NCBI RefSeq assembly: GCF_013113735.1
Contig: NZ_CP053346.1
Coordinates: 3,176,001 to 3,240,000, forward strand
DNA from: Sphingomonas sp. AP4-R1
GTDB taxonomy: Bacteria > Pseudomonadota > Alphaproteobacteria > Sphingomonadales > Sphingomonadaceae
Reading direction: 5' to 3'
DNA: 64,000 bases
Part shown: positions 1 to 64,000 of the stretch, piece after piece
Layout: every line of letters starts with the position of its first letter
Numbering within the stretch: position 1 is the first letter of the stretch
Made by a program: the position numbers and the translations under genes
The notes under the pieces: model-generated
The model's database searches: none
The model's input: the letters and a program-made list of their open reading frames with translations, nothing else
What the model was told of the DNA's origin: nothing

Positions 1-450
1 ATGCCGGGCGCCGACGGCGTCGAGGTGCTGCGCCGGTTGCGACAGGCGAAATCGCCGATCCAGAGCATCTTGATCACCGGGCACGGCAACATCGCGATGG
101 CGGTCGAGGCGATGCGGAGCGGAGCCTATGAATTTCTGGAAAAGCCCTTCGATCACAGGGCGCTGCTGGCCGCGATCGACGGTGCCTATGTGCATCTGGA
201 CCAGATCAACGCCGATAACGCGCAGGAAAAGCAGGCGAGGGCCAAGTTGCAGGCGCTTTCAGAGCGCGAAAAAACCGTTCTGAACAGCCTCGTCCACGGC
301 ATGTCCAATAAACAGATCGCGTTCGATCTGGATATAAGCCCGCGAACCGTCGAATATTATCGCGCCAACGTCATGGAAAAGCTGAACGTCTCCAATCTGT
401 CCGAGGCTTTGAGGGTGGCCTTCAAGGCGGGTATGTTTCATCTGTCGTGA
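1..450 (+). CDS. FixJ-family response regulator, 5' truncated by window edge
   Basis: Two-component response regulator controlling transcription. The visible part begins inside the receiver domain: the MPGADG motif normally follows the phosphorylated Asp, so the true start and the Asp lie upstream of the window. The receiver Thr (LITGHG) and Lys (EKPF) are present. A C-terminal LuxR-type helix-turn-helix (about residues 83-145, LSEREKTVL to KLNVSN) follows a short linker. This layout is typical of FixJ/TodR-type regulators partnered with a PAS histidine kinase; no kinase is visible here because the upstream side is missing. The regulon cannot be told from the sequence. Confidence 0.9.
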   Translation: MPGADGVEVLRRLRQAKSPIQSILITGHGNIAMAVEAMRSGAYEFLEKPFDHRALLAAIDGAYVHLDQINADNAQEKQARAKLQALSEREKTVLNSLVHGMSNKQIAFDLDISPRTVEYYRANVMEKLNVSNLSEALRVAFKAGMFHLS

Positions 451-632
451 AGGGGATGAGGCCCTGGAGAATGCCGCGTCGGGTGATGCCGTCGGTCATG
501 GCAGGCTGGGCTCCCAAACTGTGAAGAGGCAGATCTGTTGCCGGCGCGTCGGCGCTGCGACCATCGCGGCGATGGCGTGGCTTCAGGCCGGCCTTGGTGG
601 GCCGTGGCCGCACGTTGGCGGCCACGATCCCG

Positions 633-1109
633 TCAGGCGGTGCTGGCGACCCGCGCGTGGCTGCCCGCCTCTGACGGGCTGATCGCGCTGCCGGTGAGGA
701 GCTTGAGCTTGCCGGCGAGCGACAGGTCCGCCTCCCATAGTTCGGCATCGTCGATATCGAAGCGCAGCAGCGCCAGATCGGGATCGTCCTTCCCGCCCGG
801 AAACCAGGCTTCCGCCGGCTTCGACCACAGTCTGTCGATCATCGCCTTGTCCTCATCGATCACGACCGAGCCGGAAAGACAGGCGAAAAAGTCATGTCCC
901 TTGGATACGAACTGCGCCATCGCGCGGCCGCCGGCGGCAAGACGATTGCTCCGGCCGACGAAGAAATAGAGTCGATCGACCTGATCCTCGTCAAGCTGAG
1001 CGGTCAGCGGTTCGCTATGGCCGCCACCCTCGGTCAGCCCGATCATCAGGAAGGGGCTCTTCGACATGTATTTCCAGAGATCCTTCTTCAGCTGATGCAC
1101 GTCCGCCAT
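633..1109 (-). CDS. Pyridoxamine 5'-phosphate oxidase-fold general stress protein
   Basis: A 158-residue protein of the split-barrel flavin-binding fold, resembling the general stress protein 26 family that binds FMN or FAD. Visible landmarks are the N-terminal helix (MADVHQLKKDLWKYM), the strand with SPFLMIGLT, the LYFFVGRSNRL segment and the conserved Trp-Phe-Pro-Gly-Gly (AWFPGGKDDPDLALLRFD) near the C-terminal third. The start is the ATG at 1109, preceded on the minus strand by a purine-rich AAGGAGCGAGAC stretch. A much longer antisense frame continues past it across the neighbouring antiporter but has no family resemblance. Substrate unknown; the family role in stress is by analogy. Confidence 0.85.
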   Translation of the reverse strand: MADVHQLKKDLWKYMSKSPFLMIGLTEGGGHSEPLTAQLDEDQVDRLYFFVGRSNRLAAGGRAMAQFVSKGHDFFACLSGSVVIDEDKAMIDRLWSKPAEAWFPGGKDDPDLALLRFDIDDAELWEADLSLAGKLKLLTGSAISPSEAGSHARVASTA

Positions 1110-1319
1110 GTCTCGCTCCTTGTCGTTCACGAGTGCCAACGAACGAGGGATCGCGGGTTTCCGGGGAAAGACGATCTCGGTCCGACAGGCGGGCATTGCG
1201 CGGCGAGCAGGGTGTGGGGTCACGCCCGTTCGTGGCGCCCCAACGGTCCGCCGCTGTTCGCGCGCGGGTCGCCCCGTCATTCGCTTTGCGTGCGAAAGTT
1301 CGGTCGCTAAGGCGCGCGG

Positions 1320-3140
1320 ATGGAGCGACAGGCCCTCGTTATCGCGTTGATCGGTTTTCTCGGCATCGGCGCCCAGTGGGTTGCGTGGCGGACGGGATGG
1401 CCGGCGATCGCGCTGATGCTGGTGGCGGGCGTGGTCGCCGGCCCCGTCACCGGCCTGATCGTGCCCGCGCAGACATTCGGCAATTTGCTGGAGCCGATCG
1501 TGTCGATCGCGGTCGCCCTGATCCTGTTCGAAGGCGGGCTCAGTCTCAATTTCCGGGAGTTGCGGCGCACGGACGGCGCGGTCACCCGCCTGTTGATCCT
1601 CGGTGTGCCGATCGGCTGGGTGCTGGGTGCGCTGGCCTGCTATTATGTCGGCGGCCTCGTCTGGCCGGTCGCCATCCTGTTCGCGGGCATCATGGTGGTA
1701 ACGGGTCCGACGGTGGTGCTGCCGCTGTTGCGACAGAATAATATCGCGGCGCGGCCGCGGGCGATCCTGAAATGGGAAGCGATCGTCAACGATCCGATCG
1801 GCGCGCTGTGCGGGGTCGTGACGTACGAATATCTGCGGCGCGTGGGCGAGGGGGGAACGCTGGCAAGCGTGGCGGTGTCCCTGCTGGCGGCCAGCGTGAT
1901 CGCGGGGCTGATCGGCTGGCTTTCGGCCAGGGCGGTGGGCTGGGCATTCCCGCGCGGCCATGTGCCGGAATATCTGAAGGCGCCGGTGCTGCTCGTCTCC
2001 GTGATCGGAGCTTTCGTGATTTCCAACCTGATCCAGCAGGAAACCGGATTGCTGGCGGTGACGGTGATGGGCGTGGCGCTGGCCAACATGCAGCTGGATT
2101 CGCTGCGCGACATTCATCCGTTCAAGGAGAATGTCACCGTCCTGCTGATCTCGGGCGTGTTCGTTTTGCTGTCGGCATCGCTCAATCTGGAGGTGCTCCG
2201 GCTTTTCGAGTGGCGCTTCCTCGCGTTCCTGGCCGCGCTGCTGTTCGTGGTCCGCCCGCTTACGGTGTTGCTCAGCCTCGCCTTCACGCGCGTTCCCTGG
2301 AACGAGCGGCTGCTGGTCGCGTGGATCGCGCCGCGCGGCATCGTGGCGGTGGCCATTTCCGGCCTGTTCGCGCTGCGGCTCGATCATCTTGGCTATAATG
2401 ACGGGTCGATCCTCGTCACCCTGTCCTTCTCCGTCGTCGTCGCCACGATCGGCGCGCACGGTTTCTCGATCGGGCCGGTCGCGCGCCTGCTGAAGGTGAC
2501 GGGCGCAACCGAGCGCGGCCTGCTCATCGTGGGGAGCACGTCGTGGAGCCTCGCCCTTGCCGCCCAATTGCGCCAGCTCGACGTGCCCGTGACGGTCTGC
2601 GACACGAGCTGGCAGCGGCTGGCACCCGCGCGCCACGCCCGCATTCCGACCTATCATGGCGAGATTCTCGCCGAGGCGACGGAAGACCGGCTCGATCTGT
2701 CGCAGTTCGAGGTGATGGCGGCGACGACCGACAACGAGGCGTATAACACGCTGGTCTGCAACGAATTCGCGCCGGAGGTGGGGCGCGACAATGTCTACCA
2801 GCTGGGAAGCGGATCCGACGAGGAGGATGTTCGCGCCCTGCCGGCATCGCTGCGCGGGCGCGCGCTGTTCGAAAGCGGGCACGGCGTGGAGGAGATCGTC
2901 GAGCGGGAGCGGCAGGGCTGGATCTTCCGCAAGACACGCGTGACCGAACAGTTCGATTTCGGCGCCGTGAAGGCGGATCTGCCCGACGAGGCCGACATGC
3001 TGTTGCTCGTGCGGAAGGGCGGTGGACTCCGCTTCTTCTCGCATGCCAGCCGGCCGACGCCACAAGCGGGCGACACGATCATTTCCTATGTTCCACCGGG
3101 CGACACGAGTGGGCGGGAGAGGGCAGGAGAGAGCCGATGA
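1320..3140 (+). CDS. Cation:proton antiporter (CPA1/NhaP type) with C-terminal nucleotide-binding-like domain
   Basis: Inner-membrane Na+(K+)/H+ antiporter of 606 residues. The first roughly 385 residues hold about a dozen hydrophobic segments with family signatures such as ILFEGGLSLNFRELRR and the VAWIAPRGIVAVAISGLFAL segment conserved in NhaP/CPA1 proteins. The next region (from about residue 396, LLIVGSTSWSLALAAQL) looks like a TrkA-N/RCK Rossmann fold that would sense nucleotide or ions, and a short TrkA-C-like tail follows. The stop overlaps the start of the OmpA-like lipoprotein gene by 4 bp (ATGA), so the two are translationally coupled. Ion specificity cannot be told. Confidence 0.9.
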   Translation: MERQALVIALIGFLGIGAQWVAWRTGWPAIALMLVAGVVAGPVTGLIVPAQTFGNLLEPIVSIAVALILFEGGLSLNFRELRRTDGAVTRLLILGVPIGWVLGALACYYVGGLVWPVAILFAGIMVVTGPTVVLPLLRQNNIAARPRAILKWEAIVNDPIGALCGVVTYEYLRRVGEGGTLASVAVSLLAASVIAGLIGWLSARAVGWAFPRGHVPEYLKAPVLLVSVIGAFVISNLIQQETGLLAVTVMGVALANMQLDSLRDIHPFKENVTVLLISGVFVLLSASLNLEVLRLFEWRFLAFLAALLFVVRPLTVLLSLAFTRVPWNERLLVAWIAPRGIVAVAISGLFALRLDHLGYNDGSILVTLSFSVVVATIGAHGFSIGPVARLLKVTGATERGLLIVGSTSWSLALAAQLRQLDVPVTVCDTSWQRLAPARHARIPTYHGEILAEATEDRLDLSQFEVMAATTDNEAYNTLVCNEFAPEVGRDNVYQLGSGSDEEDVRALPASLRGRALFESGHGVEEIVERERQGWIFRKTRVTEQFDFGAVKADLPDEADMLLLVRKGGGLRFFSHASRPTPQAGDTIISYVPPGDTSGRERAGESR

Positions 3141-3778
3141 CCAGCTATCGATCCGCGTTCGTTCCGGCGCTGGGACTGGCCCTGACGGCCTGCTCGCCGT
3201 CGTCATCCCGGAACGAGGCGGAGCCGGCGCCAGTATCGAACGAGGAGGCTGTTTCCGTCTCCGACAATGCCGTGCGGGAAGACGTGCCCGCGATCGTCGC
3301 CGAGGCGCACAAATCCATCCTCCGGCCCGAAATCGTCGAGCCTGTGCCGGAGGCGCCGCCGCTCGTGCCGCTCGATGCCATCGTCGCATTCGGCACCTCC
3401 GGCCTGACGCTGGACGAGGAGGGGCGCAAGGTGCTGGACGCCGCGCTGGCGAGCCCGGCCTTCCAGGCCGGCGGCCGGATCATCGTGCGCGGCCACTCCG
3501 ATACGCGAGGCGCCGACGCCGACAATCTCGTCACATCGCGCAAGCGCGCGGAGGCCGTGCGCGCCTATCTGCTGGCAAAGGGCGTCGCGGCGGATCGGAT
3601 CGACGTCATCGCCTTGGGCGAGACCAGACCGATCGCCCCCAACGCGCAACCCGACGGACGCGACGATCCCGAAGGCCGGGCGAAGAACCGGCGCGTGGAG
3701 GTGTCGATCGCATTGCCCCCCGCCAAGACGACCGCCGTTCCGGCCGTGGCGCCCGCGGCGGGCGACCGGGTGCCATAA
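3137..3778 (+). CDS. OmpA-family lipoprotein
   Basis: A 213-residue envelope protein. It has a lipoprotein signal peptide with lipobox LTAC (Cys19), a low-complexity linker, and a C-terminal OmpA-like peptidoglycan-binding domain from about residue 75, ending in the conserved GHSDTRG and the NLVTSRKRAEAVRAYL helix with the Arg and Asp that contact peptidoglycan. The tail is Pro/Ala rich. It would anchor the outer membrane to the wall. It overlaps the antiporter gene by 4 bp, which suggests one transcript; the functional link between them is unclear. Confidence 0.88.
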   Translation: MTSYRSAFVPALGLALTACSPSSSRNEAEPAPVSNEEAVSVSDNAVREDVPAIVAEAHKSILRPEIVEPVPEAPPLVPLDAIVAFGTSGLTLDEEGRKVLDAALASPAFQAGGRIIVRGHSDTRGADADNLVTSRKRAEAVRAYLLAKGVAADRIDVIALGETRPIAPNAQPDGRDDPEGRAKNRRVEVSIALPPAKTTAVPAVAPAAGDRVP

Positions 3779-3947
3779 GCTCTGTTCCGCAACCCGTGTC
3801 GGTTCGAGGGACGCGGCCAGACTTTCCACATTTCCGCCAATCCCCGACGCGTCGGGTCGAGCCGGACGTGCACATTGCGAAACCTTCGCATTATGGTTAG
3901 GCGCAGCTTTGCGTCTTATCCTGACGCCAAATCCCGTGGGGGATCTC

Positions 3948-5789
3948 TTGATTACGCGCCACGCAGCCCGCGCGCTTTGGCCGCTTGCCCTCGGGTTTCT
4001 CGTGCTGGTCGCGAGTGCCTCGATATCGATCTGGCTTTCCGAAAAACAGGACGTGGCCACCCGGTGGGTGCGGCATACGCTGGAGGTCGAGAACCGGCTG
4101 AACGTCATTCACCGGCTCGTCCTGAGCGCGGAATCGGGTCAGCGCGGCTATCTCCTGTCCGGCCAGCCCGGTTATCTGCGGGCCTATCAGGGGGCGATCG
4201 ATCAGCTTCCCGGCGAGCTGACGGCGCTTGAGGCCGCGACGCGCGACAATCCCCGCCAGCAGGCAAATTTCATCGACCTGAAGAAAGCCACGCAGGCCAA
4301 GCTTTCGGAACTGGGAAGCAGCATCGAGCTGATCAGGCTGGGCCGTCCGAGCGATGCGATCGCCGTCATGCGGTCCGGCGCCGGCGAACGCTATATGGGC
4401 CTGCTCGTCGCCTCCCTGCAGCGTATGGCCGGCGAAGAGGAGCATCTGCTGTCCGATCGCGCCGCTTATGCGGGCTGGATCACGATCGCGGTGCGCGCGG
4501 CCCTGTTCGTGAGCGCGTTGCTGGTCGTCATCCTCGCCATCTTTGCGGTGTGGGACAGTGCGCGTCGCATGGTGGCGCTCGAAACCAGCAATCGTCTCCT
4601 GCGGGAGGAGGCCGCGGCGCGCCAGAGCGCGCAGTCCGAGGTCAGGCAGCTTCAGAAGATGGAGGCCGTCGGCCAGCTTACGGGCGGGATCGCCCACGAC
4701 TTCAACAATATGCTGGCGATCGTCATCGGCAGCCTGGACATGGCCCGGCGTCGGCTGACGGGAAGCGAGCATGCCAATGTCGCCAAATTCATCGACAATG
4801 CGAGCGAGGGGGCCGGGCGTGCCGCGACGCTGACGTCGAAGCTGCTCGCCTTTTCACGACGTCAGCCGCTCGAACCCAAGATTCTGGATCCCAACAAGCT
4901 CGTCGCCGGCATGTCCGAGATGTTCCGCCGCACGCTGGGCGACAATATCCGGGTGGAAACGGTCCTGGCCGGGGGGCTCTGGTCGATCTCCGCCGACCCG
5001 ACGCAGCTGGAAAGCGCGCTGCTCAATCTGGCGGTGAACGCGCGGGACGCGATGCCCGACGGCGGCAATCTGACGATCGAAACGGGCAATGCGGAACTCG
5101 ACGATGCCTATGCGCGGATGCACGACGAGGTGACGGCGGGACAATATGCGGTGATCTCCGTCACGGATACGGGAAGCGGCATGACGGCGGCGGTGATCGA
5201 CCGCGCGTTCGATCCCTTCTTCACGACCAAGGAAGTCGGCCGCGGCACGGGGCTGGGCCTGAGCCAGGTGTTCGGTTTCCTCAAGCAATCGCGCGGCCAT
5301 ATCAAGATCTATTCCGAGCTTGGCCATGGCACGACGGTGAAGCTCTATTTCCCCCGCCAGCTCACGGCGACCCTGTCGACGGCGACGATCCCGCATGGGG
5401 CGGCCGAGATTCCGGCGGGCGCCCCGGACGAACTCATCCTGGTGGTCGAGGACGAAGCGGCCGTCCGGCGCATGTCGGTCGATGCGCTTCGCGACCTTGG
5501 CTATACCGTGATCCACGCCTCCGATGGCCGCGAGGCGCTGGAGAAGATCGAACGCCATCCCGGGATCCAGCTGCTCTTCACCGACATCATGATGCCGGGA
5601 ATGACGGGACGACAGTTGGCCGATCAGGCGCAGGTCCTGCGCCCGGATCTGAAAGTCCTCTACACCACGGGCTATACGCGCAACGCGATCGTCCACAATG
5701 GCATGGTGGATTACGGCATCGCCTTCCTGCAGAAGCCTTTTTCGTTGCAGTCGCTCGCCCGCAAGACCCGGGATGTGCTCGATGCCTGA
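3948..5789 (+). CDS. CHASE3-domain hybrid sensor histidine kinase
   Basis: Membrane sensor kinase of about 613 residues. A first membrane helix (about 5-28), an extracytoplasmic CHASE3-type helical domain (VENRLNVIHRLVLSAESGQRGYLLSG), a second membrane helix near 180-200, a coiled coil, HisKA with IAHDFNN (His250), a HATPase_c domain (NLAVNARDAMPDGG, GTGLGLSQVFGF) and a C-terminal receiver with acceptor Asp546 (LFTDIMMPG). The HDFNN box places it in the group where the receiver is often a phosphate sink. The start chosen is TTG 3948 behind GTGGGGGATC; a TTG at 3909 would add 13 residues. No output regulator is adjacent. Confidence 0.88.
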   Translation: MITRHAARALWPLALGFLVLVASASISIWLSEKQDVATRWVRHTLEVENRLNVIHRLVLSAESGQRGYLLSGQPGYLRAYQGAIDQLPGELTALEAATRDNPRQQANFIDLKKATQAKLSELGSSIELIRLGRPSDAIAVMRSGAGERYMGLLVASLQRMAGEEEHLLSDRAAYAGWITIAVRAALFVSALLVVILAIFAVWDSARRMVALETSNRLLREEAAARQSAQSEVRQLQKMEAVGQLTGGIAHDFNNMLAIVIGSLDMARRRLTGSEHANVAKFIDNASEGAGRAATLTSKLLAFSRRQPLEPKILDPNKLVAGMSEMFRRTLGDNIRVETVLAGGLWSISADPTQLESALLNLAVNARDAMPDGGNLTIETGNAELDDAYARMHDEVTAGQYAVISVTDTGSGMTAAVIDRAFDPFFTTKEVGRGTGLGLSQVFGFLKQSRGHIKIYSELGHGTTVKLYFPRQLTATLSTATIPHGAAEIPAGAPDELILVVEDEAAVRRMSVDALRDLGYTVIHASDGREALEKIERHPGIQLLFTDIMMPGMTGRQLADQAQVLRPDLKVLYTTGYTRNAIVHNGMVDYGIAFLQKPFSLQSLARKTRDVLDA

Positions 5790-5886
5790 GCGGGGGAGCG
5801 TATCCGCCCCATCGGGCAGGGAATGCCGCACGGGATCGCCAGTCCGCCGCATTGATTTGGCCGGGCAACGCTCGGATAGGTCGGCG

Positions 5887-7257
5887 ATGCACCGGACGCT
5901 CCACCTCTGCCTGGCCACGATCCTCGTGATGTCCGGGGTCCCGGCCTTTGGCCAATCTGCGAAGGCGGGATCTTCGACGCTCTATTCCGATGTGACGCTG
6001 ATCGATGGCAGCGGGAAGCCGGGGCTTCCGCATCGGGATATCCTCGTTCGGGGCGAAAGGATCGTCGCGATCGCGCCGCACGGGGCGATCGCCGAGGCGG
6101 ATCGCGGGGATGCCGCGCGTGTCGATCTCGCGGGGCGTTTCGTCATGCCGGGATTGATCGACAGCCATGTCCATCTGGCGACCCCGCCCGATGCCCCCAA
6201 GGCGCAGGCGACGTTGCGCCGGGATCTGTATGGCGGTGTCACGGCGGTGCGTGACATGGCGGATGATCTCCGCTCGGTCGCCGAGCTGGCGCGCGCTTCG
6301 CGCACCGCGGAGATACCGGCGCCCGACATCTATTTCGCGGCGGTGATGGCGGGGCGCCCCTTCTTCGTCGACAAGCGCGTCGCGGCGGTCAGCCAGGGCT
6401 ATGTTCCCGGCACGGCGCCCTGGGCCCAGGCGATCGACGAGACGACCGATCTGCGCGAAGCCGTCGCTCTGGCGCGCGGCACGGGGGCGACGGCGATCAA
6501 GATCTATGCCGATCTTCCGCCCACGCTGGTCAAGGCGATCACGGCCGAGGCGCACCGGCAGCATGTGATGGTCTGGGCGCACAGCGCGATATTTCCCACC
6601 CGCCCGGCCGATGTCATCGCCGCCGGGCCGGATGTGGTGAGCCATATCTGCTATCTGGCCTATCAGCTCGAACCCGTGATGCTCGCCTCCTATGAGGATC
6701 ATACGCCCGTTCATGCGGCATTGCTGAAATCCGGCGACGATCCGGTGATCGCAGGCCTCTATCGCGAGATGCTGACGCGCGGGACGATCATCGATGCGAC
6801 CGGCAATCTGTTCGTGCGCTCCGATGCCGAGCGCAAGGCGCATCCCGAGCGGCGCCCGCTTCGTTGCGACGGCCCCGAGACGATCCGGCTGACCCGGCAG
6901 GCATGGCGCGCGGGCGTGCCGATTTCGACCGGCACCGATCATGGCGCGGGCGTCTCCGATCCCTGGCCGGAAGTGCATGACGAATTGGTCTATCTCGCCC
7001 GCGACGTCGGGATGCCGCCGCTGCAGGTGATCCGTTCGGCGACGCTGGTCGGCGCGCAGGCGGCGGGGCAGGCGGAGGACATGGGGACCGTGGAGGCGGG
7101 CAAGCTCGCCAATTTCGTCGTGCTGACGCGCGATCCCTCCGCCGACATCGCCAATATCCGGAGCATCGAGATGACGGTGAAGCGCGGCCGCGCCTATCGC
7201 CGGGCCGATTACCGGCCGGTGACCAAGGCGGAGATGGGCGATGGCGACGATGATTGA
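5887..7257 (+). CDS. Secreted amidohydrolase-family protein
   Basis: A 456-residue metal-dependent hydrolase of the amidohydrolase superfamily with an N-terminal signal peptide (LCLATILVMSGVPAFGQ). Metal-ligand motifs are visible: LIDSHVHL (first strand HxH), VWAHSA, and STGTDHGAG for the late Asp. The C-terminal tail GTVEAGKLANFVVLTRDP is the typical beta-sandwich closing segment of imidazolonepropionase/prolidase-like amidohydrolases. The start is the ATG at 5887, which gives a complete signal peptide; an in-frame extension upstream lacks one. It overlaps the next gene, a dipeptidase, by 17 bp, so the pair probably acts together on a periplasmic amide or peptide. Confidence 0.87.
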   Translation: MHRTLHLCLATILVMSGVPAFGQSAKAGSSTLYSDVTLIDGSGKPGLPHRDILVRGERIVAIAPHGAIAEADRGDAARVDLAGRFVMPGLIDSHVHLATPPDAPKAQATLRRDLYGGVTAVRDMADDLRSVAELARASRTAEIPAPDIYFAAVMAGRPFFVDKRVAAVSQGYVPGTAPWAQAIDETTDLREAVALARGTGATAIKIYADLPPTLVKAITAEAHRQHVMVWAHSAIFPTRPADVIAAGPDVVSHICYLAYQLEPVMLASYEDHTPVHAALLKSGDDPVIAGLYREMLTRGTIIDATGNLFVRSDAERKAHPERRPLRCDGPETIRLTRQAWRAGVPISTGTDHGAGVSDPWPEVHDELVYLARDVGMPPLQVIRSATLVGAQAAGQAEDMGTVEAGKLANFVVLTRDPSADIANIRSIEMTVKRGRAYRRADYRPVTKAEMGDGDDD

Positions 7258-8371
7258 TCGACGCGGCTTCATCGGCGGCGCTGCGGGGCTGGCTGCAGTC
7301 GCGACGATCTCGGATGCCCGGGCCGCCACGGATCCGCTGGCGGCCATGATCGTCGTGAATGCGCTGGGCGGGCTCGACGATCCGAACCAGCACGGCGAAG
7401 GCCTTGTTCCGGGGCTCAGCGCGCGCGTGCTGCGCGAAGCGCATCAGTCAGGCGTCACCGCGATCAACGTCACGCTCGGCTACGTTTCCGGTCCGAAGGA
7501 GCCGTTCGAATATTCGGTGCGCGAGATCGCGCAGACCGATGCGCTGGTCCGCCTGCACGATCGCGATCTGCTGAAGATCCTGAGCGCGGCCGACATTCGC
7601 CGCGCCAAGCGCGACAACAGGATCGGCCTGATCTACGGATTCCAGAACGGCGCGATGATGGGCGGGGACGCCAGCCGGGTGGACATCTTCGCCGATCTGG
7701 GCGTGCGGATCTTCCAGCTGACCTACAATCCCGCCAACCAGTTGGGCGACGGATCGATGGCGCCCGAAAACCGGGGGCTCACCCCGTTCGGGCGCGAGGT
7801 GATCGCGCGGCTCAACGCGCGCCGGGTGATGGTCGATCTCTCCCACAGCGGCGAGCGGACGTGCCTGGAGGCGGCGCGCGTCTCGACCCAGCCGATCTCG
7901 ATCAACCATACGGGCTGTCGTGCGGTCACGGATCTGCCGCGCAACAAGACCGATGCCGAGCTGCGGCTGGTGGCGGAGCGGGGCGGCTTCGTCGGCATCT
8001 ATTTCATGCCCTTCCTCGACATATCGGGCCATGCCCATGCGCAGGATGTCGTCGCGCATATCGATCATGCGGTGAACATCTGCGGGGAGGATCATGTCGG
8101 GATCGGCACCGACGGCACGGTGACCCAGATCGACGATCTGAAAGTCTATGAATCCGCGCTCGCCAAGGAAATCGCGGAGCGCCGCGCGGCGGGGATCAGC
8201 GCGGCCGGCGAGCGGCCCGACACCTATCCGTTCGTGATCGACCTGCGCGGGCCGGACCAGTTCCGCAAGCTCGCCCGGCTGCTCGGGGAGAAGGGATATT
8301 CGACCACGCGGATCGAAAAGATCCTGGGGCAGAACTTCCTGCGCTACGCCGAAACCGTTTGGGGCGCATGA
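7241..8371 (+). CDS. Membrane dipeptidase (peptidase M19), Tat-exported
   Basis: A 376-residue zinc dipeptidase of the renal dipeptidase family (M19). The N-terminus DRRGFIGGAAGLAAVATI is a twin-arginine signal. Family motifs include GLIYGFQNG, RIFQLTYNPANQLGDG, VMVDLSHSG and the metal-site INHTGCRAV, followed by HVGIGTDGTV. Length is normal for the family. Its start lies inside the 3' end of the amidohydrolase gene, so it is in the same operon. Likely cleaves dipeptides (often L-D or D-containing) in the periplasm; the exact substrate is not visible. Confidence 0.9.
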   Translation: MATMIDRRGFIGGAAGLAAVATISDARAATDPLAAMIVVNALGGLDDPNQHGEGLVPGLSARVLREAHQSGVTAINVTLGYVSGPKEPFEYSVREIAQTDALVRLHDRDLLKILSAADIRRAKRDNRIGLIYGFQNGAMMGGDASRVDIFADLGVRIFQLTYNPANQLGDGSMAPENRGLTPFGREVIARLNARRVMVDLSHSGERTCLEAARVSTQPISINHTGCRAVTDLPRNKTDAELRLVAERGGFVGIYFMPFLDISGHAHAQDVVAHIDHAVNICGEDHVGIGTDGTVTQIDDLKVYESALAKEIAERRAAGISAAGERPDTYPFVIDLRGPDQFRKLARLLGEKGYSTTRIEKILGQNFLRYAETVWGA

Positions 8372-8533
8372 GGCCAGCGGCGTGATCTGAAGTATCGAAT
8401 AGGCGCTGGCGACGATCCGCGGGTGTCGCCGCTTATTCTTCCCAGCGCCGCGTGAGTGCGGTCTTCACCAGACCGCGGAAGCGCTTCCCGCGCAGTCCGC
8501 CGTGGCGGGAATTGCCGGGCCTTCAGGTGTTGG

Positions 8534-8567
8534 CGCAGCGCGCGCCGATCGATCGGCGCGCGCTGCG
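8534..8567. terminator. 34-bp perfect palindrome between convergent genes
   Basis: A perfect inverted repeat with arms of 17 bp and no spacer (centre GATC/GATC at 8550/8551), GC-rich, lying 6 bp from the stop of the minus-strand phosphatase gene and after the plus-strand dipeptidase gene. The position suits a bidirectional terminator or transcription block, though no long T tract follows on either strand. Confidence 0.45.
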
Positions 8568-8573
8568 ACCATC

Positions 8574-10313
8574 CTAGGCGTCGGTCCAGCCGCCGACGCC
8601 ACGCTCCGTCAACGCGGCGCGCGCCCGTTTGCCGGGTCGCGCCTCGAACGCCGCCCGGCGCGGGCCGGGAATGTCGACGAACTCCGCCTCGACGCCCTGC
8701 CGCGTCACGCGCACCGCGACGAAGCCGACGGCCACGTGATCGCACCATGCCACGTCGCGATTCTCGTCCACGAAATGCTGTCCCACCGCCGCTTCGTCGA
8801 ACAGCAGCATGCTGCCCATCGAAGGGCCGGTGAGGGTGGATGTCGACACCTCGACCGCCACGCGGCGCTCGCCGTCATGCAGTTCATTCAGCCAGGCCAT
8901 GTGGCTGTCTCCGGACAGGACCACCACGTTGGCTCCGCTCTTCTCGAAGATGTCGTAGACACGCTGGCGTTCGGCCGGATAGCCGTCCCAGGAATCGAGG
9001 TTGAACAGCGGCAGGCCGAGCCCCGTCATCCGGTAGAGCGCGGATGCGCCGGGCTGCAGCGCCTCGAACCGGGCCTTCGATGCCGCCGGCACCAGCGCGT
9101 CGAGATCGGGATAGACATAGCGGCCCATGATCGTGGGGCTGCCGAACAGGAGCCACGGCTGCCGCTTCGCGACCGAGGCTTCGGTCTCGCGGCGGATCCA
9201 GTCCAACTGCTCGTCACCCACCATTCGCCGCGCCGGATCCGCCAGCTTCGCCCGGAAGGCGGCGATGTCCGGCTCCATCCTGTATCGCGCTGGCAAGGCC
9301 TTGGGATCGAGCGTGGCGAGGATCGTCGGATCGGTGACGGGCACGGGATGCGCGGGATCGGCATGATCCATCATCCGCACCTTCAGATCGTGCGGCAGCG
9401 TCAGTTGCGCGTCGCGCGCCTCCAGCCGCGTCTCGGGCAGGATCAGCGTCGCCAGATCACCGAACGAGAAGCTGCGCTGCACCGCATAGGGATGCGCCGG
9501 ATCTGGATCGCGGATCGGCATCCACTCCAGATAGGCGCGCACGGCCGCCGTCTTGCGGTCCTCCCAGGGGCCCTGCTTCGCCGGATCGTGATGCTGGGCA
9601 CCACCCATCCAGTCGTCATTCGCGATCTCGTGATCGTCCCACATGCAGATCCACGGCGCGCGCGCGTGGGCGGCCTGCAAGGCGGGATCGGCGCGCCACG
9701 CGGCATAGCGGGCGCGATAGTCCGCCAGCGTCACCGTATCATGCGTCGGCACCGGCACGCGGATGTCGGGCGCGGTGGGGAAGCTGTTCGCGCCATATTC
9801 GTAGATATAGTCGCCCACGAACAGCACGAGATCGAGATCGGTGCGTTCGGCGATCGCACGATAAGCGTGGAATTCGCCGAGCATGTACATCGCGCAGCAG
9901 GCGAGCGCGATATCGAGCTTCTCCGTCCCACCGGTCGGAAGCGTGCGGGCGCGGCCGGTCGGCGAAACATCGTGAGCGGTGCGGAAGCGATACCAATATT
10001 CGGTTCCGGGCCGGAGCCCGTCCGCGACGATCTTGGCGACATGGTCGCGTTCGGCGGATGTGGCGAAGTCGCCCTCCGACACGATCCGCCGGAAGCTGCG
10101 GTCCGTCGCGACCTGCCAGCGGCCTTCGACCGCAGCGCCGCCCGGCCCCATCGCCCGCGTCCAGAGCAGGAGGCTGTCGGCATGGGGATCGCCGCTGGCG
10201 ACCCCGTGCGTGAAGACGCTGAACTGCCTGGGGCGGGCGCCGGCACCGGCGGCGAGCATCAGGCTCCCCGCCGATACCGCCCCCAGGACCGACCTGCGAT
10301 CGAAGTCCGCCAT
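8574..10313 (-). CDS. PhoD-like alkaline phosphatase/phosphodiesterase, Tat-exported
   Basis: A 579-residue exported metallophosphatase of the PhoD family. A twin-arginine signal (DRRSVLGAVSAGSLMLAAGAGA) precedes the PhoD N-terminal domain (FTHGVASGDPHADSLLLWTR). The metallophosphatase core shows VLFVGDYIYEYG, the metal motif WDDHEIANDDW, and VVVLSGDSHMAWLNEL. PhoD enzymes use Fe/Ca to hydrolyse phosphodiesters and monoesters in the periplasm. Its start sits 2 bp after the stop of the upstream TonB receptor gene, so they are cotranscribed; together they look like a phosphorus-compound uptake and processing unit, which is inference. Confidence 0.9.
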   Translation of the reverse strand: MADFDRRSVLGAVSAGSLMLAAGAGARPRQFSVFTHGVASGDPHADSLLLWTRAMGPGGAAVEGRWQVATDRSFRRIVSEGDFATSAERDHVAKIVADGLRPGTEYWYRFRTAHDVSPTGRARTLPTGGTEKLDIALACCAMYMLGEFHAYRAIAERTDLDLVLFVGDYIYEYGANSFPTAPDIRVPVPTHDTVTLADYRARYAAWRADPALQAAHARAPWICMWDDHEIANDDWMGGAQHHDPAKQGPWEDRKTAAVRAYLEWMPIRDPDPAHPYAVQRSFSFGDLATLILPETRLEARDAQLTLPHDLKVRMMDHADPAHPVPVTDPTILATLDPKALPARYRMEPDIAAFRAKLADPARRMVGDEQLDWIRRETEASVAKRQPWLLFGSPTIMGRYVYPDLDALVPAASKARFEALQPGASALYRMTGLGLPLFNLDSWDGYPAERQRVYDIFEKSGANVVVLSGDSHMAWLNELHDGERRVAVEVSTSTLTGPSMGSMLLFDEAAVGQHFVDENRDVAWCDHVAVGFVAVRVTRQGVEAEFVDIPGPRRAAFEARPGKRARAALTERGVGGWTDA

Positions 10314-10315
10314 CG

Positions 10316-12562
10316 TCAGAACTTCACGCCGACGGAGGCGCCGTAGGTGCGCGGGGCGCCACGGAACACGTTGTAGACGGTCGTCGATGCGCCGCCGAGG
10401 CCGGTGGAATAACGGACGTTGGTGAAGTTGCGGACATAGCCCGCGATCGACCAGCGCTTGTCGAGGTTCAGTTCCAGCCGCGCGTCGCCGAGGAAATAGC
10501 CACCGATCGTGCGGTAATTGTCCAGCTCGGTGAAGTAATTGTCGACGAACCGGCCCGTAATGTACGGGATCAGCGAGACGCGATCGTTGAGCGGCATTTC
10601 GTAGCGGATGGATCCGTTGATCGTCATGTGCGGCGCGTTGGGCAGATCGTTGCCGAGCCGGCGTGCGGCCTCGGCGGCGCTGGCCGAGACGATGCTGGTG
10701 ATCTTTGAGTCGAGCAGCGACACGCCGACGCGCAGATCGAGGCGCTCGATCGGGCGGATCACCGCCGAAGCCTCGCCGCCGAAGATGCGCGCCTTGCCGA
10801 CGTTCGTGCGGATGTTGGTGAAGACGCCCGGGCTCGGCTGCAGCAGGGTGTTCGCCTGCAGATTGGAGTAATCGTAGTAGAAGCCCGACACTTCCAGCTG
10901 CACGGGGCCGCCGCGCGGCAGGAACTTCACGCCGCCTTCATAGGCCCACACATTCTCCGACTTGAAGGGCAGGGCCTCCGGCGTGGAGAAGATGGTCGAG
11001 CCGTCGAAGCCGCCCGCCTTGAAGCCGCGCCCGATCGAGACATAGGCCTGTGCGTCGCGGCTGAGCTGGTAGCTGAGCGAGGCCTTGCCCGAGAGGCGGC
11101 CGTCCTTGAAATGATTGTCGAAGATGGCGGGCACGCCCGGCAGCGCCACCGAGGCGATCGACAGGCCATACGGATTGAGATCGATCGTCGAGCCGGAGAA
11201 CTCGCTCGTCTCGCGCGTGTAGCGCAGGCCCGCGCCGATCTTCCAGCGATCGCCCAGCTTGATGCTGCCGTCGGCGAACGTGGCCCAGCTCTGCCGCTTC
11301 TGGAGATAGTCCGCGGCGAAGATCGTGCGGAACGCGTCGGATCCGTCGAGGATGCTCTGCATCCGCGTGCGATCCTTGAAATAGGCCCCGCCGACGACCC
11401 AGTCGAACCGGCCCTTGTCCTTGTTCTGCAGGCGGGCTTCGAGCGATCCGGCCTTCAGCGTGTCGTGATAGTTGATGTCGAAGGTGCGGGTCGGTGCGCC
11501 GTCGCCCCAGTCGAAATGCTGGTCGAGATGCTCATAGGCGCCGATCACCGTGAGCAGCGCCGCGCTGCCGACCTCCTGCGTCAGCGTGGCGGAGCCGCCG
11601 TAATTCTTCTTGTCCAGGCGGGGGACGATATTGGAGTCGAACGTATAGGGGGCGTTGGCGGGCAGGGTGGCCGACGGCAGCGTGCGTTCGGCCTGCGCCT
11701 GGCCGCCCTTCTCGCGGAAGCCGTGCGCGTTGAACAGCAGGTCCGTGCCCTCGCCGAGATTGACCGACATCAGCGCGCGGCCCGCATAGAATTTGGTGCC
11801 GCTGGCCTTGTCGTCCGTGGCCACCTGCGGAATGGCGGGGATTGCGGGGTTCGGCGTGTAGCCCGCATAGCTGCCCGGCCCGACATTGGTCTGGTAGCCG
11901 TCGGTGCGGTCATAGACGCCGGACACGCGCACCGCGATCTTCTCGTTGAGCGGCACATTGACCGCCGCCTCGCCGCGCAGGCTGTTGTAATTGCCATATT
12001 CGAGGTTCGCATAACCCTCGACCGTCTGGCCCGGCTTGTTCGAGATGACGTTCACGGCGCCGGCGGTCGTGTTCCGGCCGTAGAGCGTGCCCTGCGGCCC
12101 CTTCAGTACCTCGACTCGCGCCACGTCGAACATCTGCCCGCCGATCAGCGCGGCGGAGCCTTCATAGACGCCGTCGAAATGGACGGCCGCCGACGGGCTG
12201 CCGTTCGGGCGGAAATCGTCATAGCCGATACCGCGGATCGTGAAGGTCTGGATCGTGCGGCCGCCGGCCAGCTGGTTCGAGACGATCACGCCCGGCGTCT
12301 GCTGCGAAAGCTGGATGAAGTCGCGCACGCCGCTGTCGCGCAGGCGCTCGCCGCTCAGGGCCAGCACCGAAGACGGCACTTCCAGCAGCGTCTGCGGGCG
12401 CTTCTGGGCCGTCACCAGGATTTCATTCTGGTCCGCCGCCGCGGGCGGGGTGGCCGCGTCTTCCGCCATCGCCGGCATGGCGGCGGCGCCGCAGAGCAGG
12501 GCGGCGACGAGAAGCGCGGAGCGGCATCGCGAAGAAGGGCGGGCGGCGGACGAGATGATCAT
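10316..12562 (-). CDS. TonB-dependent outer-membrane receptor
   Basis: A 748-residue outer-membrane transporter. Signal peptide (SALLVAALLCGAAAMPAMA), a TonB box-like NEILVTAQKR, a plug domain with RIEVLKGPQGTLYGRN-type signature (seen as VARVEVLKGPQGTLYG), and a beta-barrel ending in GASVGVKF with the terminal Phe expected for barrel assembly. Length is typical of sphingomonad receptors. It leads an operon with the PhoD phosphatase (2 bp gap). The upstream 219 bp separates it from a double TetR regulator and carries three related repeats, so TetR control is likely. The substrate is unknown. Confidence 0.92.
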   Translation of the reverse strand: MIISSAARPSSRCRSALLVAALLCGAAAMPAMAEDAATPPAAADQNEILVTAQKRPQTLLEVPSSVLALSGERLRDSGVRDFIQLSQQTPGVIVSNQLAGGRTIQTFTIRGIGYDDFRPNGSPSAAVHFDGVYEGSAALIGGQMFDVARVEVLKGPQGTLYGRNTTAGAVNVISNKPGQTVEGYANLEYGNYNSLRGEAAVNVPLNEKIAVRVSGVYDRTDGYQTNVGPGSYAGYTPNPAIPAIPQVATDDKASGTKFYAGRALMSVNLGEGTDLLFNAHGFREKGGQAQAERTLPSATLPANAPYTFDSNIVPRLDKKNYGGSATLTQEVGSAALLTVIGAYEHLDQHFDWGDGAPTRTFDINYHDTLKAGSLEARLQNKDKGRFDWVVGGAYFKDRTRMQSILDGSDAFRTIFAADYLQKRQSWATFADGSIKLGDRWKIGAGLRYTRETSEFSGSTIDLNPYGLSIASVALPGVPAIFDNHFKDGRLSGKASLSYQLSRDAQAYVSIGRGFKAGGFDGSTIFSTPEALPFKSENVWAYEGGVKFLPRGGPVQLEVSGFYYDYSNLQANTLLQPSPGVFTNIRTNVGKARIFGGEASAVIRPIERLDLRVGVSLLDSKITSIVSASAAEAARRLGNDLPNAPHMTINGSIRYEMPLNDRVSLIPYITGRFVDNYFTELDNYRTIGGYFLGDARLELNLDKRWSIAGYVRNFTNVRYSTGLGGASTTVYNVFRGAPRTYGASVGVKF

Positions 12563-12628
12563 GAAACACCCTTTTAGTTCGGCGCCAGGAGTGTGCAGGG
12601 CTCATCTGGAGCGATGGCCTGCTTGTCC

Positions 12629-12777
12629 TGTAACGTCTGTTTGATTTCGACGACGCGCCGATACGGAGATTCTGTTGGGGTTTTATGACAGATGTTTAGC
12701 GCGATCCTCGCGCACATGAAGGGAACGCGAAGACAAGGCTTCGGCCCTCCGGCTTAAAATTGTAACGGGTGTTTAAA
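12629..12777. promoter_or_regulatory. Three related motifs upstream of the TonB receptor gene (putative operators)
   Basis: Three copies of a roughly 16-bp motif lie between the TetR-type gene and the receptor gene: TGTAACGTCTGTTTGA at 12629-12644, ATGACAGATGTTTAGC at 12685-12700 and TGTAACGGGTGTTTAA at 12761-12776. The shared core is GTAACGNNTGTTTNA, more weakly kept in the middle copy, with weak dyad character (TGTAAC against GTTTA). The spacing and position suit binding sites for the adjacent double TetR regulator; this is inference. Confidence 0.45.
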
Positions 12778-12781
12778 ATGA

Positions 12782-14026
12782 TCAGGAGCGGCCGAAAGCC
12801 TGTCCCACCTCCGCGAGGCCGCGCCGGATCATGTCCGCGTCCGTGCGCCCGAGGGCTTCGTTGAGCGTGGCATAGCCCTTGATCCAGATCGCGAATCCGG
12901 TCGCGCGGGCCCGGTCCATCGCCAGGCTCTCCGGCCAGGTGGCTCCGCTGGCGTGGTGAATGCCCGAGCCTTCGATCGCCCGCAGATAGCGGACCATCGG
13001 CACCAGCGCGGGATCCTGTCGCGCGCGCAGGCACAACTGGCCGACGATGCGCGAATAATTGACGTAGAATCCCTTGGGCGCGTCGCCATCGCCGGGCTGC
13101 ACGCTCCGTTCCAGGCTGCCGACCCAGTCCTCCATCGTCGGCAGGCGGGCCGCCGGTCGATCTTCGCCGGCATCGTGGAGGAAATCGGGCAGCCCTGCGA
13201 ACAGGGCATGCCAGATCGCCGCATTGAACAACGTCGCCATGTCGCCGAAATGATAGATGATCATGGCCGCCGACACGCCGGCCTTGGCGGTCAGGCGACG
13301 GTGGGTGAGCGCGGTGACGCCGTGTTCGAACACTTCGCGCGCCGCCAGATCCAGGAGCCGGACGCGCAGCGCCGCGTCCCCGCTCTGCTCGGGCTGCCGT
13401 GGCGCCGGCGTCGTCGCGGAGAGCCAGGCCGTGACGGGGGCAGGAGCACGCGGCTCCGGCGCCGGCTCGGCCAGCAGGTGCGTCGCCGTCTCGCGCAGCA
13501 GGAGGCCATAGGATGTCTCGCCCGCCAACGCGCCGGCATAGACATCTTCCATGGCCGCGAAGGTCGCGATCCGCGCCGAATCGTGGCGCCGTTCCGGTGG
13601 CAGGATATCCGTCCAGAAGGAGATCCGCATCGCGTGCCATTCGCGCAGCCTGTGGACGACTTCTGGAGGCTGTTCCGAACTGAACAGCAGCTCGGACCAT
13701 ATCCGCAACGCCGGATCGTCCAGACGGGCGCGACGCTCGATCGTCAGCGCCAGCACGTCCGCCAGAATGGCCGGCGTGGCCCGCAGCCCTTGGAGGTCGG
13801 CCGCGAGCGCGGCGTGAAATGCCCGGTCGCGCGCCATCGCCTCGTCGACCGTGGCGAGGAGCAGGCCGTTCTTGTTCCCGAAATTCTGGAACACGGCGGT
13901 CGTGCTGCGTCCCGCCTTCGCGGCCAGGACGCGCAGCGAGAGCGCCGTCAGCCCACGCTCCGCAATATCGTGCAGACTCGCGTCGATCAGGACGTCGCGA
14001 AGAGAATGTTCGTCGTGCTTGCTCAA
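12782..14026 (-). CDS. Tandem (double) TetR-family transcriptional regulator
   Basis: A 414-residue protein, about twice the usual TetR length. It holds two full TetR N-terminal DNA-binding domains. The first spans about residues 8-62 with the HTH around SLRVLAAKAGRSTTAVFQNFGNK; the second spans about 218-272 around THRRLTAKAGVSAAMIIYHFGD. Each is followed by its own ligand-binding-like helical domain, joined by a Pro/Ala-rich linker (about 187-215). A single continuous reading frame covers both, so it is a natural fusion. It lies upstream of and in the same direction as the TonB receptor-phoD operon and is divergent from a FAD-binding protein; either may be its target. Confidence 0.85.
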   Translation of the reverse strand: MSKHDEHSLRDVLIDASLHDIAERGLTALSLRVLAAKAGRSTTAVFQNFGNKNGLLLATVDEAMARDRAFHAALAADLQGLRATPAILADVLALTIERRARLDDPALRIWSELLFSSEQPPEVVHRLREWHAMRISFWTDILPPERRHDSARIATFAAMEDVYAGALAGETSYGLLLRETATHLLAEPAPEPRAPAPVTAWLSATTPAPRQPEQSGDAALRVRLLDLAAREVFEHGVTALTHRRLTAKAGVSAAMIIYHFGDMATLFNAAIWHALFAGLPDFLHDAGEDRPAARLPTMEDWVGSLERSVQPGDGDAPKGFYVNYSRIVGQLCLRARQDPALVPMVRYLRAIEGSGIHHASGATWPESLAMDRARATGFAIWIKGYATLNEALGRTDADMIRRGLAEVGQAFGRS

Positions 14027-14149
14027 ACCCGGTTCATCTGGTCGCCGTGCCGATCAGGCCTCCTAACCGCCATGCTTCGGGATGGCGAGCGGATCATGGC
14101 TGGTTATACAGCGGATTTTGCGCCCTCTGCCGTTTCCCGGAGACCGATA

Positions 14150-15502
14150 GTGAGTCCGCCGATCCTGAAAAACGTGGTTATCGTCGGCGGCGGTTTTTCC
14201 GGCGCGTTGCAGGCCGTGAATCTCCTGCGGCACGATGGCCCGCGCGCGATCCTGATCGAGCGTCGGCCGGAGGTGGGGCGTGGCCTCGCTTATACGGCGG
14301 CCGATCCGAACCTGCTGCTGAACGTGCGCGCCGGGAACATGAGCGCGCTTCCGGACGAGCCCCGTCATTTCGTGGAATGGCTCGATCGGCGCGGTCTGCC
14401 GTCGGACGGCTTCGTGCCACGCGTCATCTATGGCGAATATCTGGCCGAGTTGCTCGCCGCCGCGCGTGAGGCCGCTCCCGATCGGCTGGAGATCGTCCGC
14501 GGCGATGCCGTGGCGGCCGCTTTCGGAGACGGCGTGACGGTGGCGCTGGCCGACGGCCGGAGCATCGCCGCCGACGCGCTGGTGCTCGCGCTCGGCAATC
14601 TGCCGCCGCTCGATCCGGGTGGGCTCGATCCGCGGGGCTGGCCGCCCGGCTGGTATGCGCCCGATCCCTGGAGCGCCTCGATCGCGGACGATCTGGAGGA
14701 TCAGACGGTGCTGATCGTCGGCACCGGCCTGACGATGATCGATGCGGCGCTGGTGCTGGATGCGCGCGGTTTTCGGGGGCGGATGGTCGCTCTTTCGCGA
14801 CGGGGGCTGGTGCCGCGCGCCCATGCCGGCGGCAGCGTCGCGCAGGGGCTTCAGGAGCGGCCCCCGATAGAATTGTCCGCGCTGGCGCGACAGGTGCGCG
14901 CGCGGGCCCGCGAGACAGGATGGCGTGCCGCCGTGGACGAGCTTCGCCCTTATACGCAGGGCATGTGGCGCGCCGCCTCGCCGGAGCAGCGCGGACGCTT
15001 CGTGCGCCATTTGCGGCCGTGGTGGGAGGTGCATCGCCACCGCCTTGCGCCCGCCGTCGCGGATCGTCTCGATGCACTCAGGGCGAGCGGGCGCCTGTCG
15101 ATCGTGGCCGGCAAGACCCAGGATTTCGCGTTCGACGGCGATCGCATCCGCGTTCGCTGGCGTCCCCGGGGGAACGAACGCAGCGAAGTGCTTTCGGTGC
15201 GCCGCGTGATCAACTGCAGCGGACCGCAGATCGATCTCGACCGGACCACGGAGCCGCTGCTGCTGGATCTCCTGCGTCAGGGACGAATCGCCGCGGATTC
15301 GATGCGGCTCGGCCTTGCGACCAATGCGAGCGCGCAGGCCCTGAACGCGAAGGGGGAGCCGAGCGACCGGCTCTATGCGCTTGGTCCGCTCACGCGCGGG
15401 ACCTTCTGGGAGATCACCGCCGTCCCGGACATCCGCCATCAGACATGGTCGCTCGCGCGCCTGCTTTCGAACGCGCATTGGGTGGGAGGCGAGGGGCTGT
15501 AG
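14150..15502 (+). CDS. FAD/NAD(P)-binding protein
   Basis: A 450-residue flavoprotein with an N-terminal dinucleotide fold (VVIVGGGFSGALQAVNLL, ending with acidic LIERR) and a second one mid-protein (TVLIVGTGLTMIDAALVL), matching the FAD-NAD(P)-binding family often called HI0933/NAD_binding_9-like. Substrate and reaction cannot be assigned. The start used is GTG 14150 behind GGAGACC; ATG 14096 or 14072 would add 18 or 26 residues. Its promoter region is shared with the divergent double TetR gene, a layout that often marks a regulated target. It is the last chromosomal gene before the mobile island. Confidence 0.8.
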   Translation: MSPPILKNVVIVGGGFSGALQAVNLLRHDGPRAILIERRPEVGRGLAYTAADPNLLLNVRAGNMSALPDEPRHFVEWLDRRGLPSDGFVPRVIYGEYLAELLAAAREAAPDRLEIVRGDAVAAAFGDGVTVALADGRSIAADALVLALGNLPPLDPGGLDPRGWPPGWYAPDPWSASIADDLEDQTVLIVGTGLTMIDAALVLDARGFRGRMVALSRRGLVPRAHAGGSVAQGLQERPPIELSALARQVRARARETGWRAAVDELRPYTQGMWRAASPEQRGRFVRHLRPWWEVHRHRLAPAVADRLDALRASGRLSIVAGKTQDFAFDGDRIRVRWRPRGNERSEVLSVRRVINCSGPQIDLDRTTEPLLLDLLRQGRIAADSMRLGLATNASAQALNAKGEPSDRLYALGPLTRGTFWEITAVPDIRHQTWSLARLLSNAHWVGGEGL

Positions 15503-15550
15503 CCCGGGCCGACGCCGATCAGGCTGGCCTGGCCGCACCGCCGCGCAATA

Positions 15551-15567
15551 TGGTGACCCCTACGAGA
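15551..15567. repeat. attachment-site core, left copy (displaced tRNA-Glu 3' end)
   Basis: The 17 bases are identical to the last 17 bases of tRNA-Glu (minus strand, 49210-49226); similarity continues imperfectly for about 8 more bases. Only the 3' end of the tRNA is present, so it is not a second tRNA gene. It lies 48 bp after the FAD-binding gene and about 160 bp before the integrase start. Confidence 0.85.
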
Positions 15568-15684
15568 GTAGAACTTTATTCTCAAGCAATATCAGGGCGT
15601 CCCTAAGTCCTTTGTAAAATCAGCGATTTGTCTTGTAGTGTGTTCGCGGTCGGTCGCCCTGATTTGCCTGAATTCCCGACGAAA

Positions 15685-15705
15685 CGTGGGAACGATTGTG
15701 GGATC
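15685..15705. promoter_or_regulatory. Putative integrase arm-binding motifs, left end
   Basis: Two copies of a [CT]GTGGGA[AT]C motif, CGTGGGAAC (15685-15693) and TGTGGGATC (15697-15705), lie just ahead of the integrase gene. TGTGGGAAC recurs at 49134-49142 next to the other attachment core. Repeated short motifs on both flanks of an att site are what tyrosine integrases use as arm sites; binding itself is not shown. Confidence 0.45.
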
Positions 15706-15728
15706 ATTTCAGGCCGGGAATAGAACCG

Positions 15729-16937
15729 ATGGCTCTTACTGCGCTTAGAGTGAAGAATGCCAAGCCCGGCCGCCATGTAGATGGCCGGGGCCTGTGCCTG
15801 CTGGTCAAGGACAGCGGTGCGCGGACCTGGGTGCTGCGGATGCAGAAGAACGGCAGGCGGCGCGATTATGGCCTAGGATCGGCGCTGGACGTGTCGCTGG
15901 CCGAGGCCCGCGACGCGGCGGCGGCATTGCGCCGTCAGGTCCGTCAAGGTGTCGACCCGGTGGCCGAGCGACGCAAGTCGCGCAAGGTGTTGCCGAGTTT
16001 CGAAACGGCAGCGCGGGCCTGTTACGAGGCGATGAAAGAGGGATGGAAGAACCAGCGCCATGCGAGCTGGATATCCAGCCTTGAGAATCACGTCTTTCCG
16101 TTGATCGGGACGAGGCCGGTGGACGAGGTGGACAGCGCGTGCGTGGTGGAGGTGCTCGCGCCGATCTGGCTCGATATTGCCGACACCTCTCGGCGCATCT
16201 TGCAGCGCATCGGCGCAGTATTGGATTTCGCGCACATCAAGGGATGGCGAAAGGAAGAAACCTCGCTGCGGTCCGTCCGCAAAGGCCTTCCCCGTCAGGT
16301 AGACAAGGGCGGGCATCTCGAGGCCATGCCCTATGCCGATGTGCCCGCGCTTATGGCGAGGCTGGCGGCAGCGTCGCCGACCACCGGGCGGGACGCGCTG
16401 CGCTTCACCATCTACAACGCGGTGCGCTCCAACGAGACGCGTTTTGCCGTCTGGACCGAGTTCGACCTGGATAAGGCCATCTGGACCATTCCAGGCGAGC
16501 GGATGAAGGCCGGCGAAACCCATGTCGTGCCACTGTCCGCGCCGGCCGTGGCGTTGCTGCGCAAACGGTGGAAGGAGCGCGCGAGCGATACCGGCCTTGT
16601 CTTCTCCGCCGACGGCGAAAAGCCGATCAGCGACATGACCATGACCAAGCTGCTCCGCGATGACGGCATCAAGGGCGTGACCGTTCACGGCTTCCGTTCC
16701 GCTTTCACCGACTGGTCATCGGAGCGGACAGATTTCCCGAAGGAGGTTGCCGACAAGGCGCTGGCGCACAAGCTGCCCAACAAGGTGGAAGCCGCCTATC
16801 GGCGCACCGACTTCTTTGACAAGCGGCGCAGCCTCATGATGCGCTGGACGGAATTTCTGGAGAAGGTGCCTGCAAGGAGCAGTTCGGACGCCGGCCCCAC
16901 GGCGTCCGAACCCGTCAGCCTTCGCGTTGCCGCTTGA
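15729..16937 (+). CDS. P4-type tyrosine integrase
   Basis: A 402-residue site-specific recombinase. An N-terminal arm-binding domain (LTALRVKNAKPGRHVDGRGL, DUF4102-like, about residues 1-85) is followed by a core-binding SAM-like domain and the catalytic domain. Catalytic residues are visible: Arg233 (NAVRSNE), His320 and Arg323 (VHGFRS), His347, and the nucleophile Tyr357 (AAYRRTD). P4-type integrases commonly insert into tRNA 3' ends, which agrees with the flanking tRNA-Glu repeats. The start is ATG 15729. The 3' end overlaps the convergent small HTH gene by 23 bp. Unusually, it sits at the end far from the intact tRNA. Confidence 0.94.
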   Translation: MALTALRVKNAKPGRHVDGRGLCLLVKDSGARTWVLRMQKNGRRRDYGLGSALDVSLAEARDAAAALRRQVRQGVDPVAERRKSRKVLPSFETAARACYEAMKEGWKNQRHASWISSLENHVFPLIGTRPVDEVDSACVVEVLAPIWLDIADTSRRILQRIGAVLDFAHIKGWRKEETSLRSVRKGLPRQVDKGGHLEAMPYADVPALMARLAAASPTTGRDALRFTIYNAVRSNETRFAVWTEFDLDKAIWTIPGERMKAGETHVVPLSAPAVALLRKRWKERASDTGLVFSADGEKPISDMTMTKLLRDDGIKGVTVHGFRSAFTDWSSERTDFPKEVADKALAHKLPNKVEAAYRRTDFFDKRRSLMMRWTEFLEKVPARSSSDAGPTASEPVSLRVAA

Positions 16938-17106
16938 TGAGGTCGTGCAGACTGGCGGTTGTGATGCGGGTAGCCTTGCCGAGTTTCACCGTCTCGACCT
17001 CGCCCGCCGCGATCAGCGCGTAGAGTTTGGTGCGGCCGACGCCGATCATGCGAGCCGCGTCGTTGACGCGCAGGCAGATCGGATCAGGAGGGGGAGACGC
17101 GATCAT
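16915..17106 (-). CDS. Small MerR/excisionase-type HTH protein
   Basis: A 63-residue DNA-binding protein with a winged HTH of the excisionase family (LRVNDAARMIGVGRTKLYALIAAGEVETVKLG). It is the second gene of a two-gene unit: its ATG overlaps the stop of the upstream AlpA-like gene (ATGA). Small proteins of this type act as recombination directionality factors or regulators of integrase expression. Its 3' end overlaps the integrase gene end, convergently. Confidence 0.8.
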   Translation of the reverse strand: MIASPPPDPICLRVNDAARMIGVGRTKLYALIAAGEVETVKLGKATRITTASLHDLIKRQREG

Positions 17107-17318
17107 TGCACCTGGCTCCCCGCCCGATCGTCGCGATAGCCGACAGGATCGGCCACCCAGCGATTGATGGCGGACTCATGCCAGCCCGCGCCATGGATGC
17201 TGATCTTTACTTGGCGCGGGAAGGTGCCTTCGCCTATCTTACGATAGAGCGTTGTGCGGGAAAGGCCGGTGCGGGCCAGAACTGTTTTCAGTCGAATGAT
17301 ACGATCGGGATTGTTCAT
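17103..17318 (-). CDS. AlpA-family phage-type regulator
   Basis: A 71-residue AlpA-like DNA-binding protein. The segment RIIRLKTVLARTGLSRTTLY followed by FPRQVKI and the Trp-containing W-HESAINRWVA is diagnostic of the AlpA family, which activates integrase/excision genes in prophage-like islands. It is the first gene of a two-gene operon with the excisionase-type protein (4-bp overlap). Confidence 0.87.
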   Translation of the reverse strand: MNNPDRIIRLKTVLARTGLSRTTLYRKIGEGTFPRQVKISIHGAGWHESAINRWVADPVGYRDDRAGSQVQ

Positions 17319-17775
17319 GGGGCAGTCTCTTCACGTCAAAATGTTGCACGCGCCCCCACCCAAAAGCATTGGATACCTCGTCGTCCCGGGCAAGAGGCGT
17401 TACGGGGCCATTGCAGGCCAGTCCGGTTTGCGCGGGTGGGCAGCGGCGGTGAACGGCGTTCAGTGGCGTCCAAGGGCGGTTCGTGGCGTAGCGCTGTCGT
17501 AAGGCACGCCCGCCGTAGAAATTTTCCCACTGCGTCCCGAATAACACGCGGCTCAGTGCCTAACGCCGCTGCGCGTGGCTTGGCATCGGTCAGGTCGAAT
17601 CGTTCATGGCTTCGCTCCAAATCTTGGAGGCCTGCCCGCCAGAGGCCCACGCTGCGCCAGACGATGCCGCGCCGCAAGGGGTGGGGCACTGTAATGCCGA
17701 TTGGGGGCATTTCAGTGCCGCTCGCTCCGATATCGGCATAACAGGCGCGTTGAAACATCACGCTATGTGTTATAT
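17319..17775. other. Gene-poor interval between AlpA and higB
   Basis: 457 bp with no convincing gene. Open frames on either strand (for example a 141-codon minus-strand frame) have no recognisable family or good ribosome site. The stretch contains GC-rich repetitive words around 17445-17500 and, near its right end, the inverted repeat described at 17685-17719. Confidence 0.6.
17685..17719. promoter_or_regulatory. Inverted repeat upstream of higB (candidate operator)
   Basis: Arms GGCACTGTAATGCC (17685-17698) and GGCATTTCAGTGCC (17706-17719) are complementary at 13 of 14 positions with a 7-nt spacer. It ends 56 bp before the higB ATG. A TTGAAA box lies at 17750 and TATATA at 17771. Such dyads are typical autoregulatory sites for HigA-like antitoxins; a hairpin terminator is the alternative, but there is no T tract. 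Confidence 0.45.
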
Positions 17776-18192
17776 ATGAAGCTGAAAACAGGGAGAGCCG
17801 CCATCCCGCGCGTCTTCAAGAATGGCTGGTTCGAGCGTTTCGCGCGGAAGGAGCGGATTGCCGATTGGGCGCTGCGGGATGCCGTGGAGCGCGCGGAAAG
17901 CGGGCTGGTGGACGCCGACCTTGGCGGCGGCGTCATCAAGCAGCGCGTGGCGCGGCCGGGAAAGGGCAAGTCGGGCGGCTATCGCACGCTGATCCTGTTC
18001 CGGCAGGGCGACCGGGCAATATTCGCGTTCGGGTTCGCCAAAAGCGCACAGGCGAACATTTCGAAGGCCGACCTCGCCTTGTTGCGCGATGCGGCCACCG
18101 AGGCGCTGGAATGGAAGGACCAGGAACTGGACCGGCTGGTGGCGTCGGGAACGCTGGTGGAGATAGACGATGGGAACGACCGTGAAGGATAA
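17776..18192 (+). CDS. HigB/RelE-type toxin (RelE-like, 138 aa)
   Basis: A 138-residue member of the RelE-like family (the HigB/YgjM-type group), probably a ribosome-dependent mRNA interferase. Family hallmarks are the N-terminal KNGWFERFARKERIADWALRDAV, the KQRVARPGKGKSGGYRTLILFRQGDRAIFAFGFAKS core with the basic cluster and aromatic strand, and NISKADLALLRDAA. It is longer at the C-terminus than most. The toxin gene precedes and overlaps its antitoxin gene by 23 bp, the toxin-first order typical of higBA. It likely stabilises the island. Confidence 0.88.
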   Translation: MKLKTGRAAIPRVFKNGWFERFARKERIADWALRDAVERAESGLVDADLGGGVIKQRVARPGKGKSGGYRTLILFRQGDRAIFAFGFAKSAQANISKADLALLRDAATEALEWKDQELDRLVASGTLVEIDDGNDREG

Positions 18193-18502
18193 GGGCTATC
18201 GCAGCGAGATTGCGGGCGCGATCCATGAGATGATGAGCGACGCGCATGACGCGGGCGTGGTGTCGCTCGCGACACTGCGCACCTTTGACGAGGCGTGCCT
18301 TGCCCCCGCCCCGGCGCTGGCGGGCGACGAAATCCGCGCTATTCGCGAGCGCGAGCATGTCTCGCAGCCGGTGTTTGCCGCCTATCTCAACGTCTCGCGC
18401 AATCTGGTGTCGGATTGGGAACGGGGCGTGAAGCGCCCCGGCGGGCCTGCCCTCCGGCTGCTGTCGATCATCCAACGCAAGGGGCTGCGGGCGGTCGCGT
18501 AG
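18170..18502 (+). CDS. HigA-type XRE-family antitoxin
   Basis: A 110-residue protein with a Cro/C1-type HTH at about residues 50-100 (IRAIREREHVSQPVFAAYLN and VSRNLVSDWERGVKRP), preceded by an N-terminal region (EMMSDAHDAGVVSLATLRTFDE) typical of HigA antitoxins that pair with RelE-like toxins. It starts inside the toxin gene. Expected to neutralise the toxin and repress the operon. Confidence 0.88.
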   Translation: MGTTVKDKGYRSEIAGAIHEMMSDAHDAGVVSLATLRTFDEACLAPAPALAGDEIRAIREREHVSQPVFAAYLNVSRNLVSDWERGVKRPGGPALRLLSIIQRKGLRAVA

Positions 18503-18577
18503 GAAGCACTTGATTGTCGGGCCTTGGGTGGTTTCGAGACAGTCCGGTGTTGAGTGATTTAGATGCCTATATAGACG

Positions 18578-19150
18578 TCAAAACAGGCGTCGAACCTCCG
18601 CCAGCACTCTGTCCAAATCGACCGGGGTCCGTGTATCGACCTCTACGACCGAACCTAAGCCCATCGGACGGTCATATTCGTCAAGCATCTCCGGGGGCAT
18701 CTCTTTCAGAGGATGCGCAGCATGGTGGCCACCGGTGGCTGCACGTTCCCGAAACCGCTTGGCCGTTTCGGCCCGGCCGCAATCACAATGGACTTCAACG
18801 ATCATCCCGCCAAGGGCCGTCAGTTTAGCCCGCTCATAGTCGCTGTGCGGCCGGAAATTGGCTTCCAATACTGCTTGCGGAGCGCGGCTTGCCAAGGACC
18901 AGATCAGTTCCATCGACGCACCACCGATCTTCCGTGATGCCGCTAAATCGCCACCTGCATCGCCAAACACGTCGATCAAAGTCTCTTTGATGAAGTCCTT
19001 GGAGAAAAGCGGAAATCCGAGCCGTAGAGCAAGGAGGATCGCTAGGGTCGTCTTGCCGGCACCGGGTGCGCCGGACACGATAACGATCTTTCTTCCAACA
19101 GCCGCCACGACACACCCCAGTGATCCTGCCCGACATCGTACCTGATGCAT
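18578..19150 (-). CDS. P-loop kinase (zeta-toxin/AAA-like)
   Basis: A protein of about 190 residues with a Walker A motif (IVSGAPGAGKTT), consistent with a small nucleotide-binding kinase resembling chloramphenicol phosphotransferase/zeta-toxin or adenylylsulfate-kinase-like folds. The SKDFIKETLIDVFGD and VLEANFRP segments resemble substrate-side motifs of such kinases. The start is uncertain: GTG 19162, ATG 19150 or GTG near 19108 (shorter, close to the P-loop). It converges on higA. No antitoxin partner is adjacent, so a toxin role is not supported; function unassigned. Confidence 0.7.
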   Translation of the reverse strand: MHQVRCRAGSLGCVVAAVGRKIVIVSGAPGAGKTTLAILLALRLGFPLFSKDFIKETLIDVFGDAGGDLAASRKIGGASMELIWSLASRAPQAVLEANFRPHSDYERAKLTALGGMIVEVHCDCGRAETAKRFRERAATGGHHAAHPLKEMPPEMLDEYDRPMGLGSVVEVDTRTPVDLDRVLAEVRRLF

Positions 19151-19224
19151 GTCCGTTCTCACAAAGGAACGGCGATGCGAGGTGACGGGGAATATGCTAC
19201 GAGATATGCGGAAGGAGCTAGCTG

Positions 19225-19566
19225 ATGGCCATCGGGATCGTGTCAGCGTTCTTCATTTTGGTGATTTGCATCCTGGGGTATCGCGCCAACACACGCTTTG
19301 GAAGCGAAGCCCGCCTTCCCATGCAATGGGGATTTACAGGTCAGGTGAACTGGTCGGCCCGTCGCCGGGTCGCACTTGCCTTCGTGCCGGTGCTAGCAAT
19401 CGTCCTTCTCGGTTTCTTCACAGTCATATCGATCAATGTTCCACCGAGAGCTGGGCAGGATGATCTAGTCTTTCCGATATTGGTGGTCATGGGTGTCACG
19501 CTCGTTGCAGCGCAACTCTTCCACTTCTGGCTAATCGAGCGGACGATCCGCCGGAACATCGATTAG
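19225..19566 (+). CDS. Small membrane protein, SdpI/DUF1648-like
   Basis: A 113-residue protein with three predicted membrane segments (residues about 3-20, 50-70, 83-102). The segment LPMQWGFTGQVNWSARR resembles the DUF1648/SdpI N-terminal signature (Pro, W, G before a W and basic residues). Function unknown; SdpI relatives act in immunity or regulation in other bacteria, but nothing here supports that specifically. Confidence 0.65.
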   Translation: MAIGIVSAFFILVICILGYRANTRFGSEARLPMQWGFTGQVNWSARRRVALAFVPVLAIVLLGFFTVISINVPPRAGQDDLVFPILVVMGVTLVAAQLFHFWLIERTIRRNID

Positions 19567-19701
19567 GGCCGTCGCCCCCTCTCGGTCTGATTTTCCCGTC
19601 TTACGTTCCTAATCGGGAAGCTGGTGCGATACTTTACATCTCGCAAGTAGGGCCGCAGCCGGTTTAGATCGATGCCCCATGGAAATGAGAGGGGAGTTTT
19701 G

Positions 19702-21141
19702 TTGTTCAAAGGTGCCGCGCTGACCGTCTCGCTCCTTGTTGCGACCCCGGCAATGACCGCGCCACTCATAGGGCAGGATTGGGCTTCAAAGGCGCGCCAG
19801 GACATTGCATCTGCTCATGATATTATCCGGGACAATCATCCTGGACCAGTCGATGTGTCGAATCCGAGGTTTAAGAATTGGCTCGAAAGGGGCCAATCAC
19901 AGGCGTTGGCACGAGCTAAGGCTGCAACCACCGAAAGCGATTACTGGCGGGCGCTGACCTTCTACATCAACGGATTTCAAGACGGACACCTCACAATCCG
20001 GCGCAATGGCAGCGTGGCCCAGGTTTGGCCCGGTTTCCTGACTTCCACGGATGCATCGGGCTCAACACGCATCACCGTCAGCACGATCCCGGCGGCCCCG
20101 ATCGGCGCACGGGTCATAGAGTGCGACGGTGTGCTGGCCACGCGCCTGCTGGACGAGCGGGTCCATCCATACTTCACGAACGCTGGCATAGCGCATGAAC
20201 GTGTGCTTACCGCTTCTTACCTGTTCGTTGGCGACGCGGGCGAGCGGCCGAAGCTGATGAAGGCTTGCACGATCGAGACGGGCATCGGTGCGCCGCGTCG
20301 TATTCTGCTGGACTGGAAACCCATCGACAAGGCCGACCTCGCACAACGGCTTCCTGAAGCGCAAGGAAGGGTGGAGCCGCCCTTGGCTGTGCGCGAGATC
20401 GACGGGGTGTGGTTCGTCTCCCTGCCATCCTTCAACTGGTGGGGCGATCAGGCGGCCAAGATGCAGGCGATGGTGGAGGAGGTGAAGCGGCAAGCTGGCA
20501 CGCTTCATTCCGCTTCCCAAGTCGTCATCGACGTTCGAGGTAATCCGGGCGGAAACAGCCAGTGGGCCAGCGAGATCGCATCCGCCCTATGGAGTGATAA
20601 CGCCGTCTTGGCGATCACCAATAGCTTCGATCAGACGGTCGATTGGAGGGCATCGGCCCAGAACGCCCAGCTCACTCGCGCATCTGCCGCTCGCTCAATG
20701 GCGGCGGGGCTGACCGAGGATGCAAGAGGCCGCAACCGTGTCGCCGACCAGATGGATGCAGCAAGGGCCAAAGGGCAAGACTTGTTCACCGACGCCGAAC
20801 CACCAACGTCGCGCGGCCTTCCGTCAGGTTACACGTCGCCGTTCAAAGGCAAGGTGTTCTTCCTCACGGACATGCGATGTGCCAGCGCCTGTCTGGATTT
20901 TGCCGATGTTGTCACCCGTATGCCGGGGGTCACGCATATCGGCCAGCCGACCTCGGCCGATACCGTTTACATAGACAACGTCGAGATACCGCTTCCAAGC
21001 AGTGACGCCCGGCTAAGCTACTCACTTAAGGTCTACCGGCACAGGCTGCGGGGCAGCAATCAGTGGTACACCCCAAAGGTGGTTTGGCCGGGAGGGCAGA
21101 TGACAGACGTCTCTGTGGCACGATGGGTTGCTACGCTCTGA
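19702..21141 (+). CDS. Secreted S41-family peptidase
   Basis: A protein of about 479 residues with a signal peptide (GAALTVSLLVATPAMTA) and a C-terminal-processing-protease-like S41 domain. The strand and turn VVIDVRGNPGGNSQ and the nucleophile region FFLTDMRCASACLDFAD are visible; the catalytic Ser would be the one in CASAC. The N-terminal half (YINGFQDGHLTI) matches the tail-specific-protease core cap; no PDZ domain is obvious. Start: TTG 19702 directly behind a strong GAGAGGGGAG site; ATG 19672 lacks one. Substrate unknown. Confidence 0.78.
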   Translation: MFKGAALTVSLLVATPAMTAPLIGQDWASKARQDIASAHDIIRDNHPGPVDVSNPRFKNWLERGQSQALARAKAATTESDYWRALTFYINGFQDGHLTIRRNGSVAQVWPGFLTSTDASGSTRITVSTIPAAPIGARVIECDGVLATRLLDERVHPYFTNAGIAHERVLTASYLFVGDAGERPKLMKACTIETGIGAPRRILLDWKPIDKADLAQRLPEAQGRVEPPLAVREIDGVWFVSLPSFNWWGDQAAKMQAMVEEVKRQAGTLHSASQVVIDVRGNPGGNSQWASEIASALWSDNAVLAITNSFDQTVDWRASAQNAQLTRASAARSMAAGLTEDARGRNRVADQMDAARAKGQDLFTDAEPPTSRGLPSGYTSPFKGKVFFLTDMRCASACLDFADVVTRMPGVTHIGQPTSADTVYIDNVEIPLPSSDARLSYSLKVYRHRLRGSNQWYTPKVVWPGGQMTDVSVARWVATL

Positions 21142-21214
21142 GCTGTTGACAGTCTGGGCTTTTACCGAAGCACCATTTGCTTGAGGGGAGAGCATAGAGG
21201 TGCAAGAGGGACCA

Positions 21215-22147
21215 ATGGATGTGGTCGCCGCCTTCCCGTTCGATCATCCGGACGAGCCCGTGTCGCTCTACGACTATGCGCCCGTGCTGCGTGTTCGTGA
21301 TCGTCGCGGCGATTGGGTTCTGAAGCGAACGGGGCTCATCCATTCGGACGGCGAGGCGATCGGAAGATGGCTGACGGCGCTACATGGCTTGGGCGTCGAT
21401 GTGGTGGCCCCGGCAGCGCACCTCCACCCCAATCCCCGCCGCCTTGATGACGGCAAGGAGTGGGTGGTCTATCCCTTCGTGTCGGGCACCGGCTACCATG
21501 CCGATGAAAGCGAGATTGCCGACGCCGGGCGCTTGCTCGGCCAAATGCACACGGCCGATCCGCCCGAGACGAATGCCTTGGCGATCTACAGTGAGCCGGT
21601 AGTGCGAGATGCGGAATGGATCGAGCCGCACCTTGTTTCGGCCGAAGATGCCATCGAGACCGCCGGTGCGGATCGGCACGCATTCCGGCAGGCGACGCTA
21701 GCACGCCTTGCCACGGCCGAACCCGTCATGGGCTTGCCGCTCGCCGGGTGCAGCTTCGACTTCAAGGCGTCGAACCTCGTTTTCAGCCCGAAGCCTACGC
21801 TGGTCGATCCGGACCATGCGGCACGGATGCCAAGGCTCTATGACCTCGCCGTCGCTCTGCTCCTGTTCCACTGCGACCTCTCCACCGCTCCCGGTCGATT
21901 ATGGAAGCCGGCCGAATGGGCGACCTTCCTGCAGGCCTATGCTGGGCATGTCGCCTTCACCGACGCGGAGCTGGCGGCGTGGCCGTCGATCCTGGAACTG
22001 GCATGGCTCGATCAAGGCGTCTGGCTTTTGGGAAACTGGCCGGAGGGCTGGGCGGACGCGAAGGATCGCGCATACCTATTGGACGTAGCGGCATTCGACC
22101 CGGCGGTGTTCCCGCTAACGCCTCCCGATCAGACCTTGAGCGGTTAG
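21215..22147 (+). CDS. Aminoglycoside-phosphotransferase-like kinase
   Basis: A 310-residue protein of the APH/choline-kinase fold. The nucleotide-side Lys (WVLKRTG), hinge VVYPFVSG, and the catalytic loop region CSFDFKASNLVF are visible, then VDPDHAARMPRLYDLA in place of the DFD magnesium motif. The usual HGD-HxxN catalytic loop is altered (DFKASN keeps Asp and Asn). Start is ATG 21215 behind AAGAGGGACC. Substrate unknown; antibiotic resistance cannot be claimed. It converges on the NUDIX gene. Confidence 0.75.
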   Translation: MDVVAAFPFDHPDEPVSLYDYAPVLRVRDRRGDWVLKRTGLIHSDGEAIGRWLTALHGLGVDVVAPAAHLHPNPRRLDDGKEWVVYPFVSGTGYHADESEIADAGRLLGQMHTADPPETNALAIYSEPVVRDAEWIEPHLVSAEDAIETAGADRHAFRQATLARLATAEPVMGLPLAGCSFDFKASNLVFSPKPTLVDPDHAARMPRLYDLAVALLLFHCDLSTAPGRLWKPAEWATFLQAYAGHVAFTDAELAAWPSILELAWLDQGVWLLGNWPEGWADAKDRAYLLDVAAFDPAVFPLTPPDQTLSG

Positions 22148-22168
22148 CGACATTCCCGATCAACGATC

Positions 22169-22657
22169 TTAATCGGGACGGTCGCGGGGCTTAGCGTACG
22201 ATTTTGGCCATCCTCTCTCCGGAACCAAAAACGGGGGGCGACTAAATGAGAGCGTGCGGGACAGAGGCAAGATATGGTCGCGGGTCAAAGGCGCCAATGG
22301 CAAAGCTGCCGCTGCGACCTCATCGACCCAGACCGCCTCCTCAATCTCCGACGGCGTAGCGGGGTCATGCCGCACCCGCACGTGGAAGATTTCGGCCTCA
22401 ACGGTATGGCCGGGCTCGTTGGCAGCAGGCGCGGAGTAGCAGCCAAGATGGCGCACGTCGCCCTCAGCCAACATCAGCCCGATCTCCTCACCAAGCTCAC
22501 GGCAAAGTGCGCTGACGGGGCTTTCACCTTCCTCGATCTTGCCGCCGGCCTGCATGAACCATGCGGTTCCTGCTTTGCGGACCAGCAGCAAGCGGCCTGC
22601 GCCATCGTCAATCAAGGCGGCTGCTATGCGGATGATGCGTGCAGCCTGGTTGCTCAT
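22169..22657 (-). CDS. NUDIX hydrolase
   Basis: A 162-residue pyrophosphohydrolase. The full NUDIX box lies at residues 39-61 (Gly39, Glu45, RE at 53-54, EE at 57-58, Gly60), so metal-dependent catalysis is expected. The substrate (nucleoside diphosphate derivative) cannot be told. It lies beside a decayed resolvase gene on the same strand and converges on the APH-like gene. Confidence 0.9.
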   Translation of the reverse strand: MSNQAARIIRIAAALIDDGAGRLLLVRKAGTAWFMQAGGKIEEGESPVSALCRELGEEIGLMLAEGDVRHLGCYSAPAANEPGHTVEAEIFHVRVRHDPATPSEIEEAVWVDEVAAAALPLAPLTRDHILPLSRTLSFSRPPFLVPERGWPKSYAKPRDRPD

Positions 22658-22664
22658 AACGTCA

Positions 22665-23213
22665 TCATCCCGCCTGTAGCCGTGAAATCGTCGCCTGGCT
22701 CACGTTGAACAGCGCGGCGACAGATCGCTGTGTGTCGCCGGCATCGAGCTTGCGTAGCGCCTCGGTCTGCTGGTGAGGGGTGAGAGCGGTCTTCCGGCCG
22801 AACTTCACCCCTGCGTGCCTTAGCTTGGACACGGCCGACGCTGGTGCGCTCGGTGATTCGCTGCTGCTCCCAGCTCGCCGCGACACCCAGCACCGCGATC
22901 ACCACTTCGGCGAGCTGCGATGTTGTATCCAGCATCGGTTCCGCGATCGAGCTAAAGCCGGCGCCGGCTTCCTTCACCGCATGGAGGATGTTCAACAGGT
23001 CGCGCGTGTTGCGGGCGAGGCGATCGGTCGCCGTCACCATCAGCACGTCGCCATGATCGAGCGCGCAGATTGCGCGCTTAAGCTGGAGCCGCACGGCCGA
23101 AGCGCCGCTGATCTTCTCGCGATAGATCTTCGTACGGCCGGCGCCTCAAGCTGGGCGAGCTGCTGCGCTATGTCCTGGCCGTTAGTCGAGACGCGGGCAT
23201 AGCAGTAGATCAT
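22665..23213 (-). pseudogene. Serine recombinase (resolvase/invertase), broken by two frameshifts
   Basis: Pieces of one resolvase lie in order in alternating frames. The N-terminus MIYCYARVSTNGQDIAQQL carries the catalytic Ser (ARVST) and breaks after LAQLEA near 23150; inserting one base restores AGRTKIYREKISGA. The middle piece holds VTATDRLARNTRDLLNIL and breaks again near 22820-22850. The last piece, VKFGRKTALTPHQQTEAL and VSQATISRLQAG, is the C-terminal HTH. All domains are present, so the gene was once complete and is now inactive unless the breaks are assembly errors. Confidence 0.85.
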
Positions 23214-23530
23214 GGCGCGATTCTGCATCGGATATTTGCATCAGGGAAGAGCGCGGGAAAGCTGGGTTTTCTGATTGATGCAAAACTTGTGATTTTTGCA
23301 TCGGAAGCACCGGAGCTGGCGACTGCGGACAAACGGCTTACGGTGGTCCGCTCGGGAACCCGCCGTCCCGCGATAACCTTTCGCCTCAGCCAAGCCTTTG
23401 ATTTCACGATCGAGCAGGCACCGATGCAAAAGAGAACCCTTTACAACAATCGGAACGGAAGTAGCCGCCTCAGTTGCATGCAAAGCTACCGCATGACATC
23501 TTCTACAAAATCTGACGATGGGAAGTTGTT
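23214..23530. other. Interval without recognised gene
   Basis: About 317 bp after the resolvase start. Several short frames cross it on both strands but none has a family match or a clear ribosome site. The composition drifts to lower GC. Nothing firm is seen except a possible upstream region for the following small secreted gene. Confidence 0.5.
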
Positions 23531-23984
23531 TTGCTCCCGATTTTATTTCTCGTCGCTGCCACTGCTGACCAGCCTCCGATGCCATCGCAATGGGCGCAAT
23601 TTAGTCGATCAGCAGCGCTCAGTCGCGTTACTGAGAAGGTTGATATTGCGACGGGTGACATGAAGGGCCGTAGTCAGTTCCATTATAGACTGCGCTACAC
23701 CAAAAATGCACCTAGAACCGGGAATACGGTCGAATGGGCCGATAGCGAAACCTGCCCGGTGATCCGATCCATAATGGCGAAATATGCGGAACATCACGAT
23801 GCCGGCTCCCGCACGCTATGGTCTGCCGGATGAATCAATGACGATAACGGCAGACGGAATTGGGTATTCTCTTACCGCTCCCTCGTCAGACAATATGGGT
23901 CAGATAACCATTAGCTCAAATGTTGGTTCCTCGCTCGCGGCATGGATTGATATGTCGTTCGAGCAACTAGTGGTCGCCTCCTGA
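23531..23984 (+). pseudogene. Small secreted protein gene, apparently frameshifted
   Basis: A TTG start at 23531 behind GGGAAG gives a signal-peptide-like MLPILFLVAATADQPP followed by a soluble sequence ending at 23833. A second frame overlapping from about 23784 continues for about 60 more residues (MTITADGIGYSLTAPSS, WIDMSFEQLVVAS) with the same style of sequence. The two pieces read as one protein of about 150 residues with a single frameshift near 23790-23820. The family is not recognised. It lies just upstream of the IS630-type transposase. Confidence 0.5.
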
Positions 23985-24037
23985 CAGAAGAGCCCTGAGG
24001 GGATTCCCCTTACGGAGCTGGCGTGCGAAGCTCCGAC

Positions 24038-25120
24038 ATGCGCACGGGAGTATCGTTCACCGTCTCAGCCGCTGACCGAGGCCGCCTGGAGGCGGTGGTG
24101 GCGGATCGGAATGCACCGCAGAAGCACGTGTGGCGTTGCCGGATCGTGCTGGGCACCGCCGATGGGCTTGGTACCAATGCGATCATGCGGGAAGCGGGAG
24201 TTGCGAAGACGGCGGTGTGGCGCTGGCAAGAGCGCTTCATGGCCGAGGGCGTCGAGGGCCTGCTCCGCGACAAGACCCGGCCATCGCGTATCCCGCCGCT
24301 CGGGGCGGATGTGTCGGAGCGCGTGGTGCGCCTCGCGCTCGAAGACCCGCCGGACGAGACGACGCACTGGACGGCAGATGCGATGGCGCGCGCGGCCGGG
24401 ATCAGCGCCAGCGCGGTGCGCCGCATCTGGAAGGCGCACGGGCTCGAGCCGCATCGGTGCCGGCAGTTCAAGCTGTCAACCGATCCCAGGTTTGTCGAAA
24501 AGCTCCGGGACGTGGTCGGGCTCTACGTTGACCCGCCCGCACATGCGCTCGTCTTCTCGGCCGATGAGAAGAGCCAGATCCAGGCGCTCGACCGCACCCA
24601 GCCTGGCCTGCCGATGAAGAAGGGCCGCGCGGGCACCATGACCCACGACTATAAGCGCAACGGCACGACGACGCTGTTCGCCGCGCTCAACTTCCTCGAC
24701 GGCACCGTGATCGGTCGCAATATGCAGCGCCACCGCCACCAGGAGTTCATCCGCTTCCTGAACACCATCGAGGCGTCCGTGCCTGCGGGCAAGCAGGTCC
24801 ACCTGATCCTCGACAACTATGCGGCGCACAAACACCCCAAGGTCCGCGCATGGCTCGACCGCCACCAGCGCTTCACCTTCCACTTCACCCCAACATCCTG
24901 CTCGTGGCTCAACGCCGTCGAGGGGTTCTTCGCCAGGCTCACCCGGCGTCGCCTGAAACGCGGCGCGTTCCACTCGCTCGTCGACCTCCAGGCCGCCATC
25001 AACCGCTTCGTCGCCGAGAACAACGAAACCGACCCAAAGCCCTTCCGCTGGACCGCCGACCCCGACCGCATAATCGCCGCCGTCAGGCGCGGGCACCAAG
25101 CGTTAGATTCGATCCACTAG
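24038..25120 (+). CDS. IS630-family transposase
   Basis: A 360-residue DDE transposase. An N-terminal HTH region (NAIMREAGVAKTAVWRWQER), the Winged/arm segment WTADAMARAAGISASAVRRI, then catalytic motifs: Asp in VFSADEKSQIQALDRTQPG, the second Asp in HLILDNYAAHKHPKV, and the Glu in SWLNAVEGFFARLTRR. Complete and undamaged. ATG 24038 is preferred over GTG 24023. Terminal inverted repeats could not be recognised with confidence, so the exact IS ends are not given. Confidence 0.92.
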   Translation: MRTGVSFTVSAADRGRLEAVVADRNAPQKHVWRCRIVLGTADGLGTNAIMREAGVAKTAVWRWQERFMAEGVEGLLRDKTRPSRIPPLGADVSERVVRLALEDPPDETTHWTADAMARAAGISASAVRRIWKAHGLEPHRCRQFKLSTDPRFVEKLRDVVGLYVDPPAHALVFSADEKSQIQALDRTQPGLPMKKGRAGTMTHDYKRNGTTTLFAALNFLDGTVIGRNMQRHRHQEFIRFLNTIEASVPAGKQVHLILDNYAAHKHPKVRAWLDRHQRFTFHFTPTSCSWLNAVEGFFARLTRRRLKRGAFHSLVDLQAAINRFVAENNETDPKPFRWTADPDRIIAAVRRGHQALDSIH

Positions 25121-25272
25121 GCTGATGCGGAGGCCGTCCACAGCATCAGGTCAGAGACTATGGAGCGAAGGCTGCTTACGATCCCTAATTTCGGGATGTC
25201 ATGCCTTGAGGAAGTCCGAACCCTCGTTGAAGCTGCTCAGCGAACAGCGGGCTGATTGCAGCGCAAAGCCCA

Positions 25273-26406
25273 TCAACGCTGCGGTTGTTGTGATGCGGGC
25301 GATGTCAAATCGAGAACCTCGAGACTTGGCGGCCCTATTCGGCGGCGTATAAAGCTGCCCGGCGGAACGCCGTAGGCTCCCCGCAGCGTGAACCGCTCAA
25401 TACGATAGGCGCCCTGCATCATTTTTCCGCCGGTTGACGGTGCATAACGACGGCGCGAAATCTGAGTTACTATCGATTTTGTCCAACCTAGACCCGCCGA
25501 GCCTCTGATAACATCAATCGCGTCGGTACGTCCGTTAGGCCTTATCCAAAACCCGATGTCTGCCCACCTTAATCCACCAAAATCGCTAGACGCCGGAGCG
25601 ACGGGATCGACCAAGCCAAATTTGAGCGCAGTGTCTCTCGCTTCGGCGCCTGGAGATGCCTCATACGCAGGTGCCCAAACCAGCATCGGCTGCGGTGAAT
25701 CACCGCTTTGCTGAACGCTCTTCACTAGGCGATCAATCTCTGTGTCGCTGGCGTGGCCAAGCGCGAGGCGCAGCTTGAGAATCGGCAATATCCGACGGAT
25801 TTCGATATTTTCAGGGCCAGCGCGTGCCGCAAGTCGATCAACCATCTCATTGGCTTGAGTTGTTTGCCCGCGTAAGCTTGCCAGCCAAATTCGCCGGATT
25901 GCCGCCATCATAGAAATCATGGGCTGTTCTTGAGAGAGCGCGCGCTGCTCTGCCGAACGATACGAGCGTTCGGCGTTAACCGCGTTGCCGAGTTTCATCC
26001 ACATGTCGCCAATCGCAAGCATGGTGTCCAGTACGGCGGGATCTGAATCGGGAAGGTTATCGCGAAGGGTCTGAACCTGACCGGCCACGGCCCGTCGATA
26101 AACGTCTGTGTCGCCCTCCTGCAGCGCAACGGTTGCATAGGCTTCATATATGGCAGCAACGGGCCGAGGTGCTACTTTAGCAAAGCGGCGATTTCGACTG
26201 ACAGCTTTCCCTAAAGCTCGCTTTGCTCCTCGGTAATCTCCGTTTCGGAACAGCTTTTCAGCCCAAGCGATCGAAATCTGAGCGTCTTTGAGCGGCTCGC
26301 AGCTACCAGAAGCGCAGTCGGTGTATGCTTGATCCAATCGCTTTCCCGAAACGACTATCTGGACAGGCACTCCCTGCATGGCCGCGAGCAGCAAGACCAA
26401 ACTCAT
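25273..26406 (-). CDS. Repeat-helical protein with TonB-C-like tail
   Basis: A 377-residue protein, probably exported (short hydrophobic start MSLVLLLAAMQGVPVQIVVSG). The middle (about residues 45-230) is helical and repeat-like, suggesting TPR-type repeats (AEKLFRNGDYRGAKRALGKAV, AIGDMWMKLGNAVNAERSYRSAEQ, split over repeats). The end (WIRPNGRTDAIDVIRGS followed by SRRRYAP) resembles the TonB C-terminal domain. It is the last gene of a minus-strand cluster with a TonB-dependent receptor, so a role coupling to that receptor is plausible. No enzyme motif is seen. Confidence 0.6.
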   Translation of the reverse strand: MSLVLLLAAMQGVPVQIVVSGKRLDQAYTDCASGSCEPLKDAQISIAWAEKLFRNGDYRGAKRALGKAVSRNRRFAKVAPRPVAAIYEAYATVALQEGDTDVYRRAVAGQVQTLRDNLPDSDPAVLDTMLAIGDMWMKLGNAVNAERSYRSAEQRALSQEQPMISMMAAIRRIWLASLRGQTTQANEMVDRLAARAGPENIEIRRILPILKLRLALGHASDTEIDRLVKSVQQSGDSPQPMLVWAPAYEASPGAEARDTALKFGLVDPVAPASSDFGGLRWADIGFWIRPNGRTDAIDVIRGSAGLGWTKSIVTQISRRRYAPSTGGKMMQGAYRIERFTLRGAYGVPPGSFIRRRIGPPSLEVLDLTSPASQQPQR

Positions 26407-26571
26407 AGGGGCGCAATCGCCGGATCGTAGACGCAGGATCGCAGCATATAAGGAAATCGATCCTTCACCGCGTCACAATGCCATCCTTCGCGGAGCCTGC
26501 AAGCGGCACAGAGAAGCTGGCGCTATCATTTTGATCTAAATTGGATCAATTCCGTCGGAGCGACGAGCGAC

Positions 26572-29091
26572 TCAAAACTGCTTGCGGATCGTCAGACGCA
26601 CTGTGCGGCCGACAGGATCGACTTCGTAACGCGAGTATCCGGGGGCAGAATCTCCATCCTTGTCCAAAAGCTGCCGGTAGCGGTCGAAAAGGTTCTGAAC
26701 ACTGAATGTCATTTTCCAGTGGCCGGCAAGAGATCTATTGGTCAAATGCCCGATCAATTTATCAGGATAGGCAAACATAGATAAACCTAATATCATCGCT
26801 GGCTTCACCCGAAGACGGTTCGCATCAACACCTATGAAGGCGTCACTACTCCATTGACCATTGAGACTGACGCCAAACGCCGGAGTTCCTGTGTTCATTT
26901 GCAGGGCAATCGACTGGCGAGGCAATCCCTGCCCGCCTTTCAATCGTTTTACGATCGGCAAGCCAGCCTTAGTAATAAATCTGGATGCAAGTGTAGCCTG
27001 ATAAGCGAAAGATGCTCCAAAGTTCAAAGGTGATCCAATAGATTCGGATTTCTCCCGCGATGATCGTGTGCTTGAGGGAGTTCGACGAGAGCGAAAGGAA
27101 ACGCTAGCTCCGATCTCGTCTGAAACATCTCTGTAAATATTAATGGGACGCATATCGACTGCGATCAGATCGCCATTTGCATCACGTGAGACACGTTCGG
27201 GAAATCCTTGCTCTATCTCCTGGGTAAGATCCGGAAAAGGGGCAATAGCATCACGAAGGTGAGATGTTCTATATGATGCGGTCGCTGTAACGAGCTTCAA
27301 AAATTCAGGCTGTATCGATGCGGAGACCACCCGTCTCAATTGCGAGCCACCCCGGAGATTTGGATTTCCACCAGAAGCACGGATTATTTCGGCGGGCTCT
27401 TGGCGCGTATAGTCAAACACCGATTGTGGCACGAACGTGGTTTGGCCATTCAGTTGAGCTATGGTTGGCGTCGAGGCAAGACGTTCAATTGATGCACTTA
27501 TTTGAATGGCTGATATAGGCGACCAAAATATCTCATATGCGGAGTTCCACAATGGTCTCTGCCCACTAATGGCGCGTCGCCCGAACTTTATATTAAAAGA
27601 TAAATCTCCAACACTGTCGGCGATTCCGAGTATCCGTGAGACCGGAGCGCCAATTGATAACTGAGTAGCGAGCATCGATCGATGCGCACCTGCCGTTGCG
27701 TATGCGGCCCTATCGTCATTTGGCTCGGTCTGCCTTGTTCTTGCGTCGAGGAGAGAGTTATTGACGGTCCATGAAATGAGAGGCGAGATGAACGACACGT
27801 TACCCCTCGCCATTACATCTAGCGAGAAACTGCTAGAGAGAGCTCGCTCGTAGTTCGATTTTATCAAACTACTAAAAGCTGATGAGTATGGATTATCGTT
27901 AATATTGTCATTTAACGCTGATGAAGCATAATCGACTTCTGTAACATATTGTGATTGAAGTCTATTTGTCGATTTTGAGGTCGAAAATGAACTAGATATT
28001 GATGCACTCACCCCATAAAGGCGCCCGGATAAACTTCCTGAAATAGATTTTTGTGTTTGCAGATTTCGCGCCAGAAGTGGCTCGCCGCTATTTAATGGAC
28101 GATGAAGGTCTATATCACTTTTGAATGGGGACCACATGCTTCCCTTTGGTATGATGATAGACAGCATTGGAACTCCTAGCTGACTGTTGTCGCTGTCGCG
28201 CGAGAACCCTAAAGACAAAGTTGCCGACACTTTTCCAAAGCGACGCGCCGCGCTTAAGTCGAGTCCAGCGCTACTCGCCGCAGGCTTAAGGGACCGGAAC
28301 ATGTCGGGATTGCGCAGAAGAGATGGATTCGCGGATTCTCGGAAGTCTGAGATTTCGTATGCCGCTTGGGCTTCCTCCGGGGGTATTGCAATCAACCCGG
28401 CGTGTCCCACCATCTGGCTGAATGAGGGATCAATCTCACCCCCGGATGGCGTGACGATGTATCCGGTTGGGCCGAATGGGATCGGGTTTTGAGGAAACTG
28501 GCGCGAGCTTCGCAAGAGCGCGCCTTGATGGTTTGAGCGAGCCTCGGCGCTCCAGCGCGTATCGCCTTTGATGGCGCTATACGTTGCAGAGAGGCCTGCG
28601 CCATCTTGCCCACCGGCTGTCGCTGCGTTGAAGGCTATCTCTGCATCGACTCGCCGGAACTTCGCTTTCAAGACAAGATTGACGACGCGCTGTCCCGCTG
28701 AGGTGCTATACTGGGTTCCCGCGCCTTGCTTGAGAACCGTTATCTCAGAAAGGGCCTCCGGCGGGAATTTTAGCAGCGCCTTATCAAGGCCGATCGGAAC
28801 CCCGTTTACTAAGACAATGGGCTCACGGCCTTCGGGGTCGATGTAGGGGCTCAACCGCGTGAGAAGTTCACCGATGCTGTCCGTGCCTTGAGATGAAATC
28901 TCGTCCTGATCGAATTTAGTGGCAACATCGGCAGTGGACTGCGTGCTGCGATCGCCCGTAACCACGATTTCGAGGGGCTGATGTATCGGTTCGGCTTGAA
29001 ACCCGGCTTGCACGCTTTCCGCGCTGCCAATGTTGACGCCCTGCGCCGCAGCAATCAGCGCAGGCGCAAGTAGCGACAGATAGTTGAGCAA
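26572..29091 (-). CDS. TonB-dependent receptor of the island
   Basis: An 839-residue outer-membrane receptor. Signal-like N-terminus, a TonB box-like LEIVVTGDRS, a plug (about 50-150: DSIGELLTRLSPYID, VLVNGVPIG, ITVLKQGAGTQYS) and a large barrel ending in RLTIRKQF with terminal Phe. The start is TTG 29091 with a weak ribosome site. Codon use and GC are lower than in flanking chromosome, fitting recent acquisition. Neighbours are a small secreted protein and a YncE-like propeller upstream, and a TonB-C/repeat protein downstream, all on one strand. Substrate unknown. Confidence 0.88.
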   Translation of the reverse strand: MLNYLSLLAPALIAAAQGVNIGSAESVQAGFQAEPIHQPLEIVVTGDRSTQSTADVATKFDQDEISSQGTDSIGELLTRLSPYIDPEGREPIVLVNGVPIGLDKALLKFPPEALSEITVLKQGAGTQYSTSAGQRVVNLVLKAKFRRVDAEIAFNAATAGGQDGAGLSATYSAIKGDTRWSAEARSNHQGALLRSSRQFPQNPIPFGPTGYIVTPSGGEIDPSFSQMVGHAGLIAIPPEEAQAAYEISDFRESANPSLLRNPDMFRSLKPAASSAGLDLSAARRFGKVSATLSLGFSRDSDNSQLGVPMLSIIIPKGSMWSPFKSDIDLHRPLNSGEPLLARNLQTQKSISGSLSGRLYGVSASISSSFSTSKSTNRLQSQYVTEVDYASSALNDNINDNPYSSAFSSLIKSNYERALSSSFSLDVMARGNVSFISPLISWTVNNSLLDARTRQTEPNDDRAAYATAGAHRSMLATQLSIGAPVSRILGIADSVGDLSFNIKFGRRAISGQRPLWNSAYEIFWSPISAIQISASIERLASTPTIAQLNGQTTFVPQSVFDYTRQEPAEIIRASGGNPNLRGGSQLRRVVSASIQPEFLKLVTATASYRTSHLRDAIAPFPDLTQEIEQGFPERVSRDANGDLIAVDMRPINIYRDVSDEIGASVSFRSRRTPSSTRSSREKSESIGSPLNFGASFAYQATLASRFITKAGLPIVKRLKGGQGLPRQSIALQMNTGTPAFGVSLNGQWSSDAFIGVDANRLRVKPAMILGLSMFAYPDKLIGHLTNRSLAGHWKMTFSVQNLFDRYRQLLDKDGDSAPGYSRYEVDPVGRTVRLTIRKQF

Positions 29092-29153
29092 TCTGATTAT
29101 CCGATTTGTATTGCGCCCGCTCGTATCCTGCAGAACGAACGGGCGCTCTCAGC

Positions 29154-29483
29154 TTAGTCGGATCGTGGGGTTCCAGTGTAGGTCATCAGACTTGCATAAG
29201 GTCCGCCCCAAGTAGTGGCGAATGACGCATAGTCTGGCAGAGGAAACGAGCTTTGATGGAAGATGTCACTGAACACCTCAGATCCACCGCCACAATCGAG
29301 GAAGTTGGTTCGACCGACCCAAACGACGCTGTAAGTCACGCCATTTGGCCCCTTCCAGTCGTAGCAGCGCTCGTCACTAAAGTAGTAACCGAACTTCGTC
29401 TGCTCAGCAGCGATTCCTGCAATTGATGGTGTAGAGAGCGCCGACGCGAATAGTATCGCGCTTGAAACAAGGAATTTTTTCAC
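29154..29483 (-). CDS. Small secreted protein of the receptor cluster
   Basis: A 109-residue protein with a clear signal peptide (VKKFLVSSAILFASALSTPSIA). The mature part has two Cys (DERCYDWKG and LDCGGGSE), probably a disulfide, and many aromatic residues. GTG 29483 is preferred because AAGGA lies 7 bp upstream; TTG 29498 would add 5 residues. The family is not recognised. Placed between a propeller gene and a TonB receptor gene, it could be a periplasmic or surface partner, or a substrate. Confidence 0.6.
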   Translation of the reverse strand: MKKFLVSSAILFASALSTPSIAGIAAEQTKFGYYFSDERCYDWKGPNGVTYSVVWVGRTNFLDCGGGSEVFSDIFHQSSFPLPDYASFATTWGGPYASLMTYTGTPRSD

Positions 29484-29958
29484 CCCATTTTCCTTCAAAA
29501 TACTGAAACAAGTCTCAGCACTTTGAAGTTATAATTCTCACTATACAGCATCAAGATGTATGATCCGATTTGGATTGTTATTTTTTTCGGTGAAATAATA
29601 ATTCGTATTGAGCTTTAGAATTCCATCTCAAATAACGAAAATCAAACTACATTCCTTCAGGCAGACTGACTTTTTATCTGACATATTGCTCATAAGATCA
29701 TGAGGCACTTCGAGTGATCGCCGCTGGTAGAGTGCATTTACTATGTATTCCCTCCGCGAAATCCGAGCGCAACACGGCACTATGCGTCGCGGGTAACTAT
29801 ACCCGCGCGGCATATGGCATCCTGACGCCAAGGAAGGGTAACTGCCTTATGCGTTCGTACAAAATGGAGAATGCCCCAATATTTTATCTCGGCAATCCAA
29901 AAAGACTATAGGACAGAGAATTCGATCAAGAATGGATCATGACTCAAAATATCGAGTA
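29484..29958. other. AT-rich interval without recognised gene
   Basis: About 475 bp, clearly lower in GC than the rest of the window (for example 29510-29640). Short frames exist on both strands but none is supported by family or a ribosome site. It probably holds the promoter for the small secreted protein and receptor genes; I see no clear RNA gene. Confidence 0.5.
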
Positions 29959-31113
29959 TTAACGGATCGTTTTGTCCGTTTCGGCCATTTTTATAAAAAT
30001 CTCGTTTTCGCCAAATTGAGATATTACCAGAGCGTTGCCGTCTGGCATGAAACTTATGTCTCTTGGAAATCTGCCTACCTTAATTTCGCTCACGGCCTTA
30101 GCCTTAGACGGGTCAGCAGGTTCAACCAGAGTCAGACTTCCGGCGGTGTAATCGTAGCGCCCGGAATTCGCGACCCAAAGCCGACGCCCGTCCGGGCTGA
30201 TGGCCAATCCGATTGGGGAGCTGCCAACCACCAGCGTTTTAACAAGGGCCGATCTTATTAGGGGGCGAGCGATGAGATCTGCGTCAAAGGCGAGGATGCG
30301 GCCATCGCTCCGTGCGCTGACCCAAAGGTATTGCCCGCTTGATGATATCTCGACGCGGACAGGATTGCAGCCAGCTTTTTCTATCCGGATAACTGACCGC
30401 TCAGGAGAGGCTATTGCCAGAGCGGTATCGATTACAAAAACAGCGCCCTCCGCGTATGGTGTTTCCGCGCCCTGTTCGGGGCGGCAGGGCCCCGTACCGC
30501 CTAGGCTTTGACTAGTGGAAAATAGCTTGGTCCCATCGGGAGACAAAGCGAGGCCGACTGGCGCCTGCCCCACTGGCACGCGGCCGATGATAGCCTTGTT
30601 AGTTCGACCTTGAACGGCATTGGCAACATTAATCACCACTACACTCTGGTTCCGCTCCTCGCTCACAAAAAGGATCGAGTCGTCCTTAGAAAATTGGGGA
30701 TATAGCGCGCCGAATGCTCCTTCTGGGACGACGGCTACTATCGGATCACGCGCCGCATCGGGATTGGCCAAGATATGCGCGTCGAGCAGTATGACAGCCT
30801 GTTTGGCGGCGACAGCAAGCAAATCGCCATTATGAGAGAGCTTGAGCCCCCCTCCCGAGCCCATGGGGGTCTGTACGATACGCGTGAGTTCGAATTTGCC
30901 GTTCTTATTGGATAGCACAGCGATGCTGCCGGCATTTCGGTCCTGCACCAGAGAAGCAAAAATCTGGCAATTGTCGGACGATGACACTGATGCGAATGGG
31001 CGTCCTGGCAGCTTGATCGTTTGATCGCCGGACAGACGTATGCACGAGGCGTGGCTGGCGGTGCCGACAAACATCGCTAACACAGCGTATGCACTTAGGC
31101 GAAGGCGCCGCAT
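29959..31113 (-). CDS. YncE-like beta-propeller, secreted
   Basis: A 384-residue exported protein with signal peptide (LRLSAYAVLAMFVGTASHA) and seven-blade propeller style repeats of the YncE/lactonase type: VPVGQAPVGLALSPDGTKLF, VVGSSPIGLAISPDGRRLWV, VGRFPRDISFMPDGNALVIS. ATG 31113 follows GGGAG with 6-nt spacing; a GTG at 31128 would add 5 residues. It begins the minus-strand cluster that continues, after an AT-rich gap, with a small secreted protein, a TonB receptor and a repeat protein. The ligand is unknown. Confidence 0.82.
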   Translation of the reverse strand: MRRLRLSAYAVLAMFVGTASHASCIRLSGDQTIKLPGRPFASVSSSDNCQIFASLVQDRNAGSIAVLSNKNGKFELTRIVQTPMGSGGGLKLSHNGDLLAVAAKQAVILLDAHILANPDAARDPIVAVVPEGAFGALYPQFSKDDSILFVSEERNQSVVVINVANAVQGRTNKAIIGRVPVGQAPVGLALSPDGTKLFSTSQSLGGTGPCRPEQGAETPYAEGAVFVIDTALAIASPERSVIRIEKAGCNPVRVEISSSGQYLWVSARSDGRILAFDADLIARPLIRSALVKTLVVGSSPIGLAISPDGRRLWVANSGRYDYTAGSLTLVEPADPSKAKAVSEIKVGRFPRDISFMPDGNALVISQFGENEIFIKMAETDKTIR

Positions 31114-31333
31114 TGAAAACTCCCACACCGATCTGCAGCGTTTAAACGCCTGAGTGTCTAGCGCAAACCAGATGGCGGCGACACTGAGGCTCTATCTCTC
31201 TTTCGCAAAATGGCTTGGATGCGAGCCACTTTTTTTGGTGAGAGGGCGACGATCAGCAAAAAGCAAAGCCTTCGCTACTCCGCATCTCTTCTTTCGCGAC
31301 ATTGGGCCGAACCCGTTCTGGGAACTCACTATC

Positions 31334-31760
31334 TGAACCGCCCCGGGTTTGTCGGAGGCTCCAACTCCTGAGAAGGTGGAGCCTGTATGAGCAAGACGAC
31401 GAACAAGTTTGCGCCCGAGGTCCGCGAGCGAGCGGTACGGATGGTGCTGGATCACGAGCGCGATCACCCATCGCGATGGGCAGCGGTAGTTTCCATTGCG
31501 GAGAAGATCGGCTGCGTTCCGCAGACACTGCATGAGTGGGTAAAGAACGCTGAGGTGAACAGCGGCAAGCGCGCTGGCGTTCCGACCGAAGTTGCTGACA
31601 AGATGAAAGCGTTGGAGCGCGAAGTCCGCGAGCTGCGACAGGCCAACGAGATCCTGCGCAAGGCATCCGCATATGATGATCGCGCACGAATGCCGCGACG
31701 CCTTCGGGCGTCGCGGCATTGGCCGCAGCTCCAGATGCCAGGGCCATGATCACGCCTGCT
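31334..31760 (+). mobile_element. IS3-family remnant (left end plus orfA)
   Basis: The left end TGAACCGCCCCGGGTTTGTC starting at 31334 is the type of terminal repeat found in IS3-group elements, and orfA follows. The orfB part is nearly all missing: after the orfA motif LRKASAY the sequence jumps to a decayed short piece (HECRDAFG in another frame) and stops. No right inverted repeat is found. Confidence 0.7.
31387..31749 (+). pseudogene. IS3-family transposase OrfA, 3' truncated
   Basis: A reading frame of 120 codons. The first 97 residues match IS3 OrfA: HTH region [36 protein letters not shown], and the leucine zipper [18 protein letters not shown]. The remaining residues are unrelated read-through into a deletion scar. 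Without OrfB it cannot transpose. Confidence 0.75.
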
Positions 31761-31816
31761 GTTTGCCTCAGTGCGTATTCTAGAGGTTGTCTCCTGGCGT
31801 GTCGATCGGCCGTAGA

Positions 31817-32334
31817 TTATGATGCGGGTGGCTCCATCAATGTTTCAAGGCGGCCGAGCGTTTTGCCCCAAGCACCCACACGACGGTAATCGCCTTTGAA
31901 CCCGTCATAGTTGATCGTGACAAGAAGCTGCTCGCCGATAAAGTTCGGCGAAGGCAACTGACCGTCCGGCTCTACGCCCGACCTCAAGGTTGCCAAAATG
32001 CGATCGATTTCGGCCCCAGATTCGGGCGATAATGCGTAGGTTCTCGCATCATGATCGATGGAAGCGCCGCAATGTGGCGACATCGCACAGGCATAAGACA
32101 CCGACCAGCCCGCTCCCGTCTTATTCCCTACGATACTCAGCATAGTGTCCAAAGGGCCATGCCCGACATCGATTATCTCGATCTGCCCATTGGCGGAGGC
32201 GGCCGGCAATCCCGCAAGCCGGCGGATCATCAAATCGGTGGGTTCCCGTTTGGTGGATGATTGCTGCCCCTGTGCGGCGCACGTTGCCGACATCAAAATC
32301 GCGAACGCTAAAGGCGGTTTTTTCGAAAAGCCAT
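31817..32334 (-). pseudogene. Small secreted protein gene, frameshifted in an A6 run
   Basis: The main frame (31817-32296) encodes about 159 residues with no recognised family (YACAMSPHCGASIDHDARTYALS). Upstream, ATG 32334 behind GGGAG begins MAFRK, then hits a stop; adding one base to the run of six A (T6 at 32318-32323 on the plus strand) gives MAFRKKPPLAFAILMSATCA, a normal signal peptide joined in frame to the main body. So it is an exported protein whose reading is broken at a homopolymer. Without the change only a TTG at 32296 could start it. Confidence 0.6.
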
Positions 32335-32482
32335 CGCCTGCACTCCCATTTCTGGATGAACCAGGTTAACGCCGGTTTGGCGGCACGAAAACGGGGAACA
32401 CGGGGAATGACCAAATTTTTCATCGTGCCAATCTCCCGTTTGTGACAGAAGTCCTTTTCTCAGCACGATAGCTTCCAATTTT

Positions 32483-32947
32483 TTACAGGGGGAGGCCAAG
32501 AAAAGACGCGCCGGGGACCGGGTTGAAGGAAACCGGCTCGGCCGCTACAAAATTGAAGGCCGCATAGAGCTTCCGCGCGGAAACGGATTTCTCCTGCACG
32601 TCGAGCCTCATTTCGCGATAGCTGGCGACACGAGCCTCCGCGATCAGTCGCTCTACCAGCTTGTGTCCTACCTGCCGGCCCCGCGCGCTGGGGCGAACAT
32701 AAAGCCGCTTCATCTCGCATATGTCGGCGCTGACCTCGCGGAGCGCGATACAACCTTCGATCTTGCCACCATGATCGGCGAGCAGCACGCATCCCTTGGG
32801 CGTCGCGTATTTGCCGGGGAGGTTTGTAAACTCGGCGTCGTTCCCCTGATAATCGAGATTCACCGGGGAATTGGCGATGAACTCACGCCAGATGCTCAAC
32901 ACCGAAGCGGTATCATCGGGGAAAATCGCGTGCCTGATGATGGTCAT
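32483..32947 (-). CDS. GNAT-family N-acetyltransferase
   Basis: A 154-residue acetyltransferase. Motif A with the acetyl-CoA loop is seen as MKRLYVRPSARGRQVGHKL, followed by LVERLIAEARVASYREMRLDV and the later SARKLYAAFNFVAAEPV motif B. ATG 32947 (MTIIRHAIFPDDTASVLSIW) is preferred over an upstream extension of 11 residues. The acceptor substrate cannot be told. Confidence 0.87.
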   Translation of the reverse strand: MTIIRHAIFPDDTASVLSIWREFIANSPVNLDYQGNDAEFTNLPGKYATPKGCVLLADHGGKIEGCIALREVSADICEMKRLYVRPSARGRQVGHKLVERLIAEARVASYREMRLDVQEKSVSARKLYAAFNFVAAEPVSFNPVPGASFLGLPL

Positions 32948-33105
32948 GGCACGTTGCGTCGCTGATAATCGTGGCAGCAATGGGACGCCGTCGTGGCAAT
33001 CATAAACGGCAGGAAATGAGGCGACTGCTGACCGGCAGTTGTAGCGGGTTGCCAGCGCTTCCGAAGGAAAATCACGGTAAGTGGCGCCTATGCGGCGGGT
33101 CCCCT

Positions 33106-33273
33106 TTATCCAGTTTTGCCTTGCTCGTTCTCGCGGCGCTCGACCTCGCGTTCTAGAACCTCGCGAATGAAGGCGGCGCGGCGCTGCCGTCCTACCAGCT
33201 TATCGATCCGTTCGCCAAGACCTTCGGGCAAACGGACATTAGTCGATTTCACATTGAGCGGCGGCCTTCCCAT
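33106..33273 (-). CDS. Ribbon-helix-helix (CopG/Arc-like) DNA-binding protein
   Basis: A 55-residue reading frame. After MGRPPLNVKSTNVRLPEGL, a basic beta-strand (STNVRLP), come two helices (GERIDKLVGRQ, RAAFIREVLEREVERRENE), the ribbon-helix-helix pattern. Charged, no Cys. Such proteins are antitoxins or plasmid/island regulators. No toxin gene follows it, so it may instead control the divergent gene pair at 33429-35590, whose promoter lies about 65 bp upstream of this start. Confidence 0.7.
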   Translation of the reverse strand: MGRPPLNVKSTNVRLPEGLGERIDKLVGRQRRAAFIREVLEREVERRENEQGKTG

Positions 33274-33335
33274 CCTGTCGTCGTAGCCGCGTATCAGGCC
33301 CTTTCAATCGGAAGCCGATTAAGCGGTGCCGGTTA

Positions 33336-33365
33336 TTGAACATTTCCTGCCTTTAGTGTTATAAG
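33336..33365 (+). promoter_or_regulatory. Candidate sigma-70-type promoter
   Basis: TTGAAC (33336-33341) and TATAAG (33360-33365) with an 18-nt spacer, followed 64 bp later by the ATG of the gene at 33429. Both boxes are close to consensus, in a locally AT-richer stretch between two divergent genes. Confidence 0.5.
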
Positions 33366-33428
33366 CGATGCCGCTTAGTCCTTCCGAAGCACGTGATCGC
33401 TTCGGGACGGCCGGAAGAAGGCGGACCA

Positions 33429-34070
33429 ATGACCTCACGGGAAAGTCCTCCGGGTGATTCGACGGGCGGCACGTCGCGTCGTAATTTACTGCGCCACATG
33501 GCGACGGCTCCGGTCGCGGTGTCGGTGATCGCCTCGCCCTGGGCGAAGGCGCTGGCGGCATTGCACGACCGCTACGAGGATGCGCCCGCCTTGCTACGCC
33601 GCAGCCGGGAAGGACGCCGGATAAGCCACGACCGCTACCACAGCGCGGAAATCGCCTTCATAGGCATCGAGGCGGGGTTCTTCGCCGATCCCCGTCATAT
33701 CCGCACGACGCTGCATCAAGCGGGAGCCGTCGCCAAGCTGGCCTTGTGCGCGCATCTGCTGGACGTGGGCTTTGCCGACGAGTGGAACGCCGAACATATC
33801 CGGCAGGACATCACCAAGGCCCTCGCTTATGCCAATGCGACGGGGTTCGGGCATGACTGCCCGGAGACGGCGCGGCTGGCGGTCATTCTCTCGCCTTATT
33901 GGAAATGGGGCTATCCCCATTTGATCGGCGACCCGCCGATGGACGATGGCGGGTGGAAACACGATCGGGTCCGCGGTCTCATCCGCGCCTTGTTGGCTCG
34001 CGTGGCGGACGTGACCGGCCATCCCCGCCCGAAGGGATGCGACGGCTTCGGTCGGGAGGCGCGGGCATGA
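33429..34070 (+). CDS. Conserved hypothetical protein with Tat-like N-terminus
   Basis: A 213-residue protein of unrecognised family. The N-terminus carries SRRNLLRHMATAPVAVSVIASPWAKA, a twin-arginine-like signal. The rest is helical with many Trp, His and Arg (SPYWKWGYPHLIGDPPMDDGG). ATG 33429 follows GGAAGAAGG. Its stop overlaps the ATG of the next gene (ATGA at 34067-34070), so it is translationally coupled to the HEPN-STN fusion. If exported, it would share the periplasm with the STN domain of its partner. Confidence 0.65.
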   Translation: MTSRESPPGDSTGGTSRRNLLRHMATAPVAVSVIASPWAKALAALHDRYEDAPALLRRSREGRRISHDRYHSAEIAFIGIEAGFFADPRHIRTTLHQAGAVAKLALCAHLLDVGFADEWNAEHIRQDITKALAYANATGFGHDCPETARLAVILSPYWKWGYPHLIGDPPMDDGGWKHDRVRGLIRALLARVADVTGHPRPKGCDGFGREARA

Positions 34071-35590
34071 TGCTGCGCACCGACGCCGATCACTTGCCCG
34101 TCCCGATCCGGGAGGAACTGCTGCACGTCGCGACGATATTATTCGAGGCGTTTGCCGAGACGACTAAGGGCAGATGCTCCGAACATTATCGGGCGGGCCG
34201 TATTCTTGCGCTGATCCTGCATGGCCCTCATGCCGAGCAGGATTGGGAGCATATCGTGCCGGGAGAAGCGTTCCGGTTGCTGGCGATCGTCAACTACCCA
34301 CGGCTCGCGCGCAGCGAACGCGACTGGCGGCTGGTGCGTGACCGTCTGCGCCGCGCATGGGAGTTCGGCGAGATTGCACGACCTGTGCGTCTTTCCGTCG
34401 AATGCCTCGAACGAATCAACCATGCTCTTGTCGAGGGCGTTCCACATTTCGTCTCGGTCGCCGAACGAGGAATAGCGCTCTACCAGATGGAGGGGTTGCG
34501 CCTCAAAACGCCGCGCCACCTGCCCGCGCGGGAACGGGCCGTTCGTGGCATCGCGGAGTATCTGCGCTGGCACCAAAGCGGCAGCGATTTTCTCGCTGGT
34601 GCGGCCTTCTATCGCGATCAGGGTAACGGGCCAATGACGGCGCTGTTGCTGCATCAGGCGTGCGAGCATCTCTATCTGTGCGTGCTGTGGTCGCTCACCC
34701 TTCATGGCCCGCGCACCCACGCACTGGACGAACTGCGCGAAGCCGCCGAGGCGCTGGATAGCAACCTGACCGCGACGTGGCCGAGGGCAACCCGATTCGA
34801 GCGTCGCGCCTTCGGTTGTATCCGTCGTGCCTATATCGAGGCCCGTTACGGACGCTCCTACAGGATTTCGCCGCAGGAATTGACGTGGGCGTTCGGGCGC
34901 GTCGAGATATTGCAGGAATCGACGGTCCGGGCGTGCGCCGATTACCAAGCGGCGCTGATCGCGGACACGTCAGCTCCCATGCTTCCGGCACCCACAGAAG
35001 CGGCGACAACGGCCACGCTTCCACAGCCCCTCCAATGCACCAACATGCTGAAACGGACATGGCAGATCGCACGCCGTACCGCGCCATCGCGGGTTCACTG
35101 GAACCGGCTCATTCACGTTCGCCGGTTTTGGCATTCGCAGAGATTCACGCAATGGGCCGGGAGCCTGCACTTCGCGATGATCGGACTATGTCTGTTTCTA
35201 GCCGGTGCGGAGGCGGCGCTATGGCGGGTGCGCTCGATCTATTCCGCGCAGACCGTTCGCTCGGAACCCGCAGACCCTTCCGCCGTGCTGGACTTCGATG
35301 TGCGCGCGGACACGGTATTGGGAGCGGTAGGAGATATTGCGAACCGCGCGGGCTACCGGATCAAGGCCACCGAGGATATTTGGGCCGTGCGCTGGACCGG
35401 GGCCTATCGCGCCAAGGCGACAACCTTCGACGCTTTGGCGGACGTCCTGTACGGCTCCGGTCTTTGCCCCGCGATCCGGGGCGACACCATCACCGTGCGC
35501 TATTGCGACAAGAGCCGCCCGCCAAGGGTCGTCTCGATCGAATATCAGACCATGCCGGACGGCACCGTGCGCATGGAGGTGCCGCGCTGA
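34067..35590 (+). CDS. Putative MNT/HEPN protein fused to a membrane helix and STN-like domain
   Basis: A 507-residue protein with an unusual layout. Residues about 15-150 look like a degenerate nucleotidyltransferase (RILALILHGPHAEQDW, EAFRLLAIVN) lacking the normal GSxARG and DxD catalytic residues. Residues about 170-300 resemble a HEPN domain (LLLHQACEHLYLCVLWSL, HGPRTHALDELREAAEAL). A single membrane helix lies at 366-386 (SLHFAMIGLCLFLAGAEAAL). The C-terminus, about 406-480, is STN-like (VLDFDVRADTVLGAVGDIAN, LADVLYGSGL), a fold of secretins and TonB signal receptors. The HEPN part would be cytoplasmic and the STN part periplasmic. Domain calls rest on motifs only. It overlaps traD convergently. 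Confidence 0.6.
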   Translation: MMLRTDADHLPVPIREELLHVATILFEAFAETTKGRCSEHYRAGRILALILHGPHAEQDWEHIVPGEAFRLLAIVNYPRLARSERDWRLVRDRLRRAWEFGEIARPVRLSVECLERINHALVEGVPHFVSVAERGIALYQMEGLRLKTPRHLPARERAVRGIAEYLRWHQSGSDFLAGAAFYRDQGNGPMTALLLHQACEHLYLCVLWSLTLHGPRTHALDELREAAEALDSNLTATWPRATRFERRAFGCIRRAYIEARYGRSYRISPQELTWAFGRVEILQESTVRACADYQAALIADTSAPMLPAPTEAATTATLPQPLQCTNMLKRTWQIARRTAPSRVHWNRLIHVRRFWHSQRFTQWAGSLHFAMIGLCLFLAGAEAALWRVRSIYSAQTVRSEPADPSAVLDFDVRADTVLGAVGDIANRAGYRIKATEDIWAVRWTGAYRAKATTFDALADVLYGSGLCPAIRGDTITVRYCDKSRPPRVVSIEYQTMPDGTVRMEVPR

Positions 35591-35901
35591 TCGCTCCCCT
35601 GTTCCGCCTCGAATGCGCGCTTTCCCTTGCGCTTCCAGACGGCAAGCGCGTTGTCCCGTTCGTCGCCGCGCAGCCGATCGGCCACCGTCAGGAATGCGCC
35701 GTAGAGGGTGGCGCGGTCATCGTCGGTCAGATCGACCAGCCCCGCCTTGATGACAAGGCCACCGAGTTCGATCAGATGCCGCGTGCGTTCCCGGCGAGCA
35801 ACGGCCCAATCGCGCATGTCGGTTCGCGTCTTTCGTGCCTCAAGCCGATGCCGCGCCGCCGTCGAGCGGGAGAGAGCCGCTCGAACCCCGTTCAGGTCCA
35901 C
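35545..35901 (-). CDS. traD: Conjugal transfer protein TraD-like
   Basis: A 118-residue protein with the TraD signature RRERTRHLIELGGLVIKAGLVDLTDDD and a basic, C-terminal helical tail. In Ti-type systems TraD is a small relaxosome accessory encoded after traC. The start may be the upstream position used here or ATG 35817 (MRDWAVARRERTRHLIELGG). The start region overlaps traC by 62 bp; the 3' end overlaps the convergent HEPN-STN gene by 46 bp. A TraG gene, which normally follows, is missing. Confidence 0.78.
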   Translation of the reverse strand: MDLNGVRAALSRSTAARHRLEARKTRTDMRDWAVARRERTRHLIELGGLVIKAGLVDLTDDDRATLYGAFLTVADRLRGDERDNALAVWKRKGKRAFEAEQGSDQRGTSMRTVPSGMV

Positions 35902-36145
35902 CCGCAGGCTTGCCGCCTTTGCCGAGAAAGAAGGCCGCGCCCGCCTTGTGCCAGCCCTCCCGTGTGGTGGCGTCTTTCACCGTGGTGACGTGGAGCAGCG
36001 CCCCGGCGAGTGTGTCAGCGTCGAGCGTATCGGCACCCGTCGCGGCCACCAGTTCGCCAAGCTGATGCACGCGCCGTTCCTTGAGCGCCTTCGCCTTGTC
36101 GGCCAGCGCCTTGAGTTCCGAATCGAAATCCCGTGGTTTACGCAT
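35840..36145 (-). CDS. traC: Conjugal transfer protein TraC-like
   Basis: A 101-residue relaxosome accessory. The family N-terminus MRKPRDFDSELKALADKAKA and QLGELVAATGADTLDADTLA are characteristic of TraC of Ti-type mobilisation regions. The ATG at 36145 is supported by that conserved start; an upstream extension to 36199 is not. It is divergent from traA with the oriT between them, the normal Ti-type arrangement. Confidence 0.85.
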   Translation of the reverse strand: MRKPRDFDSELKALADKAKALKERRVHQLGELVAATGADTLDADTLAGALLHVTTVKDATTREGWHKAGAAFFLGKGGKPAGGPERGSSGSLPLDGGAASA

Positions 36146-36254
36146 CGCAAAGTCTTTCGTTGAGTGGTGATCCGGCGATGATAAGATGAACCCGCCCACA
36201 GTGCAGTAGAGTCGCCGGGACAGTCTGACACCGCCTAGTCCCGTCCGAGAAATT

Positions 36255-36292
36255 TTCGAGAAGGGCGCGCTTATACGTCGTGCCGACGTGCG
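36255..36292. other. Origin of transfer (oriT) with nic-like sequence
   Basis: AAGGGCGCGCTTATACGTCG at 36261-36280 closely resembles the Ti-plasmid/IncP-like nic region (AAGGGCGCAATTATACGTCG), and an inverted repeat ACGTCG-TGC-CGACGT follows at 36275-36289. It lies between the divergent traC and traA genes, the place where oriT sits in Ti-type systems. The nick site itself is inferred from the family, not shown. Confidence 0.75.
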
Positions 36293-36318
36293 CTCAGAAG
36301 TGTAGATGGTATGTCGCC

Positions 36319-39276
36319 ATGGCGATCTACCATTTCAGCGTGAAGGTCATCAGCCGCGCCAGCGGACGCAGCGCCGTCGCTGCCGCCGCCTATCGCGCGG
36401 GCGATCGGCTGCACGACGAGCGGCTCGATCGCGATCATGATTTCCGCGCCAAGTCGGGCGTCGTGCATAGCGAAGTGCTGCTGCCCGACAACGCGCCCGA
36501 GGAATGGCGCGACCGCGAACGCCTGTGGAACGATGTCGAGCGGCAAGAGAAGCGCAAGGACGCGCAGCTTGCCCGCGAAGTCGAGTTCGCCATTCCGCGC
36601 GAGATGACGCAGGCGCAGGGCATCGGGCTTGCCCGCGATTTCGTCGCCCAAGAGTTTGTCGCGTCCGGCATGATCGCCGACCTCAACGTGCATTGGGAAA
36701 TCGGCCCGGATGGTCTGGCCCAGCCGCACGGCCATGTCATGCTCACCATGCGCGAGGTTGGCCCGGATGGCTTCGGCCGGAAGGTCCGGGACTGGAACGC
36801 TACGGCAAATGTCGAGCAATGGCGTGAGCGCTGGGCCGATCATGTCAACACCCGCCTTGTCGAACTCGACATCGACGCCCGCATCGATCACCGCAGTTTG
36901 CAGGCGCAGGGCATCGACCTTGAGCCGCAAAGCAAGATCGGCCCGGCCGCATCGCGCATGGGCGAGCGCGGCCTTGAGTCCGAGCGGATCGAGGATCATC
37001 GCGAGGTCGCGCGCCGCAATGGTGAGCGGATCATAGAGAATCCGCGTCTGGCGCTCGACGCGATCACGCACCAACAGGCGACATTCACCCGCCGCGATAT
37101 GGCGATGTTCATCCACAGTCATTCGGACGGCAAGGAGCAGTTCGACGCTGCAATGAGCGCGGTGCGCGGCTCACCCGATCTCGTCGCCCTGGGCAAGGAT
37201 GGGCGCGGTGAGGATCGGTTTACCAGCCGCGAGATGATCGAGGCCGAGCAGCGAATGCACCGCGCCGTCGAGATGCTGGCGGAGCGCGAGCGGCAGAGCG
37301 TCAGCAAGAGCGGGCGGGAAGCGGCGCTGGCGCGCGCGGAGCGACGTGGGTTGTTGTTGTCGGGCGAACAGCGCGCGGCGTTCGACCATGTGACCGATGG
37401 ACGAGGGCTTGGCGTGGTCGTTGGCTATGCCGGGACCGGGAAGAGCGCGATGCTGGGCGTGGCGCGGGAGGCTTGGGAGTCGGCGGGTCTCACTGTGCGC
37501 GGCGTGGCGCTCTCAGGGATCGCCGCTGAGGGCTTGGAGAACGGCTCCGGCATCGCGTCGCGTACCATCGCCAGCATTGAGCATGGCTGGGCGCAGGGCC
37601 GCGATCTGCTCAACCCCCGCGTCATGCTGGTGATCGACGAAGCGGGCATGGTCGGCACGCGCCAGATGGAACGTCTGTTGTCCCATGCCGCAGCGGCGGG
37701 CGCACAGGTGACGATGGTCTTCGACCCGCAGCAGTTGCAGGCGATCGAAGCGGGGGCAGCGGCCCGGTCGATCCACGAGCGGCATGGCGGCGTCGAGATC
37801 ACCGAGGTTCGCCGACAGCATGAAGGCTGGCAGCAGCACGCCACCCGGCATCTGGCGACGGGGAGGACCGGCGAAGCCATCCGAGCCTATGCAGAGCATA
37901 ACATGGTTCACGCCGCCGACACGCGCGAGGCCGCACGGGGCGACATGCTGGATCGCTGGGACCGCGAGCGGCAGGGCCGCCCGGATGACAGCCGCGTCAT
38001 GCTCACCCACACAAATGACGAAGTGCGTAAACTCAATGAAGCGGCGCGCGGACGGATGCGCGATTCCGGCGAACTGGGCGATGATGTGCTGGTGAAGACC
38101 GAGCGAGGGCCGCGCGCCTTCGCCAGCGGCGACCGTGTGATGTTCCTGCGCAACGAGCGCGGGCTAGGCGTGAAGAACGGCACACTGGGCACCGTCGAAC
38201 AGGTCAGCGAACGCCATATGGCCGTACGCACCGATATTGGCCATTCCGTGGCGTTCGACACAAAGGACTATCGCGACCTCGATCATGGCTATGCGGCCAC
38301 GATCCACAAGGCGCAGGGCATGACCGTCGATCGCGCCTATGTCCTCGCGACACCGGGCATGGACAGCCACGGGGCCTATGTCTCCCTGTCGCGCCACCGC
38401 GACGGCGTGCAGCTTCACTATGGCGGCGACGATTTTAAAGATCAGTCCCGGCTCGTCCGCGCCCTGTCGCGTGACCGCGCCAAGGACATGGCGACGGATT
38501 ACGAGCGGGCCGACCCGGCGCAGCAGTTCGCCGAGCGGCGCGGGATCACGTTTGGCGAGCGCGTCGCCGAGATCATCCGCAAATTGCCGGAGAAGGCGCG
38601 CGGGATCTTCGACAGTTTCCGGCCGAAGATCGCGGCGCATCGCGAGGCAGACAGGTTCGAGGGCTTCCGGCCCGATGCGCCGCCGCGCGACGAACCACCG
38701 CAGCTAGAGCCGGTCCGTGCGGGTGGCCAGCGCGGCGCGGTCGAGCGCTACGCCAAGGTTCGCCAAGAAATCGAACGGATGCACGATTCCGGCTTGGCGG
38801 CCATGCCGCACCAGACGGCTGCGCTGGACCGCGCCAGAGAGGCCCTCGACGCGGTCCGGCCCCATGCCTCCGACGATCTTGGCGCGGCCTTCGAGCGCAG
38901 CCCGGAGCTTGTCCAGGAGGCAGCCGAAGGGCGAGGCCAGGCTGCGCTGCGGGCGATGCAGCTAGAGGCCGAAATCCGCATCGACCCGTTCCAGCGCGCC
39001 GACAGATTCGTGGAGGGCTGGCAGCAGTTGCAGCGCCACCATGAGGAGTTGGTGCGCGACGGCAATTTTCGGGGCGCGAAGACCGCCGCGCAGCAGATGG
39101 CCGACATGGCGAAGAGCCTTGAGCGCGACGCGCAGCTTGAATCGGTGCTGGGCCTGCGCAGCCGCGAGCTTGGCCTTGAGATCGGCGAGAGCATGGGCCG
39201 CAACCTATCGCGCGACCTCGCTGATTCCGTCCCCTTCGATCACGGCCGGGACATCAGCCACGGCATGAGCCGCTAA
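36319..39276 (+). CDS. traA: TraA relaxase/helicase (Ti-type)
   Basis: A 985-residue protein. The N-terminal MobA/MobL relaxase domain starts at AIYHFSVKVISRASGRSAVAAAAYRAG and has the His cluster QPHGHVMLTMRE (His137, His139). A RecD/TraI-like helicase follows with Walker A GYAGTGKS at residues 369-376, then the Asp-Glu-Ala-Gly motif VIDEAGMVGT. The long C-terminal region (about 700-985) is charged, helical and typical of Ti-type TraA. ATG 36319 begins the conserved N-terminus. Intact; it would nick at the adjacent oriT and unwind the DNA. Confidence 0.93.
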   Translation: MAIYHFSVKVISRASGRSAVAAAAYRAGDRLHDERLDRDHDFRAKSGVVHSEVLLPDNAPEEWRDRERLWNDVERQEKRKDAQLAREVEFAIPREMTQAQGIGLARDFVAQEFVASGMIADLNVHWEIGPDGLAQPHGHVMLTMREVGPDGFGRKVRDWNATANVEQWRERWADHVNTRLVELDIDARIDHRSLQAQGIDLEPQSKIGPAASRMGERGLESERIEDHREVARRNGERIIENPRLALDAITHQQATFTRRDMAMFIHSHSDGKEQFDAAMSAVRGSPDLVALGKDGRGEDRFTSREMIEAEQRMHRAVEMLAERERQSVSKSGREAALARAERRGLLLSGEQRAAFDHVTDGRGLGVVVGYAGTGKSAMLGVAREAWESAGLTVRGVALSGIAAEGLENGSGIASRTIASIEHGWAQGRDLLNPRVMLVIDEAGMVGTRQMERLLSHAAAAGAQVTMVFDPQQLQAIEAGAAARSIHERHGGVEITEVRRQHEGWQQHATRHLATGRTGEAIRAYAEHNMVHAADTREAARGDMLDRWDRERQGRPDDSRVMLTHTNDEVRKLNEAARGRMRDSGELGDDVLVKTERGPRAFASGDRVMFLRNERGLGVKNGTLGTVEQVSERHMAVRTDIGHSVAFDTKDYRDLDHGYAATIHKAQGMTVDRAYVLATPGMDSHGAYVSLSRHRDGVQLHYGGDDFKDQSRLVRALSRDRAKDMATDYERADPAQQFAERRGITFGERVAEIIRKLPEKARGIFDSFRPKIAAHREADRFEGFRPDAPPRDEPPQLEPVRAGGQRGAVERYAKVRQEIERMHDSGLAAMPHQTAALDRAREALDAVRPHASDDLGAAFERSPELVQEAAEGRGQAALRAMQLEAEIRIDPFQRADRFVEGWQQLQRHHEELVRDGNFRGAKTAAQQMADMAKSLERDAQLESVLGLRSRELGLEIGESMGRNLSRDLADSVPFDHGRDISHGMSR

Positions 39277-39292
39277 ACAAGGAGAAGACGAT

Positions 39293-40021
39293 ATGGACGA
39301 CGAACAGTCACTGTTAAACGAACCCGCCGCCAAAGAGGAATCCGCTGCGCAGGCGTTCGCGCGGCTGGACGGCCGTATCGCAATGATGGCGCGCGCGGTC
39401 GAGCATCTGGCAGCCGAGCGGGCGAGTATCGACATTCCCGATTACAGTGCGACGCTGACGCAGATTAACACCCGCCTTGCCGCCGTCGCGCAAGGGCTGG
39501 CAGGCATCGCCGAGAAGCCCGCCATGCAGTTGACCCCGGAAGGGCTGGCGGCGCGGATGGACGCGGCGGCCGAGAAATCCCGCAGCACCGACAAGGTGAC
39601 CATCAGGGAGGCGCGAGAAGCTCATCAGGAAGCAGTGCGAATCATCCACGGCCTTGTCGGCATCGTCCGCGGAACCCACGAGCAGCGCAAGCATCAGCTA
39701 CAGGCCATAGGCGGCGGCGTGTTGATGGGATGCCTGCTATGGTCATTCCTTCCCGGCGTGGTGGCGCGCATACTGCCCGACGACTGGCATATGCCGGAGC
39801 GTATGGCGCGGCACATGGTTGGCGAGTTGACCCTATGGGAGGCGGGCACTCGAATCATGCGCGCCGACAGTCTGGAGACATGGCAGTCCATCGCCGACGC
39901 TGCCGAGACGCGGCGTGACAATCGGGAAGCCATCGACGCTTGCGAGCAAGATGCGCGCAAGAGCCAGCGGCCTGTGCAATGCACGATCAGGATCAGAGCG
40001 CGCAACATAAATGGCACTTAG
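39293..40021 (+). CDS. DUF6118-like protein
   Basis: A 242-residue protein found next to TraA in sphingomonad islands. An N-terminal helical, coiled-coil-like region (AFARLDGRIAMMARAVEHLA, ATLTQINTRLAAVAQGLAG) precedes one membrane segment (about residues 140-156, IGGGVLMGCLLWSFLPGVV) and a soluble C-terminus. It starts 16 bp after traA with a good GGAG site and is in its operon. The family is assigned by resemblance; role in transfer unknown. Confidence 0.75.
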   Translation: MDDEQSLLNEPAAKEESAAQAFARLDGRIAMMARAVEHLAAERASIDIPDYSATLTQINTRLAAVAQGLAGIAEKPAMQLTPEGLAARMDAAAEKSRSTDKVTIREAREAHQEAVRIIHGLVGIVRGTHEQRKHQLQAIGGGVLMGCLLWSFLPGVVARILPDDWHMPERMARHMVGELTLWEAGTRIMRADSLETWQSIADAAETRRDNREAIDACEQDARKSQRPVQCTIRIRARNINGT

Positions 40022-40109
40022 CGGCACTTGGTTAGAGCGGAGTAACAAGTCCTTCTGGACCCGGCTTTAGTTCAGCTTCCCTCGGTAGACATACCCGGTT
40101 AGACACGCG

Positions 40110-42209
40110 CTACTTCCCGGCATCCAGAAGGTCGTCAAGGAACTCAGACGCAGGCTTCACCCCACTTACATGGAGCCGGTCACGTGCCCGCGTGCAAGCG
40201 ACATAGAACAAGTGGCGCTCGGTATCGAACACCTCCCGGAGTTCGTCCTCATCTGTCGCTTCATCAATGCGCGTTTGCAGCGGTAGCGCCTCGTCGTCGC
40301 ACGCCATGACGGCCACGGCTTTGAACTCCAGTCCTTTGGCGAAGTGCATGGTTCCAAGCGCAACGCATTCCGGGTTATCCTCTACCCGGTCGGAGAGTTG
40401 ACGGCAGGCAAGGCCGGTTAGGCCAATCGCCGCCCGCGCCCGCGCGAGTTGTTCGTCCGATCGCACGAATACGCCCATCTCGAACGGGGCGATCTCCGCA
40501 TCGCTTGCCGCCCGTAAAAAGGCGGCGACAGCGTCGGCCTCGGCGGCATCATTCTCACATTCTGCAATTTCTGGCGGTGGTCCTTCAAAGACCGATTGCG
40601 CGTCCGCGCGGCTATCCTCGATGCCGTCCACGTCAGTGACTTTCGGCGGCAACAGCTTGTCGGCTGCCTCCCGGATTTGGCGCGATGTGCGGTAATTGAT
40701 GCGGAGCGATGATGACCGCCCACGCACATCGACGCCCAGCGACTTCCACGAAAAAGGATGCTGAAAGATGCGCTGGCCAAGGTCGCCCGCAAAGAACAGT
40801 GCGCCTGGTCCGCCCGCCAGCGCCGCCATCATCCGCAGTTCGTTGACGCCCAAGTCCTGCGCCTCATCGACGATGACATGGGTGTAGAGCTTGTCCCCAC
40901 GGGTGGCATAGTGCGCGGCCACGTCGGCATAGAGTTGGCACAGCGTCACCATGCCCCGCGCCTTGAGTGTTTGGCGCGCCGCCATGAAAACGGGCCACAG
41001 CACTTCTCGCTGCTTCGCCCCCAGCCGGTTGCGTCTGCCGACACGCGGCACTGACGCATAGGCATCAAGATAGGCAATGCCCCATCCATCTACGACTTGC
41101 CGCCATTCCGCCCATACGAAGCGCGCTGGCAGTTCGGCATAGCGTTGGGCCGCAATCGCCCGGTCTAGCGCCGCTTGCTGCACATCGGGCGCGGCCACGA
41201 CTGGGCGCCGTCCTGTCGCCAGTTGGTAGAGGTCGCCCGCCGCGTCCTCAAACGATGCAACCGAAACGCGGTCGATCATCCCGTGATCGCCGGTTAGCAG
41301 AATCGCGAGCTTGGCGCGCAGGGCGTTCGCCAATGGGCGCGAGAACGTGGTCAGCAATACTCGTGCATGGGCATCCTCGCGCACGACCCGCGCCGCGCGG
41401 TGGAGCGCCACGATAGTTTTTCCCGTTCCCGCCGATCCGGTGACGCGCGCCGGGCCAGCGAAATCGCGGTCCACAATGTCGCGCTGCGACGGGTGGAGGA
41501 ATACGCTCCATTTGTCCCACGGGAAATCGAGCGCGGCTTGCAGGTCTTCGCTGGTCGCAATGGTGATGACACGGCGCAGCGTATCGGGATGGGCAAAAGG
41601 CGCGTTCGCCTTCTGCATCCAGACCGCCTGGGGCACGATCCCGGTCGCGGCATAGTCGAGCAAGGCTTCGGCGACTTCGGCGGGGAGCCGATCGCTCATC
41701 GTGAAGAAGCGATCCTCCGTCCAGCTTCGAACGTCCTCCACCCAATCCTCGGGCGTGCCAATGTCTAGCAACTCGTCAGCGGTTAGCGCGGCGAAGAGAG
41801 CGGGCGCGGGCGGTTGCGCCGCGACGGGTTCGGGCGCGCGTTCGGCGATCAGTGGGAATTGCGGCTGAGCTTCCTCAATCCGCTCATGCACTTCGACAAT
41901 CTGAATCGCATTGGTACGGGGATGCGCCTCGATCCGGCGGCGCTCCGCCCACGCATAGGCTTTGTCGTGGTGATCGACATAGGCGAGCATGAAGCTCGCT
42001 TCCGTCTTGTGGATGATGATGCGAATGTCTTGATTGACCCGCGCCGACCAGAAATTCGGATCGCGACCATTGTCCAGCCGGTGCATTTGGAGTCCCGGTC
42101 GTTCCGGGCTGAGTTGGAGGTCGAACGCAGCCGTCTTCACCTGCTTCTGTTCCTGCCCGGTCAGGCGTGTCAGCGCGGCCGTGAAGGTGTCGGCGATCTG
42201 GAAGTTCAC
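40110..42209 (-). CDS. UvrD/Rep-type helicase with N-terminal ParE-like domain
   Basis: A 699-residue protein. The first roughly 100 residues (VKTAAFDLQLSPERPGLQMH, NFWSARVNQDIRIIIHKTE, HDKAYAWAER) look like a RelE/ParE-fold toxin domain. A UvrD-like superfamily 1 helicase follows: Walker A GSAGTGKT at 258-265, DEAQ box at 448-451 (VIVDEAQDLGV), and late motifs SLRINYRTSRQIREAA, TMHFAKGLEFKAVAVM, FYVACTRARDRLHV. It is the last gene of an operon with a zinc-ribbon-like protein and type III-like Mod and Res; its start overlaps the preceding gene by 4 bp. A defence-related role is likely by context. Confidence 0.85.
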   Translation of the reverse strand: MNFQIADTFTAALTRLTGQEQKQVKTAAFDLQLSPERPGLQMHRLDNGRDPNFWSARVNQDIRIIIHKTEASFMLAYVDHHDKAYAWAERRRIEAHPRTNAIQIVEVHERIEEAQPQFPLIAERAPEPVAAQPPAPALFAALTADELLDIGTPEDWVEDVRSWTEDRFFTMSDRLPAEVAEALLDYAATGIVPQAVWMQKANAPFAHPDTLRRVITIATSEDLQAALDFPWDKWSVFLHPSQRDIVDRDFAGPARVTGSAGTGKTIVALHRAARVVREDAHARVLLTTFSRPLANALRAKLAILLTGDHGMIDRVSVASFEDAAGDLYQLATGRRPVVAAPDVQQAALDRAIAAQRYAELPARFVWAEWRQVVDGWGIAYLDAYASVPRVGRRNRLGAKQREVLWPVFMAARQTLKARGMVTLCQLYADVAAHYATRGDKLYTHVIVDEAQDLGVNELRMMAALAGGPGALFFAGDLGQRIFQHPFSWKSLGVDVRGRSSSLRINYRTSRQIREAADKLLPPKVTDVDGIEDSRADAQSVFEGPPPEIAECENDAAEADAVAAFLRAASDAEIAPFEMGVFVRSDEQLARARAAIGLTGLACRQLSDRVEDNPECVALGTMHFAKGLEFKAVAVMACDDEALPLQTRIDEATDEDELREVFDTERHLFYVACTRARDRLHVSGVKPASEFLDDLLDAGK

Positions 42210-42988
42210 TTGCGCTTCCTTCTCGCTTTGCGCCTTCTTGCAGCGCGTTTCTTCGACGAAGATACTGCTTTCGTGCTCTTGCGTTCGATACTGACTTCCT
42301 GTGGTACGAAATCCGCAAAGCTGAAGAAGGACATTCTATTGCCGCTCAAATATAGGGTTTCTTCGGAAGATGGCAGGTCAGGGCGGGAAGAGGTGGAAAA
42401 TCGAATTGACCTATTTGCCGGATCGGAAGCGTTATAGACAATGAAGTAGGCCAGCCCTTCACGATCCGACCGCTTTCTGACAACGCAGCGATCCCAGCCA
42501 TGGCCTGTTCGCAGCGGCGGTGAGTAGTCGTCATCGACTTCACTTTCCTCAACCAAGGCGTCGGATGCTAGGCGGCGAATGACGACGCTAATGCCCGGAC
42601 CTTTTGCAACAGGAATTGACTGACCGACCGAAACGCCGGGACGCCCAATGGGGTCTGGTTCGTTGTCGGTACAGGGATGCTTGGGCCACGGCGGACCAAG
42701 ATCATCAAAGAAAACTCGGCTCCCATATTCGTTCTGGTAGAAAAACACCTGCGCGCCGCAAACCGGACAAGTCGCGTTGGGGATCGTGAAAGATGCGTTT
42801 CGGCCATCGGGAAAGCTAGGCGGCGGTGCTGCAGCTCGCGGCGGCGATGGCTGAGTTGGAGGCGGTGGAGGCGGTGAATAATAGGAATAACGATCCCAGT
42901 CGTAGCGATCCACCGTGTGGCCGCTGACCCAAAAGGTCGTGCCGTTGCTGTTGGTCCGATAGTGCCCGGATCGCGTGAAGCGGGACAC
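42206..42988 (-). CDS. Proline-rich protein with CxxC-type zinc-ribbon-like motif
   Basis: A 260-residue protein of no assigned function. An N-terminal region (residues about 1-30) is followed by a Pro-rich linker, and then a conserved block with CPVCGAQVFFYQNEYG, VFFDDLGPPWPKHPCTD: two Cys and a later His/Cys that could bind zinc. The tail is strongly basic (KKRAARRRKARRKRK), which suits nucleic-acid binding. It starts overlapping the mod stop by 1 bp and its stop overlaps the helicase start by 4 bp, so it is a fixed member of this operon. Confidence 0.6.
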   Translation of the reverse strand: MSRFTRSGHYRTNSNGTTFWVSGHTVDRYDWDRYSYYSPPPPPPTQPSPPRAAAPPPSFPDGRNASFTIPNATCPVCGAQVFFYQNEYGSRVFFDDLGPPWPKHPCTDNEPDPIGRPGVSVGQSIPVAKGPGISVVIRRLASDALVEESEVDDDYSPPLRTGHGWDRCVVRKRSDREGLAYFIVYNASDPANRSIRFSTSSRPDLPSSEETLYLSGNRMSFFSFADFVPQEVSIERKSTKAVSSSKKRAARRRKARRKRK

Positions 42989-45906
42989 TACACCCCGAAC
43001 ACTTTCATCACTTCATCGCCGAAGTGATTGATGACCTTGACCGCGATCCGCCCCGTGCTGGGACGCGCAAAGGGGCGGGAGGTGTCGCGGTAGAGGGTGG
43101 CCCAGGCGTCCTCGTCCACCTCTGCCTTCAACGCGGTCTTGAGCTGTTTGTAGGGATCGTTCGCGCCAACGAAATAGGCGTGGCGGACGAAGAAACTTTC
43201 CTCGTTATAGGCCGTGTCGATGAACCATGCGGCGATGCCCTTCACGTCGTTGGAGCGGACTTCGCCGGTGTTGGGATCGTAGATGTCCACGCCGTTGACC
43301 TTCACCGCGATGCGCCCGTCCGGCTGTTCCAATATATCTATGTCGGGTTCGCCGAAGATCGTGAAGAGGTTGCCCTTGCCGGTGTTCTTGAGATCGTCGG
43401 CCATGTGCAGGTCAGGGTTCATCTTGGCCTTGAGGACGGGCAGCGGGCCAAGGCGGGACAGCTCGGAAGCGTGCGCGTCGAAGGCGAAGCTGCACGCGAT
43501 CAGCACGTCGAAGCGGCTCTCCGCCGCCTCCCGCGCCGCCGCCGTAAGCTGGACTCGGCTCACGGTGCCAAATTCCGGGCCGATGAAGATGGCCGCTCGG
43601 CGCTCGGTCTCACCCTCCATGAAGCGGCCTTCCGCGCCGATATATTCGCCCGGCCAAGGGGTCAGGCTGGTGAACTCGATACGGTCGCCACGCTCGATCT
43701 GGTGGACGCCCGCCGTTTTCAGATGTTCGAGAACCATCGTCGCAAAATCGGTCTGGCTGTCGCTCTGCGTTTCGCGCGCCACCTTGCCGTCGGCGGCATC
43801 GGCCAAATGGATCAGCTCATCGGCATCGGCGGGAACGATGCGATGTGGTGACAGGCTCTCGACCGTGAACGGCCCCGCGACACGGATGCGGTTCGGATCG
43901 GCATAGGGCTTGTCATAGAGATATTCGACATCGGCGGCGCGGGCGATGGAGGCGTCGATTTCCCGCTGCCGGGCAATGCGCGCATCCCACCACGCCTTAT
44001 GGACGCCGACGACGTTGGACGACCACCCGGCCAGCGCCTCGCGCGGGATTTCCCATTCCTGCCAGTCGTTGCCGGTTATCTGGTTCAACTCGGCGCGTAG
44101 CGGCTCCAGCCGTGGCTGCCACTTGTCCCAGATGATGTCGATTTCAGTGTTATTGGTGATCGACTTGACGGTGATGTGCGGAACCCGCTCATAAACGAAA
44201 CCTTGGCGAATGTTATTTTGGATTGGAGCTTCGTTTGGAAGCTTTCCAGCAAGCTCCGCTTCCTTGCGCTTTCCCTCAAGGCTATCGGCCAACAGATACC
44301 AAGGATAACGCGCAGACATGAGCCTTGTGCGGGCAAGCGCCAATGCGACCCGGCTAGTGTCGATGGTAATCCAACGTCGGCCCATATGTTCAGCAGCAAA
44401 AGCGGTAGAGCCAGAGCCGCAGGTCGGATCGAGGACAAGATCGCCCGGATCGGTCGCCATAAGCATACAGCGTTCGATCACTTTAACGGCGGTTTGAACG
44501 ACAAATATTTTGTCTGTCGGCGGCGCTGTATCTGTCCACACGTTATGGAAGGGGGATACAGGATAGTCCTCGTTAAATAGCCGATACCGAAGTGTGGCTC
44601 CGCCTGAGTAAGGCTCGATACGGGCGGCCTTGGCTAACCGATCCATGCCGGCCTTCGGACTTTTCCAGCTTCGTCCGGGCGGTGGGGTGTAGGTTTTCCC
44701 CTGATACTCATAGGGATATATCCCAGTCGCAAATGGACCAACCGGGTACAGTGCGTATAGTTGGTAAACGCGAGCGTCAGCAGGAAGGGTGCTATGTGAG
44801 CGTACCTCTTCCGGTTGCATCTTACGATATGAGCCATCTGGAAACATGATCTGATTCCAATGGCCGTCACCCTCAATGTCCGATTTGTAGAACATACGGC
44901 GAAACTTTATTTGTGATTTGTCTTTCGCATACCACGCGATGTAATCGACGACGCCTTCCATCAGCCGTCCACCAAGTGCCATTCTCGTCTTAAATGATAT
45001 AAGTTCTACAAAGTTATCAGCACCAAATACCTCATCACACAGTGACCGAATAAGATGCTGGTTTTCAGAACCGATCTGAATAAATACAGAGCCACTTTCC
45101 GTAAGAAGCTCTTTCATAACGGAGAGTCTATCGCGCAAATAGGTCAGGTACGAGTGCGTCCCATCCTTCCACGTATCACGAAATGCCTTGACCTGTTCAG
45201 GTTCACGGCTGAGATCAACTTGCTTTTCGCTGACGGCGCGATTTTGCGTAGAAACCTGCCAGTTTGATCCGAATTTAATCCCGTAGGGCGGGTCGAAATA
45301 GATCGCTTGGACCTTGCCTTTCAGCGCCTCGCGCTCGGCAAGGCTCGCCATCACCTGCAAGCTGTCGCCCAGGATCATCCGGTTCGCCCAGTGCTGATCG
45401 TGCTGGTAGAACTCGGTGCGCTGCATCGGATCGTCGAGGCCGTTGAAATCGGCGAACAGATCGGGCGCGTCGGTCTTGTCCTCGCGCGCTACCTTTGACT
45501 GGCGGACCAAATCGTCGATGATCGCCTTGGGATGCACCTTTTCCTGTGTGTGGATCATCGGCGCGGTGACGATCAGGTCCGACCAATCCTGCCGATCCTT
45601 GCCGCGCCACACCAGTTGCGCGTCGCCAATCTCGATGCTGCCGGTGGCGTTAAGCTGCGCCACCTGATCGCGCGTCAACGTGATCTTTGCGCCGTTCCAC
45701 ACGATCTGCGGATCAAGGTCCTCATCGCGCGCCCGCGTCTCGCCCGCCGCCAAGGGCCGGGCGCGGGGATAGGTGACGGGCGGCAGCGGCTGCATCTCCT
45801 CCTGCATCGCCGCCAGATCGGCCATCTCCGCCGTCGGGATATTGACTCGCCCTTCCGGGTGATTGAGCGTGCCGACTTGCTTCGGCCCTTTTGGTGTGCG
45901 GGCCAT
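42988..45906 (-). CDS. Type III-like restriction-modification methyltransferase (Mod)
   Basis: A 972-residue site-specific DNA methyltransferase. The catalytic motif DPPY is at residues 205-208 and the S-adenosylmethionine motif DPTCGSGS at 493-500, so the order is that of beta-class adenine-N6 methyltransferases, as in type III Mod. Large C-terminal regions (about 600-972) probably hold target recognition. Its start overlaps the res stop by 1 bp and its stop abuts the zinc-ribbon-like gene. It would mark host DNA against the Res nuclease. Confidence 0.88.
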   Translation of the reverse strand: MARTPKGPKQVGTLNHPEGRVNIPTAEMADLAAMQEEMQPLPPVTYPRARPLAAGETRARDEDLDPQIVWNGAKITLTRDQVAQLNATGSIEIGDAQLVWRGKDRQDWSDLIVTAPMIHTQEKVHPKAIIDDLVRQSKVAREDKTDAPDLFADFNGLDDPMQRTEFYQHDQHWANRMILGDSLQVMASLAEREALKGKVQAIYFDPPYGIKFGSNWQVSTQNRAVSEKQVDLSREPEQVKAFRDTWKDGTHSYLTYLRDRLSVMKELLTESGSVFIQIGSENQHLIRSLCDEVFGADNFVELISFKTRMALGGRLMEGVVDYIAWYAKDKSQIKFRRMFYKSDIEGDGHWNQIMFPDGSYRKMQPEEVRSHSTLPADARVYQLYALYPVGPFATGIYPYEYQGKTYTPPPGRSWKSPKAGMDRLAKAARIEPYSGGATLRYRLFNEDYPVSPFHNVWTDTAPPTDKIFVVQTAVKVIERCMLMATDPGDLVLDPTCGSGSTAFAAEHMGRRWITIDTSRVALALARTRLMSARYPWYLLADSLEGKRKEAELAGKLPNEAPIQNNIRQGFVYERVPHITVKSITNNTEIDIIWDKWQPRLEPLRAELNQITGNDWQEWEIPREALAGWSSNVVGVHKAWWDARIARQREIDASIARAADVEYLYDKPYADPNRIRVAGPFTVESLSPHRIVPADADELIHLADAADGKVARETQSDSQTDFATMVLEHLKTAGVHQIERGDRIEFTSLTPWPGEYIGAEGRFMEGETERRAAIFIGPEFGTVSRVQLTAAAREAAESRFDVLIACSFAFDAHASELSRLGPLPVLKAKMNPDLHMADDLKNTGKGNLFTIFGEPDIDILEQPDGRIAVKVNGVDIYDPNTGEVRSNDVKGIAAWFIDTAYNEESFFVRHAYFVGANDPYKQLKTALKAEVDEDAWATLYRDTSRPFARPSTGRIAVKVINHFGDEVMKVFGV

Positions 45907-48900
45907 TATGCGGCTTCCTTCTTCGTCAAATCGTCCACAAGTTTCGCAAATGCCCTTTCAATCTCAAATACGTCGGTGAACTCGGCAAACGCCCATGCGC
46001 CGAACGTGCCAAGATTGTTCACGCCCGGCACCCACATCGTCTTCATCGTCTCCGCCTTGAGCTGAGCATCGCCCTTGCGATACCCCTTCGTCTCAAGGAT
46101 CAGATTGAGCGGTTCGGCATCGCCGGTATCGAGCCGCACGATCATGTCGGGGATATAGCGTCGGGGCGTCGATCCATCGCGGTAAGGCACTTCAAAACCC
46201 AACCCCTGGTTCTTGACGTAGGCCGTCACGCGGGGATGCGTTTCCAGCACGCGGGCCAGTTCAGCCTCCCATGTGCTGTCGCAAACGACGTGGCTGACAT
46301 GGCTGCGGCGCAGATCGGTGGCGTAGGTGTCCTTGCTCGTCGTGAAGTTGACGAAGCGCGTGCTGCTCTTGGGATTATAGGGATCGAGGATCGCCTTGAT
46401 CCGTGACGCTCCATGCTCGAACCGCTGGCAGGCGAGGAAGATGCGCTCAGCCGCCTGATCCTTGATTTCCAGATAGTCGAGCACGCCCATCGGCACGCCC
46501 TTGAGGACGAGATAGCCACCGTCCAGCCACTCGCGGACGACGCGGCGCACCTGTCCGAAGAGGTGAACGGGCAAGTCGCCATCATCCGCTGCGAACCGCT
46601 TGAGCAGGTGTGCAGCAAGGCTATAGGCGATGGCGCTTGGCCGCTGATCGCCGACGCCCGCCGCGCGCAATTCCTCGCTCTGGCCGACGATACCCTGCAT
46701 CGTGACGCGCGATGGGCCGATCATCGACGGATCGACGACAAGGCGGCTGTCGTCCGTGAACTGCGCCGCGATCCGTTCTTCGGGCAGATCGACGCGATAG
46801 CCTTCGACGCGGGGGAATATGATTTCAAGTTCCGGGCGCAGAGCCACCCGTTCCTTGACCGCCTGCACCCGCGTGACGAGTTTCGGCGGCATGGGCTTCA
46901 CCACGACCGGCTTGGCCGTGAAGTCAAACGGAATGCCGAGAATGTCGGCATATTCGACATCGAACAGGCCGTCGCTGTTCAGCTCATAGGATTGGCGACG
47001 CAGGCCACGTCCGACCACCTGCTCGCACAGCAACTGCGTGCCGAATGCGCGGACGCCAAGGATATGGGTGACAGTGTTGGCGTCCCAGCCTTCGGTGAGC
47101 ATTGATACCGAGACGATGCAGCGGATGCTTTCGCCAAGGCGTCCGACACGCCCGACCGTGTTCATCACCTCACGCAGCAATTCCGCATCGTCGATGTCGT
47201 CGGCATCCTCTACGCGGCCTGTGCGGTCCTGCCGTTCGCGCCGGAATTGCTCGATTTCGGCGGAGGCCAATGCGCGGAAATCTTTGTCGAGCGCCTCGCC
47301 GCTTTCGAGTTGGGCGCTGTCGATCAGCAGCGTGGGCGCGCGCCCGATCCGGTTGCCATGCTCGTCATAGTTGCGGAACAACGGCAGGTGGCCGCGATGG
47401 ATATTGATGGCTTCACCATCCTTGTTCGGACGGTCCCAGCCCGAAATCCATTCATAGACCAGTTTCGATGTGGACGTATTATTACAAACGACGATGAATA
47501 CGGGCGGCACGGGAATGCCGGCCCGCCGCCACTCGTCATCGACCTTCACATAGTGATTGTAGAGCGCGTCCAGTGCGGTCAGCAATTCGGTGGGGAGCTT
47601 GAGCGGGTTCAGCTCTTCGGACTTTTTCGCGCCCTTTTTGGGCATATCCTTGCCGATATGGTCCCACAGCTTCCGGTAGATCGGCATATCCGCGATCGGC
47701 AGATTATCGGCGACCGGCACGCGCGGCAGTTTCACGATGCCGCATTCGATCGCGTCCATCAGCGAGAAGTCGCTGATCACCCACGGGAACAATGTGCCTT
47801 CGACATAGCCCGATCCGGCAAGGAAGAAGGGCGTTGCGGACAGGTCATATACTGCACGGACGCCTACCTTGCGCTTCAGCGCCTTCAGGCCGTTGATCCA
47901 GAGCCGGGCGGCCTCCTTGTTTTCCTTGGCTTCGGCCTTTGTGTCCGCGTCGGCGATTTCTTCGACGCTGCCTTGCGGGCGTTCTTCGTAGCAGTGGTGC
48001 GCCTCGTCGTTGACGACGACGACATTCTTCATCGCCAGCAGATCGCCGCAGGCGCGCTGGAGCATCTGCCCTTCAGTTTCCGTCGTTTTTGGCGCTTCGC
48101 CGCGCCCTTGCAGCAGGCTTTTGCCGACCTTGGACAGATCCAGCGTCTCCCGGCGCTTGAACGAATGATAGTTGGTAATGACCACCTTCGCCTTGGCGAT
48201 GTCGCCAAGCATATCAGACGGCACGATGTCGCGGAACCGATAGTAGTTGTCGGGATCGTCCGGCAGCAGCACACGGAGCCGATCCTTAATCGTGATGCCC
48301 GGCGCAACAAGGAGGAAACCACGGCTGAAATGTGAGCTGGTCGGGGAGCGCACTGCGTTCACCGACTGCCATGCGATTATCATCGCCATGACCGTTGTTT
48401 TGCCCGCGCCGGTCGCCATCTTCATCGCGATGCGGAGCAAGTCCGGGCTAGACTGCCGGTTCGCTCCGCGCAGATGCTCCCATAGATGGGCATAGCGTTT
48501 TTGGCTGGAAGCAACCTCCGTTAGCCAGATGACCGTCTCGACAGCTTCAACCTGACAGAAGAAGGGACGCAGACCTTCAACCTCGGTGCGCCGCCAATAG
48601 TGCAACAGCTTCGCGGTCGCAGGCGTCACGCCCCAATCCCGATCGCTCGGCAGGCTGCGCCACGACGCAACGTGCGAGCGGATTTCGTTGATGATCGGCT
48701 TCGGGTTGTATTCCTGATCCCCGTCGCTCAGCCCCGCCGCATCCTCGAACACCATAGAGGTTTGGCTGGCCTTGCCCGACTTGCGCTTGGGCTTGGGAAC
48801 CGGCGTGATGAAGTCGCAGGGGCGGCGGCCATCAATCGGCGGCACTTCGAGCGGCTGGCCGTCAGCGTCCAGCGCATGATAGCGCGTCGGCACTTCATAC

Positions 48901-48941
48901 GGCGAATTGAGAATCGGATAGTCGAAAAAGCTCTGAGACAC
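45906..48941 (-). CDS. Type III-like restriction endonuclease subunit (Res), BPTD_3080-like
   Basis: A 1011-residue protein. The N-terminal region (SFFDYPILNSPYEVPTRYHA, FITPVPKPKRK) resembles the BPTD_3080 restriction family. A superfamily 2 helicase core has Walker A at about 175-183 (MATGAGKTT), a DEAH box at 312-315, YDLSATPFFLAGSGY and VGRGLRRQSY. The C-terminal PD-(D/E)xK nuclease has PD at 931-932 and ETK at 950-952 in LILETKGYR. All catalytic motifs are intact. It starts the four-gene minus-strand operon and is separated from tRNA-Glu by about 270 bp. Confidence 0.88.
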   Translation of the reverse strand: MSQSFFDYPILNSPYEVPTRYHALDADGQPLEVPPIDGRRPCDFITPVPKPKRKSGKASQTSMVFEDAAGLSDGDQEYNPKPIINEIRSHVASWRSLPSDRDWGVTPATAKLLHYWRRTEVEGLRPFFCQVEAVETVIWLTEVASSQKRYAHLWEHLRGANRQSSPDLLRIAMKMATGAGKTTVMAMIIAWQSVNAVRSPTSSHFSRGFLLVAPGITIKDRLRVLLPDDPDNYYRFRDIVPSDMLGDIAKAKVVITNYHSFKRRETLDLSKVGKSLLQGRGEAPKTTETEGQMLQRACGDLLAMKNVVVVNDEAHHCYEERPQGSVEEIADADTKAEAKENKEAARLWINGLKALKRKVGVRAVYDLSATPFFLAGSGYVEGTLFPWVISDFSLMDAIECGIVKLPRVPVADNLPIADMPIYRKLWDHIGKDMPKKGAKKSEELNPLKLPTELLTALDALYNHYVKVDDEWRRAGIPVPPVFIVVCNNTSTSKLVYEWISGWDRPNKDGEAINIHRGHLPLFRNYDEHGNRIGRAPTLLIDSAQLESGEALDKDFRALASAEIEQFRRERQDRTGRVEDADDIDDAELLREVMNTVGRVGRLGESIRCIVSVSMLTEGWDANTVTHILGVRAFGTQLLCEQVVGRGLRRQSYELNSDGLFDVEYADILGIPFDFTAKPVVVKPMPPKLVTRVQAVKERVALRPELEIIFPRVEGYRVDLPEERIAAQFTDDSRLVVDPSMIGPSRVTMQGIVGQSEELRAAGVGDQRPSAIAYSLAAHLLKRFAADDGDLPVHLFGQVRRVVREWLDGGYLVLKGVPMGVLDYLEIKDQAAERIFLACQRFEHGASRIKAILDPYNPKSSTRFVNFTTSKDTYATDLRRSHVSHVVCDSTWEAELARVLETHPRVTAYVKNQGLGFEVPYRDGSTPRRYIPDMIVRLDTGDAEPLNLILETKGYRKGDAQLKAETMKTMWVPGVNNLGTFGAWAFAEFTDVFEIERAFAKLVDDLTKKEAA

Positions 48942-49120
48942 ACATCCCCCTAGGCTCGGTGATATGTGCCCTTCACACTACTGACAAGGCGAACGGTGGT
49001 CGTGTCCCGGTTTTCGCCAATGCGATCGGAGACTTTGATTGTTCAAGCCGCCAAGGCGACTGACTGAAGAAAAGCTTGTTGCTAGCCAGCGTCCCGTACG
49101 GGGGCGCATCATCCCATTAA

Positions 49121-49150
49121 GACCCACGCAAAATGTGGGAACATTTGGGG
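49121..49150. promoter_or_regulatory. Putative integrase arm-binding motif, right end
   Basis: TGTGGGAAC at 49134-49142 matches the motif next to the integrase; together with CCCAC at 49123-49127 it forms a small inverted repeat. It lies about 70 bp inside the right attachment core, as expected for an arm site. Confidence 0.4.
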
Positions 49151-49209
49151 TGCCATCCTTTTGGAACTCTAACGTTATCACACAAAATCAATGCGATAAA
49201 TCGCTTGAC

Positions 49210-49226
49210 TGGTGACCCCTACGAGA
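49210..49226. repeat. attachment-site core, right copy (within tRNA-Glu 3' end)
   Basis: The 17 bases TGGTGACCCCTACGAGA are identical to 15551-15567. They complete the tRNA 3' end, so integration leaves a working tRNA gene. Confidence 0.85.
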
Positions 49227-49284
49227 ATCGAACTCGTGTTTCAGCCGTGAGAGGGCCGCGTCCTAACCGCTAGACGAAGGGGCC
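49210..49284 (-). tRNA. tRNA-Glu (anticodon CUC)
   Basis: Minus strand; reads GGCCCCTTCGTCTAGCGGTT at the 5' end, anticodon loop CTCTCAC with anticodon CTC, T arm GTTCGATTC, and encoded 3' ACCA. Acceptor pairing GGCCCCT/AGGGGTC holds with one G-U pair, and the anticodon stem pairs with one wobble. Its 3' end (49210-49226) is the target of the mobile island. Confidence 0.95.
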
Positions 49285-49399
49285 GTGCGAGCGGAGTGGC
49301 GCGCTTAGAGGGGCGGCCGGGCGACGTCAAGCGCCGGCATGCTCAAATATGCGAAAACCGGCGGCGAAAGGGATCGCCGCCGGTTTCGGTGCGGGTCGC

Positions 49400-49741
49400 T
49401 CAGTAGCCGTAGCCGTAATAATAAGCGGGCGGCGGCGGGGGCGGCGGCGCATAATAGCCATAGGCCGGAGGCGCGTAATAATAGCCGCGCGGATAAGGCC
49501 GGGCATAATAATAAGGGCGATCATAATAGCCGCGGTTCGACGAGGCGATAGCCGCACCGACGCCGAGGCCCAGAATGCCGGCCGCGACGGCGGCACCGCT
49601 TCCGCCGTGACGATAATAGCCGCCACCATAATGGCGGCCATAGCCACCGCGCCAGCGCTGGGCATCCGCAGGGGCCGCCACTGCTACGACCGTGCCAGCC
49701 AGAGCCAGCGCCGTGGCTGTCGTAGTAAGAAACTTACGCAT
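49400..49741 (-). CDS. Secreted Tyr/Gly/Pro-rich protein
   Basis: A 113-residue protein with a signal peptide (MRKFLTTTATALALAGTVVA) and a low-complexity mature part: Gly/Tyr/His clusters, a glycine-rich hydrophobic stretch (GSGAAVAAGILGLGVGAAIA) like a glycine-zipper, then repeated Tyr-Pro blocks and a polyproline run. ATG 49741 is used; GTG 49744 is the alternative. Proteins of this type are common envelope proteins of sphingomonads with unknown role. Confidence 0.75.
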   Translation of the reverse strand: MRKFLTTTATALALAGTVVAVAAPADAQRWRGGYGRHYGGGYYRHGGSGAAVAAGILGLGVGAAIASSNRGYYDRPYYYARPYPRGYYYAPPAYGYYAPPPPPPPAYYYGYGY

Positions 49742-49919
49742 CACCGATCTCCATTCGACCGAACGGTTCCAATCCGTTGAACGCTTTGTACGCCGATTCG
49801 GATGAACCGCCCGAAAATTACCTGTTTAGCCCGCGTTCAGGGGGCGAAGATGCCGGAAGGGGCGGCGCTATGGCGCGCCGGGTGGCACCGGGCGCCGGCT
49901 TGGGCTAGTTTCACCGCCA

Positions 49920-50999
49920 ATGCCCCTGCCGTTGCTCCGCTCGCGCCCGTTGTTCGAGGACAAGAACCGCGCCTTCTGGTCGCTCCAGACCATCGGCTGG
50001 TCGGGCTATTTCATCCTGCGCGGGCTGGGCGGGATCGCCAATGCGATGGGCTGGCTGTTCGTGGTGCCGACCGCGCTGACCACCGCGACCGGCTATTCGC
50101 TCACCCTGCTGATGTCGGCCGCCTATCGCCGGCTGTTCCGCCAGTCGGCCGTGATCACCTGGCCCGTCTCGATCATGATCCTGCTGATCGCGTCGGCGGC
50201 CTTCTCCTCGATCGAGACGTGGGCACACGCGACCTTCTATCGTACCGGGCCGATGCCGGAGGGTATCCAGTATCTTTCGGCGATCCTGCTGGATTTCTCG
50301 GTGCTGGCGGCGTGGTCCGCGCTCTATTACGGCATCAATTTCTATCTGGTGGCCGAGGACCAGCGCGAGCAATTGCTGCGGCTGGAGGCGCAGGCCAGCT
50401 CCGCCCAGCTGGCGATGCTGCGCTATCAGCTCAACCCGCACTTCCTGTTCAACACGCTCAATTCGATCTCGACGCTCGTGCTGCTGAAGCAGACCGATCG
50501 CGCCAATGCGATGCTGTCGCGCCTGTCCTCCTTCCTACGCTACACTCTGGTGAGCGAGCCGGAAGGGGCGATGACGGTGTCGCAGGAGATGGCGACGCTG
50601 AAACTGTATCTCGAGATCGAGAAGATGCGCTTCGAGGATAGGCTGCGGACCGAATTCGATATCGATCCGGCGGTGGCGGATGCGCGCATGCCCTCTCTGC
50701 TGCTGCAGCCTCTGGTGGAAAACGCCGTCAAATATGCGGTGACGCCGAAGGAGGAGGGGGCCGACATCGCGATTTCGGCGAAGCGGATAGGCAACCGCGT
50801 TCACATTGAAGTCAGCGACACGGGTCCAGGGTCGAACCTTACCGAAGCGATGGCGCGGGCAACCGTGTCCACCGGAGTCGGTTTGGCGAATATCAGGGAC
50901 AGGCTCACCCAGGCCTATGGGGCAGACCATCGTTTCGACATTCAGGCAGGGGAAGGCGGTTTCGCCGTCGCCATCGAAATCCCCTACCAGGCCGCATGA
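49920..50999 (+). CDS. LytS-type sensor histidine kinase (His_kinase family)
   Basis: A 359-residue membrane sensor. About four hydrophobic segments lie in the first 140 residues. The cytoplasmic part has the phosphoacceptor motif LNPHFLFNTLNSIS and an HATPase_c domain (LLLQPLVENAVKYA, VSDTGPG, GVGLANIRDRL). This is the LytS/YpdA group that pairs with LytTR regulators, one of which starts 19 bp downstream. The signal is unknown. Confidence 0.9.
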   Translation: MPLPLLRSRPLFEDKNRAFWSLQTIGWSGYFILRGLGGIANAMGWLFVVPTALTTATGYSLTLLMSAAYRRLFRQSAVITWPVSIMILLIASAAFSSIETWAHATFYRTGPMPEGIQYLSAILLDFSVLAAWSALYYGINFYLVAEDQREQLLRLEAQASSAQLAMLRYQLNPHFLFNTLNSISTLVLLKQTDRANAMLSRLSSFLRYTLVSEPEGAMTVSQEMATLKLYLEIEKMRFEDRLRTEFDIDPAVADARMPSLLLQPLVENAVKYAVTPKEEGADIAISAKRIGNRVHIEVSDTGPGSNLTEAMARATVSTGVGLANIRDRLTQAYGADHRFDIQAGEGGFAVAIEIPYQAA

Positions 51000-51017
51000 T
51001 GTGAGGACTTCCGACGC

Positions 51018-51818
51018 ATGACCATCCGCACGATCCTGGTGGACGACGAATCGCTGGCGATCCAGGGGCTGGAACTCCGCCTCGAGCCGCATGAAGACGT
51101 GGAGATCGTCGAGACCTGCACGAATGGACGCGAAGCGATCCGCGCGATCAAGACGCAGAAGCCCGATCTCGTCTTCCTCGATATCCAGATGCCGGGTTTC
51201 GACGGTTTCTCGGTCGTCTCCGGCCTCGCCGAGGTGGAGCCGCCGCTGTTCGTGTTCGTGACCGCCTATTCGGATCATGCGCTGAAGGGCTTCGAGGCCG
51301 GCGCCGTCGATTATCTGATGAAGCCGGTCGATACGGATCGCCTCGCCGATACGATGGAGCGTGTGCGCCAGCGTCTGGCCGAAAAGCGCGCCGCCGAAGA
51401 GGTGGTGCAGCTGAAGGAGGTGATCGCCGAGCATGCCCCCGAAGCGCATGAGGCGCTGCCCGACAGCGCGGACCAGCCCGCCTCCAGCCGCTACGAGAAG
51501 CTGATCAACATCAAGGATCGTGGTCAGATCTTCCGCGTCGATGTCGACACGATCGAGCGGATCGATGCGGCGGGCGACTATATGTGCATCCACACGGGCG
51601 ACAACACGCTGATCCTGCGCGAGACGATGAAGGATCTGGAGCGCCGCCTCGATCCGCGCCGTTTCCAGCGCATCCACCGCTCGACGATCGTGAACCTCGA
51701 TCTGGTGAAGCAGGTGAAGCCGCACACGAACGGCGAATGTTTCCTGGTGCTCGATTCGGGCGCGCGCGTGAAGGTGAGCCGCTCCTATCGCGACGTGGTG
51801 GCGCGCTTCGTTCACTGA
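51018..51818 (+). CDS. LytTR-domain response regulator
   Basis: A 266-residue regulator. A receiver domain with acceptor Asp55 (LVFLDIQMPGFDG) and Lys in YLMKPVD is joined by a linker to a LytTR DNA-binding domain (about 160-262: IDAAGDYMCIHTGDNTLILR, RFQRIHRSTIVNLD). It is in one operon with the LytS-type kinase just upstream. The 28-bp inverted repeat at 51828 follows the stop by 10 bp and may end the transcript. Confidence 0.92.
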   Translation: MTIRTILVDDESLAIQGLELRLEPHEDVEIVETCTNGREAIRAIKTQKPDLVFLDIQMPGFDGFSVVSGLAEVEPPLFVFVTAYSDHALKGFEAGAVDYLMKPVDTDRLADTMERVRQRLAEKRAAEEVVQLKEVIAEHAPEAHEALPDSADQPASSRYEKLINIKDRGQIFRVDVDTIERIDAAGDYMCIHTGDNTLILRETMKDLERRLDPRRFQRIHRSTIVNLDLVKQVKPHTNGECFLVLDSGARVKVSRSYRDVVARFVH

Positions 51819-51827
51819 GCCCCATCC

Positions 51828-51898
51828 GTCATTCCCGCGAACGCGGGAACCCAGCAACAACAGTTGAAACTGGGTTCCCGCGTTCGCGGGAATGACGA
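51828..51898. repeat. 28-bp perfect inverted repeat with 15-nt loop
   Basis: Arms at 51828-51855 and 51871-51898 are exactly complementary (CGTCATTCCCGCGAACGCGG... and its reverse), separated by 15 nt. Each arm also contains the self-palindrome CCCGCGAACGCGGG in one orientation. CATTCCCGCG-type palindromes are dispersed repeats in many proteobacterial genomes. Between the LytTR gene and leuD it can act as a terminator. Confidence 0.75.
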
Positions 51899-51937
51899 GC
51901 GGTTGATTTCGCGGCTCTGCGAGCCGAAAGGGCTCCC

Positions 51938-52516
<579 letters not shown>

Positions 52517-52520
52517 GGGT

Positions 52521-53540
52521 TCAAACCCCGAGAATGGAAAGTTTTTCGCGCGGCGCTAACAATATGTCTTCTATATGTAACGGGGATGGCCAGAATTGGA
52601 TCAATTCTTCGGGTGATATTTCCGGTCGTAACTGGTCGCTTTCACGATCAATAATGTGGATGGCATAATCCTTTTTTGCCAGCCATGATAGAAGAGCGAT
52701 GGGGTCGATGGCGGAGACCCGTATCAGCATTTCCGTGCTGAATTCACTGATGATCCATGGTCGCGTGCGATCGATTAGCGACTCTCCGCCCATAAGAACG
52801 CGATATTCGGCGCCTTCGACGTCGATTTTGATCATATCAGGATCGGGCAGGGAAAGACTGTCCAGGCGGAACATCGGAATCACGTTCCCATAGCCGTTTG
52901 CCTGAACGGTTCGCTCCGCGATCATACCTCCGTTCGAGCCGAGATGAGAGGTGAAATATGTCCAGCCCTCCATATCCGCGAGCGCGATAGGAACGAGATC
53001 GATCTTGGCGTGCTCCGGTTTGCCCCGGCCGGCGAGAATGACGCGGCAATTTTCGGAGTTCGGCTCAAAGGCGATGACGCGTCCCAAAGGGCCCGCAAGG
53101 TTTGCCATCAGCATCGAATGGATGCCGATATTGGCGCCAATATCGAAACAGGTATCGCCCTTCTTCACGATGCGGCGCAGGCAGGTCGCGATATGGGGTT
53201 CGTACGAGCCGGACGCGATCGCTGGCGCGGCGACCGACGCATCGTGCGCATCGACGGGGCAGGATATGCCATTGATGACCGCTTCGCCAATATTGCGTTG
53301 CGAGATCTGGATAGTTAGCGGCGTGGGATAGGTCTGACGATCGAGTATCAGTCCAATGGCCCGCAGATCCTCTAGCGAGGCGACGATATCGTAGCCCAGC
53401 CGGTTACGGACGTCAGCGACGAGATCACGACGGGATGCGACTTCCTTGCCGTAAACGAGCGCAATGACGCTCTCGAGGCGCATCCCGTTTCGATGCGATC
53501 TCGTCCACGCCGACAGCCGCTTTATCAAGCTCATCCCCAC
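52521..53540 (-). CDS. FkbM-family methyltransferase
   Basis: A 339-residue S-adenosylmethionine-dependent methyltransferase, the FkbM family. SAM-binding FDIGANIGIHSMLMA and the DMIKIDVEGAEYRVL strand are diagnostic. Residues 1-110 are a variable N-terminal region. The start is GTG 53540 or ATG 53534. Often linked to O-methylation of cell-surface sugars; the acceptor is not known. AT-richer codon use than neighbours hints at separate origin. It converges on leuD. Confidence 0.82.
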   Translation of the reverse strand: MGMSLIKRLSAWTRSHRNGMRLESVIALVYGKEVASRRDLVADVRNRLGYDIVASLEDLRAIGLILDRQTYPTPLTIQISQRNIGEAVINGISCPVDAHDASVAAPAIASGSYEPHIATCLRRIVKKGDTCFDIGANIGIHSMLMANLAGPLGRVIAFEPNSENCRVILAGRGKPEHAKIDLVPIALADMEGWTYFTSHLGSNGGMIAERTVQANGYGNVIPMFRLDSLSLPDPDMIKIDVEGAEYRVLMGGESLIDRTRPWIISEFSTEMLIRVSAIDPIALLSWLAKKDYAIHIIDRESDQLRPEISPEELIQFWPSPLHIEDILLAPREKLSILGV

Positions 53541-53593
53541 ATGACCCGATATTCCCTCGAAGAGATATCATGGGTCTAGCGTGCAGTGAAACC

Positions 53594-54292
53594 TCAGGCC
53601 ACGCCCTCCGCATCCAGCGCATAGCCCGCCGAACGCACCGTGCGGATCATATCCGGCAGGTCGCCGACGTTGATCGCCTTGCGCAGGCGGCGGATGTGGA
53701 CGTCCACGGTGCGCGGCTCGATGTCGCTCTCGCGGCCCCAGACGCTGTCCAGCAGCCGCTCGCGCGAGAAGACGCGCCCGGGATGCTCGAGGAAGTGGCG
53801 GAGCAGGCGGAATTCGGTCGGGCCCAGCGGCACGGTCGATCCGTCGCGGCGGACGCGGTGGCTGGCGAGGTCCATCTCGATCCCGCGATATTCCAGACGC
53901 TCACCGGCCAGCGCCGGACGCGTGCGGCGCAGCACCGCGCTCACGCGTGCGACCAGTTCGCGCGGGGAGAAGGGCTTGGTGACGTAATCGTCGGCGCCGG
54001 TCTGGAGGCCGCGGATGCGGTCCTCCTCCTCGCCGCGCGCCGTGAGCATGATGATCGGCACGCGCGCCGTCTCCCGCGCGCGGCGCAGGCGGCGGCAGAC
54101 CTCGATGCCGGAGACATTCTCGATCATCCAGTCGAGCAGGACGAGATCGGGCGTGCGCTCGGCGGCGAGCAGCATCGCCTCCTCGCCGTCGCCGGTGCGC
54201 TCGACCGAATAGCCGTCGCGCTCCAGATGCCAGGCGATCAGCTCGGCGAGCGCCGCATCGTCTTCGACCAGCAGAATGTGACCCGTCGTCAT
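53594..54292 (-). CDS. phoB: Phosphate regulon response regulator
   Basis: A 232-residue OmpR/PhoB-family regulator. Receiver with acidic pocket (VEDD), Asp54 (LLDWMIENVSG), Thr (MLTARG) and Lys (YVTKPFS), then a winged-helix C-terminal domain (LGPTEFRLLRHFLEHPGRVF, RTVDVHIRRLRKAI). The DWM acceptor segment is typical of PhoB. It follows phoU by 10 bp in the order gph-phoR-phoU-phoB. ATG 54292 is chosen. Confidence 0.92.
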   Translation of the reverse strand: MTTGHILLVEDDAALAELIAWHLERDGYSVERTGDGEEAMLLAAERTPDLVLLDWMIENVSGIEVCRRLRRARETARVPIIMLTARGEEEDRIRGLQTGADDYVTKPFSPRELVARVSAVLRRTRPALAGERLEYRGIEMDLASHRVRRDGSTVPLGPTEFRLLRHFLEHPGRVFSRERLLDSVWGRESDIEPRTVDVHIRRLRKAINVGDLPDMIRTVRSAGYALDAEGVA

Positions 54293-54302
54293 GCCTATCC
54301 CT

Positions 54303-55010
54303 TCAGGCGTTGATCGGTGCGAGAGTATCGGCGCCGCGCCCACGCTCGGCGACCTGCTCGCCCGTGGCGGCGAAATGAACCATTTCAGCGATGTTGGTGG
54401 CGTGATCGCCGATCCGCTCCAGATTCTTGGCGACGAACAGCAGATGCGTCGACGCCGAGATCGTGTGCGGATTTTCCATCATGTAGGTGAGCAACGCCCG
54501 GAACAGGCTGTTGTAGAAATCGTCGACCACGCGGTCCTGCGCGCAGACGGCCATGGCGGCGTCCGGATCGCGCGCGGCGAAGGCGTCGAGCGCGTCATGC
54601 ACCATCTCGGCGGTGGCGCGGGCCATGGCGGGCAGGATCGAGATCGGCTCGATCCCCCGGCTATCGAGCAGCAGAGGCACGCGCTTGGCGATATTCTTGG
54701 CATAGTCGCCGATCCGCTCGATCACGCCGGCGATCTTCAGCGCGGCGAGGATCTCGCGCAGATCGTCGGCCAGCGGCGCACGCAAGGCGATCAGGCGGAC
54801 CACCTGGCGCTCCAGCTCGGCCTCCAGCCGGTCCAGCTCACGATCGGCTTCCACCACATAAGCGGCGGCTTCGGCATCGCGATTGGCGAGGGAGGCGATG
54901 GCGCCGTCAATGGCCTCTTCGGCCAGACCGCCCATCTGGGCGACGAGCGCGCGGAGCTCCGCAAGATCCTCGTCGAAGGATTTCAGGATGTGTCCGCTCG
55001 CCATTGCCAT
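54303..55010 (-). CDS. phoU: Phosphate signalling complex protein
   Basis: A 235-residue helical protein with two PhoU repeats, each with the metal-binding pattern: DREIDRLE-like (seen as ADRELDRLEAELERQVVRLI, GVIERIGDYAKNIAKR) and NLERIGDHATNIAE. PhoU represses PhoR signalling through the Pst transporter. It sits between phoR and phoB on the minus strand. No pst genes are seen in the window. Confidence 0.93.
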   Translation of the reverse strand: MAMASGHILKSFDEDLAELRALVAQMGGLAEEAIDGAIASLANRDAEAAAYVVEADRELDRLEAELERQVVRLIALRAPLADDLREILAALKIAGVIERIGDYAKNIAKRVPLLLDSRGIEPISILPAMARATAEMVHDALDAFAARDPDAAMAVCAQDRVVDDFYNSLFRALLTYMMENPHTISASTHLLFVAKNLERIGDHATNIAEMVHFAATGEQVAERGRGADTLAPINA

Positions 55011-55071
55011 TGTCCGCCTTGATGCGCCTATCTGCGCTTGAAGACAGTGATGTTACACAATTTAGGCGCCC

Positions 55072-56148
55072 TCAGGGTATAGCCGCGAGCGGCAAACTAA
55101 TTGTGACAGTGGTGCCGGTGCCGACGGTGCTGGCAATGTCCAGCCGCCCGCGATGCCGCTCCACCACATGCTTGACGATGGCGAGGCCGAGCCCCGTGCC
55201 GCCCAGCGCACGGCTGCGGCCCGGATCGACGCGATAGAAACGCTCTGTGAGGCGCGGGATCAGCTCCGAAGGGATGCCGTCGCCTTCGTCCCGCACGGTC
55301 AGCACGACATTTCCCTCGGCCAATGTGACAAAAACCATAACGGGGCTTTCGGCGCGGCCATATTTGAGCGCGTTGCCGATGACGTTGTGCAGCAGCTGCA
55401 ACAATTGTGCGCGATCGCCGTGGACATTGGCCTGCTCGATCTCGATCGTGGCGCGCACCCGGCCGCCCGCCTTGCCGCCGCCCTCGATCTCGGCGCAGGC
55501 GACGCGGGTGAGCGCGACCAGATCGATCGTCTCGCGCGGCACCACGAAGCGATCCGCCTCGATCCGCGAGAGCGACATCAGATCGTCGATCAGGCGCTGC
55601 ATCCGGCGCGCCTCGGCGCCCATGATGCCGAGGAAGCGCGCGCGGATCGGCGCGTCGTTCGGGCCGTTCGCATCCTCCAGCGTCTCGATGAAGCCGATCA
55701 GGGCCGAAAGCGGCGTGCGGAGTTCGTGGCTGGCATTGGCGACGAAATCGGTCCGCATCCGCTCGGCCGCCTGCGCGGAGCTGCGATCCTGCAGCCGCAC
55801 CATGCGGCGGCCGTCCGCCAGCGGGCTCAGTGTCATCTCCCAGCGCCGATCGGGATTGCCGAGGCCGCCGATCATCACCGCCCCTTCGCGCTTGCCGGTG
55901 AGGAGCGCGCTGGCCTGCGGATGGCGCAGCGCGAGGCGCACATCCTCGCCATCGACATAGGCGCCGAACAGCTTCCGGGCGGCGGCGTTGGACGCGATCA
56001 CCGCGAGGCCGTTCAGCAGCAGCAAAGGCTCGGGAAACACATCGAGCAAAGCCGTCGTGTCGGCGGCGCCGTTCGCTTCCGGCGCCGGGCCGGCCATATC
56101 ATTCTGGTGCGAGCGGCGACCGCCCAGCAGGTCCGGCCATCGCGCCAT
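55072..56148 (-). CDS. phoR: Phosphate regulon sensor kinase, without membrane segment
   Basis: A 358-residue histidine kinase. A PAS-like sensor (about residues 30-120), HisKA with SHELRTPLSALIGF (His141) and HATPase_c with NVIGNALKYG, DEGDGI, GTGLGLAIVKHVV. No hydrophobic stretch long enough for a membrane helix is seen in the N-terminus, unlike most PhoR proteins. The start codon is 2 bp after the stop of gph, so the lack is not due to a missed 5' end. It would phosphorylate PhoB. Confidence 0.88.
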   Translation of the reverse strand: MARWPDLLGGRRSHQNDMAGPAPEANGAADTTALLDVFPEPLLLLNGLAVIASNAAARKLFGAYVDGEDVRLALRHPQASALLTGKREGAVMIGGLGNPDRRWEMTLSPLADGRRMVRLQDRSSAQAAERMRTDFVANASHELRTPLSALIGFIETLEDANGPNDAPIRARFLGIMGAEARRMQRLIDDLMSLSRIEADRFVVPRETIDLVALTRVACAEIEGGGKAGGRVRATIEIEQANVHGDRAQLLQLLHNVIGNALKYGRAESPVMVFVTLAEGNVVLTVRDEGDGIPSELIPRLTERFYRVDPGRSRALGGTGLGLAIVKHVVERHRGRLDIASTVGTGTTVTISLPLAAIP

Positions 56149-56150
56149 CG

Positions 56151-56819
56151 TCAGCCGCCGAGCCTCTCCAGAGCGGGAATCAGCTCGTCATAATGATCGA
56201 TCACGAGATCCGCGCCGAGTTCGGCAGGCGGCCGATCGTGGAAGCCGAAGCTGAGCGCGACGCAGGGAATGGCGGCGTTCAACGCCGTGGTCGTGTCGGT
56301 GATGCTGTCGCCGACGAAGGCCGCGCGGCCGCCGCCGGCGCGCTCGATCGTGGCGAGGAGGGGGGCGGGATCGGGTTTGCTCACACCCACGGTATCGCCG
56401 CCGATTATGACAGAGAAGCGACGTTCCCAGCCCATTTCTGTCACAAAATGCCGTGCGAGGCTTTCCAGCTTGTTCGTGCAGATCGCCAGCGTCACGCCGC
56501 GCGCCGCCAATTCGTCCAGAGCCGCCTCGCAGCCGGGGAAGGCGAAGCTCAGATCGGCGATGTGCGCTTCGTAATAAGCGAGGAAGATCGGGAAGCCGCG
56601 ATCGACGATCGCCTCGTCCTCCACGCCCGCCGCCGCCAGCCCCCGGCGGAGCAGTACGCGGACACCGTGCCCGACCATGTGGCGGACATCCTCGGCGGGG
56701 ACGGGGGGATAGCCGAGCTCGACCAGGGTGTGGTTCAGCGCGGCGGTGAGATCGGGGGCGGTGTCGGCCAGCGTTCCGTCCAGATCGAAGGCGACGACGT
56801 CGAAGGGAAAGGATGCCAT
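56151..56819 (-). CDS. gph: Phosphoglycolate phosphatase
   Basis: A 222-residue HAD-superfamily phosphatase. Motif I FDLDGTLAD at 11-19, motif II CTNKL, motif III KPDPAPL with the Lys, motif IV FVGDSITD. The Gph subfamily is indicated by NHTLVELGYPP and VGHGVRVLLRRG. It removes 2-phosphoglycolate formed in DNA repair or metabolism. It leads the gph-phoR-phoU-phoB unit. It is divergent from glmU with 59 bp between starts. Confidence 0.88.
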   Translation of the reverse strand: MASFPFDVVAFDLDGTLADTAPDLTAALNHTLVELGYPPVPAEDVRHMVGHGVRVLLRRGLAAAGVEDEAIVDRGFPIFLAYYEAHIADLSFAFPGCEAALDELAARGVTLAICTNKLESLARHFVTEMGWERRFSVIIGGDTVGVSKPDPAPLLATIERAGGGRAAFVGDSITDTTTALNAAIPCVALSFGFHDRPPAELGADLVIDHYDELIPALERLGG

Positions 56820-56878
56820 GCCGTCGCCTAGTCACGCCCAAGTGGCGCGTGCAAGCGGAACATGGCAGAGGACGCGCC

Positions 56879-58228
56879 ATGACCGATCCGCGCCCGCCGC
56901 TCGCCGCCATCATCCTCGCTGCCGGCAAGGGCACGCGGATGAAGTCCGATCTCCACAAGGTGCTGCACCCGATCGCGGGCAAGCCGATGCTGGGCCACCT
57001 GACCGATGCGGTGGCCGGGCTAGGGGCCGAGCGGACGGTGATCGTGGCCGGCGCCGGGCGCGAGCAGGTGGAGGGATTCGCCGCTCCGCTGGGGCTGTCC
57101 GTGGCGGTGCAGGGCGAGCAGCTCGGCACGGCGCATGCGGTGCAGCAGGGCGAGGCGGCGCTCGCAGGCTTCGCGGGCGACGTGCTGATTCTCTATGGCG
57201 ACGTGCCGCTGGTGACGCCCGAGACGATGGCGCGGATGATCGAGCGGCTGAATGCGCCGGACGGCCCGGCGATGGTCGTGCTGGGTTTCCGGCCGGCCGA
57301 TACGCTGCGTTACGGCCGGATCATCGCCGAGGGCGACCGGATCGTGAAGATGGTCGAGCATAAGGACGCGACCGAGGCCGAGCGCGCCGAGACGCTCTGC
57401 AACAGCGGACTGATGGCGGCGCGCGCGGCCGATCTGTGGCCGCTCCTGGCGCGCGTCGGCAACGACAATGCGGCGGGCGAATATTATCTGCCCGATATCG
57501 TGATGCTGGCGGCGGCGGACGGCCGCGCCTCCGCCGTGATCGAGGCGGACGCGGACGAGGTGGCGGGCGTCAACAGCCGCGCCGAACTCGCCACGGTCGA
57601 GGCGATCTGGCAGCGGCGGACGCGGGCACGCGTGATGGCGGACGGCGCCACGCTGCTAGCGCCCGAGACGGTGTGGTTCGCGTGGGACACACGGATCGGC
57701 CGCGACGTGACGATCGGCCAGAACGTGGTGTTCGGCCCCGGCGTCACGATCGCCGACACGGTGGCCATCCACGCTTTCTGCCATATCGAGGGAGCCAGCG
57801 TGGCCGCGGGTGCGATCATCGGCCCCTATGCGCGGCTGCGGCCGGGCGCCGAAGTGGGCGAGGAGGCGCATGTCGGCAATTTCGTCGAGCTGAAGAAGGC
57901 GCGTCTCGGCAAGGGCGCGAAGGCCAACCATCTCAGCTATCTGGGCGATGCCGATATCGGGCCGGGCACCAATATCGGCGCGGGCACGATCACCTGCAAT
58001 TATGACGGCTTCCGCAAATCGCTGACGCAGATCGGCGCGGGCGCCTTCATCGGATCGAACAGCGCGCTGGTCGCGCCCGTCTCGATCGGGGCGGGCGCGA
58101 TCGTGGCGGCGGGATCGGTGGTGACGCGCGACGTGGATGCCGACGCGCTGGCCGTGGCGCGTGGCGTGCAGGAGGAAAAGCCCGGCTGGGCGGCGCGCTT
58201 CCGCGAGCGGAGCAAGGGCACGAAATAA
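56879..58228 (+). CDS. glmU: Bifunctional GlcN-1-P acetyltransferase/GlcNAc-1-P uridyltransferase
   Basis: A 449-residue cytoplasmic enzyme making UDP-GlcNAc for peptidoglycan and LPS. The N-terminal pyrophosphorylase has LAAGKGTRMKSDLHKVLHP, GTAHAVQQGE and ILYGDVPLV. The C-terminal acetyltransferase is a left-handed beta-helix of hexapeptide repeats (IGRDVTIGQNVVFGPGV, KKARLGKGAKANHLSYLGDA, IGAGTITCNYDG). Start ATG 56879; an upstream in-frame extension overlaps gph. Complete and of normal length. glmS, an earlier step, lies 5 kb downstream. Confidence 0.96.
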   Translation: MTDPRPPLAAIILAAGKGTRMKSDLHKVLHPIAGKPMLGHLTDAVAGLGAERTVIVAGAGREQVEGFAAPLGLSVAVQGEQLGTAHAVQQGEAALAGFAGDVLILYGDVPLVTPETMARMIERLNAPDGPAMVVLGFRPADTLRYGRIIAEGDRIVKMVEHKDATEAERAETLCNSGLMAARAADLWPLLARVGNDNAAGEYYLPDIVMLAAADGRASAVIEADADEVAGVNSRAELATVEAIWQRRTRARVMADGATLLAPETVWFAWDTRIGRDVTIGQNVVFGPGVTIADTVAIHAFCHIEGASVAAGAIIGPYARLRPGAEVGEEAHVGNFVELKKARLGKGAKANHLSYLGDADIGPGTNIGAGTITCNYDGFRKSLTQIGAGAFIGSNSALVAPVSIGAGAIVAAGSVVTRDVDADALAVARGVQEEKPGWAARFRERSKGTK

Positions 58229-58262
58229 GCGTCGGCGCGCCAGCGGCGCCCGACGGCTCGCC

Positions 58263-60878
58263 TCAGCGTTTGGCCTCCTGCGCGCGCAGCATCGCCTCGG
58301 CTTCTTCCGCCGTCACGGCCTTGCCGAAGAAATAGCCCTGGCCGAAGTCGCAGCCCTGCTCCAGCAGATAGGCGGCCTGTTCCTGCGTCTCGATTCCCTC
58401 GGCCACCACCGTCATCCCGAGCCGCTTGCCGAGCCCGACCACGGCATCGACGATCGCCGCGTCGCCGGATCCGGGCTGGAGGTTGCTGACGAAGCTCCGG
58501 TCGATCTTGATCACGTCCACCGGAAAGGCCTGGAGGTGCGTGAGCGAGGCATAGCCCGTGCCGAAATCGTCGAGCGCCACGCGAATGCCCTGCCGGTGAA
58601 ACGCTTCCAGCATGCTGCCCACGTCATGCGCGCCGCGGCCGAGGAAGATCGTCTCCGTCACCTCCAGCTCCACGCATTCGGGTGGGATGCCGGAATGGGT
58701 GAGCTTGTCCATGATGCGCGGCACGAGATTGTCGTGGCGGACTTCGGCCGGCGACAGGTTGATCGCGATGCGGCCGAAATCGATGCCCCGGTCCAGCCAG
58801 CTCCGCATGTCGCGCGCGATATGTTCCAGCATGCGCTCGCCCATCTGCATGGCGAGATCGAAATCCTCGAACGCGGCGGCGATGGTGGCGGGCGGCTGGA
58901 TGCCCTTGATGTCGTGCCGCCAGCGCAGCAGCGCCTCGAAGCCGGTGATCCGCCCGTCGGCCAGCGATACTTTGGGCTGATAATGCGGGATGATCCGATT
59001 CTCGCGCACGACCACGCGGGCGAGCCCGAGCATCGACGAGCGGCGCTGCAGTTCGGCGCGCATTTCGGAGCGGAAGACTGAAAGCCCGCCGCGCGCCGAC
59101 GCCTTGCCGGCGTAGAGCGCCATGTCGGCCGCCTTCAGCAGATCCGTCGCCGAGCCGCCGTTGCGCGGAAAGAGGGAGACGCCCGCCGTCGCCGCGCAAT
59201 CGAGCGTATGGCCGTCATGCGTGAAGGGATCGTGCAGCGCCTTGAGCGCCGCGGTGATGCTTTCGATCGTCTCCGCCTCGTCCGGCACATGGATGAGCGC
59301 GGCAAATTCGTCGCCGCCCAGGCGGCCGAGCGTCGATCCCTTGGGCAGGGCCTCGCGCAGGCGCTGGGCGAAGGTGCAGAGCAGCAGATCCCCGGCATCG
59401 TGGCCGATCGTGTCGTTCGTGCTTTTCAGATGATCCACATCGAACAGCACGAGCGCGAGGCTGGCATCGCTGCCATGCGCCATGCCGATCGCCATATCCA
59501 GCTGATCGGTGAACGAGGCGCGGTTGGGCAGGCCGGTCAGCGTATCGTGCGTCGCCGTCCAGCGGATGCGCTCCTCCGCGGTGCGCTCCTCGGTGACGTC
59601 GCGCACGGTGACCAGAATGCGATCGAGCCGCCCCGACGGGGCTTCGATCCGCCAGCCGTCCGTCCTCAGCCAGCGGAGCGCGTTCGTATCGGCGCGGTGG
59701 ATGCGGATCGTCGCGTCGAAGCGCCGGCTTCCATCCCCTTCCTCCACCGCCTGGACCAGCTCCTCCAGCAGATGCCGGTCTTCCGGAATGATCAGGTCCA
59801 TCGCGGTCGCCAGATCGGGCGGCGTGTTTTCGGGCATGCCGAATATCGTTTTCAGTTCGCGCGACCATTCGCGCCGGTCGCGCACCGCGTCATAGTCCCA
59901 CACGCCGAGCCCGGCCGCCTGCGCCGCCAGCCGGAAGCGCTGTTCGCTCTCGCGCACCGCTTCCTCGGCGAGCTTGCGGTCGTGCGTATCCTCGAGCGTG
60001 CCGTACCAGCGCACGATCGCGCCATCATCGTCCCGCCGCGCCGTGGCCCGCGCGCGGAACCAGCGATAATGGCCCGCGCTCGTTCGCAGCCGATATTCGA
60101 CGTCCACCGGATCGCCGGTGTCGAGCGCGCCGCCCCACGCATCCAGCGTCGGCTGGATATCCTCGGGATGCAGGCGATCGATCCAGCCCACGCCCACCGC
60201 CATCGCGGGATCCCCGCCGGTCGCGTCGGCCCAGCGGGGGCTGACTTCCTCGATCAAACCGTTGGGGGAGGCGGTCCAGGCGATCTGCGGCGCCAGTTCG
60301 ACCGTGTGGCGATAATGTTCCTCATTCTCGCGCAATTCCAGCTCGGCGGCGCGGCGCTTGCCGATGTCCTGCGCCACCGTGATCGTCGAGGTGATCTCGC
60401 CCTGATCGTTGCGGACGTACGAGACATCGACCGACACCCACACCGTCGAGCCGTCGGGGCGGACATAGCGCTTTTCGACGCAGAACGGTTCGCCCGTCGC
60501 CAGATGCGCGCGATACAGAGCGGTGCTTTCCTCGCGGTCATCCGGATGGGTGAAGCTTTCCATCGGGATTCCATCGAGTTCATCGACGGTCAGGCCGATC
60601 AGCTCGCAATAATAATCGTTCACGATCAGCACGCGGCGATCGAGATCGCGGTGGAGAATGCCGATCCGCGCCTGGCTGAGGATGGCGTTGAGATTGAGGA
60701 AGGAGCCCAGCCGCGGCAGAGCGGATCGCCCTTCCATCGATGGGCGCGGCCACCCCGTCAGGGCGGCGCTCAATTCCGCCACGAGGTCTCCGGGTGAGCG
60801 TGCGGCGGTTGTGCGGCTGCCCGAGGGCGAACCCTTGGTGATGTCAAAGTGGCGTAACTTGGCCCCACCCACGCACAC
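58263..60878 (-). CDS. PAS-GGDEF-EAL c-di-GMP signalling protein
   Basis: A protein of up to 871 residues with at least three PAS-like sensor regions (LVNDYYCELIGL-type, FRLAAQAAGLGVWDYDA), a GGDEF domain with intact LGRLGGDEF, and an EAL domain with intact FEALLRW and the catalytic ELEVTETIFL, DDFGTGYASL motifs. Both enzyme domains look active, so it may make and/or degrade c-di-GMP. No membrane helices are seen. The start is uncertain: GTG at 60878 or 60872 is used, ATG 60737 also possible. It converges on glmU. Confidence 0.88.
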   Translation of the reverse strand: MCVGGAKLRHFDITKGSPSGSRTTAARSPGDLVAELSAALTGWPRPSMEGRSALPRLGSFLNLNAILSQARIGILHRDLDRRVLIVNDYYCELIGLTVDELDGIPMESFTHPDDREESTALYRAHLATGEPFCVEKRYVRPDGSTVWVSVDVSYVRNDQGEITSTITVAQDIGKRRAAELELRENEEHYRHTVELAPQIAWTASPNGLIEEVSPRWADATGGDPAMAVGVGWIDRLHPEDIQPTLDAWGGALDTGDPVDVEYRLRTSAGHYRWFRARATARRDDDGAIVRWYGTLEDTHDRKLAEEAVRESEQRFRLAAQAAGLGVWDYDAVRDRREWSRELKTIFGMPENTPPDLATAMDLIIPEDRHLLEELVQAVEEGDGSRRFDATIRIHRADTNALRWLRTDGWRIEAPSGRLDRILVTVRDVTEERTAEERIRWTATHDTLTGLPNRASFTDQLDMAIGMAHGSDASLALVLFDVDHLKSTNDTIGHDAGDLLLCTFAQRLREALPKGSTLGRLGGDEFAALIHVPDEAETIESITAALKALHDPFTHDGHTLDCAATAGVSLFPRNGGSATDLLKAADMALYAGKASARGGLSVFRSEMRAELQRRSSMLGLARVVVRENRIIPHYQPKVSLADGRITGFEALLRWRHDIKGIQPPATIAAAFEDFDLAMQMGERMLEHIARDMRSWLDRGIDFGRIAINLSPAEVRHDNLVPRIMDKLTHSGIPPECVELEVTETIFLGRGAHDVGSMLEAFHRQGIRVALDDFGTGYASLTHLQAFPVDVIKIDRSFVSNLQPGSGDAAIVDAVVGLGKRLGMTVVAEGIETQEQAAYLLEQGCDFGQGYFFGKAVTAEEAEAMLRAQEAKR

Positions 60879-61146
60879 GACTCCGCAAACCGCCGCCGCG
60901 CCGGAAAGGATTTCCCGGCTGCCGTTGGCCCCAAAGCGCTCCGCCTATTCGGAGGCCCGCCATCTCCCTATCGGAATATCTGCGATTAAAACCTTAAAAT
61001 GCAACGATAATCATCGAATGGATTGGAGGTTTCCAGTCCAACCGCAGATTTCCGGCATTTATAAAATCGACCCGCCACGTGGAAAGTGAATGGCGGCCCG
61101 GCCGGGACGAGGAAAACATCCTCGACTCGGCCGGGCGCCGATCGGA
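60879..61146. other. Intergenic region between PAS-GGDEF-EAL and DEAD-box genes
   Basis: 268 bp with no gene. It contains the promoter side of the PAS-GGDEF-EAL gene, an AT-rich stretch near 60990-61015 and the terminator hairpin at 61096-61136. Confidence 0.5.
61096..61136 (-). terminator. Hairpin terminator after the DEAD-box helicase gene
   Basis: Arms at 61096-61113 and 61119-61136 pair at 16 of 18 positions with a 5-nt loop (AAACA). It lies 11 bp past the stop of the helicase on the minus strand, and a T-containing stretch follows. Good stem, moderate T tract. Confidence 0.65.
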
Positions 61147-62865
61147 TCAGGCCGGGCGACGACCCCGATGGGCGGGACGCGCCGGGCGGCCATGAGGCGG
61201 ACGCGGACCGGCATGACCGCCGGGCGCGCCATGCGGGCGACGGCCCTGTGCCGGGGGCTCGCCGGGCGCGCGCTCGATGCGGACGCCGTCCTCGCCTTCG
61301 CCCTGCGCGTCGGCGGTGCGGGCGATCGAGGCGGCGAACTTGCCGGCAATGGCGTTCGGCACCTGGAACCAGGTTTCGCTCGGCATGATCCGGATCGCGC
61401 CCACCTCGTTCTTGGTGATGTGGCCACGGCGGCAGAGCAGGGGCAGGATCCAGCGCGGATCGGCATTCTGGCGACGGCCGACATCCATGCGGAACCAGAC
61501 GGTGTCGTCGAAGCCGGGGCGATGGCGCTCCTGCTGGGCCGCACGGCGCGCCTCCGGCGAATTTTCCATCAGCTCCTCGGGCTGCGGCATCGCGGCGCGA
61601 TGCGCGCGGACGAGGGCTGCGGCGATATCCTCGGGCGACTTCTCGGCCATCAGGCGCTCGGCCAGCGCGCGATCCTCATCGTCGAACTCCACCGGTTCGA
61701 GCAAGGTGGTGATCAGGCGCTCGCGGTCATTCTTGCGAATGTCCTCGGGCGTCGGCGCCTCGATCCACTCGGCGTTGATGCGCGCGCCCTTCAGCACGGC
61801 TTCCACGCGGCGACGGCGCGGATAGGGCACGATCAGCACGGCCGTGCCCTTCTTGCCCGCGCGGCCGGTGCGGCCCGAACGGTGCTGGAGCGTCTCGGCG
61901 TCTCGCGGCAGCTCGACATGGACGACGAGGCTGAGCGACGGCAGATCGATGCCGCGCGCGGCGACATCGGTGGCGACGCAGACGCGCGCGCGGCGATCCC
62001 GCAGCGCCTGCAGCGCATGATTGCGCTCGGACTGGCTATGCTCGCCCGACAAGGCCACGGCGGAGAAGCCGCGCTCGACCAGAGTGGCGTGCAGGTGGCG
62101 CACATTGTCGCGCGTGGCGCAGAACAGGATCGCCGTCTCCGCCTCGTGGAAGCGCAGCAGGTTGATCACCGCATGTTCGATGTCGGAGGGCGAGACGGTC
62201 ACCGCCTGATAGGTGATGTCGCCATGGCCGCGATCCTCGCCCACCGTGGAGATGCGCAGCGCATCCTTCTGGTAGCGCTTGGCGAGCTGGACGATCGGCT
62301 TGGCCATCGTCGCGGAGAAAAGGAGCGTGCGGCGCTCGGGCGAGGCGGCATCGAGAATCTCTTCCAGATCCTCGCGGAAGCCCATGTCGAGCATCTCGTC
62401 CGCCTCGTCGAGCACGACGACCTTCAGCGACGACAGATCCAGCGCGCCGCGCTCCACATGATCGCGCAGGCGGCCCGGCGTGCCGACCACGATATGCGCG
62501 CCGTGGCTGAGCGTGCGGCGCTCCTTGGAAGCGTCCATGCCGCCGACGCAGGTGGCGACGCGGGCGCGCGCCGCGCCATAGAGCCACATCAGCTCGCGGC
62601 TGACCTGCAGCGCGAGTTCGCGAGTCGGCGCGATGACGAGGGCGAGCGGGGTCTGCGGCGCCGGCAACTGGCCGTCCTGCAGCAGCTGGTCGGCGAAGGC
62701 GAGGCCGAAGGCGACGGTCTTGCCGGAGCCGGTCTGCGCGGACACGATGAGATCACGGCCGACCGCCTCGGGCTCCAGCACGGCGGCCTGGACGGGAGTG
62801 GGGGCCTCATAGCCACGCGCGGCGAGCGCCTCGCCGAGAAGCGATGGAAGAGTAGAAAAGGGCAT
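61147..62865 (-). CDS. DEAD-box RNA helicase (DbpA/DeaD-like)
   Basis: A 572-residue RNA helicase. Motifs: Q region (PTPVQAAVLEP), SAQTGSGKT (I), PTREL (Ia), DEAD (II, VVVLDEADEMLDMGF), SAT (III), and HRSGRTGRAG (VI). A C-terminal domain (about 430-520) resembles the DbpA RNA-binding domain (GHITKNEVGAIRI, TWFQVP), followed by a Gly/Arg/Pro/His-rich tail (GRRPHGAPGGHAGPRPPHG). Likely in ribosome or RNA metabolism; the exact subfamily is not certain. Confidence 0.92.
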   Translation of the reverse strand: MPFSTLPSLLGEALAARGYEAPTPVQAAVLEPEAVGRDLIVSAQTGSGKTVAFGLAFADQLLQDGQLPAPQTPLALVIAPTRELALQVSRELMWLYGAARARVATCVGGMDASKERRTLSHGAHIVVGTPGRLRDHVERGALDLSSLKVVVLDEADEMLDMGFREDLEEILDAASPERRTLLFSATMAKPIVQLAKRYQKDALRISTVGEDRGHGDITYQAVTVSPSDIEHAVINLLRFHEAETAILFCATRDNVRHLHATLVERGFSAVALSGEHSQSERNHALQALRDRRARVCVATDVAARGIDLPSLSLVVHVELPRDAETLQHRSGRTGRAGKKGTAVLIVPYPRRRRVEAVLKGARINAEWIEAPTPEDIRKNDRERLITTLLEPVEFDDEDRALAERLMAEKSPEDIAAALVRAHRAAMPQPEELMENSPEARRAAQQERHRPGFDDTVWFRMDVGRRQNADPRWILPLLCRRGHITKNEVGAIRIMPSETWFQVPNAIAGKFAASIARTADAQGEGEDGVRIERAPGEPPAQGRRPHGAPGGHAGPRPPHGRPARPAHRGRRPA

Positions 62866-63384
62866 GGTCGTCCTGAAATGGGGGCGTCGTCAGACGCTGC
62901 AAGCGAGGGGGAGCGAGCGCATCCCGCAGCCCGCGACAGATCCTTATGTCACAAAATGCACGCAACGCGAAGGGGAGCGCTCGATTTGCTCTCAAACCCG
63001 TTCGTGCTGAGCCTGTCGAAGCACCGTCCTTCCTGCGTTTCGATACAGAAGAACGGCGCTTCGACAGGCTCAAAGCCTGTTTGGAAATGCGAGGAAGATC
63101 GCATTTCGGAGGCCGCACCAGCCCGCTCCCCCACGCATGGGCCCCAGCAAAGTAATACTTTGCTGGGAACCCGACGGGCTCCCATATGATACTGCCGTTG
63201 GGAGGCCGGGGGGAGCGGGCTGGTGCGGCCATGCGCCAAAAGGCGCATCTCCAAACAGCCTCTCAGCACAAACGGGAAGAAGGTGAGTGCGTAACGCTCC
63301 GAACGGCTCGCGCGGCGTTCAGCTTCGTGTAAACCGCGCAGGCGCTTTGCGCCGTCGCGCGAGGCTCCAGGGAATCAGAAACGC
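62866..63384. other. Intergenic region upstream of glmS
   Basis: About 519 bp without a supported gene. The middle (62998-63277) is one large nested palindrome. The left part holds the start side of the helicase gene; the right part (63278-63384) should hold the glmS promoter and ribosome site (CAGGGAATC before the ATG). Confidence 0.7.
62998..63277. repeat. Nested palindromic repeat, about 280 bp
   Basis: Several inverted repeats share one centre near 63150. The inner pair GGCCGCACCAGCCCGCTCCC (63111-63130) and its complement (63211-63230) match without mismatch over about 22 bp including flanks. A small hairpin CCAGCAAAGT/ACTTTGCTGG lies at 63144-63166. The outer arms CCCGTTCGTGCTGAG (62998) and CTCAGCACAAACGGG (63263-63277) match at 14 of 15. 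Left-arm TGAGCCTGTCGAAGC (63008-63022) has its own complement at 63058-63072. It looks like a decayed MITE or composite REP-type element. Confidence 0.7.
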
Positions 63385-64000
63385 ATGTGCGGAATTATCG
63401 GCATCGTCGGCAAGGAAGAGGTTTGCGGGCGCCTGTTGGAAGGGCTCCGGCGGCTGGAATATCGCGGCTATGACTCGGCCGGCATCGCCACCGATCATGA
63501 TGGCGCGATCGATCGCCGCCGCGCGCCGGGCAAGCTCGACAATCTGGCGGCGGTGCTGAAGGATCAGCCTCTGCCGGGCACCACCGGCATCGCCCACACG
63601 CGCTGGGCCACGCACGGCGCGCCGACCGAAGACAACGCCCACCCGCACGCCACGGGCGAGGTGGCGGTGGTCCACAACGGCATCATCGAGAATTTCAAAT
63701 CGCTGCGGGAAGAATTGCAGGCGCGCGGCCGCACCTTCACCTCGCAGACCGATACGGAGGTGGTCGCCCATCTCGTGTCCGAACGGATCGAGGCCGGCGA
63801 CGAGCCCGCCGCCGCCGTGGCGCAGGTGCTGAAGCGGCTGCACGGCGCGTTCGCGCTCGCCATCCTGTTCCGCCAGCATCCCGATCTGCTGATCGGCGCG
63901 CGGCTCGGTTCGCCGCTGGTGGTGGGCTATGGCGAGGGCGAGACCTATCTGGGCTCGGACGCGCTGGCGCTGGCGCCGCTCACGCAGCGCATCTCCTATC
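63385..64000 (+). CDS. glmS: Glutamine-fructose-6-phosphate aminotransferase, 3' part beyond window
   Basis: The 5' part (about 205 codons) of the enzyme that makes glucosamine-6-phosphate, the first committed step to UDP-GlcNAc. The class II glutamine amidotransferase domain starts at the Met-Cys (MCGIIGIVG) whose Cys becomes the nucleophile, with RRLEYRGYDSAGIA, GIAHTRWATHGAPTEDNAHP and VHNGIIENF. The sugar-isomerase half is outside the window. glmU, which acts later in the pathway, is 5 kb upstream. Confidence 0.95.
   Translation, partial: MCGIIGIVGKEEVCGRLLEGLRRLEYRGYDSAGIATDHDGAIDRRRAPGKLDNLAAVLKDQPLPGTTGIAHTRWATHGAPTEDNAHPHATGEVAVVHNGIIENFKSLREELQARGRTFTSQTDTEVVAHLVSERIEAGDEPAAAVAQVLKRLHGAFALAILFRQHPDLLIGARLGSPLVVGYGEGETYLGSDALALAPLTQRISY

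Follow-up and report, generated by a model that had tools for sequence, protein, structure and literature searches.

A type III restriction operon with a probable three-gene core and two variable cargo slots in an integrative mobilisable element of Sphingomonas

The window analysed here, the whole stretch of 64,000 nucleotides from Sphingomonas sp. AP4-R1, contains an integrative mobilisable element of ~33.7 kb (15551..49226) located in a tRNA-Glu gene (49210-49284), with ends marked by a 17-bp direct repeat (15551-15567 and 49210-49226) that is a copy of the tRNA 3′ end. A tyrosine integrase gene (15696..16937, + strand; Phage_integrase, Phage_int_M and Arm-DNA-bind_3 matches) lies beside the far end repeat, and a MobA/MobL relaxase with helicase domains is encoded at 36280..39276 (+ strand; MobA_MobL E 9e-73). 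The tRNA end of the element is occupied by four open reading frames, all on the minus strand, that encode in order Res (45906..48941), Mod (42988..45906), a zinc-ribbon protein (42206..42988) and Hel (40110..42209). Successive genes overlap by 1 bp at the Res/Mod junction (TAATG), 1 bp at the Mod/zinc-ribbon junction (TAGTG) and 4 bp at the zinc-ribbon/Hel junction (GTGA), and a gene for a DUF6118 protein (39293..40021, + strand; E 4e-18) is convergent to Hel and lies outside the operon. The original prediction of a four-gene, same-strand operon with overlaps of 1–4 bp is borne out by these positions and junction sequences, and its placement in a mobilisable element by the relaxase, integrase, tRNA-Glu and 17-bp repeat.

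Res, the product of the first core gene, is a 1011-residue type III restriction endonuclease of the BPTD_3080 family, scoring 1257.7 bits against NF046055, for which the curated cut-off is 800. Domain models and motifs identify an SF2 helicase (ResIII, 37.9 bits in Pfam; motifs GAGKT, DEAH, SAT and GRGLRR) followed by a C-terminal PD-(D/E)XK domain, where the RE_endonuc match of 23.1 bits is just below the Pfam cut-off of 23.4 and the endonuclease motif itself (PD...ETK) is present. Mod, the product of the second core gene, is a 972-residue beta-class DNA methyltransferase (PADLOC MTase_III PDLC03632, 1161.5 bits; N6_N4_Mtase, E 2e-26) and a sequence relative of EcoP15I Mod (4zcf, E 9e-14), with DPPY preceding the AdoMet motif I sequence PTCGSGST; the loosely defined FQ pattern is absent. 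The Res helicase and PD-(D/E)XK motifs, the Mod DPPY and the CPVCG of a 260-residue zinc-ribbon protein had all been predicted and are confirmed. Adjacent genes encoding a beta-class DPPY methyltransferase and an SF2 plus PD-(D/E)XK endonuclease are features shared with the classical type III systems EcoP15I and EcoPI, from which this locus differs in its Mod of 972 residues, in a Res for which a PDB sequence search gave no relative at E<=0.001, and in having one core gene more, along with two slots for cargo.

Hel, the product of the third core gene, is a 699-residue protein in which a UvrD-like SF1 helicase core (residues 239-690; 40140..41495, minus strand) is identified by UvrD_C and UvrD-helicase domain matches, by the motifs GSAGTGKT, DEAQD, GDLGQRI, YRTS, MHFAKGLEF and CTRARD, and by Foldseek, the best match of the full model (pLDDT 85.5) being UvrD 4c30 (E 9.9e-21). 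It also matches the model for GajB (E 6e-26), the UvrD-like defence helicase of Gabija, from which it differs in its N-terminal domain; Gabija itself was rejected as an assignment, as GajA does not appear among the matches listed for the other three proteins of the operon (25 of 57 for Mod). A phage origin of Hel was likewise rejected, with just two phage records matching and these covering 19% of the protein.

The N-terminal domain of Hel (residues 1-90; 41940..42209, minus strand) had been predicted to be ParE-like, a claim that is weak or unsupported by sequence and stands by modelled structure. The match to a HigB-like family (E 0.017) is below the cut-off, a profile search of the PDB gave RelE3 at E 0.13 and YoeB at E 0.27, and neither a single-sequence PDB search nor a comparison with one annotated RelE/ParE toxin yielded a match. 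For a model of residues 1-100 (pLDDT 87.3), the PDB search gave 33 matches at E<=0.001. Of these, 31 carry the label of a toxin-antitoxin protein (RelE, YoeB, YafQ, ParE or another), and the remaining two are hypothetical proteins of H. pylori; the best match is YoeB 2a6r (E 8e-6, TMt 0.73). Because the structural match is what decides the assignment, we describe the domain as RelE/YoeB-like, and the model supports its adopting a RelE fold. A classical RelE/ParE toxin-antitoxin pair was considered and rejected, as there is no antitoxin gene adjoining Hel among ORFs of at least 80 aa, its neighbours being the zinc-ribbon gene and the convergent DUF6118 gene.

Five residues (F9, R63, H81, A84 and Y85) are invariant across 23 Hel N-terminal domains and the nearest folds are those of YoeB, RelE and YafQ, with a ribosome-bound CRISPR ancillary effector (8phj) also matched at rank 50 (E 8e-3). 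These features are in keeping with Hel being a guard that responds to processed phage DNA, or to Res/Mod when these are stalled or inhibited, by setting off RNA cleavage that depends on the ribosome, the genes in the slots then being parallel abortive effectors. We consider this quite improbable, however, as the PDB matches displayed are only 9-23% identical and a binding role for the RelE-fold domain fits equally well.

The zinc-ribbon protein (260 aa; CPVCG and HPC) matches no family in Pfam, NCBIfam or PADLOC and nothing significant in the PDB (best E 0.095). Its CPVCG...HPC core (residues 74-106; 42671..42769, minus strand) is the stretch common to other plasmid proteins, and most of the plasmid relatives share just this ~45-residue core. 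Among the 20 plasmid records with a zinc-ribbon relative that are listed (of 36), 19 have no Res match. The tight overlaps of 1, 1 and 4 bp had suggested a fixed four-part system, with a dedicated sensing or recruiting role for the zinc-ribbon protein and the helicase serving as a second effector, and the Res-Mod-zinc-ribbon-Hel order does recur in L007, L044, L066 and L135, with slot 1 also filled in L007 and L044. The zinc-ribbon family is present, however, in slot 2 of only 4/65 complete loci (and in L135, from a neutral sample), the other loci having an empty slot 2 or unrelated genes there, and L053, which of the loci in the distance set is nearest to the window (87% Res identity), carries an unrelated slot-2 gene. 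The zinc-ribbon gene is thus neither a fixed fourth component nor a conserved sensor; it is interchangeable cargo, and since slot 2 turns over we reject the fixed four-gene system, which we regard as highly improbable.

Comparisons of the core genes were made with a table of 103 loci (the window and 102 related loci) restricted to loci with Res; the distant-Res loci L033-L035 and L050-L052, in none of which Hel is seen, were set aside. From GTDB the best 80 of at least 579 confirmed relatives were taken, a choice that favours close kin, and two genome samples serve as a neutral check. Five near-identical loci were dropped before counting, leaving 98, of which 74 non-duplicates have at least 9 kb of sequence downstream of Res and are evaluable. 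Mod is present downstream of Res on the same strand in 71/74 of these and Hel in 60/74, the latter count including L114, which has short fragments only (84 and 62 bits), and L116, in which Hel runs off the end of the stretch; 14/74 have no Hel downstream. With the long-enough distant-Res loci L034, L035, L050 and L051 added, Hel is found in 60/78.

Res and Hel also share genomes far more often than expected, although the sampled genomes behind the P values are not independent: among 289 genomes of the class, 17 have Res, 16 have Hel and 11 have both (0.9 expected; P 2e-12), and among 398 genomes of the phylum the corresponding numbers are 31, 28 and 18 (2.2 expected; P 3e-16). Thirteen of the 31 Res genomes in the phylum sample have no Hel, some of these sequences being incomplete, and 17 of the 18 phylum Hel matches of at least 890 bits are in Res-bearing genomes. 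Of 16 helicase loci that score highly and have sufficient sequence upstream, 15 have both Res and Mod there, with split genes in one (L152). Ten of 40 Res plasmid records occur among the 40 Hel records listed (of 71), and in all ten Res identity is at least 57%. Distances between loci (n=52) are correlated for Res and Hel (0.90), Res and Mod (0.83) and Mod and Hel (0.83). These comparisons show Res-Mod-Hel as a conserved core, ordered and co-diversifying, with slot contents that turn over, in the clade in which Res is ~55% identical or more. Conserved co-occurrence of all four genes in order was therefore not borne out, the core being three genes, and of the two extra genes proposed to belong with Res and Mod the helicase is retained (60/74 loci, and genome sharing) and the zinc-ribbon gene is not (4/65). 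Correspondingly, the zinc-ribbon gene is often found without Res/Mod and the helicase largely is not, although diverged helicases work with a different methyltransferase system. As Hel is missing from distant Res relatives and from part of the samples, it is either a core gene of one clade or an accessory that is often present.

Most type III systems consist of two genes, mod and res (PMC8259958), and Hel and the slot genes could be linked neighbours in a defence island, without joint function, around an ordinary system of this kind. The absence of Hel from 14/74 loci is compatible with this, as is the Rhodococcus locus L034, with Res and Mod and no Hel match. The co-diversification of Res and Hel (r 0.90), the concentration of high-scoring Hel matches in Res genomes (17/18), the seven of 65 complete loci with a bare core (both junctions <=120 bp), in which Hel abuts Mod, and the position of Hel at the close of the operon all argue against it, and we think such an arrangement unlikely. 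Since a two-gene composition is typical and not obligatory, the assignment to type III, made on the beta-class Mod with DPPY before the AdoMet motif and on the SF2 helicase and PD-(D/E)XK of Res, stands with Hel making this a variant.

Two slots are present in these operons, one at the Res/Mod junction (slot 1) and one at the Mod/Hel junction (slot 2), and unrelated genes lie in them between the core genes and change between close relatives. In the window there is no gene in slot 1, and the zinc-ribbon gene occupies slot 2. We recovered 149 slot genes, which fall into 97 clusters, 70 of them singletons. Slot-gene picking favours the operon strand, and without that preference the longest ORF of a filled gap still lies on this strand in 95/104 cases. 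Slot junctions are <=20 nt in 132/200 cases, compared to 5/51 before Res and 3/32 after Hel by the same gene-picking rule; a looser control using the longest ORF within 1.5 kb (0/59 before Res, 3/46 after Hel) is not like-for-like. Among the closest 25 locus pairs only one has a slot family in common, many partners having an empty slot. The multi-member families are confined to one slot in 25 of 27 cases, compared to a mean of 9.4 and a maximum of 18 in 5000 shuffles. Exchange by recombination in the flanking core genes would account for the fidelity of families to one slot, part of which could reflect shared ancestry.

Pfam searches, covering 58/97 slot families plus the zinc-ribbon family, gave matches above the cut-off for 34/59 scanned slot proteins, many of them conflict-type, and none for the other 25 or for the zinc-ribbon protein. 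Effector-type domains among the slot genes include SIR2, TIR, HEPN and nucleases, and PADLOC searches with 90/97 slot representatives identified matches to HEC-01A, HEC-07, PDC-S05 and PDC-S13. Matches to AriA, PtuA and GajA among slot AAA-ATPases may well be to the same few proteins.

We favour the interpretation that Res, Mod and Hel are the three core genes of a type III operon whose two cargo slots hold embedded back-up defences, and consider it probably correct. From what is known of these families, Mod would mark self DNA at asymmetric sites that it recognises, and Res with ATP would cut unmethylated incoming DNA. Hel might act after cleavage, travelling on broken DNA and unwinding or clearing it, with its RelE-fold domain perhaps a docking or toxic module, and the slot genes would be co-expressed with the core as back-up defences and swapped via recombination in the conserved core genes that flank them. 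A broader possibility, which we rate as rather unlikely, is that Res-Mod-Hel is a general immune chassis in which DNA that is unmethylated or half-processed is detected and Hel links this to effectors that can be interchanged, each slot having its own functional class of cargo (slot 1 regulators or sensors, for instance, and slot 2 killers), exchanged as cassettes through core-gene recombination. If the three-core-gene interpretation is correct, one clade within a common restriction family works as a machine of three genes and not as a pair, and its helicase would link DNA restriction with RelE-type toxin folds. The two junctions would then be catalogues of candidate defence genes (70/97 slot families are seen once in the set), and looking in the slots would be a straightforward way to find new immune effectors.

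Embedded defences are already published in other systems. Hma is among the systems in which HEC and PDC genes lie embedded (Payne et al. 2024, as cited in PMC12111858 and PMC12629846), and these resemble the present loci in having unrelated defence genes lodged between core genes, whereas the present host is a type III operon that has a third gene and two slots, each with families of its own. The back-up effectors of BREX and BREX-related loci, described in PMC12839542, are similarly nucleases and RNases of various kinds within a locus that is conserved and restriction-like; the core machinery of those loci is different, and the word UvrD is absent from the main text of that paper. A limited search of open-licence literature excluding preprints, by title and start of abstract, gave no Res-Mod-UvrD operon with cargo slots among the papers listed. 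Also comparable within the type III class are the m4C operons with a conserved extra SF2 ATPase gene of unknown function 5′ of mod (Murray et al. 2021, PMC8259958), which likewise carry a conserved helicase-like gene. Here, in contrast, the extra helicase is SF1 and UvrD-like, has a RelE-fold domain and is encoded 3′ of mod, and cargo lies between the core genes. Bordetella systems appear in Table 4 of that paper and, guessing from names, its lists may include the BPTD_3080-type Res family. A diverged Hel is also encoded 3′ of a trio of DrmD-like, type IIG/DrmMI-like and DruE-like genes, so Hel is not specific to type III.

The Sphingomonas window encodes four overlapping genes, all on the reverse strand and as described in the original prediction: a type III restriction endonuclease (Res, 48941-45906), its DNA methyltransferase (Mod, 45906-42988), a zinc-ribbon protein (42988-42206), and a UvrD-like helicase (Hel, 42209-40110), with the junction sequences TAATG (Res/Mod), TAGTG (Mod/zinc-ribbon), and GTGA (zinc-ribbon/Hel). 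Res belongs to the BPTD_3080 family over its full length (1257.7 bits against a cut-off of 800), Mod matches a PADLOC type III methyltransferase model along its length (1161.5 bits) and has EcoP15I Mod as a sequence relative, and structure comparison gives UvrD, PcrA, and Rep as the nearest solved folds of Hel. The expected catalytic motifs are present in Res, Mod, and Hel; the zinc-ribbon protein has no match in Pfam, PADLOC, or NCBIfam.

The proposal that the helicase belongs to the Res/Mod system is supported by related loci from other genomes and plasmids (L-numbers). Res relatives were drawn from plasmids, 289 genomes of the same class, and GTDB contigs (the best 80 of 579), and Res, Mod, and Hel were mapped on them by HMM; 103 entries including the window, less 5 near-duplicates, gave 98 loci, of which 74 have at least 9 kb of sequence downstream of Res and form the evaluable set. 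Mod lies downstream of Res on the same strand in 71 of these 74 and Hel in 60 (including L114, with short Hel fragments only, and L116, where the end of the stretch interrupts Hel), with a convergent Hel in one further locus. All three genes occur in order in 65 loci, and because both junctions are 120 bp or shorter in seven of these complete loci, the bare operon is Res-Mod-Hel. A rearranged form is seen in L032, L041, and L042 (from Tistrella and from two loci whose Res sequences are nearly identical), in which Mod precedes Res and a convergent Hel lies downstream.

As the GTDB set favours close relatives, we also used two neutral genome samples. Res is present in 17, Hel in 16, and both in 11 of the 289 class genomes (0.94 expected, P 2e-12), and in 31, 28, and 18 of 398 phylum genomes, respectively (2.2 expected, P 3e-16), P values that are overstated because the genomes are not independent. 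Hel matches of at least 890 bits in the phylum sample fall in Res-bearing genomes in 17 of 18 cases, and both Res and Mod are upstream in 15 of the 16 high-scoring Hel loci with upstream sequence, L134 having Mod only. Pairwise distances among Res, Mod, and Hel correlate at 0.83-0.90 (52 loci).

The contents of the Res/Mod junction (slot 1) and the Mod/Hel junction (slot 2) vary from locus to locus, and in 41 of the 65 complete loci each of the two measures 250 bp or more. Counting genes of 90 aa or more, the slots hold 149 (126 in complete loci and 23 in slot 1 of loci lacking Hel); by similarity these fall into 97 clusters, of which 70 have a single member. Of 104 filled gaps, 95 have their longest ORF on the same strand as the operon. 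Junctions of 20 nt or less account for 132 of 200 in the slots, whereas, under the same picking rule, spacing this short is seen for only 5 of the 51 same-strand genes that precede Res and 3 of the 32 that follow Hel, indicating that the operon spans Res to Hel. Slot contents turn over quickly: no slot family is common to L059 and L060 (Res 93% shared) or to the window and L053 (87%), and only one of the 25 closest locus pairs shares a family, many pairs having an empty slot in one partner. Multi-member clusters keep to a single slot in 25 of 27 cases (5000 shuffles gave a mean of 9.4 and a maximum of 18). We propose that slots are exchanged by homologous recombination in the conserved flanks, which would explain this fidelity; shared ancestry may add to it. 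Homologues outside the core span were found in the same locus set for 17 of the 149 slot genes.

Pfam was run on 59 slot proteins representing 58 of the 97 families: 34 exceed a curated cut-off, and the other 25 have nothing above it. Matches include SIR2 beside HerA, TIR, HEPN and HepT, NYN, DUF4411 with an M78 peptidase, Macro, GmrSD_N, NO VEIN C-terminal (two families), HNH, REase-ARP, YhcG, Mrr, Fic, Schlafen AlbA_2, subtilase, OLD- or SMC-like ATPases, SNF2 helicase, and BRO/RhuM/ORF6N proteins; 23S rRNA IVP, DUF2971, DUF4062, Lactamase_B, and SDH protease are less telling. PADLOC, run on 90 of the 97 family representatives, matched 371 models, the 25 listed including HEC-01A, HEC-07, PDC-S05, PDC-S13, AriA, PtuA, and GajA, and no single model reached more than four representatives. 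This spectrum is as expected for embedded defence genes. The SNF2-type slot-2 gene (L037:3082-5952, by Pfam; L049:7127-9991, clustering with it) is large, unlike most slot genes. Slot 2 of L038 (3960-7253) holds an AAA ATPase and subtilase pair, and relatives of the AAA gene also occupy slot 2 of L083 and L091.

The zinc-ribbon gene, predicted to be a fixed component, is instead one slot-2 family, seen in the window, L007, L044, L066, and L135. Among the 289 class genomes the family is found in two (E<=1e-6), each time within a Res-Mod-Hel operon. Plasmid records that share its CPVCG...HPC core number 36; of the 20 of these listed, Shinella is the only one among the 40 Res-bearing plasmid records. 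The surroundings in eight of these records are mixed, including conjugation genes, BREX genes at a distance of a few kb, and a nuclease-helicase pair resembling AddAB. The protein could, as a guess, be a DNA- or RNA-binding accessory.

Hel does not accompany the whole Res family. It was not found by HMM mapping in the distant-Res loci L033-L035 and L050-L052, and adding the four distant-Res loci with enough downstream sequence changes the count from 60/74 to 60/78. Of the 40 Res-bearing plasmid records, ten also appear in the Hel listing (40 of 71 records), and Res identity in these ten is always at least 57%; for two Methylibium plasmid records (Res 59%) Hel is absent among the matches listed, and in the one examined a transposase gene follows Res. 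Hel is missing from 13 of the 31 phylum-sample genomes with Res, in some because of truncation. Slot 1 of the cyanobacterial L033, where Hel was not found, holds a UPF0175 and DUF3368 pair (15088-15832), presumably toxin-antitoxin-like.

In L133, L149, L150, L151, and L153 a lower-scoring Hel relative (490-660 bits) comes after two or three very large genes, judged by size only (the third in L133 is not a single open frame on the locus map), and plasmid relatives in L004 and L005 are placed in the same way. In the latter two, PADLOC matches the large genes to DrmD (L004), to methyltransferases of type IIG or DrmMI, and to DruE-like helicases. The predicted second system comprises a DrmD-like helicase, a type IIG/DrmMI-like methyltransferase, and a DruE-like helicase, followed by a diverged RelE-fold/UvrD helicase. 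One Hel (L008) adjoins a DUF4011 protein, and together these neighbours indicate that Hel-family helicases serve as partners in several systems, most of which include a methyltransferase.

The ParE-like domain predicted on the helicase is only hinted at by sequence. The N-terminus has a HigB-like match under its cut-off (E 0.017), and its profile finds RelE3 (E 0.13) and YoeB (E 0.27) in the PDB; a single-sequence search gave no RelE-type match, and comparing profiles with that of one annotated RelE/ParE toxin likewise gave none. The predicted structure of residues 1-100 (pLDDT 87.3) backs a RelE fold: of 33 PDB matches at E<=0.001, 31 carry RelE, YoeB, YafQ, ParE, or other toxin-antitoxin protein labels and the remaining two are hypothetical proteins from H. 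pylori, the top match being YoeB (E 8e-6, TM 0.73 on target). F9, R63, H81, A84, and Y85 are invariant in 23 Hel N-terminal domains, including two distant ones.

In type III systems, Mod methylates the asymmetric site that it recognises, and Res cuts unmethylated DNA in an ATP-dependent manner. Beside the gene content, order, conservation, and slot turnover observed here, Hel might act on restriction products or intermediates, its RelE-fold part could be a docking module or second weapon, and slot genes may back up the core. Payne et al. (2024 preprint) reportedly describe embedded defences in Hma and type I systems. Published studies report type III operons with an extra ATPase, an SF2 protein encoded 5' of mod (PMC8259958), whereas Hel is UvrD-like and follows Mod; others report embedded defences for Hma and type I systems (PMC12111858, PMC12629846) and back-up effectors for BREX and Dnd (PMC12839542, PMC10853773). 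A three-gene core with two slots was not found among the matches listed from open-licence literature. Within this limited search, the Res-Mod-Hel core with two slots appears to be a new form of known arrangements.

The operon was predicted to lie in a mobilisable element, and this is supported. A 17 bp repeat of the tRNA-Glu 3' end (repeat 15551-15567; tRNA-Glu 49210-49284), an adjoining tyrosine integrase (15696-16937), and a MobA/MobL relaxase (36280-39276) outline an integrative mobilisable element of ~33.7 kb in tRNA-Glu (15551-49226), with the operon at the tRNA end, 268 bp from tRNA-Glu. G+C falls to 50–63% across much of its length. The element also contains an APH-family phosphotransferase gene (21200-22147; Pfam APH, 58.6 bits), a DDE_3 transposase (24023-25120) that we take to be IS630-like, and a low-G+C reverse-strand stretch (26572-31128) that encodes a lactonase-like beta-propeller protein and has a weak, sub-cut-off match to TonB-plug.
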